From assembly GCA_903877935.1 (NCBI GenBank), contig CAIRGA010000087.1:1-48518 (forward strand): DNA of 48,518 nucleotides, in the 5' to 3' direction. Below, one piece after another: positions 1 to 48,518 of this stretch; position 1 is the stretch's first letter, and the number at the start of each line of letters is the position of its first letter. Under the pieces are notes generated by a model that worked only from the letters and a program-made list of their open reading frames with translations, had not been told where the DNA came from and did not search any database. Source of the DNA: an uncultured Hyphomicrobiales bacterium. GTDB lineage: Bacteria > Pseudomonadota > Alphaproteobacteria > Rhizobiales > Beijerinckiaceae. Both the position numbers and the translations under genes were made by a program.

Positions 1-23
1 ATATGGCGGCGTGAGGAACAGCA

Positions 24-593
24 ATGGTAAAGATTGGATATGCAAGGACAAGCACCACTGAACAGGTGGCAGGGTTGGATGCCCAGATACGAGATTTAGA
101 AGCATATGGCTGCACCGAGATATTCCAAGAACAGGTATCGTCGGTTCAGCGCCGTGATGAACTGGAACGAGTGTTAAAGTTCGTTCGCAAAGGGGACAGC
201 CTTGTTGTTTCCAAATTAGACCGTTTGGCTCGTAGCGTCCCCGATTTAATCAAGATTATTGAACGCTTGGATGAGCGTGAGGCATCTTTGACCATTTTGG
301 ATATGAACCTTGATACCAAGACCCCGACGGGAAAATTATTGCTGCATTTATGTTCATCAATCGCCCAGTTTGAGCGTGAGATTATGTTGCAGCGGCAACG
401 GGAAGGCATAAGTGCGGCTAAATTGGCTGGCAAATATCGGGGTCGTCAGCCCACTGCTCGTGCCAAATCGCAACAGGTCTTGGAGTTATATGGTCAAGGT
501 CTTGGTGCAAGTGCCATTGCCAAGCAGTTGGGAATTAGCCGAGCATCCACCTATCGGATTATTGCAGAGATAGGTCCAGGCGAAGCCAAGTGA
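24..593 (+). CDS. Serine recombinase (resolvase/invertase family)
   Basis: This 189-residue protein is a small serine site-specific recombinase of the resolvase/DNA invertase family. The N-terminal catalytic domain begins with the family motif YARTSTTEQ, which places the nucleophilic serine at residue 10. The arginine-rich signature around KLDRLARS and the helix containing AQFEREIMLQRQREG follow. A C-terminal helix-turn-helix lies at about residues 155-180 (GASAIAKQLGISRASTYRII). The ATG has a good GAGGAA ribosome-binding site. Its codon use, rich in TTA, TTG and AT-ending codons, differs from the rest of the window, which suggests horizontal transfer. No transposase is visible, so it could be the resolvase of a transposon extending left of the window, or an orphan. 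The family call is firm; its recombination site is unknown. Confidence 0.93.
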   Translation: MVKIGYARTSTTEQVAGLDAQIRDLEAYGCTEIFQEQVSSVQRRDELERVLKFVRKGDSLVVSKLDRLARSVPDLIKIIERLDEREASLTILDMNLDTKTPTGKLLLHLCSSIAQFEREIMLQRQREGISAAKLAGKYRGRQPTARAKSQQVLELYGQGLGASAIAKQLGISRASTYRIIAEIGPGEAK

Positions 594-627
594 AACGAAA
601 CTACTAATAAGTAGGGATTCCGTTTCA
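591..627 (+). terminator. Nested inverted repeat over the recombinase stop codon
   Basis: The outer arms TGAAACG (591-597) and CGTTTCA (621-627) enclose an inner stem CTACT/AGTAG (601-605 and 610-614) with an AATA loop. The outer arm begins at the TGA stop of the recombinase. No clear T-run follows, so it may be a weak terminator or a recombinase binding or crossover site. Confidence 0.4.
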
Positions 628-895
628 GGTAGTCTCATAAAAACCATAACTGATTGGGATGTATGTTACTTTATACCTATAGCAATAAGGTGTTTTAGTA
701 ACACGAAGTGGTTGATTGGGTAGAACAAAACACTACCCATTGACGCCATATAGGTCTGCTGTAAGTTATTGATATTGCATCAATAGCAGTATCAATTGCG
801 GTAGAACTGGGCTTCTCGGGTGCGCCATCCATCGTGTCGGGTGCGCCAATTGCCAACAAAACCACTAAAATTTCAGCAGGCTCGATCAAACAGAT
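594..895. other. AT-rich gene-poor stretch next to the recombinase
   Basis: I find no convincing gene in these 302 bases. The stretch is AT-rich like the recombinase. It holds an inverted repeat TATTGAT/ATCAATA separated by ATTGC near 766-784, and a 12-base direct repeat TCGGGTGCGCCA at 816-827 and 837-848. Read on the plus strand the repeat gives SGAP twice with a seven-codon period, possibly a remnant of a coding sequence. The stretch ends exactly at the 3' end of the phosphonate acyltransferase gene. Confidence 0.5.
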
Positions 896-1519
896 TCAAA
901 CGCTGGCGTATTTTTCCACAAACGCCTCTGCCCCTAATGCCCGAAAATCCGGTAGTGCCACGCGCAGCCTTTCATGTTCCCACTCCCACCATGCAAGGTC
1001 TTGCAAAGCATTTGCAATTTTTTCAGGAAATCGCCGCTTCACCAGTTTAGCCGCAACACCCGCAACAATCGTATAGGGTGCCACATCCTTTGTGACGACG
1101 GCGCCCGCCGCGATAACCGCTCCGTTGCCGATTGTCTTACCGGGCAAGATAATCGCGCCATGGCCGATCCAGACATCGTGGCCGATGGTGACCGGCGTCG
1201 AACGGCGCCATTCAAAGAAATCGGCATCGTCGGCCTCACCCTCAAAATAGGCGCTTGAACGATAGGTGAAATGCGCTTGGGTCGCGCGGTGCATCGGGTG
1301 GTTACCAGGATTAATCCGCACCATGGCTGCAATCGAGCAGAATTTTCCAATTGTCGTATAGATGACATTTCCGTCATTCACGATATAGGAATAATCATCG
1401 ATGGAGCATTCCGTGATGCTGGTTCGCGCACCAATTTCCGTATAGCGTCCGAGCGTAGACCGCTCTACCTTCGCTGTCGGATCAATGACAGGTTCAATTC
1501 CGAGTTTCTTGCCCGCCAT
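896..1519 (-). CDS. Phosphonate-locus hexapeptide acyltransferase
   Basis: This 207-residue protein is a left-handed beta-helix transferase of the xenobiotic/chloramphenicol acetyltransferase-like group. It matches the subgroup found in phosphonate operons (TIGR03308-like). Hexapeptide-type repeats run through about residues 13-65 and 108-145 (for example VTIGHDVWIGHGAIILPGKT), with the group's loop NPGNHPM near residue 70. The substrate is not known; by context it may acetylate an aminophosphonate or a pathway intermediate, as PhnO does in other bacteria (inference). A GGGGAG ribosome-binding site lies 8 bases before the ATG, inside the coding sequence of divergent phnN. The two start codons overlap on opposite strands. 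The gene ends at the boundary with the AT-rich recombinase region but appears full length. Confidence 0.85.
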   Translation of the reverse strand: MAGKKLGIEPVIDPTAKVERSTLGRYTEIGARTSITECSIDDYSYIVNDGNVIYTTIGKFCSIAAMVRINPGNHPMHRATQAHFTYRSSAYFEGEADDADFFEWRRSTPVTIGHDVWIGHGAIILPGKTIGNGAVIAAGAVVTKDVAPYTIVAGVAAKLVKRRFPEKIANALQDLAWWEWEHERLRVALPDFRALGAEAFVEKYASV

Positions 1520-2096
1520 GTCTCATTCTCCCCTGCAGCCTTCAAATGTTAAAAGTGGCGCTCTTGTGCTTGTCGTTGGCCCATCGGGCAGCGGCAAAGA
1601 CACGTTGATCAATCTTTCGCGACAAGCCCTGATCGATGACGCCCGGTTTATCTTTCCTCGCCGCGTGATCACGCGCATGGCGCAAGCGGATGCCGAAGAC
1701 CATGACACGATGGATCTTGCAGCGTTCGAGCGAGCGGAAGCCGCGGGCGAATTTGCTTTGAGTTGGGGCGCTCATGGATTGCGCTATGGCATCACGGCCA
1801 ACGGTGTTGCTTTGTTGCAGGAAGGCCATACCGCAATCATCAACGTGTCGCGGCAGGTCATCGGTGCAGCCGAAGCATTGGGGCACCGTGTAACCGTGCT
1901 GTCGATTGTCTGCGACCCCATGCTTTTGGCAGAGCGAATTGCTAAGCGGGGTCGTGAAAATGCAGATGACATTAGCAAACGGCTGAAGCGCGAAGCCCCT
2001 ATTCAGGTCACGACGGCCCGGCTCATTGAAATTCGTAACGAGACCCGCCCCGAAGAGGTAAGCGCTGCCTTCATCGACGCCATCACATCGGCGTGA
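1518..2096 (+). CDS. phnN: Ribose 1,5-bisphosphate phosphokinase PhnN
   Basis: PhnN phosphorylates ribose 1,5-bisphosphate to PRPP, the last step that returns the ribose product of C-P lyase to metabolism. The 192-residue protein has a guanylate-kinase-like fold with a P-loop GPSGSGKDT at residues 21-29 and the lid-type sequence ERIAKRGRENADDISKRLKRE later. I chose the ATG at 1518 because it gives the usual family length; an in-frame ATG at 1485 would add 11 residues and overlap the divergent gene by 35 bases. No strong ribosome-binding site is visible before either start. The gene is convergent with the DUF1045 gene, with only four bases between their ends, so it is transcribed against the rest of the C-P lyase operon. 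Confidence 0.93.
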   Translation: MSHSPLQPSNVKSGALVLVVGPSGSGKDTLINLSRQALIDDARFIFPRRVITRMAQADAEDHDTMDLAAFERAEAAGEFALSWGAHGLRYGITANGVALLQEGHTAIINVSRQVIGAAEALGHRVTVLSIVCDPMLLAERIAKRGRENADDISKRLKREAPIQVTTARLIEIRNETRPEEVSAAFIDAITSA

Positions 2097-2100
2097 TCGT

Positions 2101-2802
2101 TCAACCAAGTGCGGCACTTCCTATAATCCTGAAACGGGAGGACGGCGTCTCCTGCTTGAAGAGGCAGATGCGATCGACAAGGGATGGATTGCGGCCGCCT
2201 TGTTCCTGATAGGCAACTTTAAGGATCTCCAATGCCGCATCACGGTCATCCGAATGAAGCGGACCCGTTAGCGTCATGTGGAACCGGAATTCGTCATGCA
2301 CGTAAGGATATCCAAACCGATCAAGATAATCGATCTGCCGCTCGGTGAGTGGTGACTTCAAACGCCGCGCGCGATCATCAGCGGACAATGGCGCTCTGAA
2401 GGGTTCGAAATGACGCACGATGGCGCTGGCCAAAGCATTTAACGCCGAAGCATCCCCTTTCGGGCGCAGAGCAATAAAGGGACCGATTGAGGCAACTTCG
2501 AATCCATCAATGGGGGCCGCACGTGTTGTTGCCGCGAAACGCTCAATTGCGACCATCAACGCCGCTTCGTCTATGCCGCGAGCGAGATGAAACGGCGCTT
2601 TCAACGTGGCATGGAAACCATATTTTCGCGGCTCAGATACAAGTTCATTCCAACGATCCGACAACATCCCGCAAAAGGATGGAACAGAACCGTGTTGACC
2701 ATTTGCAGCATCATAGCCAATCACGTCAGACCCAAATTTCCACAATTCCGAATGGGATTCGGGCGCGTAATAAAGGGCATAACGGGAATTAGCGTCTGAC
2801 AT
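2101..2802 (-). CDS. DUF1045 phosphonate operon protein (2H phosphoesterase-like)
   Basis: This 233-residue protein belongs to the DUF1045/TIGR03223 family, found almost only in C-P lyase operons. It carries the two HxTx motifs of the 2H phosphoesterase fold: HATL at residues 64-67 and HMTL at 175-178. This suggests a phosphodiesterase, possibly opening the cyclic ribose phosphate made by PhnJ as PhnP does in other bacteria; no phnP is seen here, so that substitution is plausible but inferred. The start at 2802 is chosen because it lies two bases after the phnM stop, with translational coupling likely; an upstream in-frame start would run into phnM. It is the last gene of the phnGHIJKLM operon. 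Confidence 0.9.
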   Translation of the reverse strand: MSDANSRYALYYAPESHSELWKFGSDVIGYDAANGQHGSVPSFCGMLSDRWNELVSEPRKYGFHATLKAPFHLARGIDEAALMVAIERFAATTRAAPIDGFEVASIGPFIALRPKGDASALNALASAIVRHFEPFRAPLSADDRARRLKSPLTERQIDYLDRFGYPYVHDEFRFHMTLTGPLHSDDRDAALEILKVAYQEQGGRNPSLVDRICLFKQETPSSRFRIIGSAALG

Positions 2803-2804
2803 GG

Positions 2805-3950
2805 TTAGAAGGCTCTTTTGCCATTGGACCACAACGAACGAACGATGGGCGTGGGACCAACAGCTTTAAAGTGAAGAATATCGGCGCGCTTGCCCGGTGC
2901 TAAGCGACCGCGATCCTGCAAGCCGACCATGTCAGCCACTTTCCACGTTACTTTTGCCATCGCATCCGCAAAGGGAATGGCGTAATCGCTATGCAGCTTT
3001 AAGACCGCTTGTAAAAGGCTCGCTGGAACATAATCCGACGATAGGCCATCCAATAAGCCAAGCTTGGCGAGCTCGGCCGCCGACACGCCACCTGAATGCG
3101 AACCGCCACGCACCACATTCGGCGCGCCCATAATGGTTGCCAAGCCACGGCGCTTTGCGGCTTCGGCTGCTACGACGGTTGTCGGGAATTCAGAGATCAC
3201 GGCACCGGAGCGAACGCCTGCCTCAACATCATCTTCCGTCGTGTCATCATGGGTTGCAATCGGAATGCTGCGCGACCCGAACATCTCAACAATAATAGGC
3301 CAATTCTTTTGCATATTGGCAGGGCCAATTTCCATACGAATGGCAACATCTTCTTCATGCTGCTCGGGCGACTTTTCACCGGAGCCAAGATTGTAACGCT
3401 TCAAATGATCCAGATTACGCCATTGCCGTTGCCCGGGCGTGTGATCCATCAGCGAGATTAATCGGACAAGCGGGTTATCGGCAAACGGTGCAACGTCGTC
3501 TACGAGTTCATCGCCGGTCAATTCACAGCGAATATGAATATGGTGGTCAACCCTGAAAGCACCCGTCGATACACCCTCTTCGACCGCTTGAATGACTTTC
3601 GGAAAAATTTCACGGCGATAGTCTTTTTGGCCATAAATGGAACCGGCGCAAATTGAATCATACACCGTTGTAATGCCGGATGAGGCAATTTGTGCATCGT
3701 GCGCTAAGGCTGCGGCCAAACCATTAGGCCAAAAAACACCCGGGCGTGGAACAAAATGTTTTTCCATATTGTCCGTATGCATTTCAACAATACCGGGCGC
3801 GACATAATCACCATCAACATCAATGGCTGATGGAAGCGATGAGCGTGAAAAGTCAATCGCCGTAATGCCCTGATCGTTGAAGGCAATGGTTCCGTTACGG
3901 GTCTCGTTTTCAAGAACGAGTGTGGCATTGGTGAGAATGGTTTCAGTCAT
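2805..3950 (-). CDS. phnM: Alpha-D-ribose 1-methylphosphonate 5-triphosphate diphosphatase PhnM
   Basis: PhnM removes pyrophosphate from ribose 1-methylphosphonate 5-triphosphate, giving the monophosphate that PhnJ cleaves. The 381-residue protein is an amidohydrolase-fold enzyme with the metal-binding signature HTDNMEKH at residues 58-65 and ATHDDTTEDD further on. I start it at the ATG at 3950, two bases after the phnL stop; the upstream TTG at 3956 would overlap phnL. It lies in a tight operon between phnL and the DUF1045 gene. Length and motifs are those of a functional enzyme. Confidence 0.95.
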   Translation of the reverse strand: MTETILTNATLVLENETRNGTIAFNDQGITAIDFSRSSLPSAIDVDGDYVAPGIVEMHTDNMEKHFVPRPGVFWPNGLAAALAHDAQIASSGITTVYDSICAGSIYGQKDYRREIFPKVIQAVEEGVSTGAFRVDHHIHIRCELTGDELVDDVAPFADNPLVRLISLMDHTPGQRQWRNLDHLKRYNLGSGEKSPEQHEEDVAIRMEIGPANMQKNWPIIVEMFGSRSIPIATHDDTTEDDVEAGVRSGAVISEFPTTVVAAEAAKRRGLATIMGAPNVVRGGSHSGGVSAAELAKLGLLDGLSSDYVPASLLQAVLKLHSDYAIPFADAMAKVTWKVADMVGLQDRGRLAPGKRADILHFKAVGPTPIVRSLWSNGKRAF

Positions 3951-3952
3951 GA

Positions 3953-4651
3953 TCAAGCAGCTGCCTTATATGCGGTGAGATCTAATCGACGGGTTGCGAC
4001 GCGGTCGCGAACCGCTTCGTCATGAAAAATGCCAATGATCGCTGAACCACGTCCACGCGCTTCCGCGATCAAGTCAACAACGACGTCGCGATTAGCCGCG
4101 TCGAGCGATGCCGTCGGTTCATCCAACAATAAGATGGGCGATGGATCAACAAAACTACGGGCAATATTCACACGCTGCTGCTCACCACCCGAAAACGTGC
4201 TCGGTGCCAAATTCCAAAGCCGCTCCGGAAGATTGAGACGCGCTAGCATTTCGCTCGCACGATGCGTGGCCTCGTCCTCTGAAACGCCGCGCGTTAGCAT
4301 CGGATCTTTAACAATATCGATGGTTTTTATACGCGGAATAACCCGTAAAAATTGGCTCACAAAACCAATCGATTTACGGCGCGCCTCTAAGACTCGACGG
4401 GGTGTCGCGGTAACAATATCAATAAAGCCTTGACCATGACGAATATGGACATGCCCCTTGGTCGGGCGATAATTGCCATAGAGGATGCGGAGCAGGGTTG
4501 ATTTGCCGACCCCTGATTGACCATGCAGAATAACCGCTTCACCCTGATCCACCGAGAAGCTCACCTCAGCAAAAACAGGTAAAGTAACGCTGTCCTGATG
4601 ATGCAGGACAAACTGCTTGGTCAGTCCTTCTGCTTTCAGCATGGTCGTCAT
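3953..4651 (-). CDS. phnL: C-P lyase complex ATPase-like subunit PhnL
   Basis: PhnL is an ABC-type nucleotide-binding protein that joins the C-P lyase core complex and, with PhnI, PhnG and PhnH, is needed to attach methylphosphonate to the ribose of ATP. In its 232 residues a Walker A GQSGVGKS lies at 44-51, followed by the ABC signature SGGEQQRVNIAR and Walker B with D-loop LLLDEPTASLD. No membrane segments are present, as expected for a soluble subunit rather than a transporter ATPase. It follows phnK after 65 bases on the same strand and is followed by phnM after two. Confidence 0.95.
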   Translation of the reverse strand: MTTMLKAEGLTKQFVLHHQDSVTLPVFAEVSFSVDQGEAVILHGQSGVGKSTLLRILYGNYRPTKGHVHIRHGQGFIDIVTATPRRVLEARRKSIGFVSQFLRVIPRIKTIDIVKDPMLTRGVSEDEATHRASEMLARLNLPERLWNLAPSTFSGGEQQRVNIARSFVDPSPILLLDEPTASLDAANRDVVVDLIAEARGRGSAIIGIFHDEAVRDRVATRRLDLTAYKAAA

Positions 4652-4716
4652 AAGGCGCTCGCTTTCAGCTGCGGTTTAGGGGGCCATTGATGACAGTTTC
4701 GCGACATCAAGCTTGA

Positions 4717-5517
4717 TCATGCCGCAAGCACCGCAGACGTCAGTAACTGGGTATAAGCATGGTGAGGATCGTCAAGAACCTGATCGGTTAACCCTTCTTC
4801 CACCACATAGCCACCTTTCATCACCATCAGGCGATCGGTAAGCAACCGCGCAACAGCAAGGTCATGGGTCACAATAACAGCGGCAATGCCCAAATCACGA
4901 ACGAGCACGCGTAAGAGGTCGAGAAGGCGCGCCTGCACGGATACATCAAGGCCACCCGTCGGCTCATCCATAAAGACAAGACGAGGTTCGGGAACAAGCA
5001 CGCGCGCAATTTGCAAGCGTTGTTGCATACCGCCGGAAAACTGGCGCGGACGATCATCAATACGATCTTCGCTGATCTCAACGCGCGTCAGCCAATCGAG
5101 CGCGGAGCTGCGAATTTTACCATAATGCCGATCACCACGGTCCATCAAACGTTCACCCACATTGCCGCCGGCCGATACATCCATGCGAAGGCCGTCGCGC
5201 GGATTTTGATGAACGATCCCCCATTCCGTCCGCATCAATTTGCGACGCGTCGGCTCCGGAATGTTAAACAGGCTGATCATCTCTTCTTCGTGACGAAACA
5301 GGATTTCACCACCTGTCGGGCGGTCAATACCCGCAAGGCATCTGAGCAGCGTTGATTTGCCTGAACCCGACTCGCCGACAATACCAAGCACTTCACCGGG
5401 CCAGAGCGAGAAGGAAACATTCTCGCAGCCAATGCGTTCGCCATAATGCTTCGTCACGTTTTGAGCGGTCAGGATCGGATCCGGATCGGCAATGGTTGGT
5501 GTCAATGGATCACGCAT
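4717..5517 (-). CDS. phnK: C-P lyase complex ATP-binding subunit PhnK
   Basis: PhnK is an ABC-ATPase homologue that docks on PhnJ in the C-P lyase complex. From the ATG at 5517 the protein has 266 residues, with Walker A GESGSGKST at about 48-56, signature FSGGMQQRLQIAR and Walker B/D-loop LVFMDEPTGGLD. The open frame extends 62 codons upstream, but that part lies inside phnJ and has no family similarity; the start at 5517 gives the usual length and an 8-base overlap with the end of phnJ. Resemblance to oligopeptide transport ATPases is normal for this family; operon position settles the call. Confidence 0.95.
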   Translation of the reverse strand: MRDPLTPTIADPDPILTAQNVTKHYGERIGCENVSFSLWPGEVLGIVGESGSGKSTLLRCLAGIDRPTGGEILFRHEEEMISLFNIPEPTRRKLMRTEWGIVHQNPRDGLRMDVSAGGNVGERLMDRGDRHYGKIRSSALDWLTRVEISEDRIDDRPRQFSGGMQQRLQIARVLVPEPRLVFMDEPTGGLDVSVQARLLDLLRVLVRDLGIAAVIVTHDLAVARLLTDRLMVMKGGYVVEEGLTDQVLDDPHHAYTQLLTSAVLAA

Positions 5518-6433
5518 CGTGGGACGCTCCTTCGACGCTATCAACATAAGCGAGCGCTTCGGCGGTTGCCAATTCTTTGCCGACGTGACCTTTCGCCCGG
5601 CGATCTTCACAATAGGAACTGTCGGAGCAAACAAACATGCGCCCGCCGCGGTCATCCGTAATGACTTCATCGAGATAGCTATCGGTCGCCGCGCACAGCG
5701 CACATGGCTCTGTCCAGCTTTGGATCGTGAAAGGGTGATCCTCGAAGTCGAGGCTCTTTACCTTTGTATAGGGCGGTATGGCATAAATGCGTTTTTCGCG
5801 GCCCGCGCCGAACAATTGCAAGGCCGGCATATCGTCCATTTTCGGATTGTCGAATTTCGGAATAGGCGTTGGGGACATGACATAGCGGTCATTCACCATC
5901 ACCGGATACGAATAGGTCGTCGCCACATGGCCGAAGCGCGCAATATCCTCATACAGTCTCACATGCATCGCGCCATATTCGGCCCAAGCATGCATTTTTC
6001 TGGTCTCAACTTCCGACGGCTCAAGCCTGCGGAGCGGTTCGGGCTGCGGCACTTGATAAACCAGAATCTGCCCCGCATCGAGTGGCTTTTCTGGAATGCG
6101 ATGGCGCGTTTGAATAATGCTCGCCTCGCTCGTTTCTTCCGTCGTTGCAACACCGGATACGCGCGCAAAAAACCGACGGATCGATACCGCATTCGTGGTA
6201 TCATCGGCACCTTGGTCAATCACTTTCAAACGATCTTCCGGCCCGATGAGCGCCGCCGTAATTTGAATACCACCCGTACCCCAGCCACGCGCCAAAGGCA
6301 TCTCGCGTGACCCAAACGGAACTTGGTAACCCGGTATAGCAACGGCTTTTAGTAGAGCGCGGCGGATCATGCGCTTCGTCTGCTCGTCGAGATAGCCGAA
6401 ATTATAATCGGGATCGTGCTGAGCTGCGTTCAT
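5510..6433 (-). CDS. phnJ: Carbon-phosphorus lyase core subunit PhnJ
   Basis: PhnJ is the radical S-adenosylmethionine enzyme that breaks the carbon-phosphorus bond of ribose 1-phosphonate 5-phosphate, releasing the alkane (methane from methylphosphonate) and a cyclic ribose phosphate. The 307-residue sequence keeps the unusual cysteine set: C244, C247 and C269 for the iron-sulfur cluster, and C275 as the probable catalytic cysteine. These match the Escherichia coli residues 241, 244, 266 and 272 with a constant offset of three. The glycine-rich segment around GWGTGGIQIT is also family-typical. It overlaps phnI by four bases (ATGA) and phnK by eight, indicating coupled translation. All key residues are present, so the enzyme should be active. 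Confidence 0.97.
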   Translation of the reverse strand: MNAAQHDPDYNFGYLDEQTKRMIRRALLKAVAIPGYQVPFGSREMPLARGWGTGGIQITAALIGPEDRLKVIDQGADDTTNAVSIRRFFARVSGVATTEETSEASIIQTRHRIPEKPLDAGQILVYQVPQPEPLRRLEPSEVETRKMHAWAEYGAMHVRLYEDIARFGHVATTYSYPVMVNDRYVMSPTPIPKFDNPKMDDMPALQLFGAGREKRIYAIPPYTKVKSLDFEDHPFTIQSWTEPCALCAATDSYLDEVITDDRGGRMFVCSDSSYCEDRRAKGHVGKELATAEALAYVDSVEGASHDA

Positions 6434-7533
6434 TCTGCCGCTTCCTTCCGCTCTGCCAGGCGCTCTTCTTGTTCGCGTCGAATTTTACGAAGCAATTCCA
6501 ACTCACCTTGAAAATCGACATAATGCGGCAGTTTTAAATGCTCGACGAAGCCTGATGCTTCGACATTGTCGCAGTGATAGAGAACAAATTCTTCTTGTTG
6601 CGCCGGATACTCAGTCGCCTCACCGAACTCACGCGCCTTTAACGAGCGATCGATGATTGCCATCGACATGGCTTTGCGTTCTGCATGGCCAAAGGCAACA
6701 CCATAGCCGCGTGTGAATTGCGGCGGTTGCTCGATAGAGCCCGTAAACTGGTTGACCATCTGACATTCCGTCAAGGTGATATCGCCAAGCTCAATCGCAA
6801 AACCTAATTCTTCTGGCACAAAGGAAACTGTTACTTCGCCCATGCGGATTTCACCGGCAAACGGATGATTGCCGCCAAAGCCACGCTGCACGGAGTATGC
6901 AAGCCCGAGTAGAAAACCCTCATCGCCGCGCGATAAAGTTTGCAAACGCACATCGCGGCCTGCAGGAAACTCAACCGGATCACGCGTGAGATCGAAGGGG
7001 CGTGGATCATGCTCGGGTGGAGCTTCAACTTCCATCAAGCCTTCATCGCCCAAAATGTCGGGAACGCGCGGCATGGCAGCATCTAGCGCATAGTCGGCGG
7101 CCATTGCAGGCGGCGCCTTCTCACCGTTCGCCATCAAAGCGAAATCAAATAGACGATGCGTATAATCATAAGTAGGGCCCAAGACCTGACCGCCCGGTAA
7201 ATCCTTATAAGTAGCTGAAATACGACGGCGAATGGCCATTGTCGCCGTATCAACCGGAACCGACGAACCAAAGCGCGGCAAGGTTGTGCGATAAGCACGC
7301 ATCAAAAACGCCGCTTCGATCATATCGCCCTGCGTCTGCTTGAGAGCCAGCGCTCCCAAATCCTCGTCATAGAGCGAGCCTTCATTCATCACACGTGCGA
7401 CGGATAATTGCATCTGCTCGCGAATTTGCTCGACGCTGATTTCAGGTATCGACACGTCACCGCGGCGGTCTTCGGCCACAAGATCATGGGTTGCAAGGAT
7501 AGCGGCCTCGCCGCCTTTCACCGCGACATACAT
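6430..7533 (-). CDS. phnI: C-P lyase core subunit PhnI
   Basis: PhnI is the nucleosidase-type subunit that, with PhnG, PhnH and PhnL, replaces the adenine of ATP with the phosphonate. The 367-residue protein is of usual length. It holds the family segments ALKQTQGDMIEAAFLMRAYR near residue 63, GFGGNHPFAGEIRMGEV in the middle, and the C-terminal EHLKLPHYVDF with two histidines at 332 and 337. These two have the same five-residue spacing as the metal-binding pair in the E. coli protein. Its ATG directly abuts the phnH stop codon, and its end overlaps phnJ by four bases. Confidence 0.96.
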   Translation of the reverse strand: MYVAVKGGEAAILATHDLVAEDRRGDVSIPEISVEQIREQMQLSVARVMNEGSLYDEDLGALALKQTQGDMIEAAFLMRAYRTTLPRFGSSVPVDTATMAIRRRISATYKDLPGGQVLGPTYDYTHRLFDFALMANGEKAPPAMAADYALDAAMPRVPDILGDEGLMEVEAPPEHDPRPFDLTRDPVEFPAGRDVRLQTLSRGDEGFLLGLAYSVQRGFGGNHPFAGEIRMGEVTVSFVPEELGFAIELGDITLTECQMVNQFTGSIEQPPQFTRGYGVAFGHAERKAMSMAIIDRSLKAREFGEATEYPAQQEEFVLYHCDNVEASGFVEHLKLPHYVDFQGELELLRKIRREQEERLAERKEAAE

Positions 7534-8139
7534 TTAAAAATCCCCGATGATGCGCGTCGAACGCGGTAAAGCCGCAAGGCTCGAACCGGCGACAAAAATC
7601 AGATCAACACCTAAAGGAAAAAGTGCGTTATTATCGGCAATCTGCTTCCACATTGCCCGCTCAATTCCCTGTGGCGCAAAGACAGTCGCGTCTTTGATGC
7701 CGGGTCCTTTGAGAGTAACCGGATGGCCGTTCTCAAGCGTCGGACAAATGATGATGATGGTTGCTGATGTATCCGGATAGCGTTCATCGCCCAGACTAAA
7801 CGCATCAAGTCGCAATTCGTTAAAATCAGCAGAGACGACAGCAAATCGCGCATCCGCCGGATGCATCGGCATTGGCGCACTCGTGTGAAAGGCAAGCCAA
7901 GGGCGTATGCCGTCGAAGGGCTGCGACAGCCAAACAGGCGTCTCATAATCAGCCATCGTTAAAAGCACGGCTGCAGCAGCTGAAGGAATAGAATCCGGAA
8001 CTCCCGATAGTGTGTCCGATATCTGCATCGGCGTACTAGGCGCAGCAAACGCGTTCAGAAGCGTCCGGAAAACATGCTGCGATCCGAATACCGGATCCGC
8101 TAATCCCATAGCGAGTGAGGATTGTTCAAGAGCGCTCAT
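7534..8139 (-). CDS. phnH: C-P lyase subunit PhnH
   Basis: PhnH is a small structural subunit of the PhnGHIJ core complex. The 201-residue sequence begins in the family manner with a segment containing DPVFGSQHVFRTLLNAFAAPS and keeps the C-terminal stretch FPLGVDLIFVAGSSLAALPRST, typical of PhnH. No catalytic motif is expected. It sits two bases after phnG and directly abuts phnI, in the standard GHIJ order. Length agrees with the family. Confidence 0.95.
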   Translation of the reverse strand: MSALEQSSLAMGLADPVFGSQHVFRTLLNAFAAPSTPMQISDTLSGVPDSIPSAAAAVLLTMADYETPVWLSQPFDGIRPWLAFHTSAPMPMHPADARFAVVSADFNELRLDAFSLGDERYPDTSATIIIICPTLENGHPVTLKGPGIKDATVFAPQGIERAMWKQIADNNALFPLGVDLIFVAGSSLAALPRSTRIIGDF

Positions 8140-8141
8140 CG

Positions 8142-8597
8142 TTAGCCATCTCCGCGAACGAGGGTGAAGAAATTGACCTTTGTCGCCGCGGCCTTTCGCG
8201 ATGCCAAGTCGCGTGCTTCTGCTTGCGAGCGCTCTAACGCATCAATGCCGCTTTGCAGCATCTCAGATGTCGAATTCTCGCTTTGTAGGAGCGCGTCAAT
8301 GACGGCCGAATGTTCCGCCTTCACCCGATCGCGCCCTAGCGCGTAAGAAAACCCCATGCGCCCGTCCGTAAGCCGGATAACGCACCGGGTCATCGTCGCT
8401 TCGCCGACATTAAACCGCTGCCCTGCCCCGCCTGCGCGGCCCTCTACCATCAGCGTTCCCGTCTCGGGACGCTTGATGATGTGATAGTCGGGCAAGTCAC
8501 CCAAGCCCGATAAAAGTTTAGCAATTTCGACCGCCGAAGCGCGCGCCAAAATTCCCATCCATCGCTGCCGCGCTATATTTTTATCGCCGTCGAGCAC
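8142..8597 (-). CDS. phnG: C-P lyase subunit PhnG
   Basis: PhnG is the small subunit of the C-P lyase core that works with PhnI in forming the ribosyl phosphonate. Diagnostic segments are RQRWMGILARAS near the start and RPETGTLMVEGRAGGAGQRF followed by NVGEATMTRC. Start choice: the frame is open from a GTG at 8633 (163 residues), but that codon has no ribosome-binding site. I prefer the GTG at 8597, preceded by AAAGG eight bases upstream, which gives 151 residues, close to the family norm. With this start both PhnF-like operators lie upstream of the gene. It is the first gene of the phnGHIJKLM operon and is divergent from phnF. Confidence 0.9.
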   Translation of the reverse strand: MLDGDKNIARQRWMGILARASAVEIAKLLSGLGDLPDYHIIKRPETGTLMVEGRAGGAGQRFNVGEATMTRCVIRLTDGRMGFSYALGRDRVKAEHSAVIDALLQSENSTSEMLQSGIDALERSQAEARDLASRKAAATKVNFFTLVRGDG

Positions 8598-8636
8598 GTT
8601 CAAAACCTTTGGTTGATCTTGGTCGCAAATCACTAT

Positions 8637-8648
8637 AGGTCTAGACTT
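8637..8648. promoter_or_regulatory. Putative PhnF operator 1
   Basis: The 8-base perfect palindrome GTCTAGAC at 8639-8646 is set in AGGTCTAGACTT. It resembles the published mycobacterial PhnF operator TGGTATAGACCA and its complement. It lies in the phnG-phnF divergent region, where PhnF would repress both directions. That it binds PhnF is inferred. Confidence 0.55.
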
Positions 8649-8668
8649 ATTACAACAATTCCGATTAA

Positions 8669-8680
8669 AGGTCTATACGT
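8669..8680. promoter_or_regulatory. Putative PhnF operator 2
   Basis: AGGTCTATACGT is a second copy of the operator-like element, about 31 bases from the first (three helical turns), matching eight central bases of the known PhnF operator. The pair in one divergent promoter region suggests cooperative repression by PhnF dimers. Confidence 0.55.
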
Positions 8681-8714
8681 TTGGCGTGACGCTTTCGTGA
8701 CGGGAAATACGGTA

Positions 8715-9452
8715 ATGGCGCTACAGACCGCGAAAAAATCGGCACCCTTGACCGCTTGGAAGCGAATTGCCGACGATATTGCCTCCGAAATCGCCAGCGG
8801 CGACCACACCCCCGGCAAAGGACTGCCAACGGCTCTCGAGCTCGCTGCCCGTTACGGCGTTCACCGTCATACCGCGCGGCAGGCGCTGCGGCACTTGCAG
8901 GAGCAGGGCCTAGTCTCCGTTGAGCAAGGTAGAGGCAGCTTTGTCACCGGCCGGCGCTTTCCCTATCGCATTGGTCGCTCGGTCAGCTTCCGGCAAAATT
9001 TCAACGCCGCCGGCATTGAAGCGACCGGTAGGATCCTATCGGTTCATTGTATCACCATTCCCATCAGCATTTCGCAATCACTCGGCTTAGCAACGTCCGA
9101 ATCGGTTTGGCGGGTGGAGGCTCTCAACTCAGCCGGCGGTAAACCCATATCACTGTCGATCCATTATCTATCAACGATCCGATTTCCCGATTTTCCATCC
9201 GTGCTCCGCGATCACAACACCTCGATCACCGAAGCCTTCCGGTTTTATGGCATCGACACCTATCGCAGGCTGTCGACATCGCTCTCGGCCCGCATCGCGA
9301 CACAGGAAGAGGTCGCACGCCTCGACCTCACTTATGGCGACCCCGTTTTAACCTCGGAAGGTATTGATAGCCTCGTCGACGGCACGCCCTTGCAAGTAGT
9401 CGAAAGCGCGTTTTCGCCCGCACGTGTACAATTTGTCGTTGAAGCCGATTAA
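8715..9452 (+). CDS. phnF: Phosphonate operon regulator PhnF (GntR/HutC family)
   Basis: PhnF is a GntR-family repressor of the HutC subfamily linked to phosphonate genes. From the ATG at 8715 it has 245 residues: a winged helix-turn-helix at about 10-80 (with LPTALELAARYGVHRHTARQ) and a UTRA ligand-binding domain from about 95 to the end. The open frame runs 34 codons further upstream, but that part covers the divergent promoter and the operator-like palindromes. It is divergent from phnG. It ends tail-to-tail with phnE2 so that the two stop codons overlap in TTAA. The effector is not known; phosphate or a phosphonate is likely. Confidence 0.92.
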   Translation: MALQTAKKSAPLTAWKRIADDIASEIASGDHTPGKGLPTALELAARYGVHRHTARQALRHLQEQGLVSVEQGRGSFVTGRRFPYRIGRSVSFRQNFNAAGIEATGRILSVHCITIPISISQSLGLATSESVWRVEALNSAGGKPISLSIHYLSTIRFPDFPSVLRDHNTSITEAFRFYGIDTYRRLSTSLSARIATQEEVARLDLTYGDPVLTSEGIDSLVDGTPLQVVESAFSPARVQFVVEAD

Positions 9453-10324
9453 ACCGGACGCGCGCCTATAATAGCAACGCGAAGCCGGCTTGAAATCCAA
9501 TCAATCGCTGCGACCGTCATCAATATCAGTAGGATAATAAATGACGTCTCTTCCCACAAATAAGTGCGGATTGTTTCAGTCAAATAAAGCCCAATGCCGC
9601 CCGCACCAACAATACCGATAATCGTCGTTGTGCGCGTATTTGATTCAAAGAAATACAGCACTTGCCCAAGGAGCACGGGCAAGATTTGCGGCACAATTCC
9701 GAATCGAATGCTTTCAAGCCGTGAACCACCAGAAGCCACAATGCCTTCGACGGGCTTTTGATCAGCAGCCTCGATCGCTTCGGAAAATAATTTTCCAAAG
9801 GCACCAAAATCAGACGTGATGATCGCAAGCACACCGGCAAAGGGGCCGAGCCCCACAACGCCCACCCAGATCAAGGCCCAAATCAAGGTATCAATGCCGC
9901 GGATAATATCGAGGAAGCGCCGCGCGGCATAATGCACAAAAGAATTGGAAACAATATTTCTGGCCGCAAGAAATCCAAACGGCAGCGCCAGCACGGCAGC
10001 GCAAATGGTACCAAAAAATGCCATCGACAATGTTTCAATGACACCCTTGATAAAGGTAAAAGCGTTTTCCCATGAACCGGGATCGGGAGGCATCATGGCA
10101 CCAACCACGATCCCGAACTTGCCAAATCCATTGATCAGCATCAGCGGTGTAAAACCGATATAATAAAGACCAAAAATATAGAGCGCCAACAAAAAGCCAA
10201 CAAAGATCGACGTCTGCACACGCTGCTTCGGATCGCCCTGAAAAAGGGCTGAATGCTTGCGGCGCATATGCTCCAAATCGGGGAATCGTTCTCCGATAGC
10301 TGCTTTTTGGAGATGTCTTTTCAT
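9449..10324 (-). CDS. phnE: Phosphonate ABC transporter permease PhnE (second copy)
   Basis: This 291-residue protein is an inner-membrane permease subunit of the PhnCDE importer, with about six hydrophobic segments. The permease-ATPase coupling loop lies around GSRLESIRFGIVPQILPVLLGQ. The N terminus carries a charged cytoplasmic stretch (about 40 residues) before the first membrane segment. Its ATG overlaps the stop of the preceding permease gene by four bases. Alphaproteobacterial phn operons often carry two phnE paralogues that may pair as a heterodimer; that is the likely arrangement here. It is the last gene of the phnCDE1E2 operon. Confidence 0.95.
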   Translation of the reverse strand: MKRHLQKAAIGERFPDLEHMRRKHSALFQGDPKQRVQTSIFVGFLLALYIFGLYYIGFTPLMLINGFGKFGIVVGAMMPPDPGSWENAFTFIKGVIETLSMAFFGTICAAVLALPFGFLAARNIVSNSFVHYAARRFLDIIRGIDTLIWALIWVGVVGLGPFAGVLAIITSDFGAFGKLFSEAIEAADQKPVEGIVASGGSRLESIRFGIVPQILPVLLGQVLYFFESNTRTTTIIGIVGAGGIGLYLTETIRTYLWEETSFIILLILMTVAAIDWISSRLRVAIIGARPV

Positions 10325-11205
10325 GACGTCGTATCCATAGCAATCATACGATGACGGATTTTCTCGGTACCATAATCGATCACCATGACCGTTAAGATGA
10401 TGATGATCAGCACGGCGCCAACGTCCACATAGTAAAACTTGCGAACATATTCGATGAGCAATTGGCCAATACCGCCCGCACCGACAAAGCCCATGACCGA
10501 TGCGCCACGAACATTCACCTCAAATCGGAGCAGAGAATAACTCGTAAAGTTTGAAAGCACTTGCGGCACGACGCCAAAGCGAATTTGCTGGAACCATGTC
10601 GCGCCGCTGGCACGCAGCCCTTCGACCGGTTTCATGTCAATATTATCAACAATTTCAGAAAATAATTTTCCCAACGCGCCCGTTGTATGAATGGCGAGGG
10701 CGAGCACCCCTGGGAATGGTCCAAGCCCAAAGCTGACCACGAAAATAAGCGCGAAGGTCACATCTGGAACCGTGCGGAAAAATTCAAGAAGGCGACGAGT
10801 CAAAAATTGCGACCAGCTATTAACCGCCATACTGCCGCTTGCAAAGAAGGCTAGAAAAAAGGCCGCAACTGCTCCTGTAACCGTACCAACATAGGCGATC
10901 AAAAGAGTCTCGGACATATAGCGAAGCCATTTGCCCAAACCCCAATACCATTCGGCGACATCGTCGAAAAAGGTCGTAACCCCTATATGAGGGGTCATAT
11001 CATAAAAATAGCGCGGAAATTTCCAAAAATTGGTGACAAATTTGTGAGGATCAACTTCAGCGCCAAAAGCTGCCAGAAAAATCAAAAGAACAACGATGAT
11101 GGATCCAAGGAATAACTGTCGCCGCTTCTGCGCAACCGTTGCCGCATAGACCGACTGCAAATGCGCACTTTGATCATGCGGCAAGGGTTGGATTGCAGTA
11201 GCCAA
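10321..11205 (-). CDS. phnE: Phosphonate ABC transporter permease PhnE (first copy)
   Basis: This is the first of two adjacent PhnE permeases, with about six membrane segments and the coupling-loop sequence GATWFQQIRFGVVPQVLSNF. Start choice: the frame is open from an ATG at 11259, but the first 18 codons from there would cover the hairpin downstream of phnD and give an uncharacteristic N terminus. I prefer the TTG at 11205, preceded by GGAGAA at good spacing, giving 294 residues. A TTG start plus the hairpin would keep permease output below that of the binding protein. The gene is followed by the second phnE with a four-base overlap. Confidence 0.92.
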   Translation of the reverse strand: MATAIQPLPHDQSAHLQSVYAATVAQKRRQLFLGSIIVVLLIFLAAFGAEVDPHKFVTNFWKFPRYFYDMTPHIGVTTFFDDVAEWYWGLGKWLRYMSETLLIAYVGTVTGAVAAFFLAFFASGSMAVNSWSQFLTRRLLEFFRTVPDVTFALIFVVSFGLGPFPGVLALAIHTTGALGKLFSEIVDNIDMKPVEGLRASGATWFQQIRFGVVPQVLSNFTSYSLLRFEVNVRGASVMGFVGAGGIGQLLIEYVRKFYYVDVGAVLIIIILTVMVIDYGTEKIRHRMIAMDTTS

Positions 11206-11230
11206 TGCACTTCTCCAAAAAAATGAGTCG

Positions 11231-11256
11231 AAAGGCGGCGGAAAATCGCCGCCTTT
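11231..11256 (-). terminator. Intra-operon hairpin between phnD and phnE
   Basis: This is a perfect 10-base stem (AAAGGCGGCG at 11231-11240, complement at 11247-11256) with a 6-base loop. On the transcribed minus strand a run of seven T follows about seven bases later. It sits between the binding-protein gene and the first permease gene, so it probably acts as a partial terminator or 3'-end stabiliser of phnD mRNA. Confidence 0.75.
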
Positions 11257-11270
11257 CAATCCTTCAGATA

Positions 11271-12182
11271 TCAGGACTTCTTCTTGAGTTCGTCGACGAA
11301 CTTAACAAGATTGATCGTTGGCTGATATTCTTCAGTCGATGTTGCCTGGAACGGTGCCTTTTTACCATTGGTTGCCTTGGCAAAAGCTTCTGGATCCTTT
11401 TCAGCAGCCGACAGGATGGCCGACTTGATTTTAGACTTCAACTCATCAGGCATCGAATTAAGAATCGCGATTGGTCCGTTCAGGATCGACTGCGACTTAT
11501 AGATGATGCGCAAGTCGCTCATCTTCAAAAGACCCTTTTGATCCGCATGAAGTGCATCGGAGTCATTTTCGTTGGTCCATGCGTTAAAGCATGCATCGAA
11601 CGTGCCCTGAGCCACGCCAATTGCTGCATTCTCATGCGTACCGGCATAGACAACCTTCGAGAAGAACTTGTCTGGATCAATGCCCAGCTTGTTCATTTCG
11701 AAGCGCGGAACATTGTTGCCCGAGGTTGAATTCGGATCAACCAGACCAAGGGTTTTGCCCTTAAGATCTTCGAGCTTTTGGAAAGGGCTGTCCTTTTTCA
11801 CGTAAACAACGGAAAAATAGCCTTTTGAACCGTCTTTGTTCACTTCAATCGCAATTGGAGAGATATTCGCGCCGACGATGATCGAGCGAGCGAAAGAAGC
11901 AGCGCCGTAATAGCCAATATTGATGGTCTCTTCCTTCTGGCCCTGAACAACAGCGGCATAGTCATTCACGATACGCAGCTTTACAGGAACGCCAATTTCC
12001 TTTGAAAGATAGTCCATGAAAGGCTGGTAGCGATTGGTCGTGTCCGCCGCATTTTCAGCAGGAACGATTGCAAAGGAAAGTTCTGGATATTTGGACTTCC
12101 ACTCTTGGGCGAAAGCGCCCGAAGCGGCTCCAACAACTGCCATAGCAGCGGTGGCGGCAAGCATAATGCGACGCGTGATCAT
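11271..12182 (-). CDS. phnD: Phosphonate ABC transporter substrate-binding protein PhnD
   Basis: PhnD is the periplasmic phosphonate-binding protein of the PhnCDE importer. The 303-residue sequence starts with a Sec signal peptide (two arginines, hydrophobic core, probable cleavage after AFA at about residue 25). A type II periplasmic binding domain follows, with the family segments FAIVPAENAADTTNRYQPF near the mature N terminus and the Ser/Thr-rich binding region VDPNSTSGNNVPRFEM. A strong AAGGAG ribosome-binding site precedes the ATG. It lies 76 bases downstream of phnC and is followed by a strong hairpin. Confidence 0.96.
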   Translation of the reverse strand: MITRRIMLAATAAMAVVGAASGAFAQEWKSKYPELSFAIVPAENAADTTNRYQPFMDYLSKEIGVPVKLRIVNDYAAVVQGQKEETINIGYYGAASFARSIIVGANISPIAIEVNKDGSKGYFSVVYVKKDSPFQKLEDLKGKTLGLVDPNSTSGNNVPRFEMNKLGIDPDKFFSKVVYAGTHENAAIGVAQGTFDACFNAWTNENDSDALHADQKGLLKMSDLRIIYKSQSILNGPIAILNSMPDELKSKIKSAILSAAEKDPEAFAKATNGKKAPFQATSTEEYQPTINLVKFVDELKKKS

Positions 12183-12258
12183 GGTCTTCGTCTCCTTGTG
12201 GTCATATCGTTTGGTGAATTTACCAGTCGGCGCGGATACGGGTCCGTGTCGTAGGTTG

Positions 12259-13059
12259 TTAGGCCACTACTGCCATGCCCGACGGCATATCAACAGGAGC
12301 GGAATTGGTATTCATGACTTCATGCGCTTCAAGGCCATAAAGTTCGCGCGCAACGTCTTCGGTCAGTGCAGACGGAACATCATCAAACACAACCCGGCCC
12401 TGCGCCATGCCAACAAGACGTTCGCAATAGGTGCGGGCGAGATCGAGCGAATGAAGATTGCAAATGACCGTGATTCCAAAATGCTTATTGATCCGCAAAA
12501 GCGCATCCATCACGATTTTTGTGTTACGCGGATCAAGCGATGCTATTGGCTCATCGGCCAAAATAATATCGGGCTCTTGCACCAAAGCGCGGCAAATGGC
12601 GACGCGCTGCTGTTGACCACCGGATAATTGATCCGCACGCTGTGCCGCAAGATTGGCGATATCGAATTGTTCGAGCGCTGCAAGAGCGATGGCTTTGTCA
12701 TCGTCGCCCCAAAGCTTCAACATGGTACGCCAGCCGGGTGCCTCTGAAAGTCGGCCCATAAGAACATTCGTTAGAACATCCAAGCGGCCAACAAGATTAA
12801 ATTGCTGAAAAATCATGGAGCACCGACGGCGCCATTCACGAAGCTCGGCGCCCTTGAGTGCTGTGACATCAACACCGTCGAACATGATCCGACCATGGGT
12901 TGGATCATTCAAACGGTTAATCATCCGAAGCAGCGTCGATTTACCTGCGCCCGAGCGTCCAATAACGCCTACAAAGCTACCGGGCTTTATCGAAAGAGAG
13001 ACCGAATCAACCGCTGGGTTGGTCCCGTAAATTTTGCTCAATCCATCAATGACCAGCAT
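12259..13059 (-). CDS. phnC: Phosphonate ABC transporter ATP-binding protein PhnC
   Basis: PhnC is the ATPase of the phosphonate importer. In its 266 residues Walker [10 protein letters not shown] is at 34-42, the Q-loop region is [13 protein letters not shown], and the signature [15 protein letters not shown] is followed by Walker [13 protein letters not shown]. The long loop between Q-loop and signature ([17 protein letters not shown]) is typical of PhnC. A GGAG ribosome-binding site precedes the ATG. It is the first gene of phnCDE1E2 and has a tandem Pho box about 44 bases upstream, implying induction by phosphate starvation. Confidence 0.96.
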
Positions 13060-13102
13060 CGAACTTTCTCCTAAACCGTGAGAGCGGAAGTAAGAGCTTT
13101 CA

Positions 13103-13131
13103 ATGACAACGACATGACAGGCTGTGGACAG
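13103..13131 (-). promoter_or_regulatory. Tandem Pho box upstream of phnC
   Basis: On the minus strand there are three 7-base repeats, CTGTCCA, CTGTCAT and TTGTCAT, each separated by four bases. This is the 11-base periodicity of PhoB binding sites (consensus CTGTCAT, 4-base spacer, CTGTCAT). The element ends 43 bases before the phnC start codon, as expected for an activator site replacing the -35 element. Confidence 0.85.
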
Positions 13132-13310
13132 TTTGGCGCGTCTTTTTGACGTTGCTAGCCCCCGATCGGCAAGGCCTGTCAGACGGAGGGCTTTTCAAAC
13201 TTGGTCTTAACTGCTAAAAAATTGGGCACTTAAGTCGCGTATCTTCATTGCTTTTGGCAGAGCCACCGGATGACCCGGCGGCTTGCCAGCGTTCAGAAAG
13301 ATCGACACCC

Positions 13311-13520
13311 ATGGTTGTGACCATTGATCAAGCCATTGAAATTCATGCAAAAGCCGCCCTTTTTAGGTCTGGTAAATCAGCGTTGAAGCTGACCATGGAC
13401 CGGGCGGAAAACTGCCGCGCCCGCGGGGATCTCAAGAGTTTTGAAACCTGGAAATCCGTCGGCGATAAGATCGCTGAGCTGGAGACGACGGGCTATCTCA
13501 AGCAGCGCAAAAGAGCTTGA
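13311..13520 (+). CDS. Small conserved hypothetical protein
   Basis: This small soluble protein of 69 residues, counted from the ATG at 13311, is rich in charged residues and probably all helical (TIDQAIEIHAKAALFRSGKSALK, then a C-terminal helix). Similar short proteins with an EIHAK...SG...L motif are, to my recollection, common in Rhizobiales genomes without a known function. The open frame extends 21 codons further upstream, but that part looks unrelated. It ends seven bases before the convergent flavoprotein gene. No motif suggests an activity. Confidence 0.65.
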   Translation: MVVTIDQAIEIHAKAALFRSGKSALKLTMDRAENCRARGDLKSFETWKSVGDKIAELETTGYLKQRKRA

Positions 13521-13526
13521 GGTCTG

Positions 13527-14141
13527 TTACCACATTGATTTCTTCGCCCGTTCGGGCCATTCCCGATCATATTCAGCGCCGCCAACTGTATTGTCGCTCA
13601 ATCGGGCCAAGATCAGCCCGGCCGTAGGCATTGTATCGGGAGCGACATGGCGTTCCACGTTCCATAAATCAGAGCGAACGATCGCCCGGGCACATTGAAA
13701 ATAAATCGCCTCGATGGTGATAACGATAACGGAGCGCGGCTTTTGTCCGTCGACAGCAAAACTCTCGCAGAGCGTAGGATCAGCATCAACATAAGCGCGG
13801 CCATTCACGCGTAGGGCATTACCCGACCCGGGAATTAAAAACATCAACGCAACGCGTGGATCGCGAATAATATTTTTAAGCGAATCCGTACGGTTATTGC
13901 CACGACGATCCGGCATCATAATCGTCCGATCATCAACAATATGAACCAGATGCCCATGTCTATCGCCCCGCGGTGAGCAATCAAGCCCCTCAGGGCCCGA
14001 CGTTGCCAAGGCCGCAAACGGAGAGGCTTCGATCATCGCGCGGTATTCCGGCGAGATGGAGTTGATTTCTTTAGCAAGCGAGGCTTCACCCGGAAGCCCA
14101 TAAAGCGCTTCCAAAGCTTCGACTGACTCAATCTTCACCAT
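13527..14141 (-). CDS. Pyridoxamine 5'-phosphate oxidase-like FMN-binding protein
   Basis: This 204-residue protein has a split-barrel flavin-binding fold of the pyridoxamine-phosphate-oxidase-like family, close to the DR2398/MSMEG_1061 group (TIGR04025). Diagnostic stretches are ALYGLPGEASLAKE near the start, SPFAALATSGPEGLDCSPRGD, MMPDRRGNNRTDSLKNI and IEAIYFQCARAIVRSDLW near the end. The likely role is an FMN- or F420-type redox reaction or flavin-binding; the substrate is unknown. I chose the ATG at 14141 because the family sequence starts there; the frame is open 18 codons further. It lies 28 bases after the metallophosphoesterase gene and may share its Pho-controlled transcript. Confidence 0.87.
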   Translation of the reverse strand: MVKIESVEALEALYGLPGEASLAKEINSISPEYRAMIEASPFAALATSGPEGLDCSPRGDRHGHLVHIVDDRTIMMPDRRGNNRTDSLKNIIRDPRVALMFLIPGSGNALRVNGRAYVDADPTLCESFAVDGQKPRSVIVITIEAIYFQCARAIVRSDLWNVERHVAPDTMPTAGLILARLSDNTVGGAEYDREWPERAKKSMW

Positions 14142-14169
14142 GATAATTCTCTTTCGGTCCCTGCCATCT

Positions 14170-15441
14170 TTAGTGGCATTCAACCGCCCGGCCAATCAAC
14201 TTGCAAGCACCAAGGACATGCCCATGCGTATCATAGTCCGTAATAGTCCATTGATCATCGGGGCCATCTTTAGCCCGCTCCATCATCGCGAACCCAAAGG
14301 TGCGCGGCTTGGCAAAGCCGTTCTTGATGGTAACACCATTAATGACAAGGCCCGCTGGATTTTCAGGTGGCTTGGCTTCAAGATTGTCGCCGCCATGCCC
14401 CGACACAATTTGAATAGGTAAATCCTGCTCATAGGCATCCACTTCAAATTTATGCTGATGACCTGAGAAAATCGCTTGCACATTCGCAGGAATAGAACCC
14501 GTCGCCGCAGCCGCAAGCGTCTTGTTATCGCCACCCGATTTCTCAGCCTCTTCCGTGCCATCCGCCGTCCAAATCGGGCGATGGAAGGCGAGCCAAACCG
14601 GACCTTCCGGTGCCAAAGTACGGATCGATTCAAATTCTTGCTTATAATGAGCAACCTGCAGCGGATTGGCCTTCGCATCATCGGCGGTGGAAACATCCAT
14701 CACCGCAATGCTCAAGCCCGGCAGCTTAACCGCAAAAGGCTTTGCAGGCCCAAGACAGCCGGAGGCACCGCTTGAGGCATCCCACGGATAAGGATCAAGC
14801 GTGCGCGCCCAGCCTTTGCCGCCGCGGTCGCATTCTTCGTGATTGCCGCGCACAAAGATCCAAGGAGCGGTGTTGAGCAAAAGCTCGGCAGGCGCAAAAA
14901 AATCTGCCCGCCAAACGGCCCAGCTATCGCCATAGGGCGAACCGGCGCAGCCGTCATTCCCATCCGGGCAAGCGCTTTCGCGATAATGAAAGTCTCCCAC
15001 GTGCAAAACCAAATCAGGCTTTAGCTCCGCGCCAATATCTGCGCCTATACGGAACGGCCAAAGGGCCGCGTCATTGCAGGCTTGCGTGACCTTACCCTTC
15101 AACCGGCATCCCGTATCGCCAATGACCAAAATCCGATTGGGATGCTCCACAGGCAAGGGAAGCGGTGTCTTATCGATGCTCGCCCTTTTGGTACCAGAGG
15201 GAATGGCGGCCGTGCAGACGGCGATCGGATAATTCTCACCCCGCGTTGAACGCAGCTGCATCGCAACCGAAACGCCATCCACAACCAAAGCAGGGCAAGC
15301 CTCTGATTCAGTTATCGCCCGCGCCTCAAGTCCGGTTGGCGAATACTGCACCCAACGAAACAGGTCAGCCGCATCGGCTACGCCACTTCCAGTCAGAGCC
15401 AAGCTCAAAAATGCGATCACTCCAAAGCGCTTCAACATCAT
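14170..15441 (-). CDS. Secreted metallophosphoesterase
   Basis: This 423-residue calcineurin-type phosphoesterase has a cleavable signal peptide (cleavage near residue 25, after VADA or ADAA), so it acts in the periplasm or outside the cell. The metal-ligand motifs are in the standard order: GDTG at 108-111, GDFHYRE at 149-155, GNHEEC at 199-204, then FHRPIW and SGHQHKF. The spacing resembles purple-acid-phosphatase-like phosphomonoesterases and diesterases. Several cysteine pairs in the mature part fit an exported protein. A Pho box lies 48 bases before the ATG, so it is probably a phosphate-starvation phosphatase that frees phosphate for uptake. The exact substrate cannot be told from sequence. 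Confidence 0.88.
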   Translation of the reverse strand: MMLKRFGVIAFLSLALTGSGVADAADLFRWVQYSPTGLEARAITESEACPALVVDGVSVAMQLRSTRGENYPIAVCTAAIPSGTKRASIDKTPLPLPVEHPNRILVIGDTGCRLKGKVTQACNDAALWPFRIGADIGAELKPDLVLHVGDFHYRESACPDGNDGCAGSPYGDSWAVWRADFFAPAELLLNTAPWIFVRGNHEECDRGGKGWARTLDPYPWDASSGASGCLGPAKPFAVKLPGLSIAVMDVSTADDAKANPLQVAHYKQEFESIRTLAPEGPVWLAFHRPIWTADGTEEAEKSGGDNKTLAAAATGSIPANVQAIFSGHQHKFEVDAYEQDLPIQIVSGHGGDNLEAKPPENPAGLVINGVTIKNGFAKPRTFGFAMMERAKDGPDDQWTITDYDTHGHVLGACKLIGRAVECH

Positions 15442-15489
15442 GGCATATCTCCAAGCTGGGCAATAACCCCTTATCGCTAGAGCCTTAAG

Positions 15490-15507
15490 TTGACACTTTG
15501 GTGACAG
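15490..15507 (-). promoter_or_regulatory. Pho box upstream of the metallophosphoesterase
   Basis: On the minus strand CTGTCAC and GTGTCAA are separated by four bases, a close match to the PhoB consensus (two CTGTCAT repeats with 11-base period). It ends 48 bases before the start codon, the same geometry as at phnC. Confidence 0.72.
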
Positions 15508-15566
15508 ATCGTTGGCTTAGGCTTTAGCTTAAACCCGGATTAGTACCTTATGTCTCCGATAGGGCG

Positions 15567-16568
15567 CTAAGTAATATCGAGTTTTTTCATGAGTCTATAA
15601 GCGAAAAAACTAGAAAGAACACACATCACGATGACATACCAAAATCCACCCGGTGTTTCGACAAACGGTAGATCCTTCACGTTCATTCCAAAAATCCCGG
15701 CGATCAATGTCGGCGGCAAAAGCAAAGCCGTGAGGACGGATAAAATACGCAGATTATCATTGATAGCTGCGTTGGTTTTAGCTGCCATTTCATCTTGCAG
15801 AAGCCGCGCGCGATCCTGCACGAGCACGGCATCGTGGTCTAAAGCCTCAAGCTCACGCGTTAATCGAATGGCCACATCGTCAAAATCGGCGGGTAGCGAC
15901 AATTGTAATTTTTCAAATCGAGCGAACGAGTTTCGAATCGCAAACATATCGCGGTGAAGGCGCGCCGACATGCGCCGAACAGGCGCAAGGCGGACCCGAT
16001 CATCATTGACTTCTGGCTGCAAAACGCGGTCTTCAATGTCGTCAAGCGTTTCGGAGAGATCTGATAATTCTCGGGCGGCGGCGTGAGCGAAATGCGAAAA
16101 AATCATTTCCAATAAGTCAATGGGTGACGCCGGAATATGTCCCCGTTCTAGATGCCGCCTTACCCGGTCCGTTGAATAGAGCGCATGGCGACGCATGCTG
16201 ATAAAAATCCGGCTATTAAGCGCAAACGACAATTTGGCGGTATCCCGGGTGCGCCCTGATAAATCGCGCTCAAAATCGGCAATCGCACCGTAGACCGTGT
16301 CGCCGTCAACGTCCAATCGCAATCCACCATCTTGATCGATCAGACTGTCTTTGGCGTCGTCGGGAAGATGGGGTAGATCGCGAATAAGGTGACGGGCTTG
16401 TTCATGGGATGAAGCAAAGTGAAGCCAATACCAAACTTCCGAAGAAGCTAAGTCCTCGACGTTGGGCAACCCTTGCAAAGCCGTTGGGGGATGGGTTCCG
16501 TTAAAACGAAACGCCCATAGCAAGCCGCCATTTGGTTCTTTTAAAGCGCTATCTTCTATGGCTTGCAT
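15567..16568 (-). CDS. CorA/ZntB-family divalent cation transporter
   Basis: This 333-residue protein has a large N-terminal cytoplasmic domain, a long helical stalk (about 150-270) and two C-terminal membrane segments, the CorA fold. The signature GMN is at 294-296 after the first membrane segment (TALLLPPTLIAGIFGMN), followed by NVKDLPF and the second segment ending in a lysine-rich tail. The loop sequence is nearer to the ZntB zinc-transporter branch than to classical magnesium CorA, so zinc or magnesium are both possible. It starts 20 bases after ugpC on the same strand and is probably cotranscribed with the ugp operon, which is not usual. Confidence 0.85.
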   Translation of the reverse strand: MQAIEDSALKEPNGGLLWAFRFNGTHPPTALQGLPNVEDLASSEVWYWLHFASSHEQARHLIRDLPHLPDDAKDSLIDQDGGLRLDVDGDTVYGAIADFERDLSGRTRDTAKLSFALNSRIFISMRRHALYSTDRVRRHLERGHIPASPIDLLEMIFSHFAHAAARELSDLSETLDDIEDRVLQPEVNDDRVRLAPVRRMSARLHRDMFAIRNSFARFEKLQLSLPADFDDVAIRLTRELEALDHDAVLVQDRARLLQDEMAAKTNAAINDNLRILSVLTALLLPPTLIAGIFGMNVKDLPFVETPGGFWYVIVMCVLSSFFAYRLMKKLDIT

Positions 16569-16588
16569 GGCCGCGATTTCCCGCCTTC

Positions 16589-17656
16589 TTAGCCCAGTCG
16601 TCGTCCCGTCGTCGAATCGAAAAAGTGCATCGCGCTTGCAGGAATGGTTACGCTCATCGACGTCGTCGCATCAAGTGGCCCGTTGCCCGGAATCGCAATA
16701 ACGGCCTCTTCATTAGCGACCGTGCCATGCAACAGGCGGGTGGAACCGAGCGCTTCTTGAAAACCGGGCGTCAATGTCAGGCCGATCTGCTCACTCAATT
16801 GCGCCTGCTCGGCACGAAAGCCAAAAATAGCCGGGCCATCCGGGACCAGCACCGCTTGGCCGTGCTCGAACGGAAGGGTTTGCCCGTCCTTAAAACGGAT
16901 ACAAGAAGCGGACCGATCAACCATAACGTGCAACAAATTTAATCCCGGTGATCCAACAAAGCTTGCCACATAGGTCGAGGCCGGACGATGGTAAACCTCA
17001 TCGGGCGTCCCCACCTGCTCGATCACACCTTTGTTCATCACGACGATGCGATCAGCCAAGGTCATCGCCTCGATTTGATCATGCGTGACAAAGAGTGAGG
17101 TCGTGCCGAGACGTTGGTGGAGTTTTCGGATTTCGGCACGCATGGCGACCCGTAATCGAGCATCAAGATTAGACAAGGGCTCGTCATATAAAAAAACATC
17201 CGGCTCGCGGATCATTGCTCGACCCATAGCAACCCGTTGTCGCTGGCCACCGGAAAGCTGTATCGGCTTACGGTCAAGAAATTCTTCTAAACCCAATATC
17301 TCAGCAACGGCATTAATCCGTGCCATTCGCTCCGCTTTACCAAGACCCGCAACCTTCAACGCATAGCCGATATTTTCAGCCACCGTCATATGCGGATAGA
17401 GCGCGTAATTCTGGAACACCATCGCGCAACCCCGTTCGCGAGGCTCAAGTGTATTGACGATTTTTGAGCCAATGGAAATCTCACCCTCGGTAATCGCCTC
17501 CAAACCCGCAATCATCCGCAATAATGTAGATTTCCCGCAGCCCGATGGCCCAAGAATGACGACAAATTCGCCGGCCTTGATCTCGAGATCGACCCCATGA
17601 ACCACCGTCGTGGTGCCATAATTTTTTTTGACGCGTTTTAGCGTTACAGCAGCCAT
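16589..17656 (-). CDS. ugpC: sn-Glycerol-3-phosphate ABC transporter ATPase UgpC
   Basis: UgpC is the ATPase of the glycerol-3-phosphate and glycerophosphodiester importer. In its 355 residues Walker [10 protein letters not shown] is at 36-44, signature [15 protein letters not shown], Walker [13 protein letters not shown], the switch histidine in [15 protein letters not shown], and a C-terminal regulatory (TOBE/OB) domain from about 240. The family is close to MalK-type sugar ATPases; the ugpBAE neighbours on the same strand decide the assignment. It follows ugpE after ten bases and is followed by a CorA/ZntB-type gene. Confidence 0.94.
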
Positions 17657-17666
17657 TGTTTAAATC

Positions 17667-18599
17667 CTATTTTTCGGTAGCGATTAGACCGCGCACAAAA
17701 TAGCGCTGCATGAACGCAACAAGCAGAAGCGGCGGAAGCATCACAATCAAGCAACCGGCCATGGCGACGTTCCAATCCGGTGTTCCCCCGCCATTCGTCG
17801 ATACGGTCGGGGCCAGCAATTTGAGTTCGACGACAGCTGTCGTTCCAAACCCCGCACGATCCGGCGTTGCCAACAAAGGCCAGAGATATTGGTTCCACGC
17901 ATAAAGGAACATGATCGTAAAGAGAGCTGCCATATTGGCACGTGACAGCGGCATCAAGAATTCGACGAGAAACCGGAAAGGTCCCGCGCCATCCATGCGA
18001 GCCGCTTCGAGTAATTCGTCGGGCACGGTTAAGAAAAACTGACGGTACAAAAACGTGCCCGTTGCGGTTGCAATGAGAGGTAAAATCAATCCGGTATAGG
18101 AATTCAATAAATTCCACTCAAGCGCTATTTGAAGGCCCGATGCCGCCTTGATAAGATCGGATAACCCCGTTGCATCTAAAATGCTCTGGAACGGCCAAAG
18201 GGCATTCGCGGCCACAGCATAAGTGGGCACGATGCGCACTTCGAGCGGCAGCATCAGCGTTATAAAGATCAACCAAAAGGCGAGCGTTCGTCCGGGAAAA
18301 CGAAAATAAACAAGGCCGAAGGCGGTGATCGCCGACATCGCGACTTTTCCAAAGGCAACACCCAACGACATGATGAGACTATTGAAAAGACGCCCACCAA
18401 GATGACCCCGAGCCCACGCCGCTTGGAGATTTTCGATGAGATGCGATCCTGTTAAAAAATGCAGTTCTGGCGTATTGATTTCTCGAACGGTTAGCGTCGC
18501 GCCGACATAAACGAGCCACAGCGGCACAAACACCATCAATGCGCCAAGCACCATCACGGTATAAGTCGCAAGATTAAGCAGTGGCGTACGTTCAATCAT
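17667..18599 (-). CDS. ugpE: sn-Glycerol-3-phosphate ABC transporter permease UgpE, with an insertion
   Basis: UgpE is one of the two membrane subunits of the Ugp importer, with six predicted membrane segments and the coupling loop EAARMDGAGPFRFLVEFLMPL. The C terminus MQRYFVRGLIATEK is characteristic. At 310 residues it is about 29 longer than the usual 281. Relative to familiar UgpE sequences there is an extra segment between VRIVPTYAVA and NSYTGLILPL, at about residues 130-165 (including LWPFQSILDATGLSDLIKAA), in a loop between membrane segments. Whether this affects transport is unknown. It lies nine bases after ugpA. Confidence 0.92.
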   Translation of the reverse strand: MIERTPLLNLATYTVMVLGALMVFVPLWLVYVGATLTVREINTPELHFLTGSHLIENLQAAWARGHLGGRLFNSLIMSLGVAFGKVAMSAITAFGLVYFRFPGRTLAFWLIFITLMLPLEVRIVPTYAVAANALWPFQSILDATGLSDLIKAASGLQIALEWNLLNSYTGLILPLIATATGTFLYRQFFLTVPDELLEAARMDGAGPFRFLVEFLMPLSRANMAALFTIMFLYAWNQYLWPLLATPDRAGFGTTAVVELKLLAPTVSTNGGGTPDWNVAMAGCLIVMLPPLLLVAFMQRYFVRGLIATEK

Positions 18600-18608
18600 T
18601 GTGTCATC

Positions 18609-19493
18609 TCAGCTATAATGCACGCGCCGCTCGATATAGCGGAACTGGAAAAAAGTGAGCACCATCATGATCAGCATCAACACAATCGATTGAGCCGCGG
18701 CACCCGAATAATCAAGGCCACGAAAGCCATCGAAATAAATTTTATAGACCAAGAGTTCAGTGGCCTTTCCCGGCCCGCCATCGGTCATCACGTCAACAAT
18801 GCCGAACGAATCTTGAAAACTATCGGTAATGCTGATCACCAGCATAAAAAAGAAAGTCGGCGTAATCAGCGGCAATTGAATATCGAAAACCCGGCGTAAA
18901 ACGCTCGCGCCATCCAGAGCACTGGCCTCAATCACCGAGCGTGGAATGGCTTGCAAGGCTGCTAGGAAAAAGATGAAGCAATAGGCTGCATATTTCCACG
19001 AATAACAGATGATAATCATCGTCATCGCATGATAGCCATTCTGTGCCGGATTCCAGAATTCGGGGTTTTGTTTTACCAACGCCGAAAAGATACCTGCCTC
19101 AGGCGCAAAAATAAAACGAAACGCCAAAGCCGCCGCCGGCGCTACAACCGCATAAGGCCACACAAAGACCGTTCGAAAGGCCTGATAGCCCTTTAAGCCG
19201 CGATCACACGCCACAGCGAGAAGAAGGCCAAAGGCCATTGAGAGGGTTGCCGTCGAAGCTGCAAACATTAAACTTCGAATAATCGAACCCCAATAGGCAC
19301 GGTCGGCAAAGACTTGACGAAAATTATCAAAGCCGACCCACTCATTTCCACCGCCCCATGGACGTTCCAGCGTGAACGCCCAAAACATCGCGGCACCGGT
19401 TGGCCAATAAAAGAAAATAAAGACGAGCAGAATTTGCGGTAGGATGAAAGCCATACCAAGCCAGCCCATCGCAAAGGTTGCGCGCTTTTCCAT
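18609..19493 (-). CDS. ugpA: sn-Glycerol-3-phosphate ABC transporter permease UgpA
   Basis: UgpA is the partner permease of UgpE. The 294-residue protein has six hydrophobic segments, starting with FILPQILLVFIFFYWPTGAA. The coupling loop is EASALDGASVLRRVFDIQLPL, and VMTDGGPGKATELLVYKIYFDGF is typical of UgpA near the C terminus. It is separated from ugpB by 84 bases that hold a strong hairpin, and is followed by ugpE after nine bases. Length agrees with the family. Confidence 0.94.
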   Translation of the reverse strand: MEKRATFAMGWLGMAFILPQILLVFIFFYWPTGAAMFWAFTLERPWGGGNEWVGFDNFRQVFADRAYWGSIIRSLMFAASTATLSMAFGLLLAVACDRGLKGYQAFRTVFVWPYAVVAPAAALAFRFIFAPEAGIFSALVKQNPEFWNPAQNGYHAMTMIIICYSWKYAAYCFIFFLAALQAIPRSVIEASALDGASVLRRVFDIQLPLITPTFFFMLVISITDSFQDSFGIVDVMTDGGPGKATELLVYKIYFDGFRGLDYSGAAAQSIVLMLIMMVLTFFQFRYIERRVHYS

Positions 19494-19535
19494 TCTTGCA
19501 AATTCCGTAGACTATGGGGGTAGCAAAAGGCATAA

Positions 19536-19560
19536 GGGCGCGGACATAATCGCCGCGCCC
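19536..19560 (-). terminator. Intra-operon hairpin between ugpB and ugpA
   Basis: A GC-only stem of eight perfect pairs (GGGCGCGG at 19536-19543 with its complement at 19553-19560) surrounds a 9-base loop, just after the ugpB stop. No T-run follows directly. It matches the position of the phnD-phnE hairpin and probably protects ugpB mRNA or lowers read-through into the permease genes. Confidence 0.7.
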
Positions 19561-19577
19561 CTACCATTTAGATCACA

Positions 19578-20906
19578 TCAAGGCAGCATCTTGCCGGCAT
19601 AGGTCTTCTCAAACTTGCGCAGAACCACGTTTGAACGCTCAACCGCAGAATTGAGACCCTCTTCAACCGAAACCTTGTTTGCGAAGATGTCGGTCAGAGC
19701 GTCGCGCATTTCTTTACGGATTTGCACAAAACCGCCGAGGCGGATACCGCGGGTATTTTCATTGACCGGAGACGCATTGAGCGACGCAATTGCCAGCTCG
19801 CGGCCTTTATACGGTGCCTTGTCATAAAAGCCTTGAGCTTTCATGAACTCGAAGCCTGACTTCGTGACGGGGATATAACCCGTATTGGTCGACCAGAAGA
19901 GTGCCGAATCAGGTTGGGCGATGAAGTTAAAGAACGCAGCCGCGCCCTTATATTCCGCATCAGACTTGCCTTGCAGCGCCCAAAGCGAGGCACCACCGAC
20001 GAGCGAATTGTGACGCTCAACACCGGCCAGTGTTGGCAGCATCGCAACATCCCATTTCATGTCGGGCTTTTGCGTCTTGGAAACGGTACCATGGTCGGCA
20101 ATCGAGGAGAGCATTACTTGGCAATCCGTATTGGCGAAGGCCTGCACGATTGTAGCGCCCGTATCCGGTGTCTTGATCTTCACAAGACCATCATCATAGG
20201 CCTTTTTGAGAGACTTGATCACGTCAACATATTTTCCCTTATTGACGATGAATTCAGTATCGAGGCCTTGATAACCATTACCCTTGGTTGCAACGGGAAT
20301 ATTGTTGATCGCGGAGAACTGCTCCATAATCGGCCAGGTATCGTAATTCCAAGCCATTGGGCATTCATAGCCTGCCGCCTTAAGGGCTTTGAGCGAGTCA
20401 AATGTTTCTTCCCACGTCTTCGGCGCCTCGGTTTTGCCAATCTTGGCAAACGCGTCTTTGTTCCAATACATCATCGCGGTCGAGGAATTGAATGGGAAAG
20501 AGTTCAGCTCGCCCTTAGAGTTCGCGTAATAATTGGAGATCGCGGGAATATAATCATCCCAATTGATCTTGTAGCCATTATCCGCCATCAATTTCCGGGC
20601 CGGAACATAGGCTTCGGAGAGCAGGAGATCGAGCGTTCCCGCATCGAAAATCTGAACAATGGTTGGGTTTTTCTTGGCGCGGTAGGCGGCAATCGCGTTC
20701 TGCAGCGCATTGTCGTAGGAGCCTTGCGATGTGCAAATGATTTCATAATCGCTTTGCGAGTCATTAAAGCGCTTGCAAACTTGGTCGACCACACCGCCGA
20801 GATCGCCGGTCAAGCCATGCCACATTTCAAATTTAACGCGCTCCGCCGCTTGGGCCGTAGCGGTCATCAGCAAGGCGGCAAGGGTAATCAGGAATTTGGA
20901 CTTCAT
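19578..20906 (-). CDS. ugpB: sn-Glycerol-3-phosphate-binding protein UgpB
   Basis: UgpB is the periplasmic binding protein for glycerol-3-phosphate and its diesters. The 442-residue sequence has a Sec signal peptide (cleavage after AQA, about residue 20) and a mature start ERVKFEMWHGLTGDLGG, where WHG and the following residues are typical of UgpB. Further family-like stretches are SFPFNSSTAMMYWNKDAF and VGGASLWAL. It is the first gene of the ugpBAEC operon, with a possible Pho box about 60 bases upstream. No lipoprotein motif is seen, so the protein should be freely periplasmic. Confidence 0.94.
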   Translation of the reverse strand: MKSKFLITLAALLMTATAQAAERVKFEMWHGLTGDLGGVVDQVCKRFNDSQSDYEIICTSQGSYDNALQNAIAAYRAKKNPTIVQIFDAGTLDLLLSEAYVPARKLMADNGYKINWDDYIPAISNYYANSKGELNSFPFNSSTAMMYWNKDAFAKIGKTEAPKTWEETFDSLKALKAAGYECPMAWNYDTWPIMEQFSAINNIPVATKGNGYQGLDTEFIVNKGKYVDVIKSLKKAYDDGLVKIKTPDTGATIVQAFANTDCQVMLSSIADHGTVSKTQKPDMKWDVAMLPTLAGVERHNSLVGGASLWALQGKSDAEYKGAAAFFNFIAQPDSALFWSTNTGYIPVTKSGFEFMKAQGFYDKAPYKGRELAIASLNASPVNENTRGIRLGGFVQIRKEMRDALTDIFANKVSVEEGLNSAVERSNVVLRKFEKTYAGKMLP

Positions 20907-20965
20907 CGAGCAGCTCCGTCGAAAATGGGTTCAATCCGTCGAGGCTGCTTCTCTATCGGTGGAGC

Positions 20966-20994
20966 ATGACATTCTGTCGAATATCGCATGACAC
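20966..20994 (-). promoter_or_regulatory. Possible Pho box upstream of ugpB
   Basis: On the minus strand GTGTCAT and ATGTCAT are 22 bases apart (two 11-base periods), with a poor middle repeat (TATTCGA). The outer repeats fit the PhoB half-site. ugp operons are classic Pho regulon members, but this site is weaker than those at phnC and the phosphatase. Confidence 0.45.
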
Positions 20995-21100
20995 TTTTAT
21001 AACGAAACGTCGTGATTGATGCCTCACAGGATGTCATCGTGTCGTCGTGAAAGCACGCCATGGCAGACGATGATTTGGTTAGCTTGTTGGGTAGGGTGCT

Positions 21101-22150
21101 ATGAAATCCATCGTCGATGCCGTTGTTAGGCGATTTGAACCTTTAAGTGCAGACGTCATCGAATTAGCGCAGTCCGGCACAGCCAGCCGAGAGCGGCATG
21201 ATACCTGCCTAAAGGCCATTCCCGCCTTTGCAACACTTGAGCATGTTCCGTCCCGCGCCCCTTTAAGGTCGCGGCGCGCTAATGGCCGGTTCGTCGCCTT
21301 TTCTTGGAACGCAGAGCGGTTGAAATACGATATCGAATCGCGGGCTCTGATCGGCGCCGTAGCACCCGATATTGTTCTGCTGACCGAAGTCGATATCGGC
21401 ATGGCACGCTCTGGCAACCGCCACACGGTCCGTGATTTGGCCGCACCCATGGGAGCAGGCTATGTCTACGCGCTTGAATTTGCCGAACTCGGCTTGGGCG
21501 ACAGCCGGGAGATGCAATGGCATCAAGGCCAAACCAACACCTATGGCTATCACGGCAATGCCATTGTTTCGAGCCATACGATGCACGAGCCTTTCGCCAT
21601 CCGGTTGGATGACGGCGCTTACTGGTTCACAGGCCTTGATACCCTTGATCAACGGCGAATTGGCTTTCGCAATGCCCTCGCGGTTCGCATTGGTGAGGGC
21701 GACGCAGGAATATGGTGCGTAGCCGCACATTTCGAGAACCGCGCCACACCCGAAACACGGGCGGATCAAGCAAGACGATTAATTAAAGCGCTAGACGCGC
21801 GGACCGGCGATCTTCCTATTGTAATCGGTGGCGATTTTAACACGAGTACCTTGCCAACCGATCCTGCGGAATTAGCACGTATCTTTAACGACCCATCCGC
21901 CATTGAACCGATGTTTGCCGTTTTCCGAGATGCTGGATTCGAATGGCAATCGTCCAATGTGCCCGAAGCCTCGTGCCGCACGCGGCCGGATGGAACACCC
22001 GTAGGCCCGTTTACAAAAATCGATTGGTTTTTTACCCGCGGGCTTGAAGCCTCCGATCCCGCAACGCTTCCTGCGATTGACGCAGAAGGTCAAGCCATAT
22101 CTGATCACGAGGCCCTCCGCGTTACCCTCGTTAATCCCCGCCTAAAATAG
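21101..22150 (+). CDS. Endonuclease/exonuclease/phosphatase-fold hydrolase
   Basis: This 349-residue protein is a metal-dependent hydrolase of the EEP (DNase I-like) superfamily. Catalytic residues are visible: N70 in SWNAERL, E96 in LLTEVDIG, H151 in YHGNAIVS, D245 and N247 in GGDFNTS, and D335-H336 in ISDHEAL. No signal peptide is visible, so it acts in the cytoplasm. The family covers nucleases, inositol-phosphate phosphatases and phospholipid diesterases. Because it is divergent from ugpB and no glycerophosphodiester phosphodiesterase gene (ugpQ) is in the window, a role in cutting imported glycerophosphodiesters is a reasonable guess, not shown. The first 60 residues are a poorly conserved extension. 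It is followed by an isomerase gene after 55 bases. Confidence 0.85.
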   Translation: MKSIVDAVVRRFEPLSADVIELAQSGTASRERHDTCLKAIPAFATLEHVPSRAPLRSRRANGRFVAFSWNAERLKYDIESRALIGAVAPDIVLLTEVDIGMARSGNRHTVRDLAAPMGAGYVYALEFAELGLGDSREMQWHQGQTNTYGYHGNAIVSSHTMHEPFAIRLDDGAYWFTGLDTLDQRRIGFRNALAVRIGEGDAGIWCVAAHFENRATPETRADQARRLIKALDARTGDLPIVIGGDFNTSTLPTDPAELARIFNDPSAIEPMFAVFRDAGFEWQSSNVPEASCRTRPDGTPVGPFTKIDWFFTRGLEASDPATLPAIDAEGQAISDHEALRVTLVNPRLK

Positions 22151-22205
22151 CCTATGCTTTAGAATGTATCAAAACCGATCAATCAAAGTCTGAATGGAGC
22201 CTAAG

Positions 22206-23036
22206 ATGTCAGCAGCAAAATCTTCCCTTCCCGTCCTTGGTGCAGCGCTTAATGTCGATGGCCTAAGACTGCATAAAGACTGGATCGTCGATATGCATCG
22301 GGATCTTGAGCTGCAGGATTTTATATGGGCCGACCGTCTCAACGGCGACTGGAAGATTGTTGCCGATGACATCAAGAAGATGCTCAAGAAGCATAAAGGC
22401 CGCGTCGGCATTCATGGCCCTTTTTGGGGCCTAACGCTCGATAATATGGACCCCGAAATCAGGGCTATTGTTACCAAACGTATGCTGCAAGGCATGGACG
22501 TGTGCGATTATCTTGGCGCGACCCATATGGTCATTCATTCGCCCTACACCACATGGGATCATTATAATCTGGATTATAATCCCGGCAGCCGATTGGAAAT
22601 CATCGAACGCGTCCACGAGACGCTTGAACCTGTTGTCCGACGGGCCGAAGAAATCGGCTGCGAGTTGGTCATCGAAAACATCGAAGACGTCGATCCGCAT
22701 GCACGCGTCGACTTGGCTAAATCCTTCGACAGCGACGCGGTTAAAGTGTCGCTCGATACAGGCCATGCAAATTATGCGTTCGGATCAACAAATGGACCTC
22801 CGGTTGACTATTATGTCCGGGCCGCGGGCGACATGCTGACCCATGTGCATCTTCATGACACCGATGGCCATGCCGATCGCCATTGGGCGCCAGGTGACGG
22901 AAATATCCCGTGGATGGAAGTGTTTCGGGCCTTGTCGCAGCTAACCTCTCATCCCCGTCTTATTCTCGAACTGAGAGATAAAACGCGCCTGCGGGCGGGA
23001 GCCGATTATTTAATCGAGCTTGGGGTCGCTGTTTAA
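22206..23036 (+). CDS. Sugar phosphate isomerase/epimerase family TIM barrel
   Basis: This 276-residue protein belongs to the xylose-isomerase-like TIM-barrel family (AP endonuclease family 2 fold). Metal and substrate motifs visible are GIHGPFWGLTLD, HMVIHSPYTTW, LVIENIEDVDP with the conserved glutamate, VSLDTGHANYAFG and HVHLHDTDGHADRH. The last three carry the usual Glu, Asp/His and His ligands. The ATG at 22206 is preferred, with GGAG seven bases upstream; an ATG at 22194 overlaps that site. It probably forms an operon with the EEP-fold hydrolase before it. Substrate unknown; a polyol or sugar released from a phosphodiester head group is possible (inference). Confidence 0.85.
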   Translation: MSAAKSSLPVLGAALNVDGLRLHKDWIVDMHRDLELQDFIWADRLNGDWKIVADDIKKMLKKHKGRVGIHGPFWGLTLDNMDPEIRAIVTKRMLQGMDVCDYLGATHMVIHSPYTTWDHYNLDYNPGSRLEIIERVHETLEPVVRRAEEIGCELVIENIEDVDPHARVDLAKSFDSDAVKVSLDTGHANYAFGSTNGPPVDYYVRAAGDMLTHVHLHDTDGHADRHWAPGDGNIPWMEVFRALSQLTSHPRLILELRDKTRLRAGADYLIELGVAV

Positions 23037-23481
23037 CCGGTCCCGCGTCCTCGCTATGGACCCTATAAGTAACGCCCGCGGTTTCGTCGATTAAACGAGA
23101 GACCGCCAAAATGATGCCTGCCGCACTCAAAGACAAATGCGGCGGGATGCAATATTGCCCCTTATCCGCCTGCCGTCGAAATCTAATGCGCACATCCGAC
23201 AGAGGAAAATGGAGGCTTAGAGCGTCCCTTTCCGAGGAAAGCCCATCAAAACGCCCATAAACCATATTAGCCAATCACAAATTGCGCATTTTTTGCGGTA
23301 AATGACGTCGGCCGGAAATTATGCAAATCCGATTTTCTTAATTTAGTACTTTCTATGTAATCCAATTCGAATGCTCATGCGTTTAAAGAAAAATGCGTTT
23401 GCTTCCCGGCTTTGGCACAGTTGAAGTTCGCCATCCGGTCTTCATTGCTTTCATAAAAATGATACTTTTGGGGAAATCGCC
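23037..23481. other. Long intergenic region before the aminotransferase gene
   Basis: I see no convincing gene in these 445 bases. A minus-strand frame covers part of it and runs into the preceding gene, but shows no family similarity. The right half is AT-rich and probably holds the promoter of the aminotransferase gene. I found no clear repeat, RNA structure or known operator. Confidence 0.5.
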
Positions 23482-24642
23482 ATGAATCGCTCTTATCTTG
23501 AATCTTTTTTGCCTCCGTCACGCCTCTTACTTGGCCCAGGCCCCTCTCCGGTTGCACCGGAAGTTTTGATGGCCATGGCTGGCCCAACCATTGGCCATCT
23601 TGACCCTGCCTTTATCGGCCTCATGTCCGAAATTAAAACGATGCTCCAATTGGCGTTTGGTACCACGAACGACGTTACCTTCGCGGTTGCGGGACCGGGT
23701 AGCCTTGGCATGGACGCCTGCGTGCTGAATTTGATCGAGCCGGGCGATAAAATTCTGATCGCGCGCAATGGCGTCTTCGGGACACGCATGTGTGAAGTAG
23801 CGTTACGCGGTGGAGCGCAAGTCATCCCGCTCGATTTTACGTGGGGCACCCCGATTGATCCACAAGCAATCGAGGATGCGCTAAAAGAACACAAAGACAT
23901 TAAATTCGTTGGCTTTGTGCATGCCGAAACCTCAACCGGTGTTCAGTCCGATGCCGCTGCCATTGCAGCCATAGCGCAGAAATATGGTGCCTTGACGATT
24001 ATGGATGCGGTTACCTCGCTTGCTGGCATCCCGATCAAGCTGGACGAATGGGGCATCGACGCCGTCTATTCTGGCAGTCAGAAATGCCTGAGCTGTCCGC
24101 CCGGCCTCTCGCCTGTGTCCTTCAGTCCGCGCGCGGTTGAGCACGTCAAACATCGTAAGTCCCGCGTTCTTTCGTGGTTCCTCGATATTACACAGGTAAT
24201 GTCCTATTGGGGTGGTGACAAAGCGCGCGCCTATCACCACACGGCTCCGGTAAACAGCCTTTATGCCCTTCACGAGTCCTTGCGTCGGCTGCATGTCGAA
24301 GGCATCGAAGCATCTATTGCACGCCATCGGGCGGCGCATTTGCAATTGGCGGAGGGGTTAACGGCACTGGGTCTCGAACTTTTGGTTGATGAGCCTTTCC
24401 GACTACCACAATTAAACGCCATCAAAATTCCATCGACCATCAACGATGCTCCGTTGCGGGCATCGCTGCTAAACGATTTTAATATCGAGATCGGTGCCGG
24501 ACTTGGCCCACTTGCGGGTAAGATATGGCGTGTCGGATTGATGGGTGAAGGCGCAAGGCCGCAGCATGTCTCTCGTTTGCTACAAACGCTCGACAACGCG
24601 ATGGAAAACCAACGCAATGAAGCGATTTCGCTAGCGAGTTGA
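23482..24642 (+). CDS. Class V aminotransferase (alanine/serine-glyoxylate type)
   Basis: This 386-residue PLP enzyme of aminotransferase class V is closest in pattern to alanine-glyoxylate and serine-glyoxylate aminotransferases. Features are LLLGPGPSPVAPEVL at 15-29, the cofactor-binding VFGTRMCEVA, HAETSTGVQSD, DAVTSLAG, the PLP lysine at K201 in SGSQKCLSCPPGLSPVSFS, and YHHTAPVNSLYALHE. It would transfer an amino group to glyoxylate, making glycine, with alanine or serine as donor. Formate-tetrahydrofolate ligase in the same region fits serine-glycine and one-carbon metabolism. A role as a phosphonate aminotransferase (PhnW) seems less likely from the motifs. It stands alone after a long intergenic region. 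Confidence 0.88.
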   Translation: MNRSYLESFLPPSRLLLGPGPSPVAPEVLMAMAGPTIGHLDPAFIGLMSEIKTMLQLAFGTTNDVTFAVAGPGSLGMDACVLNLIEPGDKILIARNGVFGTRMCEVALRGGAQVIPLDFTWGTPIDPQAIEDALKEHKDIKFVGFVHAETSTGVQSDAAAIAAIAQKYGALTIMDAVTSLAGIPIKLDEWGIDAVYSGSQKCLSCPPGLSPVSFSPRAVEHVKHRKSRVLSWFLDITQVMSYWGGDKARAYHHTAPVNSLYALHESLRRLHVEGIEASIARHRAAHLQLAEGLTALGLELLVDEPFRLPQLNAIKIPSTINDAPLRASLLNDFNIEIGAGLGPLAGKIWRVGLMGEGARPQHVSRLLQTLDNAMENQRNEAISLAS

Positions 24643-24702
24643 CATCGGGTGAGGGGTTGCTAGCATTTTGCCTTCAGCCCATAAAATAAAGGCGATCGAT
24701 TC

Positions 24703-26010
24703 ATGAAGACCCAAATTGTTGTTGTCGGCGGTGGTGCGGGCGGATTGGAGTTGGTCAGACGTTTGGGCGATAAATTCGGCCGCGAGGAATACGATATTAT
24801 CCTCGTGGAGCGGAACCAGACCCATATTTGGAAGCCGCTCTTGCATGAGGTTGCAGCCGGATCGCTCGATGCCAATTTGGATGAAGTCGGCTATCGCAGC
24901 CACGGACACCGCTGGGGTTATCGCTTTTTTTATGGAAACCTTGAATCGATTGATCGCACCAATCGTCAAGTGATCATTGCTCCGATCCTTGACGACGCCG
25001 GTAAAGAAATCATCGCACAGCATCGCATCCGCTACGATTATCTCGTCTTGGCTTTCGGCGCCGTATCCAATGATTTTGGAACACCCGGCGTGAAGGATCA
25101 TTGCCTGTTTCTTGAAGACCGATTGCAAGCGGATCGTTTCCGAACAAAATTGCTCAATCATTGCCTTCGCGTTTCGCGCACCTTAAGTATCGATCCGTCA
25201 TCCGATGCAACGGTGGATATTGCAATCGTGGGCGGCGGCGCAACGGGTGTTGAACTGGCGGCGGAATTATATAATTCAGCCTCTGCCTTGCGCCATTATG
25301 GCCTTGAAGTCTTCGATGAAAGTCGCCTCCGGGTTACACTCATCGAGGCAGGCCCCCGCATTCTAGCGGCACTACCGGAAAAGCTTGCGGCATCCGCCCA
25401 AGCTGAGCTTGAAGCGTTAGGTGTGGATGTGCAAACAAACACGCAAGTAACCCGCGCCGAGGCCGGTGCGTTGGTTACGCGTTCGGGTGATGCGGTAAAG
25501 GCGGATCTGATCCTATGGGCCGCAGGTGTTCGCGGGCCCGTGATCTTAGGCGGACTTGATGGCTTGGAAATGACGCCTAACAATCAAATCAAAGTCCGCC
25601 AAACCCTGCAAACCACGGTTGATGATCGCGTGTTTGCAATGGGTGATTGTTGCAATTGTATCATGGCGGAGACGGGTAAACCGGTGCCACCACGCGCGCA
25701 ATCGGCGGCACAAATGTCGAAAACGGTGTTTCGAAATATCATTGGTCTGATTGAGAAGAAACCGCTGGAAAATTTTGTGTATCAAGACAGGGGATCGCTG
25801 ATCTCACTCAGCCGATTTTCAACCGTTGGCAGCTTGATGGGCAATCTCGTCGGCGGGCGAATGGCGATCGAAGGATACATTGCACGTGTCGCTTATATCT
25901 CGCTATACCGCATGCATCTCATCGGTATTCATGGATGGATGAAGGGCCTGCTGCTAATCTTGATCGGCCATGTCAATCAAGTTGTACGTCCTAAGCTGAA
26001 ATTGCATTAA
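24703..26010 (+). CDS. Type II NADH dehydrogenase (FAD-dependent oxidoreductase)
   Basis: This 435-residue flavoprotein is a non-proton-pumping NADH:quinone oxidoreductase (NDH-2 family). The N-terminal FAD-binding motif VVVGGGAGGLELV is at 6-18, a second Rossmann motif for NAD(H) is IAIVGGGATGVELAAEL, and the FAD-binding VFAMGDCC lies at about 313-320. The C-terminal region (from about 390: ARVAYISLYRMHLIGIHGWMKGLLLILIGH) is amphipathic and hydrophobic, as needed for peripheral membrane attachment. It would oxidise NADH without energy conservation, useful for redox balance in a phototroph. It overlaps the convergent nitronate monooxygenase gene by 20 bases at the 3' ends. Confidence 0.9.
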   Translation: MKTQIVVVGGGAGGLELVRRLGDKFGREEYDIILVERNQTHIWKPLLHEVAAGSLDANLDEVGYRSHGHRWGYRFFYGNLESIDRTNRQVIIAPILDDAGKEIIAQHRIRYDYLVLAFGAVSNDFGTPGVKDHCLFLEDRLQADRFRTKLLNHCLRVSRTLSIDPSSDATVDIAIVGGGATGVELAAELYNSASALRHYGLEVFDESRLRVTLIEAGPRILAALPEKLAASAQAELEALGVDVQTNTQVTRAEAGALVTRSGDAVKADLILWAAGVRGPVILGGLDGLEMTPNNQIKVRQTLQTTVDDRVFAMGDCCNCIMAETGKPVPPRAQSAAQMSKTVFRNIIGLIEKKPLENFVYQDRGSLISLSRFSTVGSLMGNLVGGRMAIEGYIARVAYISLYRMHLIGIHGWMKGLLLILIGHVNQVVRPKLKLH

Positions 26011-26968
26011 TTCGAAGCGTCGACGGCGGTGCGCAAAACGGGTCTTGGCTCGCGCTTTTCATCGCCTTGCGATACCCATCTGCCAATTGATCGCAAAGGT
26101 CGGCGACGCTGAGCACTTCGGAGATGGCGCCAACGCCCTGCCCGGCTGACCAGATCGTTTTCCAAACCTTGGCTTCCGATCCCATATCAAGCTTGCCATG
26201 GGCGGGAAGATTATCCGGATCAAGTCCCGCGGCCGTGATGCTCTCTCGCATGAAATTCGCATTCACGCCCGAAATATTGGGCGTGTAAATAATATCGGCT
26301 GCCCGCGCCTTCAGGATCATCTCCTGATACGCCTGTTCAACCAAGGCCTCCTTGGTCGCCAGAAACCGCGTGCCAAGATAAGCGAGATCCGCTCCCATCA
26401 TTCGCGCTGCTGCGATATCTCGCCCCGTGCTGAGCGAGCCCGATAAAATCACGGTGCCAGAGAAGACCGACTTCACTTCGTGGATCAGCGCAAAGGGATT
26501 AAGATTGCCCGCATGTCCGCCCGCCCCCGCACAGACAGCGATGAGACCGTCGACGCCGGCCTCTCCCGCCTTCTCGGCATGGCGGCGACTAATAATATCG
26601 TGAAACACCAAGCCGCCATAAGAGTGGACGGCATCAACCACATCGCGCACCGCACCAAGCGATGTAATCACCACCGGCACACGGTGCTTGACGACCATCT
26701 CCAGATCCTGCGCCAATCGCGTATTGGTTTTGTGCACGATGAGATTAACGCCAAAGGGTGCGGCGTTTGGCAGGGCTGCCAGGCGCTCCTCAATGTCATG
26801 GAGCCAACCCTCAAAACCTTCTGTGCTTCGCTGATTAAGCGCGGGAAAGGTTCCGACCATCCCCGCGCGACAAGTTTCGACAACCAAATCAGGCCCTGAG
26901 GCAAGAAAGAGCGGGGCAGCAATCGCCGGGATGCGAAGCTTGCTTTCCAAAGAGTGTGATATTCCCAT
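25991..26968 (-). CDS. Nitronate monooxygenase-family flavoprotein
   Basis: This 325-residue FMN-dependent TIM-barrel enzyme is of the nitronate monooxygenase/2-nitropropane dioxygenase family. Visible are the N-terminal IPAIAAPLFLASGP, the FMN phosphate-binding glycine-rich part GLIAVCAGAGGHAGNLNPFALI at about 140-165, LSGSLSTGRDIAAARMMGADLAYLGTRFLATKEA, and SGVNANFMRESI. It oxidises alkyl nitronates in characterised members; many members have unknown substrates. It is transcribed alone, convergent with and slightly overlapping the NDH-2 gene. Confidence 0.9.
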   Translation of the reverse strand: MGISHSLESKLRIPAIAAPLFLASGPDLVVETCRAGMVGTFPALNQRSTEGFEGWLHDIEERLAALPNAAPFGVNLIVHKTNTRLAQDLEMVVKHRVPVVITSLGAVRDVVDAVHSYGGLVFHDIISRRHAEKAGEAGVDGLIAVCAGAGGHAGNLNPFALIHEVKSVFSGTVILSGSLSTGRDIAAARMMGADLAYLGTRFLATKEALVEQAYQEMILKARAADIIYTPNISGVNANFMRESITAAGLDPDNLPAHGKLDMGSEAKVWKTIWSAGQGVGAISEVLSVADLCDQLADGYRKAMKSASQDPFCAPPSTLRINAISA

Positions 26969-27028
26969 CTTCTTCCCTCAACAAAGCCGATTATAGGCCT
27001 TGATATGGCTCGTCTTAAGCGGGTGATG

Positions 27029-27994
27029 TCAAGATGTCGTCAAAACGCGTTGGGCGATACCAATATAAATGGGAATCCCGGCGAGAATATTGATCGGGAA
27101 TGTAATGCCAAGCGATAACCCAAAATAAAGCGATGCGTTTGCCTCCGGCACGGCAAAGCGCAAGGCTGCTGGCACCGCAATATAAGAGGCGCTAGCGGCA
27201 AGCACCATCAGCAAGCCGGCATCCCCGGCGGATAGATGCAGCACCATGGAGACGGCCAGCGCCAAGGCCGCATGCGTTACAGGGCCCAAAACCGCATAGG
27301 CCAGAAGCCATGGCGATAAAGTCCGGATCGATGGGAAGTTTCTGGCGGTCATCAAACCCATATCGAGCAAGAAAAACGCGAGCATGCCTTTGAACAAATC
27401 GCCCGCGAAAGGCTGCATGGCCGCCTTTCCAGCATCCCCCGAGAGAATGCCGACAGCGACGGAGCCCATCAACAATATCTGAGCGCCATCGGTAAGCGAT
27501 TCCTTGATCACGTGGAGTGGTGAATGCGGCTTGGTATTTTGCGGGTCACCTTTCCGCAAGTAATTGGCAAAAAGAATCGCCATGACAATCGCAGGCGATT
27601 CCATGAAGGCCATAGAGGCTGCCATATGGCCCCCAAACGCGATGCCATGATCATCCAGATACCGCGTGGCCGTGATGAAAGTAACCGCACTCACCGAGCC
27701 ATAGGTCGCCGCAATGGCCGCAGCATCAAACCCGTTTACGACTTTTTTGAGTGCGAAATAGCCGATGGCGGGGATCAGGACGGCTAATAAGAGCGCCGCT
27801 GCCAAGCCGCTGATCACGGTGGGTGTGAGGCCAGAATGGGCGAGCTCAAAGCCGCCGCGCAAGCCAAGCGCCATCAACAAATAGAGCGCCAAAAAGCGTG
27901 AAATCGGTTGGGGGATTTCGAGATTGGATTTTAAGGCGCCGGCGAGGACACCGAAGATGAAGAATAAAATTGCTGGATCGATGAAGTTGGACAT
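27029..27994 (-). CDS. SbtA-type sodium-dependent bicarbonate permease
   Basis: This 321-residue integral membrane protein has about ten hydrophobic segments and belongs to the SbtA/DUF897 family of sodium-dependent bicarbonate transporters. Family-like segments are ILFFIFGVLAGALKSNLEIP at the start and YGSVSAVTFITATRYLDD. No PII-like SbtB gene is adjacent. In a phototroph that is not clearly autotrophic, bicarbonate could feed carboxylations such as PEP carboxylase (inference). It is divergent from a LysR regulator, which probably controls it. Confidence 0.9.
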   Translation of the reverse strand: MSNFIDPAILFFIFGVLAGALKSNLEIPQPISRFLALYLLMALGLRGGFELAHSGLTPTVISGLAAALLLAVLIPAIGYFALKKVVNGFDAAAIAATYGSVSAVTFITATRYLDDHGIAFGGHMAASMAFMESPAIVMAILFANYLRKGDPQNTKPHSPLHVIKESLTDGAQILLMGSVAVGILSGDAGKAAMQPFAGDLFKGMLAFFLLDMGLMTARNFPSIRTLSPWLLAYAVLGPVTHAALALAVSMVLHLSAGDAGLLMVLAASASYIAVPAALRFAVPEANASLYFGLSLGITFPINILAGIPIYIGIAQRVLTTS

Positions 27995-28072
27995 GAAGAG
28001 CGCTCCTTTTCGCTGACGGAGCGCCTAACAAATATTATGCATCGATAAAAATTGATTTTTAGATAGGCTATG

Positions 28073-28088
28073 ATAGATTTTTATCTAT
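28073..28088. promoter_or_regulatory. Palindrome at the LysR regulator start
   Basis: The perfect palindrome ATAGATTTTTATCTAT has 6-base arms and a TTTT centre. It lies in the sbtA-lysR divergent region and overlaps the LysR start codon, as expected for an autoregulatory LysR site. A related AT-rich half (GATAAAAATTGAT) lies about 25 bases upstream. Confidence 0.45.
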
Positions 28089-28998
28089 GAATGCAACCTT
28101 TCGACAATTGCGCCTTTTCCTTGCCTTGGCCGAGGAAGGCAGCATGACCCGTGCGGCTCAGCGCTGCCACATCACGCAGCCAACGGCCTCGATGCAGTTG
28201 CGCGAGCTGTCCCTCTCCGTCGGCCTGCCGCTCTATGAAGTCATCGGGAAAAAGATCCATCTGACCGATATGGGAAAAGAGCTGGCAATAACCGCCCGGG
28301 CGATGATCGACGAGTGGAACAGCTTTAACCAAAGGGTCGACGGGGTGAAGGGCCTTTCCCGCGGCGAATTACGGGTGGCCGTTGTCAGCACCGCGAAATA
28401 TTTCATTCCGCGTATGCTTGGCGCCTTTTGTCAGACCTATCCCGAAATTGACATTAAACTCGATGTTTTCAACCGGGATGGCGTTATCAAGGTACTGCGC
28501 GACAACAAAGTGGACATAGCGGTCATGTCGGTCCCGCCATCCGATCTCGCTGTCGACTCGGAGATGTTTCTTGAAAATCCGCTGATCGCGATCGCACCCT
28601 TCAATCACCCGCTCGCCAAGCGCCGGAACGTTCCTTTGGCTTTGCTCGCCAAAGAACCCTTGATCTTGCGGGAGGATGGATCCGGCACCCGAATGATGGC
28701 TGAGAAGTTTTTTAAATCCCACGCCATCCGTCCGCGGGTTCGATTAAGCCTCGGCTCCAATGAAGCCATCAAAGAGGCGGTGGCTGGCGGCCTCGGATGC
28801 GCCATCCTCTCGCAACATGCCTTAACGGCGAATGCGTCCGAACCGTCGATATCCATTCTCAATATCGAAGGATTTCCCATACAATCGCAATGGTTCACCG
28901 TCACGGTTCATGGCAAAAAATTGGGGCCGGTTGCATCGGTCTTTCGTTCCTATCTCAGAGAAGCGTCCCGCGCGATTTCAGAAAACCTGACGCGCTGA
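28087..28998 (+). CDS. LysR-family transcriptional regulator
   Basis: This 303-residue LysR regulator has an N-terminal winged helix-turn-helix (residues 1-60: FRQLRLFLALAEEGSMTRAAQRCHITQPTASMQLREL) and a C-terminal two-lobed effector-binding domain from about 90. The overall pattern resembles regulators of CbbR/CysB-like type, but the effector cannot be told. It is divergent from the bicarbonate permease gene with 92 bases between, holding a palindrome that overlaps its own start. It most likely controls that permease and itself. A perfect hairpin lies downstream. Confidence 0.92.
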   Translation: MNATFRQLRLFLALAEEGSMTRAAQRCHITQPTASMQLRELSLSVGLPLYEVIGKKIHLTDMGKELAITARAMIDEWNSFNQRVDGVKGLSRGELRVAVVSTAKYFIPRMLGAFCQTYPEIDIKLDVFNRDGVIKVLRDNKVDIAVMSVPPSDLAVDSEMFLENPLIAIAPFNHPLAKRRNVPLALLAKEPLILREDGSGTRMMAEKFFKSHAIRPRVRLSLGSNEAIKEAVAGGLGCAILSQHALTANASEPSISILNIEGFPIQSQWFTVTVHGKKLGPVASVFRSYLREASRAISENLTR

Positions 28999-29035
28999 AT
29001 TTTTGAGTGCGCAGACCATTTCGCCCCTTTTGTTA

Positions 29036-29068
29036 TTCAAATATCGCCATTGAGTGGCGATATTTGAA
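29036..29068. terminator. Perfect 14-base inverted repeat between lysR and fhs
   Basis: The arms, each 14 bases (29036-29049 beginning TTCAAATATCGCC, and 29055-29068), are perfectly complementary around a TTGAG loop. It lies 38 bases after the LysR stop. Without a T-run it could be a terminator-like mRNA end or an operator for fhs; the AT-rich outer arms and perfect symmetry would also suit protein binding. Confidence 0.55.
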
Positions 29069-29206
29069 TATTCACTTAGAGCAATTATCTGAAATTTGCC
29101 CAATCAATATAAGAATTTGACGGTATTTCGATAGATTTCATCCCAATCCTGCGCCACAACTGTTTCATACATTCAAGCGCTGGCTTGATAAAAACGGGAG
29201 CAGAAA

Positions 29207-30883
29207 ATGGCGGTCAAGACGGATATTGAAATTGCGCGCGAGGCCAAGAAGAAGCCAATCATGGAGATTGGTGCCAAGCTTGGTATCCCCGCAGAAGACC
29301 TGCTCCCTTATGGTCACGACAAAGCAAAAGTAGGTCAGAGCTTTTTAAAGTCGCTCGAGATCCGCAAAGACGGCAAGTTGATCCTCGTCACCGCGATCAA
29401 CCCAACGCCCGCGGGCGAAGGCAAGACGACGACCACGGTCGGCTTGGGCGATGGGCTGAACCGCATCGGCAAGAAAGCGATCGTCTGCATCCGCGAAGCC
29501 TCGCTCGGCCCGAATTTCGGCATGAAGGGTGGCGCTGCCGGCGGCGGTTACGCGCAAGTCGTACCGATGGAAGAAATGAACCTGCATTTCACGGGTGATT
29601 TCCACGCCATCACCTCGGCGCATAATTTGCTCTCCGCCATGATCGACAACCACATCTATTGGGGCAACGAGCTCGGCATTGACGAGCGCCGCGTCGTGTG
29701 GCGCCGTGTCATGGACATGAACGACCGCGCGCTGCGCGATATCGTCGTGTCACTGGGTGGCGTTTCAAACGGCTTCCCGCGCCAGACGGGCTTTGACATT
29801 ACGGTCGCCTCCGAAGTGATGGCGATCCTTTGCCTCTCAAAAGATTTGCACGATCTTGAAAAGCGTTTGGGCGATATTGTGGTGGCCTATCGCCGCGACA
29901 AGACGCCCGTTTATTGCCGCGACATCAAGGCCGATACCGCCATGGCGGTTCTCTTGAAGGACGCGATGCAACCCAATCTTGTGCAGACGCTCGAGAACAA
30001 TCCGGCCTTTGTGCATGGCGGCCCGTTCGCCAATATCGCGCATGGGTGCAACTCGGTGATTGCAACAACCGCTGCGTTGAAACTCGGCGAATATGTTGTC
30101 ACTGAAGCAGGCTTCGGCGCGGATTTGGGTGCGGAAAAATTCTTCGACATCAAGTGCCGCAAGGCAGGCCTCAAACCATCGGCAGCGGTGATTGTTGCCA
30201 CCGTTCGCGCCATGAAGATGAATGGCGGCGTGGCCAAGGCTGATCTTGGTGCGGAAAATGTCGAAGCAGTCAAAAAGGGCTGCGCCAATCTCGGCCGCCA
30301 CATCGCCAATACCAAGAGCTTTGGCGTGCCCGTTGTGGTTGCCATCAACCACTTCTTCTCCGACACGGATGCCGAAATCCAGGCGGTAAAAGACTTCGTC
30401 GCCAGCCAAGGCTCAGAAGCCATTCTCTGCAAGCATTGGGCGCACGGCTCGGCGGGCATTGAAGAGCTCGCCCATAAGGTCGTGGAACTCGCGGAATCGG
30501 GTGTTGCCAACTTCCAGCCGCTCTATCCTGATGCAATGCCGTTGTTTGAAAAGATCGAAACGGTTGCGAAGAAGATTTACCACGCCGATGCGGTTGTCGC
30601 CGATAAATCCATCCGCGATCAGCTGAAAGTCTGGGAAGCGGCGGGCTATGGCCATCTCCCCGTCTGCATGGCGAAGACGCAATATTCCTTCACGACCGAT
30701 CCGAATGTGCGTGGCGCACCCACGGGCCACTCGATCCCCGTGCGTGAAGTGCGGCTTTCGGCTGGCGCGGGCTTCATCGTCGCCATCTGCGGCGAGATCA
30801 TGACCATGCCGGGCTTGCCGCGAGTGCCTTCGGCTGAAGTCATCAAGCTCAACGATAAGGGTGAGGTGGAAGGGTTGTTTTAA
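29207..30883 (+). CDS. fhs: Formate-tetrahydrofolate ligase
   Basis: This enzyme joins formate to tetrahydrofolate using ATP, giving 10-formyl-tetrahydrofolate for purine, serine and one-carbon metabolism. The 558-residue protein has the full family length. The P-loop region [18 protein letters not shown] is near residue 65, followed by the conserved [36 protein letters not shown]-type block (around 95-130) and the C-terminal [22 protein letters not shown] ribosome-binding site precedes the ATG. Its codon use is more biased than its neighbours (few rare codons), suggesting high expression. It stands as a single gene. Confidence 0.97.
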
Positions 30884-31010
30884 CCCGTAGAGTTTGAGCT
30901 GTTGTGGCTTTTTCCTCCCCCTGCTTAGGGAGATAATCCCGAAGGGATCGGAGAGGGCATAACGGGTTAGAAGCTCTCCACCCGTCAGGCCGCTTTAAGC
31001 CTGCCAAAAC

Positions 31011-31065
31011 GGACCGCGAGCCTCCCGGCTCGCATATCAAAAGCGCGCCGGGAGGCGCGCGGTCC
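31011..31065. repeat. Imperfect palindromic repeat (23-base arms)
   Basis: The arms 31011-31033 and 31043-31065 are complementary at 21 of 23 positions around a 9-base AT-rich loop (outer GGACCGCG, inner CCTCCCGG). The element lies between convergent fhs and the DUF2177 gene and can serve both strands as a terminator. Its form resembles dispersed extragenic palindromes of Hyphomicrobiales genomes. Just before it, ATCCCGAAGGGAT at about 30936-30948 is another small palindrome. Confidence 0.75.
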
Positions 31066-31076
31066 ACGTTAAAAAA

Positions 31077-31502
31077 CTACCAACCGAGTGAGGACGCAAT
31101 CTTCACAGTAACCGCACTCGTAAAGCCCGTAATCAATCCGCCCCACGCCATGTCAATAAGCGCGATTTTGGTCGTAAAGCCCTTCATTACCGCAAGATTG
31201 GTGAGGTCATAGGTGCCATAGGCCACCAACCCAAAGATCACACCATAAATCAGCGCGCGAACAACCGATTGGGTCTCAAGGGCCGGTGCAATAATGATCA
31301 CGACCACACCTACACTGTAGAGAACATAAAACGCCAACGCCGCAGGAAGATTGGGCGTGTCGAGCAAGAGGCCGCCGATTTCCTGCATGTAAAACCCGCG
31401 ACCGAGCCATGTCAGCCACACCATATCAATGGCGATCATGATCACCGCGGCAATTGCCCAAATAGCCAGCCAACCAAGCATTGTGCGCTTTTCCTGTTTC
31501 AT
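31077..31502 (-). CDS. DUF2177 membrane protein
   Basis: This 141-residue membrane protein of the DUF2177 family has four predicted transmembrane helices, with MLGWLAIWAIAAVIMIAIDMVWLTWLG first and family-typical GLVAYGTYDLTNLAVMKGF in the third quarter. No function is known for the family. The ATG at 31502 is used; a start at 31481 is also possible. The open frame further upstream overlaps bchH. It lies 31 bases after bchH on the same strand and is the last gene before a bidirectional palindrome, so it is probably transcribed with the photosynthesis operon. Confidence 0.85.
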   Translation of the reverse strand: MKQEKRTMLGWLAIWAIAAVIMIAIDMVWLTWLGRGFYMQEIGGLLLDTPNLPAALAFYVLYSVGVVVIIIAPALETQSVVRALIYGVIFGLVAYGTYDLTNLAVMKGFTTKIALIDMAWGGLITGFTSAVTVKIASSLGW

Positions 31503-31533
31503 GCACCTTATACGGCAACCGACAAAAACAGGA

Positions 31534-34500
31534 TCACGCGGCGGCACTCTCACGCACGCCCTCAAGAATATCCTCAAGGTCTTCGCTGGCATTTTTCAAC
31601 GCCTCGAGCGTTGCATCATCCGGGTTCCAATAGTTACGCCGATGCGCTTCGAGCAACCGGTTGGCCATATTGGCTGAGGCCGTCGGATTGAGCGATGCCA
31701 AGCGCTCACGCATTTCCGGATCAAGCATGAAGGTTTGCGTCAATTGTTGATAAACCCAAGGCTGCACCTCGCCTGTCGTGGCCGACCAACCAACGGTATT
31801 GGCAATATGCTCCTCGATCTGCCGCACGCCCTCATAGCCATGGTTGAGCATACCGTCATACCATTTCGGGTTCAGCATACGCGTCCGGGTCTCAAGGGAA
31901 ACCTGCTCCGACAAGGTGCGCACAACGCCATCGCCCCGCGTTTGATCGCTGATATAAACGGCCGCTGCCTCGCCACCCTTCGCGCGGCGTACCGCGCGGC
32001 TAATCCCGCCGAGCGTATCAAAATAATGATCGACCGTTGTTACGCCAAGTTCCACCGAATCGAGATTTTGATACGCGAAATCGACCTTCGATAAGATGCC
32101 ATTCAACAGAGCCGTTTGCTGCGTTGGTTTACCATTCACGCCATAGGCAAAACTTTTGCGCCGCGTATAGGTCTCTGCCAACTCGTCTTCCTCATCCCAA
32201 CGGCTGTTTTCGACAAGGTGGTTGACGTTCGAGCCATAAGCGCCATCGGCATTACCGAATACCCGCAAGCTCGCCGTTTCCATATCGCACCCCTGCTCAG
32301 CCTGATGGGCTAAAGCATGCTTACGGATAAAGTTTTGCGCTAAGGGCTCATCGGCAATCGCAGCGAGGTAAGCCGCTTCCGCCAGAAGCTTGATTTGCAG
32401 CGGCAAGAGATCACGGAAAATGCCTGACAGCGTACACATGACATCGATGCGCGGGCGACCCAATTGATCAAGCGGCGTGAGTTGCGCGCCCACCAAACGA
32501 CCATAGCCATCAAAGCGCGGTTGAGCGCCCATCAAGGCTAAGGCCTGCGCAATCGGTGCACCTTCGTTTTTAAGATTATCCGTGCCCCATAAAACGATTG
32601 CAACCGTCTCGGGCATGGCATTGGTGTCTTCTATATGCCGCGCTAAAATTTTCTCGGCCTGACGAGCGCCATCCTTCATGGCGTAAGCACTCGGCAGGCG
32701 AAACGGATCATGGCCATGTAAATTGCGCCCTGTCGGCATCACCGCTGGATTATGAAGTACATCACCGCCGGGCGCTGGCCTGATAAAGCGTGCATCCAAG
32801 GCCCGCATGAGGGCCGGGATTTCATGATCGTCCGAAAGCCAACGATTGGTGTCAGATAGCGTTTTTAGTGCCGCTAATTGTTGGTCTTGGTTTAGCTTAT
32901 CAAGCCGGGCGGTCAAGCTTTCAGGCGTTGCACCCTTTGCAATCGATTCAACAATCGACCGATCAAAGTGAACCCCGTGCGAGGCGTCCGCAACCGCTTC
33001 AAGCATTTCAATGCGCTGATCCGGCGATAGCGGTTCACCGACCACATGAAGCCCATGGGGAATAAGGGTATATTCAAGTTCAAGAATGGCTTTACCAAGT
33101 TGATCAATTTTGGTGTTCGTCTCGCTGCCCCATGCAGGCTCGGCGGACGCTAAATCGACAAGCGCCGCCTGGCTTTGGATAAGTGCAATCAAGTCTTGAT
33201 CAGGCTCAGTTCCCTCAGCCAGAACCGTGCGATAGCTCTCGATCGTTCCTTTAAGATCAATCAAGCCACGATAGAGGCCCGAATGGGCGATCGGCGGCGT
33301 CATATAGCTGATCAGCGTCGCTGCGCCACGGCGTTTTGCAATCGCACCTTCCGACGGATTATTCGCAGCATACAGATAGAAGTTTGGCAAATCACCAATC
33401 ATTCGATCTGGCCAATCCTTCGCCGTCAATCCCGTCTGCTTGCCGGGCATGAATTCCAGCGCGCCATGGGTGCCAAAATGAAGCACGGCATTGGCGGCAA
33501 AATCCTCGCGTAGCCACCGGTAAAACGCCGAAAAGGCATGAGTAGGCGAGAATCCCTTTTCGAAGAGAAGGCGCATCGGATCGCCTTCATAACCAAAGGC
33601 AGGCTGAACGCCGATAAACACATTGCCCAACGCAAGCCCTAGGACAAAAATCGACCCGCCATCGCTTTGTTGCTTGCCCGGTGCAGGGCCCCATTGCGCT
33701 TCAATCTCGGAGAGCCACCGCTCACGGCGAACATGATCATCCACCGGAATCCGGTAATGCACGTTTGCGTCAGCACCAAATCGCTCGCGGTTACCATTGA
33801 CAACCGCTTCCCTTAAAATTTCCGGCGAGGCTGGAACGTTAACCGTGTAGCCCTCGGCCTTCATTGCCGTCAGTGTTTTATGGAGCGATTCAAACACCGA
33901 TAAATAGGCGGCCGTTCCGGTATTTCCCGCGTTAGGTGGGAAGTTGAAAATAACGAGCGCAACTTTTCGATCCGCAATCGACGTTTGACGTAAAGATACG
34001 AGCCGATCGACACGCGCGGCCAACATCTCCGAGCGCTCGATGCAGCTTTGCATGTTGCGGTCATTTTCTCCGGCGGGGAAAACGCAGCTACGATGGCAGC
34101 CTTTGCAGGCAAGGCCGGAATTATCAGAACGCCCACCGAATACGATGGGACCCGTCGCACCGTCCAATTCCGGAATAGCGACCATGATCGTTGATTCAAC
34201 CGGCAACAGACCACGGTCCGACGCGCCCCATTGTTCAAGCGTTTGGATTTCCGCCGGATGGGCAGCGATGTAGGGTACATCAAGCTTGGCCAATAAATCA
34301 TCCGCCGCTTGCGCATCATTATAGGCAGGGCCGCCAATGAGTGAAAAGCCTGTGAGCGAAACGACAGCATCCACCGTCGTGCGGCCGTCCTTCATGAAAT
34401 AGGTTTCAATCGCCGGGCGGTTATCAAGCCCTGAAGCAAAGGCGGGAATAACATTCAACCCACGCGCTTCAATCGCCTCGATCACACCGTCATAATGTTT

Positions 34501-35292
34501 GCTGTTACCCGCCAACATATAGGACCGTAAGCCGAGAAGGCCGATGGTTCCGCGGCGTGCTGCTATACGCGGTAGTTTGCTGGCATCAACGCCGATGCGA
34601 CCCGCCATCTTCGGATGATAGACACCCGTCTCAGGATATTCGACAGGCGGGTTAACTTTGACCCGTCCGCGCAACGCTTTGCGTGGGCCTGACGCATACC
34701 GATCAATGATCATGCGAACGAGATTGACGACGTTTTCATCCGACCCCGCCAGCCAATATTGGAGGGCCAGAAAATAGATCCGAACATCTTGCGCGGTACC
34801 CGGAATGAACCGGAGAATCTGCGGCAAGCGCTTCAGCATTTTCATCTGCTGCGCACCCGCCGAAGCAGGCTTGTCTTTCGAGCCGCCCCGCAATCGCTTG
34901 AGCAGGCCCGCAATTCCACCCGGCTCGCCATCCATCTTAAAGCTGCCCATGCGCGTCATTTTCATGACGTCACCCGCCGACAGGAGGCAAACCATCGCGT
35001 CGGCTGAATCGCGCTTTGCGATTAGTTCATTGATCACCGGTTTGAAGTGATCTTCCATAAACAACATACCGGCCAAAACGATATCGGCTGACACAATATC
35101 GGCCCGGCACCGCTCAAGCTTTTCGGGACGATCGATCCATTCCGATGCGCCATGGAGCGTTAGCGTGAGGCCTGGATAGTCGCGGCGTAATGTTTGAAAC
35201 GCACGGACCGCTGCACCGGCCATGTTCGTGTCCATCGATACAATAACCATCTTAAGCGGAATGGTTATGTCTGACACTTTAGCGTTTCCCAT
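31534..35292 (-). CDS. bchH: Magnesium chelatase large subunit BchH
   Basis: BchH is the porphyrin-binding subunit of Mg-chelatase, which with BchI and BchD inserts magnesium into protoporphyrin IX, the first committed step of bacteriochlorophyll synthesis. The 1252-residue protein is of family length. Recognisable stretches are [24 protein letters not shown] in the middle and [18 protein letters not shown] near residue 1090, both highly conserved in CobN/BchH proteins. The position is unusual: it follows hemA by 60 bases at the far end of the superoperon instead of lying between bchB and bchL. bchI and bchD are not in the window. Confidence 0.97.
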   Translation of the reverse strand: [1252 protein letters not shown]

Positions 35293-35352
35293 ACTCTTCG
35301 CCTTTATCGCGCTGATCCTTAGCCATCAGCGCGTATGGTTATCTCGGTTCAG

Positions 35353-36567
35353 TTATGCAACAGCACGGTTAAGAGCGCAGTGTGACCAAAGCTCCGATAA
35401 CGCGCCGACTAGGTGATCAATGTCAGCATCGGAATGAAGCGGTGTCGGTGTGATGCGCAAACGCTCGGTGCCGCGCGGTACCGTTGGATAATTGATCGGC
35501 TGAATATAGATGCCATAGCGATCCATCAGAAGATCGCTGATCCATTTGCACTTCTTAGCGTCGCCCACCATGACGGGGACGATATGGCTATCATTGCGCA
35601 TATAGGGCACACCGGCCGCGTCAAGCTTCATGCGTAAGCGCTGAACACGGTCACGCTGGCCCGTACGCTCGGTATTGGATGTCTTTAGATGACGGATCGA
35701 CGCCGCAGCCGCAGCAGCCGCAGCCGGCGGCAAGGCTGTCGTGAAAATAAAGCCCGAAGCAAAGCTGCGCACGAAGTCACACAAAGCGGCAGAGGCCGCG
35801 ATATAGCCACCAACAACGCCGAAGGCCTTGCCCAATGTGCCCTCGATGACGGTGAGGCGATCCATCAAGCCTTCACGCTCGGCAATGCCGCCACCGCGCG
35901 GACCATACATACCAACCGCGTGTACTTCGTCGAGATAGGTCATTGCGCCATAGTGATCGGCCAAATCGCAGATTTCTTTAATCGGCCCGATATCGCCATC
36001 CATCGAATAAACCGACTCAAAGGCGATGAGTTTCGGCCGCTCGGGATCCAGCGTCTTGAGGATGCGCTCAAGATCGGCCACATCATTATGCTTAAAAATA
36101 TGCCGCTCCGCACGGCTATGCTTGATCCCTTCGATCATCGACGCATGGTTGCCGGCATCCGACAAAATGATGCAGTTCGGAATGAGTGCGCCAAGCGTGC
36201 CAAGCGCCGCCCAATTCGATACGTAGCCGGAGGTAAACAGCAGCGCGCTCTCTTTGCCGTGCAAATCGGCAAGCTCGGTCTCAAGCTCGACATGGTACCG
36301 ATTGGTACCAGATATATTGCGCGTGCCACCGGCGCCCACACCGCACAAATCAATCGCCTCATGCATCGCTTTGATGACAGTCGGGTTTTGTCCCATGCCA
36401 AGATAGTCATTCGAGCACCACACCCGAATTTCGCTTTCGCCTTTTTCCGACCGATGGATCGCCGATGGAAATCCACCCGCTTTACGCTCCAAATTGGCAA
36501 AGATGCGATAACGGCCATCGTTGCGGAGCGTATCGAGTTCGTTCTTAAAAAAAGCTTCGTAATTCAT
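35353..36567 (-). CDS. hemA: 5-Aminolevulinate synthase
   Basis: HemA condenses glycine and succinyl-CoA to 5-aminolevulinate, the start of heme and bacteriochlorophyll synthesis by the Shemin pathway of Alphaproteobacteria. The 404-residue PLP enzyme has [12 protein letters not shown] at 51-62, [13 protein letters not shown] at 136-148, the aspartate in [17 protein letters not shown], and the PLP lysine K247 in [10 protein letters not shown]. An unusual run of eight alanines follows ALPP at about residue 275. Its place between puhE and bchH in the photosynthesis operon suggests coordinated tetrapyrrole supply; a second housekeeping copy elsewhere is possible. Confidence 0.97.
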
Positions 36568-36608
36568 AGCATAGGTTCCAGCTTCGATCGGTTCGGCAGA
36601 ACGTCACA

Positions 36609-37457
36609 TTAACAACAAGGCAGGTCTGTTTTGGGGGTTAGGGTCGATTTAATCGTCGCAAACTCTACAGGATGGTCACTCCTAAAGCGCGGCGTCGCGC
36701 TCTTGGTCCGTTTCGGCAGGCTCCAATTCCATAGCCGCTCAAAAGGCAAAGGAAGCACCAGCATCCAATGCTCGACAAGCGCCAAGGCCATCATGGTAGC
36801 CAACAGGGTAAATCCAATCCGGTCCGTCTCCGTGGTCGCATCTGCAACCTTGCCCATCAGAAAAAAAGTACCCGTCGTGGCCAGCGTGACAGACAGCGGA
36901 AAAAGCAAATTCATCGGCTGCTGGTTAAGAAAGCTCTTCAAAAATTCCATATGCGGCGGAACGAATTCTTCCGAAACATTTCTGACGCCCAGAAAGACAT
37001 TCAATCGCGCGCTAAGGTTCATTGCCCACAACAATCCATAGGTCCAAAGCCCGATCTGGTTTGCGCCCCCATAAGTAAGCATAGCAATAATGACAGCAAC
37101 TGCAATGATTGCGCTTTCGTGCCAGATATTAGCCTCGATCGCGTGCCAAAAATGCCGTATGCCCGAGCAGCCCTCGTCGCAGCGGTCTTTGCGAATACCG
37201 GTTACAAAGCCGAGATAGAGACTGATTTCTTGCCACCCCCAAGCCAATAAACCAGCTGAAAACGCGATATAAACGGAGGTCGTGTCGTTCGAGTCCGCCG
37301 TCTCACGCAGTACAACCAGCGCCACCAGCAAAAGGCCGGTTGCCCCCAGCATGCTCCATTTGAAGGTGCGCGCGGGAAGATTATCGAGATAGAAAATCGT
37401 TCCCGTGGTGAACCACCAGATGAATAAGGCTGCTAGAACGGGAACGGCATATTGCAT
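36609..37457 (-). CDS. puhE: Photosynthetic complex assembly protein PuhE
   Basis: This 282-residue membrane protein belongs to the PuhE/DUF3623 family, with about seven or eight hydrophobic segments. It is implicated in reaction-centre and light-harvesting assembly; its mutants in Rhodobacter change photosystem levels. I use the ATG at 37457 (MQYAVPVLAALFIWWFTTG), since the frame upstream overlaps acsF. A conserved stretch reads WHESAIIAVAVIIAMLTYGGANQIGLWTYGLLWAMNLSARLNVFLG. It lies 19 bases after acsF and 41 bases before hemA in the usual acsF-puhE-hemA order. Confidence 0.93.
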   Translation of the reverse strand: MQYAVPVLAALFIWWFTTGTIFYLDNLPARTFKWSMLGATGLLLVALVVLRETADSNDTTSVYIAFSAGLLAWGWQEISLYLGFVTGIRKDRCDEGCSGIRHFWHAIEANIWHESAIIAVAVIIAMLTYGGANQIGLWTYGLLWAMNLSARLNVFLGVRNVSEEFVPPHMEFLKSFLNQQPMNLLFPLSVTLATTGTFFLMGKVADATTETDRIGFTLLATMMALALVEHWMLVLPLPFERLWNWSLPKRTKSATPRFRSDHPVEFATIKSTLTPKTDLPCC

Positions 37458-37476
37458 GGTCAAAATTCCGTTTGGC

Positions 37477-38544
37477 TTACCAGGTAGGCGCGAGCCGAAT
37501 TTCGGCATTCAGGCCCTTCTTCTTGGCCGGTATCATGTAGAGCCTGAGGAAGGTGAAGCCAGCTGCTGCAGCGGTTGCTATCTTGTTCAGCTTCGCCGCG
37601 ATCCCGCCCTTGGCCTGCACCTTTGCGGCCTTCTCGCTAATCTCGAGCAGACGATCAAGCCCAGCATAAAAGGCGGGATGATCGAGATCGAGTTCGAGCG
37701 GAAAGGTTTGACGCGAAATTTCGGTCGTGATGCGGAAAACCTTATCGTCATAATCCTTGATGCTCATGCCCAACGCCTCATGGAAATGCGGCCGCTGATG
37801 GTCGCGAACATACATCGTTGCGAACACCGCCAAGAGGAAGAATTTGACCCAATATTTATTGAGCCCTTCCAAGAGATGCGGATTGGCCCGCATCAAAAGC
37901 GCAAAGGCCTCGCCATGGCGGAACTCGTCATTGCACCATTTTTCAAACCATTTGAAAATCGGGTGAAAGCGACGATCCGGATTGGCCTGCAATTGACGGA
38001 AAATCGTGATGTAACGGGCATATCCGATCTTCTCGGAAAGATAGGTCGCGTAGAAAATGAATTTCGGCTGGAAATAGGTATATTTCTTCGCTTTCGTCAG
38101 AAATCCCAAATCGACGCCAATATTGAAGTCTTTGAGCGTGTCGTTGATAAAGCCCGCATGGCGGGACTCATCCCGCGCCATAAACTTGAAGAGCTCACAA
38201 ATATCCGGGTTCGTCCCGCGCTTGCGCATTTCTGAGTAAAGAATACAGCCTGAGAATTCCGACGTTAGAGAGGATACGAGGAAATCAACGAATTCCTTGC
38301 GTAATCCTTCGGGTAAATCGTCAAGCGAGACGTCATCCCATTCTTCCGAACGTTTGAAATGGAGCTTATTCGGATCCGAGCGCATTTCACCAATGAGCTT
38401 ATCCCATTCGTCACGCACAGGAGACACATCAATGCGGTCAAGCGCATCAAAATCGGTCGTATAAAAACGGGGGCTTAGTACGGTGCTCGCTTGAGCCATT
38501 TCAGCCGTATCCCGTGCGGATATGCTTAATCGTTCAATGGTCAT
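37477..38544 (-). CDS. acsF: Mg-protoporphyrin IX monomethyl ester oxidative cyclase AcsF
   Basis: AcsF is the oxygen-dependent cyclase that forms ring E of bacteriochlorophyll, acting on Mg-protoporphyrin monomethyl ester made by BchM. The 355-residue protein is a non-heme diiron enzyme; the ligands are expected in [23 protein letters not shown] and [18 protein letters not shown], all of which are intact. Its presence, with no bchE in the window, indicates pigment synthesis under air. It overlaps the preceding 99-residue gene by four bases (ATGA) and is followed by puhE. Confidence 0.96.
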
Positions 38545-38840
38545 AGCTCTTCTCCCGAGAAGCTGAATTCCAGTAATTCCATAAACTCAAGATCACCCGT
38601 CAACTTCACCCATTGCTGTTCAAGCCACCCTGCGCGGCGAATTGTCGCTTGGCGGCGCTCAATGCGCGTTTCGCCATAAGGAACACGAATTTCTTGGCCA
38701 TGGACGAGCACCTCATCGCCGGGGCGGACTTTAACGTCACCGTCGAGCTCGACATGGGCCGCAAGGCTTTCAAACGTATTGACAACATGAACCGTGCACA
38801 TCACGTCCTCACGCACGTCTTTTGCAAATGGATTCAGCAT
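38541..38840 (-). CDS. Conserved 99-residue photosynthesis cluster protein
   Basis: This is a small soluble protein of 99 residues, between puhC and acsF, a position where other alphaproteobacterial photosynthesis clusters also carry a short gene. The start [36 protein letters not shown] and the middle [20 protein letters not shown] look like a beta-rich fold with acidic and basic patches; no cofactor motif is visible. It overlaps puhC by one base and acsF by four, so translation is coupled. A role in cyclase or photosystem assembly is inferred from position only. Confidence 0.85.
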
Positions 38841-39316
38841 CAGCCCTGCCCTCCTTGGTTAGCAAGATGTGATTGGCTTTTCAAAAACGCCTTGAACACA
38901 TCAGCATTGGTGTGCCCATAGGCATCCAAATCAAGTGTCACTTTGGTTTCATCATCGATCAACAAGACCATGCCATTGGCAAGGCGCTCGAGCAGCATGG
39001 GGGCTTTTAGCGAGGCTTCATTTTGCTTCCGCGTCCGCATCATGCCGCGCATCATGCCGCGCAAAAATCCGTTGGTGCCGGGTGCGGCTATGGCAACGGT
39101 TTCTTCGGTCTCGGAATCATAGACATGCACGCTTCCGTCAGACGCATCTTCAAACCGCAAGCTACGGCTCTCGGCCACTGCCGTTTTAACAAGATCGGTC
39201 AGTGCGGGTGCCGGCGACATCCGAGCCAAGGCCACGGAGGTAAGGGTGGCAACAATCAACAGACCTGCTGCTAAAAGCGGGGTGCGGGGAAAAAGAATAT
39301 CGGCCTTCTGTTGCAT
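38840..39316 (-). CDS. puhC: Photosynthetic complex assembly protein PuhC
   Basis: This 158-residue protein has one N-terminal membrane segment (PLLAAGLLIVATLTSVALA, about residues 13-32) and a periplasmic domain, as in PuhC. That protein is needed for good assembly of the reaction-centre/light-harvesting 1 core complex. Family-like stretches are ESRSLRFEDASDGSVHVYDSET and GTNGFLRGMMRGMMRTR. It follows puhB after seven bases and overlaps the next gene by one base. Confidence 0.92.
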   Translation of the reverse strand: MQQKADILFPRTPLLAAGLLIVATLTSVALARMSPAPALTDLVKTAVAESRSLRFEDASDGSVHVYDSETEETVAIAAPGTNGFLRGMMRGMMRTRKQNEASLKAPMLLERLANGMVLLIDDETKVTLDLDAYGHTNADVFKAFLKSQSHLANQGGQG

Positions 39317-39323
39317 GGGGTCC

Positions 39324-39968
39324 TCAGGCGGTCACGACATGGGTGGCAAAACGAACAGATTTTTGCGCAATGGGCAGCGGCGCTACAGGCTTGCCTTGCA
39401 AAGTATCGCCAAGAAGGCTTGCTACTTTCATCGCGTCCGGTATCGCACGCAACATGGGTTGTGGATGTTTCAGACGAAACGGACGCGCATGTGGCCATAA
39501 AATAAGCCATGCAAGCCGATCTTCACCTTTGAGCTCAACCGGAATATCGCCCGCGCCCGAGGCATAGGTCCGCAAGCCCGCGGATTCAATCAGGGCGAAA
39601 GGAAGGTTAAGCGAAATCGGCAACGCGATGCCGATGCGCAACACGATACGCTTCGTTGTAATCGTATAGATGGTGGTTCGCGCGCTGGCCCATGCCAAGC
39701 CGGACAAGATACCAACGGCCAACAAAGTAAGCGGAAGATACCAAAGAATAGGCTTTGCCGCTTCCATCAGTGAAGCCCCATCCGACAAACGGAAGAGAAC
39801 CGTCAACAGCGTAATCGTTGCAAAATAGACGGCTACTTTACGAACATGAAAGGCATGCGCCGCCATATCCTGCCACCGGGGTGAACCTTGCCACAGCATC
39901 CGTTCACCCTGAGGTAGAACTTCAGGCAGGCCCCTTACCGGATCAAAGTCAAAATCATCATGACTCAT
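39324..39968 (-). CDS. puhB: Photosynthetic complex assembly protein PuhB
   Basis: PuhB (214 residues) is a membrane protein with two or three hydrophobic segments near residues 45-90 and a PH-like domain in the cytosol (TITTKRIVLRIGIALPISLNLPF). In Rhodobacter it assists reaction-centre assembly. The N terminus EVLPQGERMLWQGSPRW is typical. It overlaps puhA by four bases (ATGA) and is followed by puhC. Confidence 0.93.
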   Translation of the reverse strand: MSHDDFDFDPVRGLPEVLPQGERMLWQGSPRWQDMAAHAFHVRKVAVYFATITLLTVLFRLSDGASLMEAAKPILWYLPLTLLAVGILSGLAWASARTTIYTITTKRIVLRIGIALPISLNLPFALIESAGLRTYASGAGDIPVELKGEDRLAWLILWPHARPFRLKHPQPMLRAIPDAMKVASLLGDTLQGKPVAPLPIAQKSVRFATHVVTA

Positions 39969-40726
39969 AGCAAGGACTCCGCCCGTTCCGGCGTGGCATA
40001 GAGAGTGCCGCCTGCGTAATAGGCACAGATTTTGTCTTCCTCGAGACGCGTTACAAAATCGGCATTTTTATGGGCAGGAACGGTCGCAAAATGTTTGCCC
40101 AGGATCGAGCGAACGGTGACCGTGTGCTTTGAGCGGCTGATCCGTGTCATCGTCGTTGGCAACAAAACCGTCCGGCCTTCAACGTCTACCTCGAAATAGC
40201 GGATAATGGCTTCGGCGCGATCGAGCCAAACATCTTTCACGGTGCCGCCCATTTTTCCATCGGCCCCTACCACGGACATGCCACGGGGATCGGGATCACT
40301 GTGATCAATATGCCAATCGGGAACCGTGCGGAGCGGTACAATCTTGGGCGTCCCGTGAATGGTGACATCCGGTATGTCTTGCCGCTCCGCATAGGCTGCA
40401 GGGCCAACACCATCCAGCATCGGATCACCATCGGGCTTTAGCGGTGCGCCGAGGAAACGAGCGTTAGGAGAGGCTTTGATGGGGCGAGAATCATAAGGCT
40501 CTTCGCGCGGTGCCTCGACCTCAGAGCCATCGGCCAATAAAAAGGTCTTCGGTGCTGGGATCGCAGGAAATCCTTGAACCACAATGCCCGCCCGCTCGGT
40601 TTCAAGCGGATATCCTTCGCGCTTGTCTTCGCGGTGCAAATAATAAATCACAGCGGCCAGAAAGCCCCAAAAGAGGTAGAGCGTTATCTGGGCTACATCG
40701 AAGTAACTTGTGATGGCTGCGTGCAT
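39965..40726 (-). CDS. puhA: Photosynthetic reaction centre H subunit
   Basis: PuhA is the H subunit of the type II reaction centre; it caps the L and M subunits and helps proton delivery to the secondary quinone. The 253-residue protein has one N-terminal membrane helix (about residues 12-30, LYLFWGFLAAVIYYL) and a large cytoplasmic domain with the family segments VDVEGRTVLLPTTMTRIS and VRSILGKHFATVPA. It lies one base after lhaA and overlaps puhB. Its presence implies a pufLM operon elsewhere in the genome. Confidence 0.97.
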   Translation of the reverse strand: MHAAITSYFDVAQITLYLFWGFLAAVIYYLHREDKREGYPLETERAGIVVQGFPAIPAPKTFLLADGSEVEAPREEPYDSRPIKASPNARFLGAPLKPDGDPMLDGVGPAAYAERQDIPDVTIHGTPKIVPLRTVPDWHIDHSDPDPRGMSVVGADGKMGGTVKDVWLDRAEAIIRYFEVDVEGRTVLLPTTMTRISRSKHTVTVRSILGKHFATVPAHKNADFVTRLEEDKICAYYAGGTLYATPERAESLL

Positions 40727-40727
40727 G

Positions 40728-42212
40728 TCAGGCCTCCCTATATCCTTCTACCCGTCCTTCTTCCCAAGTGGTTTTTACTTCCCAAGCGGTTTTTGGAGGG
40801 TTGCGCCGCGTGGCGCGGCTATTGCTGGAACCCACTAAGGGCCCCACGATCATCAACGTCGCAAAAAGCAACGCAATTTCTAAAATGAAAACCACTATAT
40901 ATCCCGTGGCCGGGTCAATCAGCGCAGAGCCGAAGGTTCCCGACATCGCAGCTTTTGATAGTAGGTCGCGGGCAGCCCCGCTAAAGGCGATGCTTAAACC
41001 CGCGCAGGTTGCTTGAGCGCCACCCCATGTGCCCAGCAAAATCCCGCTCATGCCCGTATTCGCAAGGCCCATGGTTGCCGTCAGCGTTCCAACCGCAAAC
41101 AGTCCTGCGCCGATACCCACGCCGAAGCAACCGCTGCGGAACAGGCCAACCGCAGCCGCAAGCGGCGATAAGACAACAACACCAAACGAAATGATCCCGA
41201 CCAGAAGACCGATCGACGAGACTTTCATCGCATCAATCCGTTGGTTCAAAAGCTGTTCGGACAAGATAAAGCCAATCAGCATACCACCGGCCAAAACCGC
41301 CATTAGCAAAGTCGTTTGACCAACAGCCAAGCCAAAAATCTGTCCGCCGAAGGGCTCAAGCAGAATGTCTTGCATATTGAAGGCGGCGGTTCCCAAGCCA
41401 ACAACCACCATCAACCGGCCAAAGCCCGGCAAGCGGTTAAGCCTCGCCCAAGCATCTTTAAAATCGAGGCTTTTCTCTTGGGCCTGATCCTCACCCTCCC
41501 GGCGACGCGGTTCCATCTGCCAAAGGGCAATGCCGTTAAAGACAATCGTCAAAAGCGCCACGCCTTGAATAAGTTGGATCAGGCGGATCTCGTTAAACGT
41601 CTTTAAAATGAGGCTATAGGCAACCGCACTGCCAACCATGCCGACCAGCAGCATCGTAAACAACAGTGCCACAACACGCGGGCGCACTTCTTCGGGTGCC
41701 AAATCATTGGCCAAAGCCAGACCTGCGGTCTGTGTCGTGTTGAGGCCCGCGCCGACCAACAAAAAGGCGAGCCCCGCTCCCAATTGGCCGTAAATCATCG
41801 GTCCCGTTGTATCGCCGGAGAGTAGCAAGAGAGCGAAAGGCATAATCGCAAAGCCGCCAAACTGCATCATGGTGCCAAACCAAATATAGGGCACCCGTTT
41901 CCAGCCCAAAACCGAGCGATGCGTGTCCGACTTATAACCAATCAAAGCACGAAACGGCGCGAACACAACCGGCAAAGAAACCATCAAGCCGACAAGCCAG
42001 GCGGGCACAGCGAGTTCAACAATCATAATGCGGTTAAGCGTACCCGTGAGCAGCACCGTCGCCATACCAACCGAAATCTGGAACAAAGCCAGGCGCAGCA
42101 ATTTGCCGAGCGGAAGCTCGACCGTTGCCGCATCGGCGAAGGGCAGGAATTGCGGGCCAACCCGCTGCCACCCTTGCGCGATTTTCGAGTTGATGTGGCG
42201 GAAGCCTTTCAT
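40728..42212 (-). CDS. lhaA: Light-harvesting 1 assembly protein LhaA (PucC family)
   Basis: LhaA is a 12-helix membrane protein of the PucC/BCD family, related to the major facilitator superfamily, needed for efficient assembly of the light-harvesting 1 complex. The 494-residue sequence has an N-terminal amphipathic part followed by repeated hydrophobic segments; FAPFRALIGYKSDTHRSVLGWKRVPYIWFGTM near residues 85-115 is highly characteristic. It overlaps bchM by four bases and precedes puhA by one, in the conserved bchM-lhaA-puhA order. Confidence 0.96.
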   Translation of the reverse strand: MKGFRHINSKIAQGWQRVGPQFLPFADAATVELPLGKLLRLALFQISVGMATVLLTGTLNRIMIVELAVPAWLVGLMVSLPVVFAPFRALIGYKSDTHRSVLGWKRVPYIWFGTMMQFGGFAIMPFALLLLSGDTTGPMIYGQLGAGLAFLLVGAGLNTTQTAGLALANDLAPEEVRPRVVALLFTMLLVGMVGSAVAYSLILKTFNEIRLIQLIQGVALLTIVFNGIALWQMEPRRREGEDQAQEKSLDFKDAWARLNRLPGFGRLMVVVGLGTAAFNMQDILLEPFGGQIFGLAVGQTTLLMAVLAGGMLIGFILSEQLLNQRIDAMKVSSIGLLVGIISFGVVVLSPLAAAVGLFRSGCFGVGIGAGLFAVGTLTATMGLANTGMSGILLGTWGGAQATCAGLSIAFSGAARDLLSKAAMSGTFGSALIDPATGYIVVFILEIALLFATLMIVGPLVGSSNSRATRRNPPKTAWEVKTTWEEGRVEGYREA

Positions 42213-42906
42213 ACCCGCTTCAACTCCTGCGCTTTGGAGTGATAAAAGCCGCTTGTGATGTGCTGATCGCGACCAAGCTCCCAGCCTTCAAACCGTTCGT
42301 CGCGATGCACCGTAATCGCCACGCGATTGGGGCGATGCGGGACAATCCAAGGTGAACGATTACCGCGTGGGAAAAGCTTGCCCACCGCCTGCATCGTACC
42401 TAGAAGAGGCGTCCATGGCGCATAGGTAAAATGCACGCCCGAGCGGCTCATCGCGGTAAAGCGTGCCAACATCGAGATCATATCGGGATAGGAATAATGG
42501 ATCACCGAATCCATGGCGACGACATGGTCAAACATCCCAAGCGATTCATCGATCATATCGCCCGCGATAAACGTGATTTTGCCTTTGCCGAGCGTTTCAG
42601 GAACGCGTTCTTTGGCAAGCTCAATCAGCGTGGGCGAGAGATCGATCGCGATGACATCCGCACCGCGTTTGGCAGCTTCAACGGCGAGTGCTCCGGTGCC
42701 GCATCCGGCATCCAATAGGCGGCAACCCGTTAGATCGTCGGGGAGAAACGAGAGGAGCGTATTGCGCATCCGGTCCCGCCCTGCGCGTACCGTGGCGCGA
42801 ATGCCGCTGACGGGCGCATCCGATGTCAGACGCGACCAAGCAGCAGCAGCCGTACGATCAAAATACGTCTCGATTTTGCCTCGGCGCTCAATATAGGTCG
42901 AAGACA

Positions 42907-42907
<1 letters not shown>
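42209..42907 (-). CDS. bchM: Mg-protoporphyrin IX methyltransferase BchM
   Basis: BchM methylates the ring C propionate of Mg-protoporphyrin IX with S-adenosylmethionine, preparing the substrate of AcsF. The 232-residue protein has the class I methyltransferase motif LLDAGCGTGALAVEAAKRGADV at about 63-84 and IDLSPTLIELA after it; VVAMDSVIHYSY is typical of the family. Its start overlaps the bchL stop by one base, and its end overlaps lhaA by four. Confidence 0.96.
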
Positions 42908-43851
<944 letters not shown>

Positions 43852-45414
43852 CTAACGGCTAAAATGTGCTTTTGCATCGTAGAGTGTCTCAACATTAATC
43901 AGCGTGATCCCCAATTCGCTGGCATAGCGCTCGGTATTGCGCTTGGCTTTGCCGCGAACAAAGAAGGGAATTTTTTTAAGTTCTTTTTCAGCATCCGCCG
44001 ACCAACCCGCTTCAAGATTGACGGCTTGCTGGATAGCCGAAACAGTTTCAATCGGCTCGAGAATGCTCTCGGAAGCTGCGCTCTTTTGCGCCGCATGGCC
44101 TAAATGTGAAGGTGCCGCGCCATCATGAAACTCAGCATCGTCGCGGAACATATGGATGAGATGTTCTTCCAAGCCCATCATCAACGGATGAACCCAGGTA
44201 TCGAAGATCACATTCGCGCCTTCAAAGCCCATTTGCGGCGAGTAACGCGCGGGGAAATCCTGCACATGGACGGGGGCCGAAATCACGGCACACGGCAAAC
44301 CCAAGCGCTTGGCGATATGCCGCTCCATTTGCGTGCCGAGGATCAACTCCGGATGAAGCTCGGCGATACGCGCCTCGACATCGAGATAATCATCGGTAAT
44401 CAACGCCTCGATCCCAAGCCGCGCGGCAGCCTCGCGAACTTGCCGGGCATATTCGCGCGAATAGGTGCCGATGCCAACCACATCAAATCCGAACTCGCTG
44501 CGGGCTACCCGTTCGGCAGCCAGCACATGCGTCGCGTCGCCAAAAATAAACACGCGTTTGCCGGTCAGATAGGTCGAGTCAACCGACTTCGAATACCATG
44601 GCAAACGGCTGGTCTCGTGGCTCAAAAACTCTGCCGTCTCAATACCTGCAAGACGGCCAACTTCCGCAATAAAATCTCGCGTTGCGCCGATGCCGATGGG
44701 TACAATCGTCGTCATTGGCTGCGCGCAATTCTTCTCAAGCCACCGACCCGCATTCTCGGCGATTTCCGGATAGAGAATCACATTAAACGCTGCATCGCCC
44801 AAACGGGCTATGTCAGAAGGACGCGCGTCAAACGGCGCGATCACGTTAACGGATACACCAAGGCGCTCCAGCAAGCGGCGGATCTCGTTCAGATCATCGC
44901 GATGGCGGAACCCAAGTGCCGTTGGGCCTAAAATATTGCAGCTTTTCGGATTGCGCGACGACGTATCCGTATTCGCCCGGCAAAGCCCGCGCACAATCCG
45001 ATAGAAGGTCTCGGATGCGCCCCAATTTTCTTTTTTCTGATAGGACGGCAATTCAAGCGGAATAACCGGAATAGGCAGCGCCAAGGCTTGCGCCAAGCCG
45101 CCCGGATCGTCCTGGATCAGCTCGGCGGTGCACGACGCGCCCACAATCATCGCCTCGGGTTGAAAGCGGTTATAGGCATCAAGGCAAGCGGTCTTGAACA
45201 GCTCCGCCGTATCACCGCCCAAATCGCGCGCTTGAAACGTCGTATAGGTAACAGGCGGGCGCACATTACGGCGCTCAATCATGGTGAAGAGAAGATCGGC
45301 ATAGGTGTCGCCTTGGGGGGCGTGCAGCACATAATGCAGGCCCTTCATCGCGGTGGCGATACGCATCGCGCCGACATGGGGTGGTCCTTCATAGGTCCAG
45401 AGCGTCAACTGCAT
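43852..45414 (-). CDS. bchB: Light-independent protochlorophyllide reductase subunit BchB
   Basis: BchB with BchN forms the catalytic NifDK-like heterotetramer that reduces ring D of protochlorophyllide without light. The 520-residue protein keeps the aspartate D36 (APQGDTYAD), which replaces a cysteine as ligand of the 4Fe-4S cluster in characterised Bch[18 protein letters not shown] and the C-terminal small domain (about 455-520) are typical. It starts one base after bchN. In the usual cluster bchH would follow; here bchL does. Confidence 0.97.
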
Positions 45415-45415
45415 G

Positions 45416-47217
<1,802 letters not shown>

Positions 47218-47305
47218 CTATGCCCTCCCGGTTGGCGTCCCTTCTGTGGGCCAGAAGTTCGTAGAGCCATCCATAGACTTGAGGCTAACCTCGCCTGACA
47301 TAAAG

Positions 47306-47323
47306 TGTCAAGTAATCTTGACG
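47306..47323. promoter_or_regulatory. PpsR/CrtJ-type site 1
   Basis: TGTCAAGTAATCTTGACG differs from the TGT-N12-ACA consensus at the last base only and contains the perfect inverted repeat GTCAAG/CTTGAC. It is 89 bases upstream of bchF. Confidence 0.65.
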
Positions 47324-47406
47324 TAATAAATAAATGACAATTATGATCGGGCCGATTAATAAGGAGGTGCTTCGCTTGACGGCCCCACAACGGCCGGAAC
47401 GGCCCC

Positions 47407-47424
47407 TGTCAATGTAAGTCGACA
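47407..47424. promoter_or_regulatory. PpsR/CrtJ-type site 2
   Basis: TGTCAATGTAAGTCGACA matches the TGT-N12-ACA consensus exactly and the extended TGTC-N10-GACA form. It lies about 101 bases from site 1 between bchF and the regulator gene, which would allow cooperative binding over both promoters. Confidence 0.7.
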
Positions 47425-47520
47425 CTCGGGGCGTCGAGCGGGTTCTAATTTTCGTTATTCGGCCACGCCAATGGCAATCAGGCGACTGGAACGACGAGAA
47501 AAGAGGGGGGAGGGCAGGCT

Positions 47521-48426
47521 TTGGTAACATCCGATCAGGGCGAAAGCGCTTTAGCCGCCGATCATTCGCACGAATCTGACTATGGTAGCCGCTACTCTAG
47601 CGAGCACAGAAGCGCTCATTCGTCCCCGCGCGAGCCAAACGCCAATGATCATTTGCAAGATCTGGCTCAAACCATTGAAACTGTCATTATTCCACGACTC
47701 CGCGTTAATTTGGGCGTCAGCGGCCTACCCGCCCGCGAAAAGACCGCGCATGAGCCCGAACTGGGGCCAGAAGTTGTGGAAACCTTCACAAAACTGGTTA
47801 TGTCCCAAGATAATCGCGAGGCTTTCCGCTTCATCGAGAGCCTTTTTGAAAGGAATGTGTCGCTCGAATCGGTGCTCCTGGACCTGATGGCGCCAGCCGC
47901 GCGGCATATGGGCAAATTATGGGTCACCGACAGCTGTAGCTTCGTAGACGTCACGCTTGGCATGACGCGGATTCAGCAAATTTTACGGCAATCGAGGCAA
48001 ATTGCGCCCCATTTATTGGATAAAGTCCAATCAAAAGGCCAGATACTGCTCATTCCGGTCCCGGGCGAGCAGCATACGTTCGGGCTGAGAATCATTGAGG
48101 AATTACTCATGCGCGACGGCTGGGATGTCACGAGCAACCTACGTGCGAGTGTGGATGACGCCATTCAGATGGTGAGTTTGTTCTCCTATGATGTTATTGG
48201 ACTATCCGTTAGTCGTGAAAGGCTGCTTGATCCCCTTCATTCCATCATCACATTGATCCGGCATCATTCTCTGAATCGATCCGTTCGAATAATTGTCGGT
48301 GGGGTTGTATTTAATGATAAACCCGAACTGGCCAATCTCATCGATTCGGATGCTGTATTGACCGACATACGACAATTATTGGCGACCGCTAATTCACTCT
48401 CTCGTAGTATTCAATTAGACGCGTAA
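47521..48426 (+). CDS. ppaA: B12-binding regulator of PpaA/AerR type
   Basis: This 301-residue protein has a C-terminal cobalamin-binding domain and the MerR-like helical linker found in PpaA/AerR, the vitamin B12-dependent light-responsive antirepressor of PpsR/CrtJ. The linker contains HMGKLWVTDSCSFVDVTLGMTRIQQ at about 129-153, and the cobalamin ligand histidine is probably H185 in PVPGEQHTFGL. I start it at the TTG at 47521, which has a strong GGAGGG ribosome-binding site six bases upstream. The gene is divergent from bchF and in most clusters precedes ppsR, which probably begins just at the window's end. It probably tunes the bch operon in response to light. Confidence 0.9.
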   Translation: MVTSDQGESALAADHSHESDYGSRYSSEHRSAHSSPREPNANDHLQDLAQTIETVIIPRLRVNLGVSGLPAREKTAHEPELGPEVVETFTKLVMSQDNREAFRFIESLFERNVSLESVLLDLMAPAARHMGKLWVTDSCSFVDVTLGMTRIQQILRQSRQIAPHLLDKVQSKGQILLIPVPGEQHTFGLRIIEELLMRDGWDVTSNLRASVDDAIQMVSLFSYDVIGLSVSRERLLDPLHSIITLIRHHSLNRSVRIIVGGVVFNDKPELANLIDSDAVLTDIRQLLATANSLSRSIQLDA

Positions 48427-48518
48427 ACGAACGTAAAAGTATTATTGTGAACAATAAGCAAAAAAATTATACAAAAGACCAAGTTCATGCACCAAACGCC
48501 ACAAACGTTTCTGGTGGC
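48427..48518 (+). other. End of window, possible start of ppsR
   Basis: After the ppaA-type gene, a plus-strand frame opens with a GTG at 48447 and an alternative ATG at 48487, both open to the window edge. In related clusters ppsR/crtJ follows here. Only 24 or 10 codons are visible, and no domain can be recognised. Confidence 0.25.

Follow-up and report, generated by a model that had tools for sequence, protein, structure and literature searches.

An EEP-fold hydrolase and a TIM-barrel protein recur beside ugp loci with a variant binding pocket and may belong to a phosphorus-scavenging module

Ugp is a textbook phosphorus-scavenging importer, and in E. coli UgpQ, a member of the GDPD family, converts glycerophosphodiesters to glycerol 3-phosphate (G3P) and an alcohol. 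The E. coli ugpQ gene overlaps ugpC by 4 bases. According to work on UgpB (PMC12718374), the contacts in the Phaeobacter protein are Tyr64, Glu88, Ser143, Trp188, Trp191, Ser266, Gly303, Tyr342 and Arg393; both tryptophans clamp the glycerol of glycerol 1-phosphate (G1P) or G3P, and the tryptophan pair appeared as the pocket shrank from that of glycerophosphocholine (GPC)-type binders. The same work places Asp102 of the Mycobacterium tuberculosis glycerophosphocholine binder at the Glu88 position. A second point of reference is CbiR, a cobamide-remodelling member of the AP_endonuc_2 family, which is described (PMC7733943) as cutting a small-molecule phosphodiester. A literature search of titles and abstracts, in which subscription papers were thinly covered, returned no EEP or AP_endonuc_2 protein as a Ugp partner.

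The window analysed here, meaning the whole stretch of 48,518 nucleotides, makes up all of C87, a contig in the 2.7-Mb draft assembly of an uncultured Hyphomicrobiales bacterium. It carries a ugp operon and, divergent from it, the two-gene unit that the initial annotation had pointed out, together with a C-P lyase region that it had omitted. The features are as follows, with all phn genes lying in the C-P lyase region.

About 896 to 13059: C-P lyase region
1485 to 2096, plus strand: AAA kinase-like ORF, in the C-P lyase region alongside a hexapeptide acetyltransferase
2101 to 2832: DUF1045 protein (RcsF-type 2H phosphoesterase), in the C-P lyase region
5510 to 6433: phnJ, within the series phnM, phnL, phnK, phnJ, phnI, phnH, phnG
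8613 to 9452, plus strand: phnF, with two phnE genes, phnD and phnC
16589 to 17656, minus strand: ugpC, ATPase, above the cut-off of NF008653
17667 to 18599, minus strand: ugpE, permease, UgpE being the best model with a score just under its cut-off
18609 to 19493, minus strand: ugpA, permease, UgpA being the best model with a score under its cut-off
19578 to 20906, minus strand: ugpB with a variant pocket, Asp for Glu88 and Tyr for Trp188 (numbering of PMC12718374)
20907 to 21100: divergent gap of 194 bp between ugpB and the EEP gene, with short genus-conserved blocks that are weakly Pho-box-like
21101 to 22150, plus strand: EEP-fold hydrolase of 349 amino acids (PF03372, E 1.1e-12), proposed phosphodiesterase in UgpQ's role
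22194 to 23036, plus strand: TIM-barrel protein of 280 amino acids (PF01261, AP_endonuc_2, E 3.5e-32), proposed phosphoester hydrolase

In this list phnK (an ABC ATPase) was named by its place, and one phnE and phnC by place and Pfam only. The EEP and TIM ORFs are separated by 43 bp, and we regard both as real genes because their orthologues (65–79% identical for EEP, 63–93% for TIM) keep the same arrangement in five further genomes from the genus. Among 12 genomes of the genus, including the source, the EEP gene was found in six and the TIM gene in seven; the order ugpB–EEP–TIM is kept in all six that have EEP, and the seventh TIM-positive genome (G006) has its copy on a contig of 5.4 kb that carries no ugpB. 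A Pho box scan placed a double site on the minus strand at 13103 and 13114, upstream of phnC, but gave no more than weak half-matches in the gap between ugpB and the EEP gene. The window as a whole has five boxes where shuffled sequence has 3.2 on average, which does not amount to evidence.

The EEP protein scores 48.7 bits against PF03372, for which the curated cut-off is 24.5. Its residues N70, E96, H210, D245, N247, D308, D335 and H336, which we take to be catalytic (Asn, Glu, His, Asp/Asn and Asp-His), are invariant in 10 homologues, and among 19 homologues the exceptions are single gaps at H210, D308, D335 and H336 and one Arg at N247. This conservation of the likely catalytic residues agrees with the description in the initial annotation of an EEP-fold hydrolase with a complete set. 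The protein is probably cytoplasmic, as judged by eye from the absence of a signal peptide. A phmmer comparison with solved structures gave no match, the best profile match to a solved structure was TDP2 (6.9e-5), and the predicted model has a pLDDT of 43.

The window's UgpB scores 337.2 bits against NF008211 and covers positions 9–435 of 442, which is under the equivalog cut-off of 411 and describes a UgpB-like variant. When the contacts were transferred by way of E. coli UgpB, using a number offset and the alignment, it kept seven of the nine, with Glu88 replaced by Asp and Trp188 by Tyr. We surveyed 248 genomes from the family to which G081 belongs. We took this family to be Rhodobacteraceae, since named loci of close similarity come from Paracoccaceae and Roseobacteraceae, and we refer to the genomes as Rhodobacteraceae-like. 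Scores against a profile built from eight linked UgpBs and E. coli UgpB divided the 143 ugpB rows used (the weaker second half of a split ugpB in G478 was left out) into 8 window-type, 93 canonical and 42 variant. In the rows read for the pocket, all 17 readable ones of window type had Asp at 88 and lacked Trp188. Of 34 canonical rows, 32 had Glu88 and 32 had Trp188, and of 27 variant rows, 25 had Asp at 88 and 26 lacked Trp188. These counts are not independent events because the linked UgpBs are related by descent. With Trp188 lost and, like the GPC binder of PMC12718374, Asp at 88, the UgpB classes that are linked to EEP or TIM genes look, from their sequences, more like diester binders.

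The EEP profile gave 31 matches in the 248 genomes, 23 of which lay within 6 kb of a ugpB on the same strand. This linkage was confined to one class of importer: an EEP gene was found at that distance and orientation for 23 of 42 variant ugpBs, whereas none of the 93 canonical and none of the eight window-type ugpBs had one (variant versus canonical, Fisher 8e-15). We read 25 variant loci and found EEP in 13, always in the order ugpB-A-E-C-EEP, with the EEP match starting –3 to +93 bp from the ugpC stop, the place that ugpQ has in E. coli. The EEP of one locus (L228) is in two pieces. The same place is taken by a GDPD gene in L217, by an inositol-monophosphatase-family gene in L207 and L215 and by a weak 2H-phosphodiesterase match in L227; in the remaining eight variant loci none of the sought families was found, one of the eight (L218) stopping before ugpC and so short of the place where an EEP would be seen. 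In the window's genus EEP lies on the opposite side of ugpB, so that the link arose or was rearranged at least twice. Identity between the window's EEP and the EEPs at variant loci is 29–34%.

The association has exceptions on both sides. Nineteen of the 42 variant ugpB rows have no nearby EEP, and eight of the 31 EEP matches have no same-strand ugpB within 6 kb: two are 38 and 956 kb away, one is 9.6 kb off on the other strand, four have ugpB on other contigs only, and the last, in G532, which has no ugpB match, lies 1.4 kb from a contig start. EEP homologues of G014, G024 and G050 likewise have no adjoining ugpB, that of G030 lies upstream of a different ABC importer, and at the eight window-type loci outside the window's genus no EEP of the same subfamily was found within 6 kb. 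Nevertheless, the proposal of the initial annotation that the EEP enzyme is an alternative to UgpQ gains from this survey, as the gene recurs beside ugp, at the end of ugpC and with a changed-pocket class of ugpB. Both genes of the pair recur next to this kind of importer in other bacteria, and since EEP there takes the place of the usual diester-cutting enzyme, their products probably cut what is imported. A role equivalent to that of UgpQ is the likeliest reading of these genomic data and, in our judgement, a reasonably probable one.

The initial annotation had argued for such a role partly from the lack of a UgpQ-type gene in the window. A search of the genome with the GDPD family (PF03009) indeed gave no match on C87, but it did find a single GDPD-family gene on another contig (C207), and the absence of UgpQ from the window therefore carries no argument. 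Moreover, a GDPD gene beside ugp is seldom seen in any case: among 34 canonical ugpB loci, just 4 showed a match in the stretch read, and we rejected the idea of a replacement for a lost ugpQ in so far as it was argued from the missing GDPD. The GDPD gene on C207 adjoins RidA-like and FemAB-like ORFs (labels by eye). Neither protein of the pair is itself a GDPD, since in Pfam the EEP matches PF03372 alone and the TIM protein PF01261 alone, and phmmer with E. coli UgpQ matches neither.

EEP families include phosphatases, and the enzyme might instead be a phosphomonoesterase that releases inorganic phosphate from glycerol phosphate brought in by Ugp. The seven retained pocket contacts, and the binding of both G3P and G1P by canonical UgpB (PMC12718374), would suit such an activity. 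However, the UgpB classes linked to EEP nearly all lack Trp188 and Glu88, and none of the 93 canonical ugpBs is linked to EEP, which makes a phosphomonoesterase quite unlikely.

The second gene of the pair had been called an isomerase or epimerase. Its product scores 112.5 bits against PF01261 (cut-off 31.1), and its predicted model (pLDDT 89.9) has a TIM-barrel fold, as Foldseek matches confirm. The putative metal site, H74, H115, E161, D188, H191, H219, D228, H230 and E259, is invariant in 21 homologues. Profile alignment to E. coli endonuclease IV (Nfo) with hhalign (probability 88, E 3e-6, 24% identity) matched all nine metal ligands of Nfo, with their positions read from the alignment, whereas neither the DxH pair nor the second His of the site is present in ketose 3-epimerase 3vnk as aligned. 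Because all nine endonuclease IV ligands are invariant, the isomerase label is probably wrong, and the pattern of residues suggests that the TIM protein is, with fair probability, a phosphoester hydrolase. Its NCBIfam matches are epimerases and CbiR, all far under cut-off (33.8 bits against 300 for the D-tagatose/psicose 3-epimerase model and 40.9 against 105 for CbiR); the endonuclease IV model is absent among them, and a single-sequence phmmer search gave no Nfo match. In Foldseek, MJ1311 and TTHB071 head a list made up mostly of epimerases, in which AP endonucleases rank 32nd and 39th. The fold by itself does not decide between hydrolase and epimerase.

Those NCBIfam matches and the many D-tagatose/psicose 3-epimerases in the Foldseek list are what speaks for the scheme of the initial annotation, in which the EEP would split glycerophosphodiesters that bear a sugar or inositol head group, leaving the freed polyol to the TIM protein as a genuine isomerase or epimerase. 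The linkage of both genes to ugp fits that scheme equally well, and the inositol-monophosphatase-family gene after ugpC in 2 of the 25 variant loci read is in keeping with an inositol head group. Against it stand the invariant ligand set, which 3vnk does not share, and the flanking genes annotated in the window up to about 27 kb, among which there is no inositol or sugar catabolic gene. The TIM family is also found among C-P lyase genes, and we know of no free polyol to be expected in the C-P lyase pathway. Overall we consider the polyol scheme unlikely, and glycerophosphoinositol as the substrate has little support.

A TIM gene lies within 6 kb of 7 of the 8 window-type ugpBs, of 2 of the 42 variant ones and of none of the 93 canonical ones, a count that took the first 40 of 66 TIM matches, the other 26 sharing no contig with a ugpB when inspected by eye. 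Both of the variant ugpBs near TIM belong to G566 and to one TIM gene. Further ugp–TIM linkage was found in Thalassobaculum (L048) and in G025 (L034). Linkage of EEP and of TIM to ugp thus recurs well beyond the window's genus, and the conserved ugp–EEP–TIM neighbourhoods that the initial annotation had suggested searching for exist in full within the genus and, as EEP beside variant ugpB, outside it.

Contexts were assigned by tblastn, with labels given by hand. Of 98 TIM loci, 15 were linked to ugp (6 of them from the window's genus), 21 to phn genes, 9 to dipeptide-type importers and 9 to other carbohydrate-type importers, and 44 had none of these four contexts; L105, L121 and L053 carry the phn label although the stretch read includes no phnJ, and L116 counts as other despite two variant ugpBs within 6 kb. 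On a tree made by a quick method, the ugp label changes 7 times, at least 3 of which are forced by well-supported branches, and the phn label twice, so that ugp linkage is scattered over the tree and the phn-linked forms come close to a single clade. Besides the EEP of the window's genus, genes of other phosphoesterase types occur at several of these loci: PF01663 type I phosphodiesterases (L034, adjacent; L050, at 6.6 kb), calcineurin-type PF00149 proteins (L107, L108 and L120), another EEP (L107 and L171), 2H-type proteins (L113, L143, L171, L115 and L116) and a HAD protein (L109).

The TIM family also co-occurs with C-P lyase. phnJ was present in 13 of 16 TIM-positive and 72 of 426 TIM-negative genomes (Fisher 7.5e-8) in the union of the class and relatives samples, which have three genomes in common and where weak TIM matches (E above 1e-8) did not make a genome TIM-positive, and in 40 of 56 TIM-positive and 79 of 192 TIM-negative Rhodobacteraceae-like genomes (Fisher 5e-5, counts by hand), although related genomes are not independent in these statistics; of 20 named-locus TIM genomes, 15 were tested and 14 had phnJ. 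It could be asked whether the TIM protein acts in phosphonate breakdown, for instance in hydrolysis of the cyclic ribose phosphate of the C-P lyase pathway (PhnP's reaction), its place beside ugp being chance. The 21 loci among phn genes, where TIM usually adjoins a phnM, would fit, as would the divergent phn operons with TIM, which show no DUF1045 in the stretches read, and the result for PhnP, which exceeded its cut-off in none of 36 genomes searched (35 have weaker, sub-cut-off matches). RcsF, a 2H-superfamily gene of phn operons that lack phnP, has been suggested as a stand-in for PhnP (PMC3840354 and PMC10574752), and we equate it with DUF1045 because superfamily and place are the same. 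However, the window's phn operon carries its own DUF1045, five Rhodobacteraceae-like loci (L118, L119, L130, L134 and L136) hold both TIM and DUF1045, the phn-linked forms, with one exception, make up a single clade apart from the window's TIM, and the ugp link recurs in several clades. We consider a PhnP-like role distinctly improbable, and on account of DUF1045 in the window and in the five loci we rejected PhnP replacement as the main reading.

Together, these analyses suggest that the ugp operon and the divergent EEP/TIM pair could form one phosphorus-scavenging module, a scheme that, taken as a whole, we favour slightly. The variant UgpB, with its opened pocket, would import glycerophosphodiesters or similar phosphate (or phosphonate) esters. 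The cytoplasmic EEP would cleave the diester, which is UgpQ's step in E. coli, and the TIM protein, as a second, endonuclease IV-like three-metal hydrolase, would cleave a P–O bond, either in that substrate or in a related one. The freed phosphate, glycerol phosphate or phosphonate may then enter central metabolism or go to the C-P lyase, whose genes lie 8 to 20 kb away. We infer the specificity for diesters, both reactions, the order of the steps and joint regulation from gene identities, conserved catalytic and metal-ligand residues, pocket changes, the linkage of EEP and TIM to variant ugpB and the co-occurrence with C-P lyase, all of which were computed directly. Phosphonate esters enter the list of possible substrates because C-P lyase is present; the narrower idea that the variant Ugp imports glyceryl phosphonate esters or deacylated phosphonolipid head groups, from which EEP and TIM free phosphonate for C-P lyase, strikes us as improbable.

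Ugp is often named a G3P transporter from the transporter genes alone. The loci described here suggest at least two ugp classes with a changed pocket, served by non-orthologous hydrolases that annotation labels 'endonuclease/exonuclease/phosphatase' and 'sugar isomerase'. If this is true, the use of diesters (or phosphonate esters) in a number of Alphaproteobacteria from aquatic habitats relies on enzymes that have not yet been credited with it, and an EEP subfamily and a tri-metal TIM-barrel family are offered a testable function.

Compared with known systems, the TIM protein has its closest solved relatives in TTHB071 (3ayt and 3ayv, 1e-21) and MJ1311 (3wqo, 1e-20), which PDB titles call uncharacterised and in whose aligned parts the His, Glu, Asp and DxH ligands recur. 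It is like CbiR in its AP_endonuc_2 membership and distantly similar in sequence (1.7e-10), but falls well short of the CbiR model. With endonuclease IV it has in common the TIM barrel and the full set of aligned metal ligands; it differs in its low identity, in its NCBIfam naming and in its contexts, which are phosphorus importers and C-P lyase. The window's UgpB resembles that of M. tuberculosis (PMC12718374) in the Asp at the Glu88 position and in the phosphate-contacting Tyr and Ser, but it retains Trp191 and its sequence similarity is only distant (4mfi and 6r1b). Finally, the locus is like E. coli ugpBAECQ in its transporter genes and their order, in having a hydrolase gene at the transporter and in the conserved phosphate contacts of UgpB, and it differs in that UgpB has lost Trp188 and has Asp for Glu88, and in that the operon has no GDPD gene but an EEP-fold protein and, in addition, a tri-metal TIM protein, both encoded divergently from ugpB in the window; at the variant loci the hydrolase gene lies directly at the end of ugpC.

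In two loci from other genomes, both variant ugp operons, the position occupied in other such operons by the EEP-fold hydrolase gene is taken by an inositol-monophosphatase-family gene. The window itself has a calcineurin-like phosphoesterase downstream of ugpC, separated from it by an ORF labelled CorA-like by eye, and this is possibly a further phosphoesterase of the same island.

L207:13032-13838, inositol-monophosphatase-family gene, immediately after ugpC
L215:11765-12619, inositol-monophosphatase-family gene, immediately after ugpC
Window 14170-15441, calcineurin-like phosphoesterase (PF00149 match)
Window 23482-24642, aminotransferase of class V, following the TIM-barrel gene

The aminotransferase is kin to 2-aminoethylphosphonate and pyridoxamine-pyruvate aminotransferases, with scores far below both cut-offs. 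We also observed a tandem pair of ugpB copies in a same-genus genome (L030:2681-5511; 77% and 95% identity to the window ugpB) and, at L135:3114-4570, a ugpB split into two ORFs by a frameshift or an assembly error.

The C-P lyase operon of the window contains two phnE genes and a hexapeptide acetyltransferase gene, and has a DUF1045 (RcsF-type) gene instead of phnP. A kinase-like ORF occupies the spot where phnN might be expected. The Pho-box-like sites match at 13/14 and 12/14 bases.

Window 896-13059, C-P lyase operon
Window 1485-2096, plus strand, AAA/zeta-toxin-like kinase ORF, within the operon
Window 13103-13131, minus strand, a pair of Pho-box-like sites that overlap, immediately upstream of phnC

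Loci L054, L055, L058-L062, L071, L106, L111, L114 and L119, from Rhodobacteraceae-like genomes, carry a divergent C-P lyase operon that encodes either two or three paralogues of PhnM. Many of them also contain the TIM-barrel protein, one or two methyltransferases and an additional PhnD/C/E set. DUF1045 was not found within this operon in the stretches read of these loci; L119 does encode it, but in an adjoining canonical operon.
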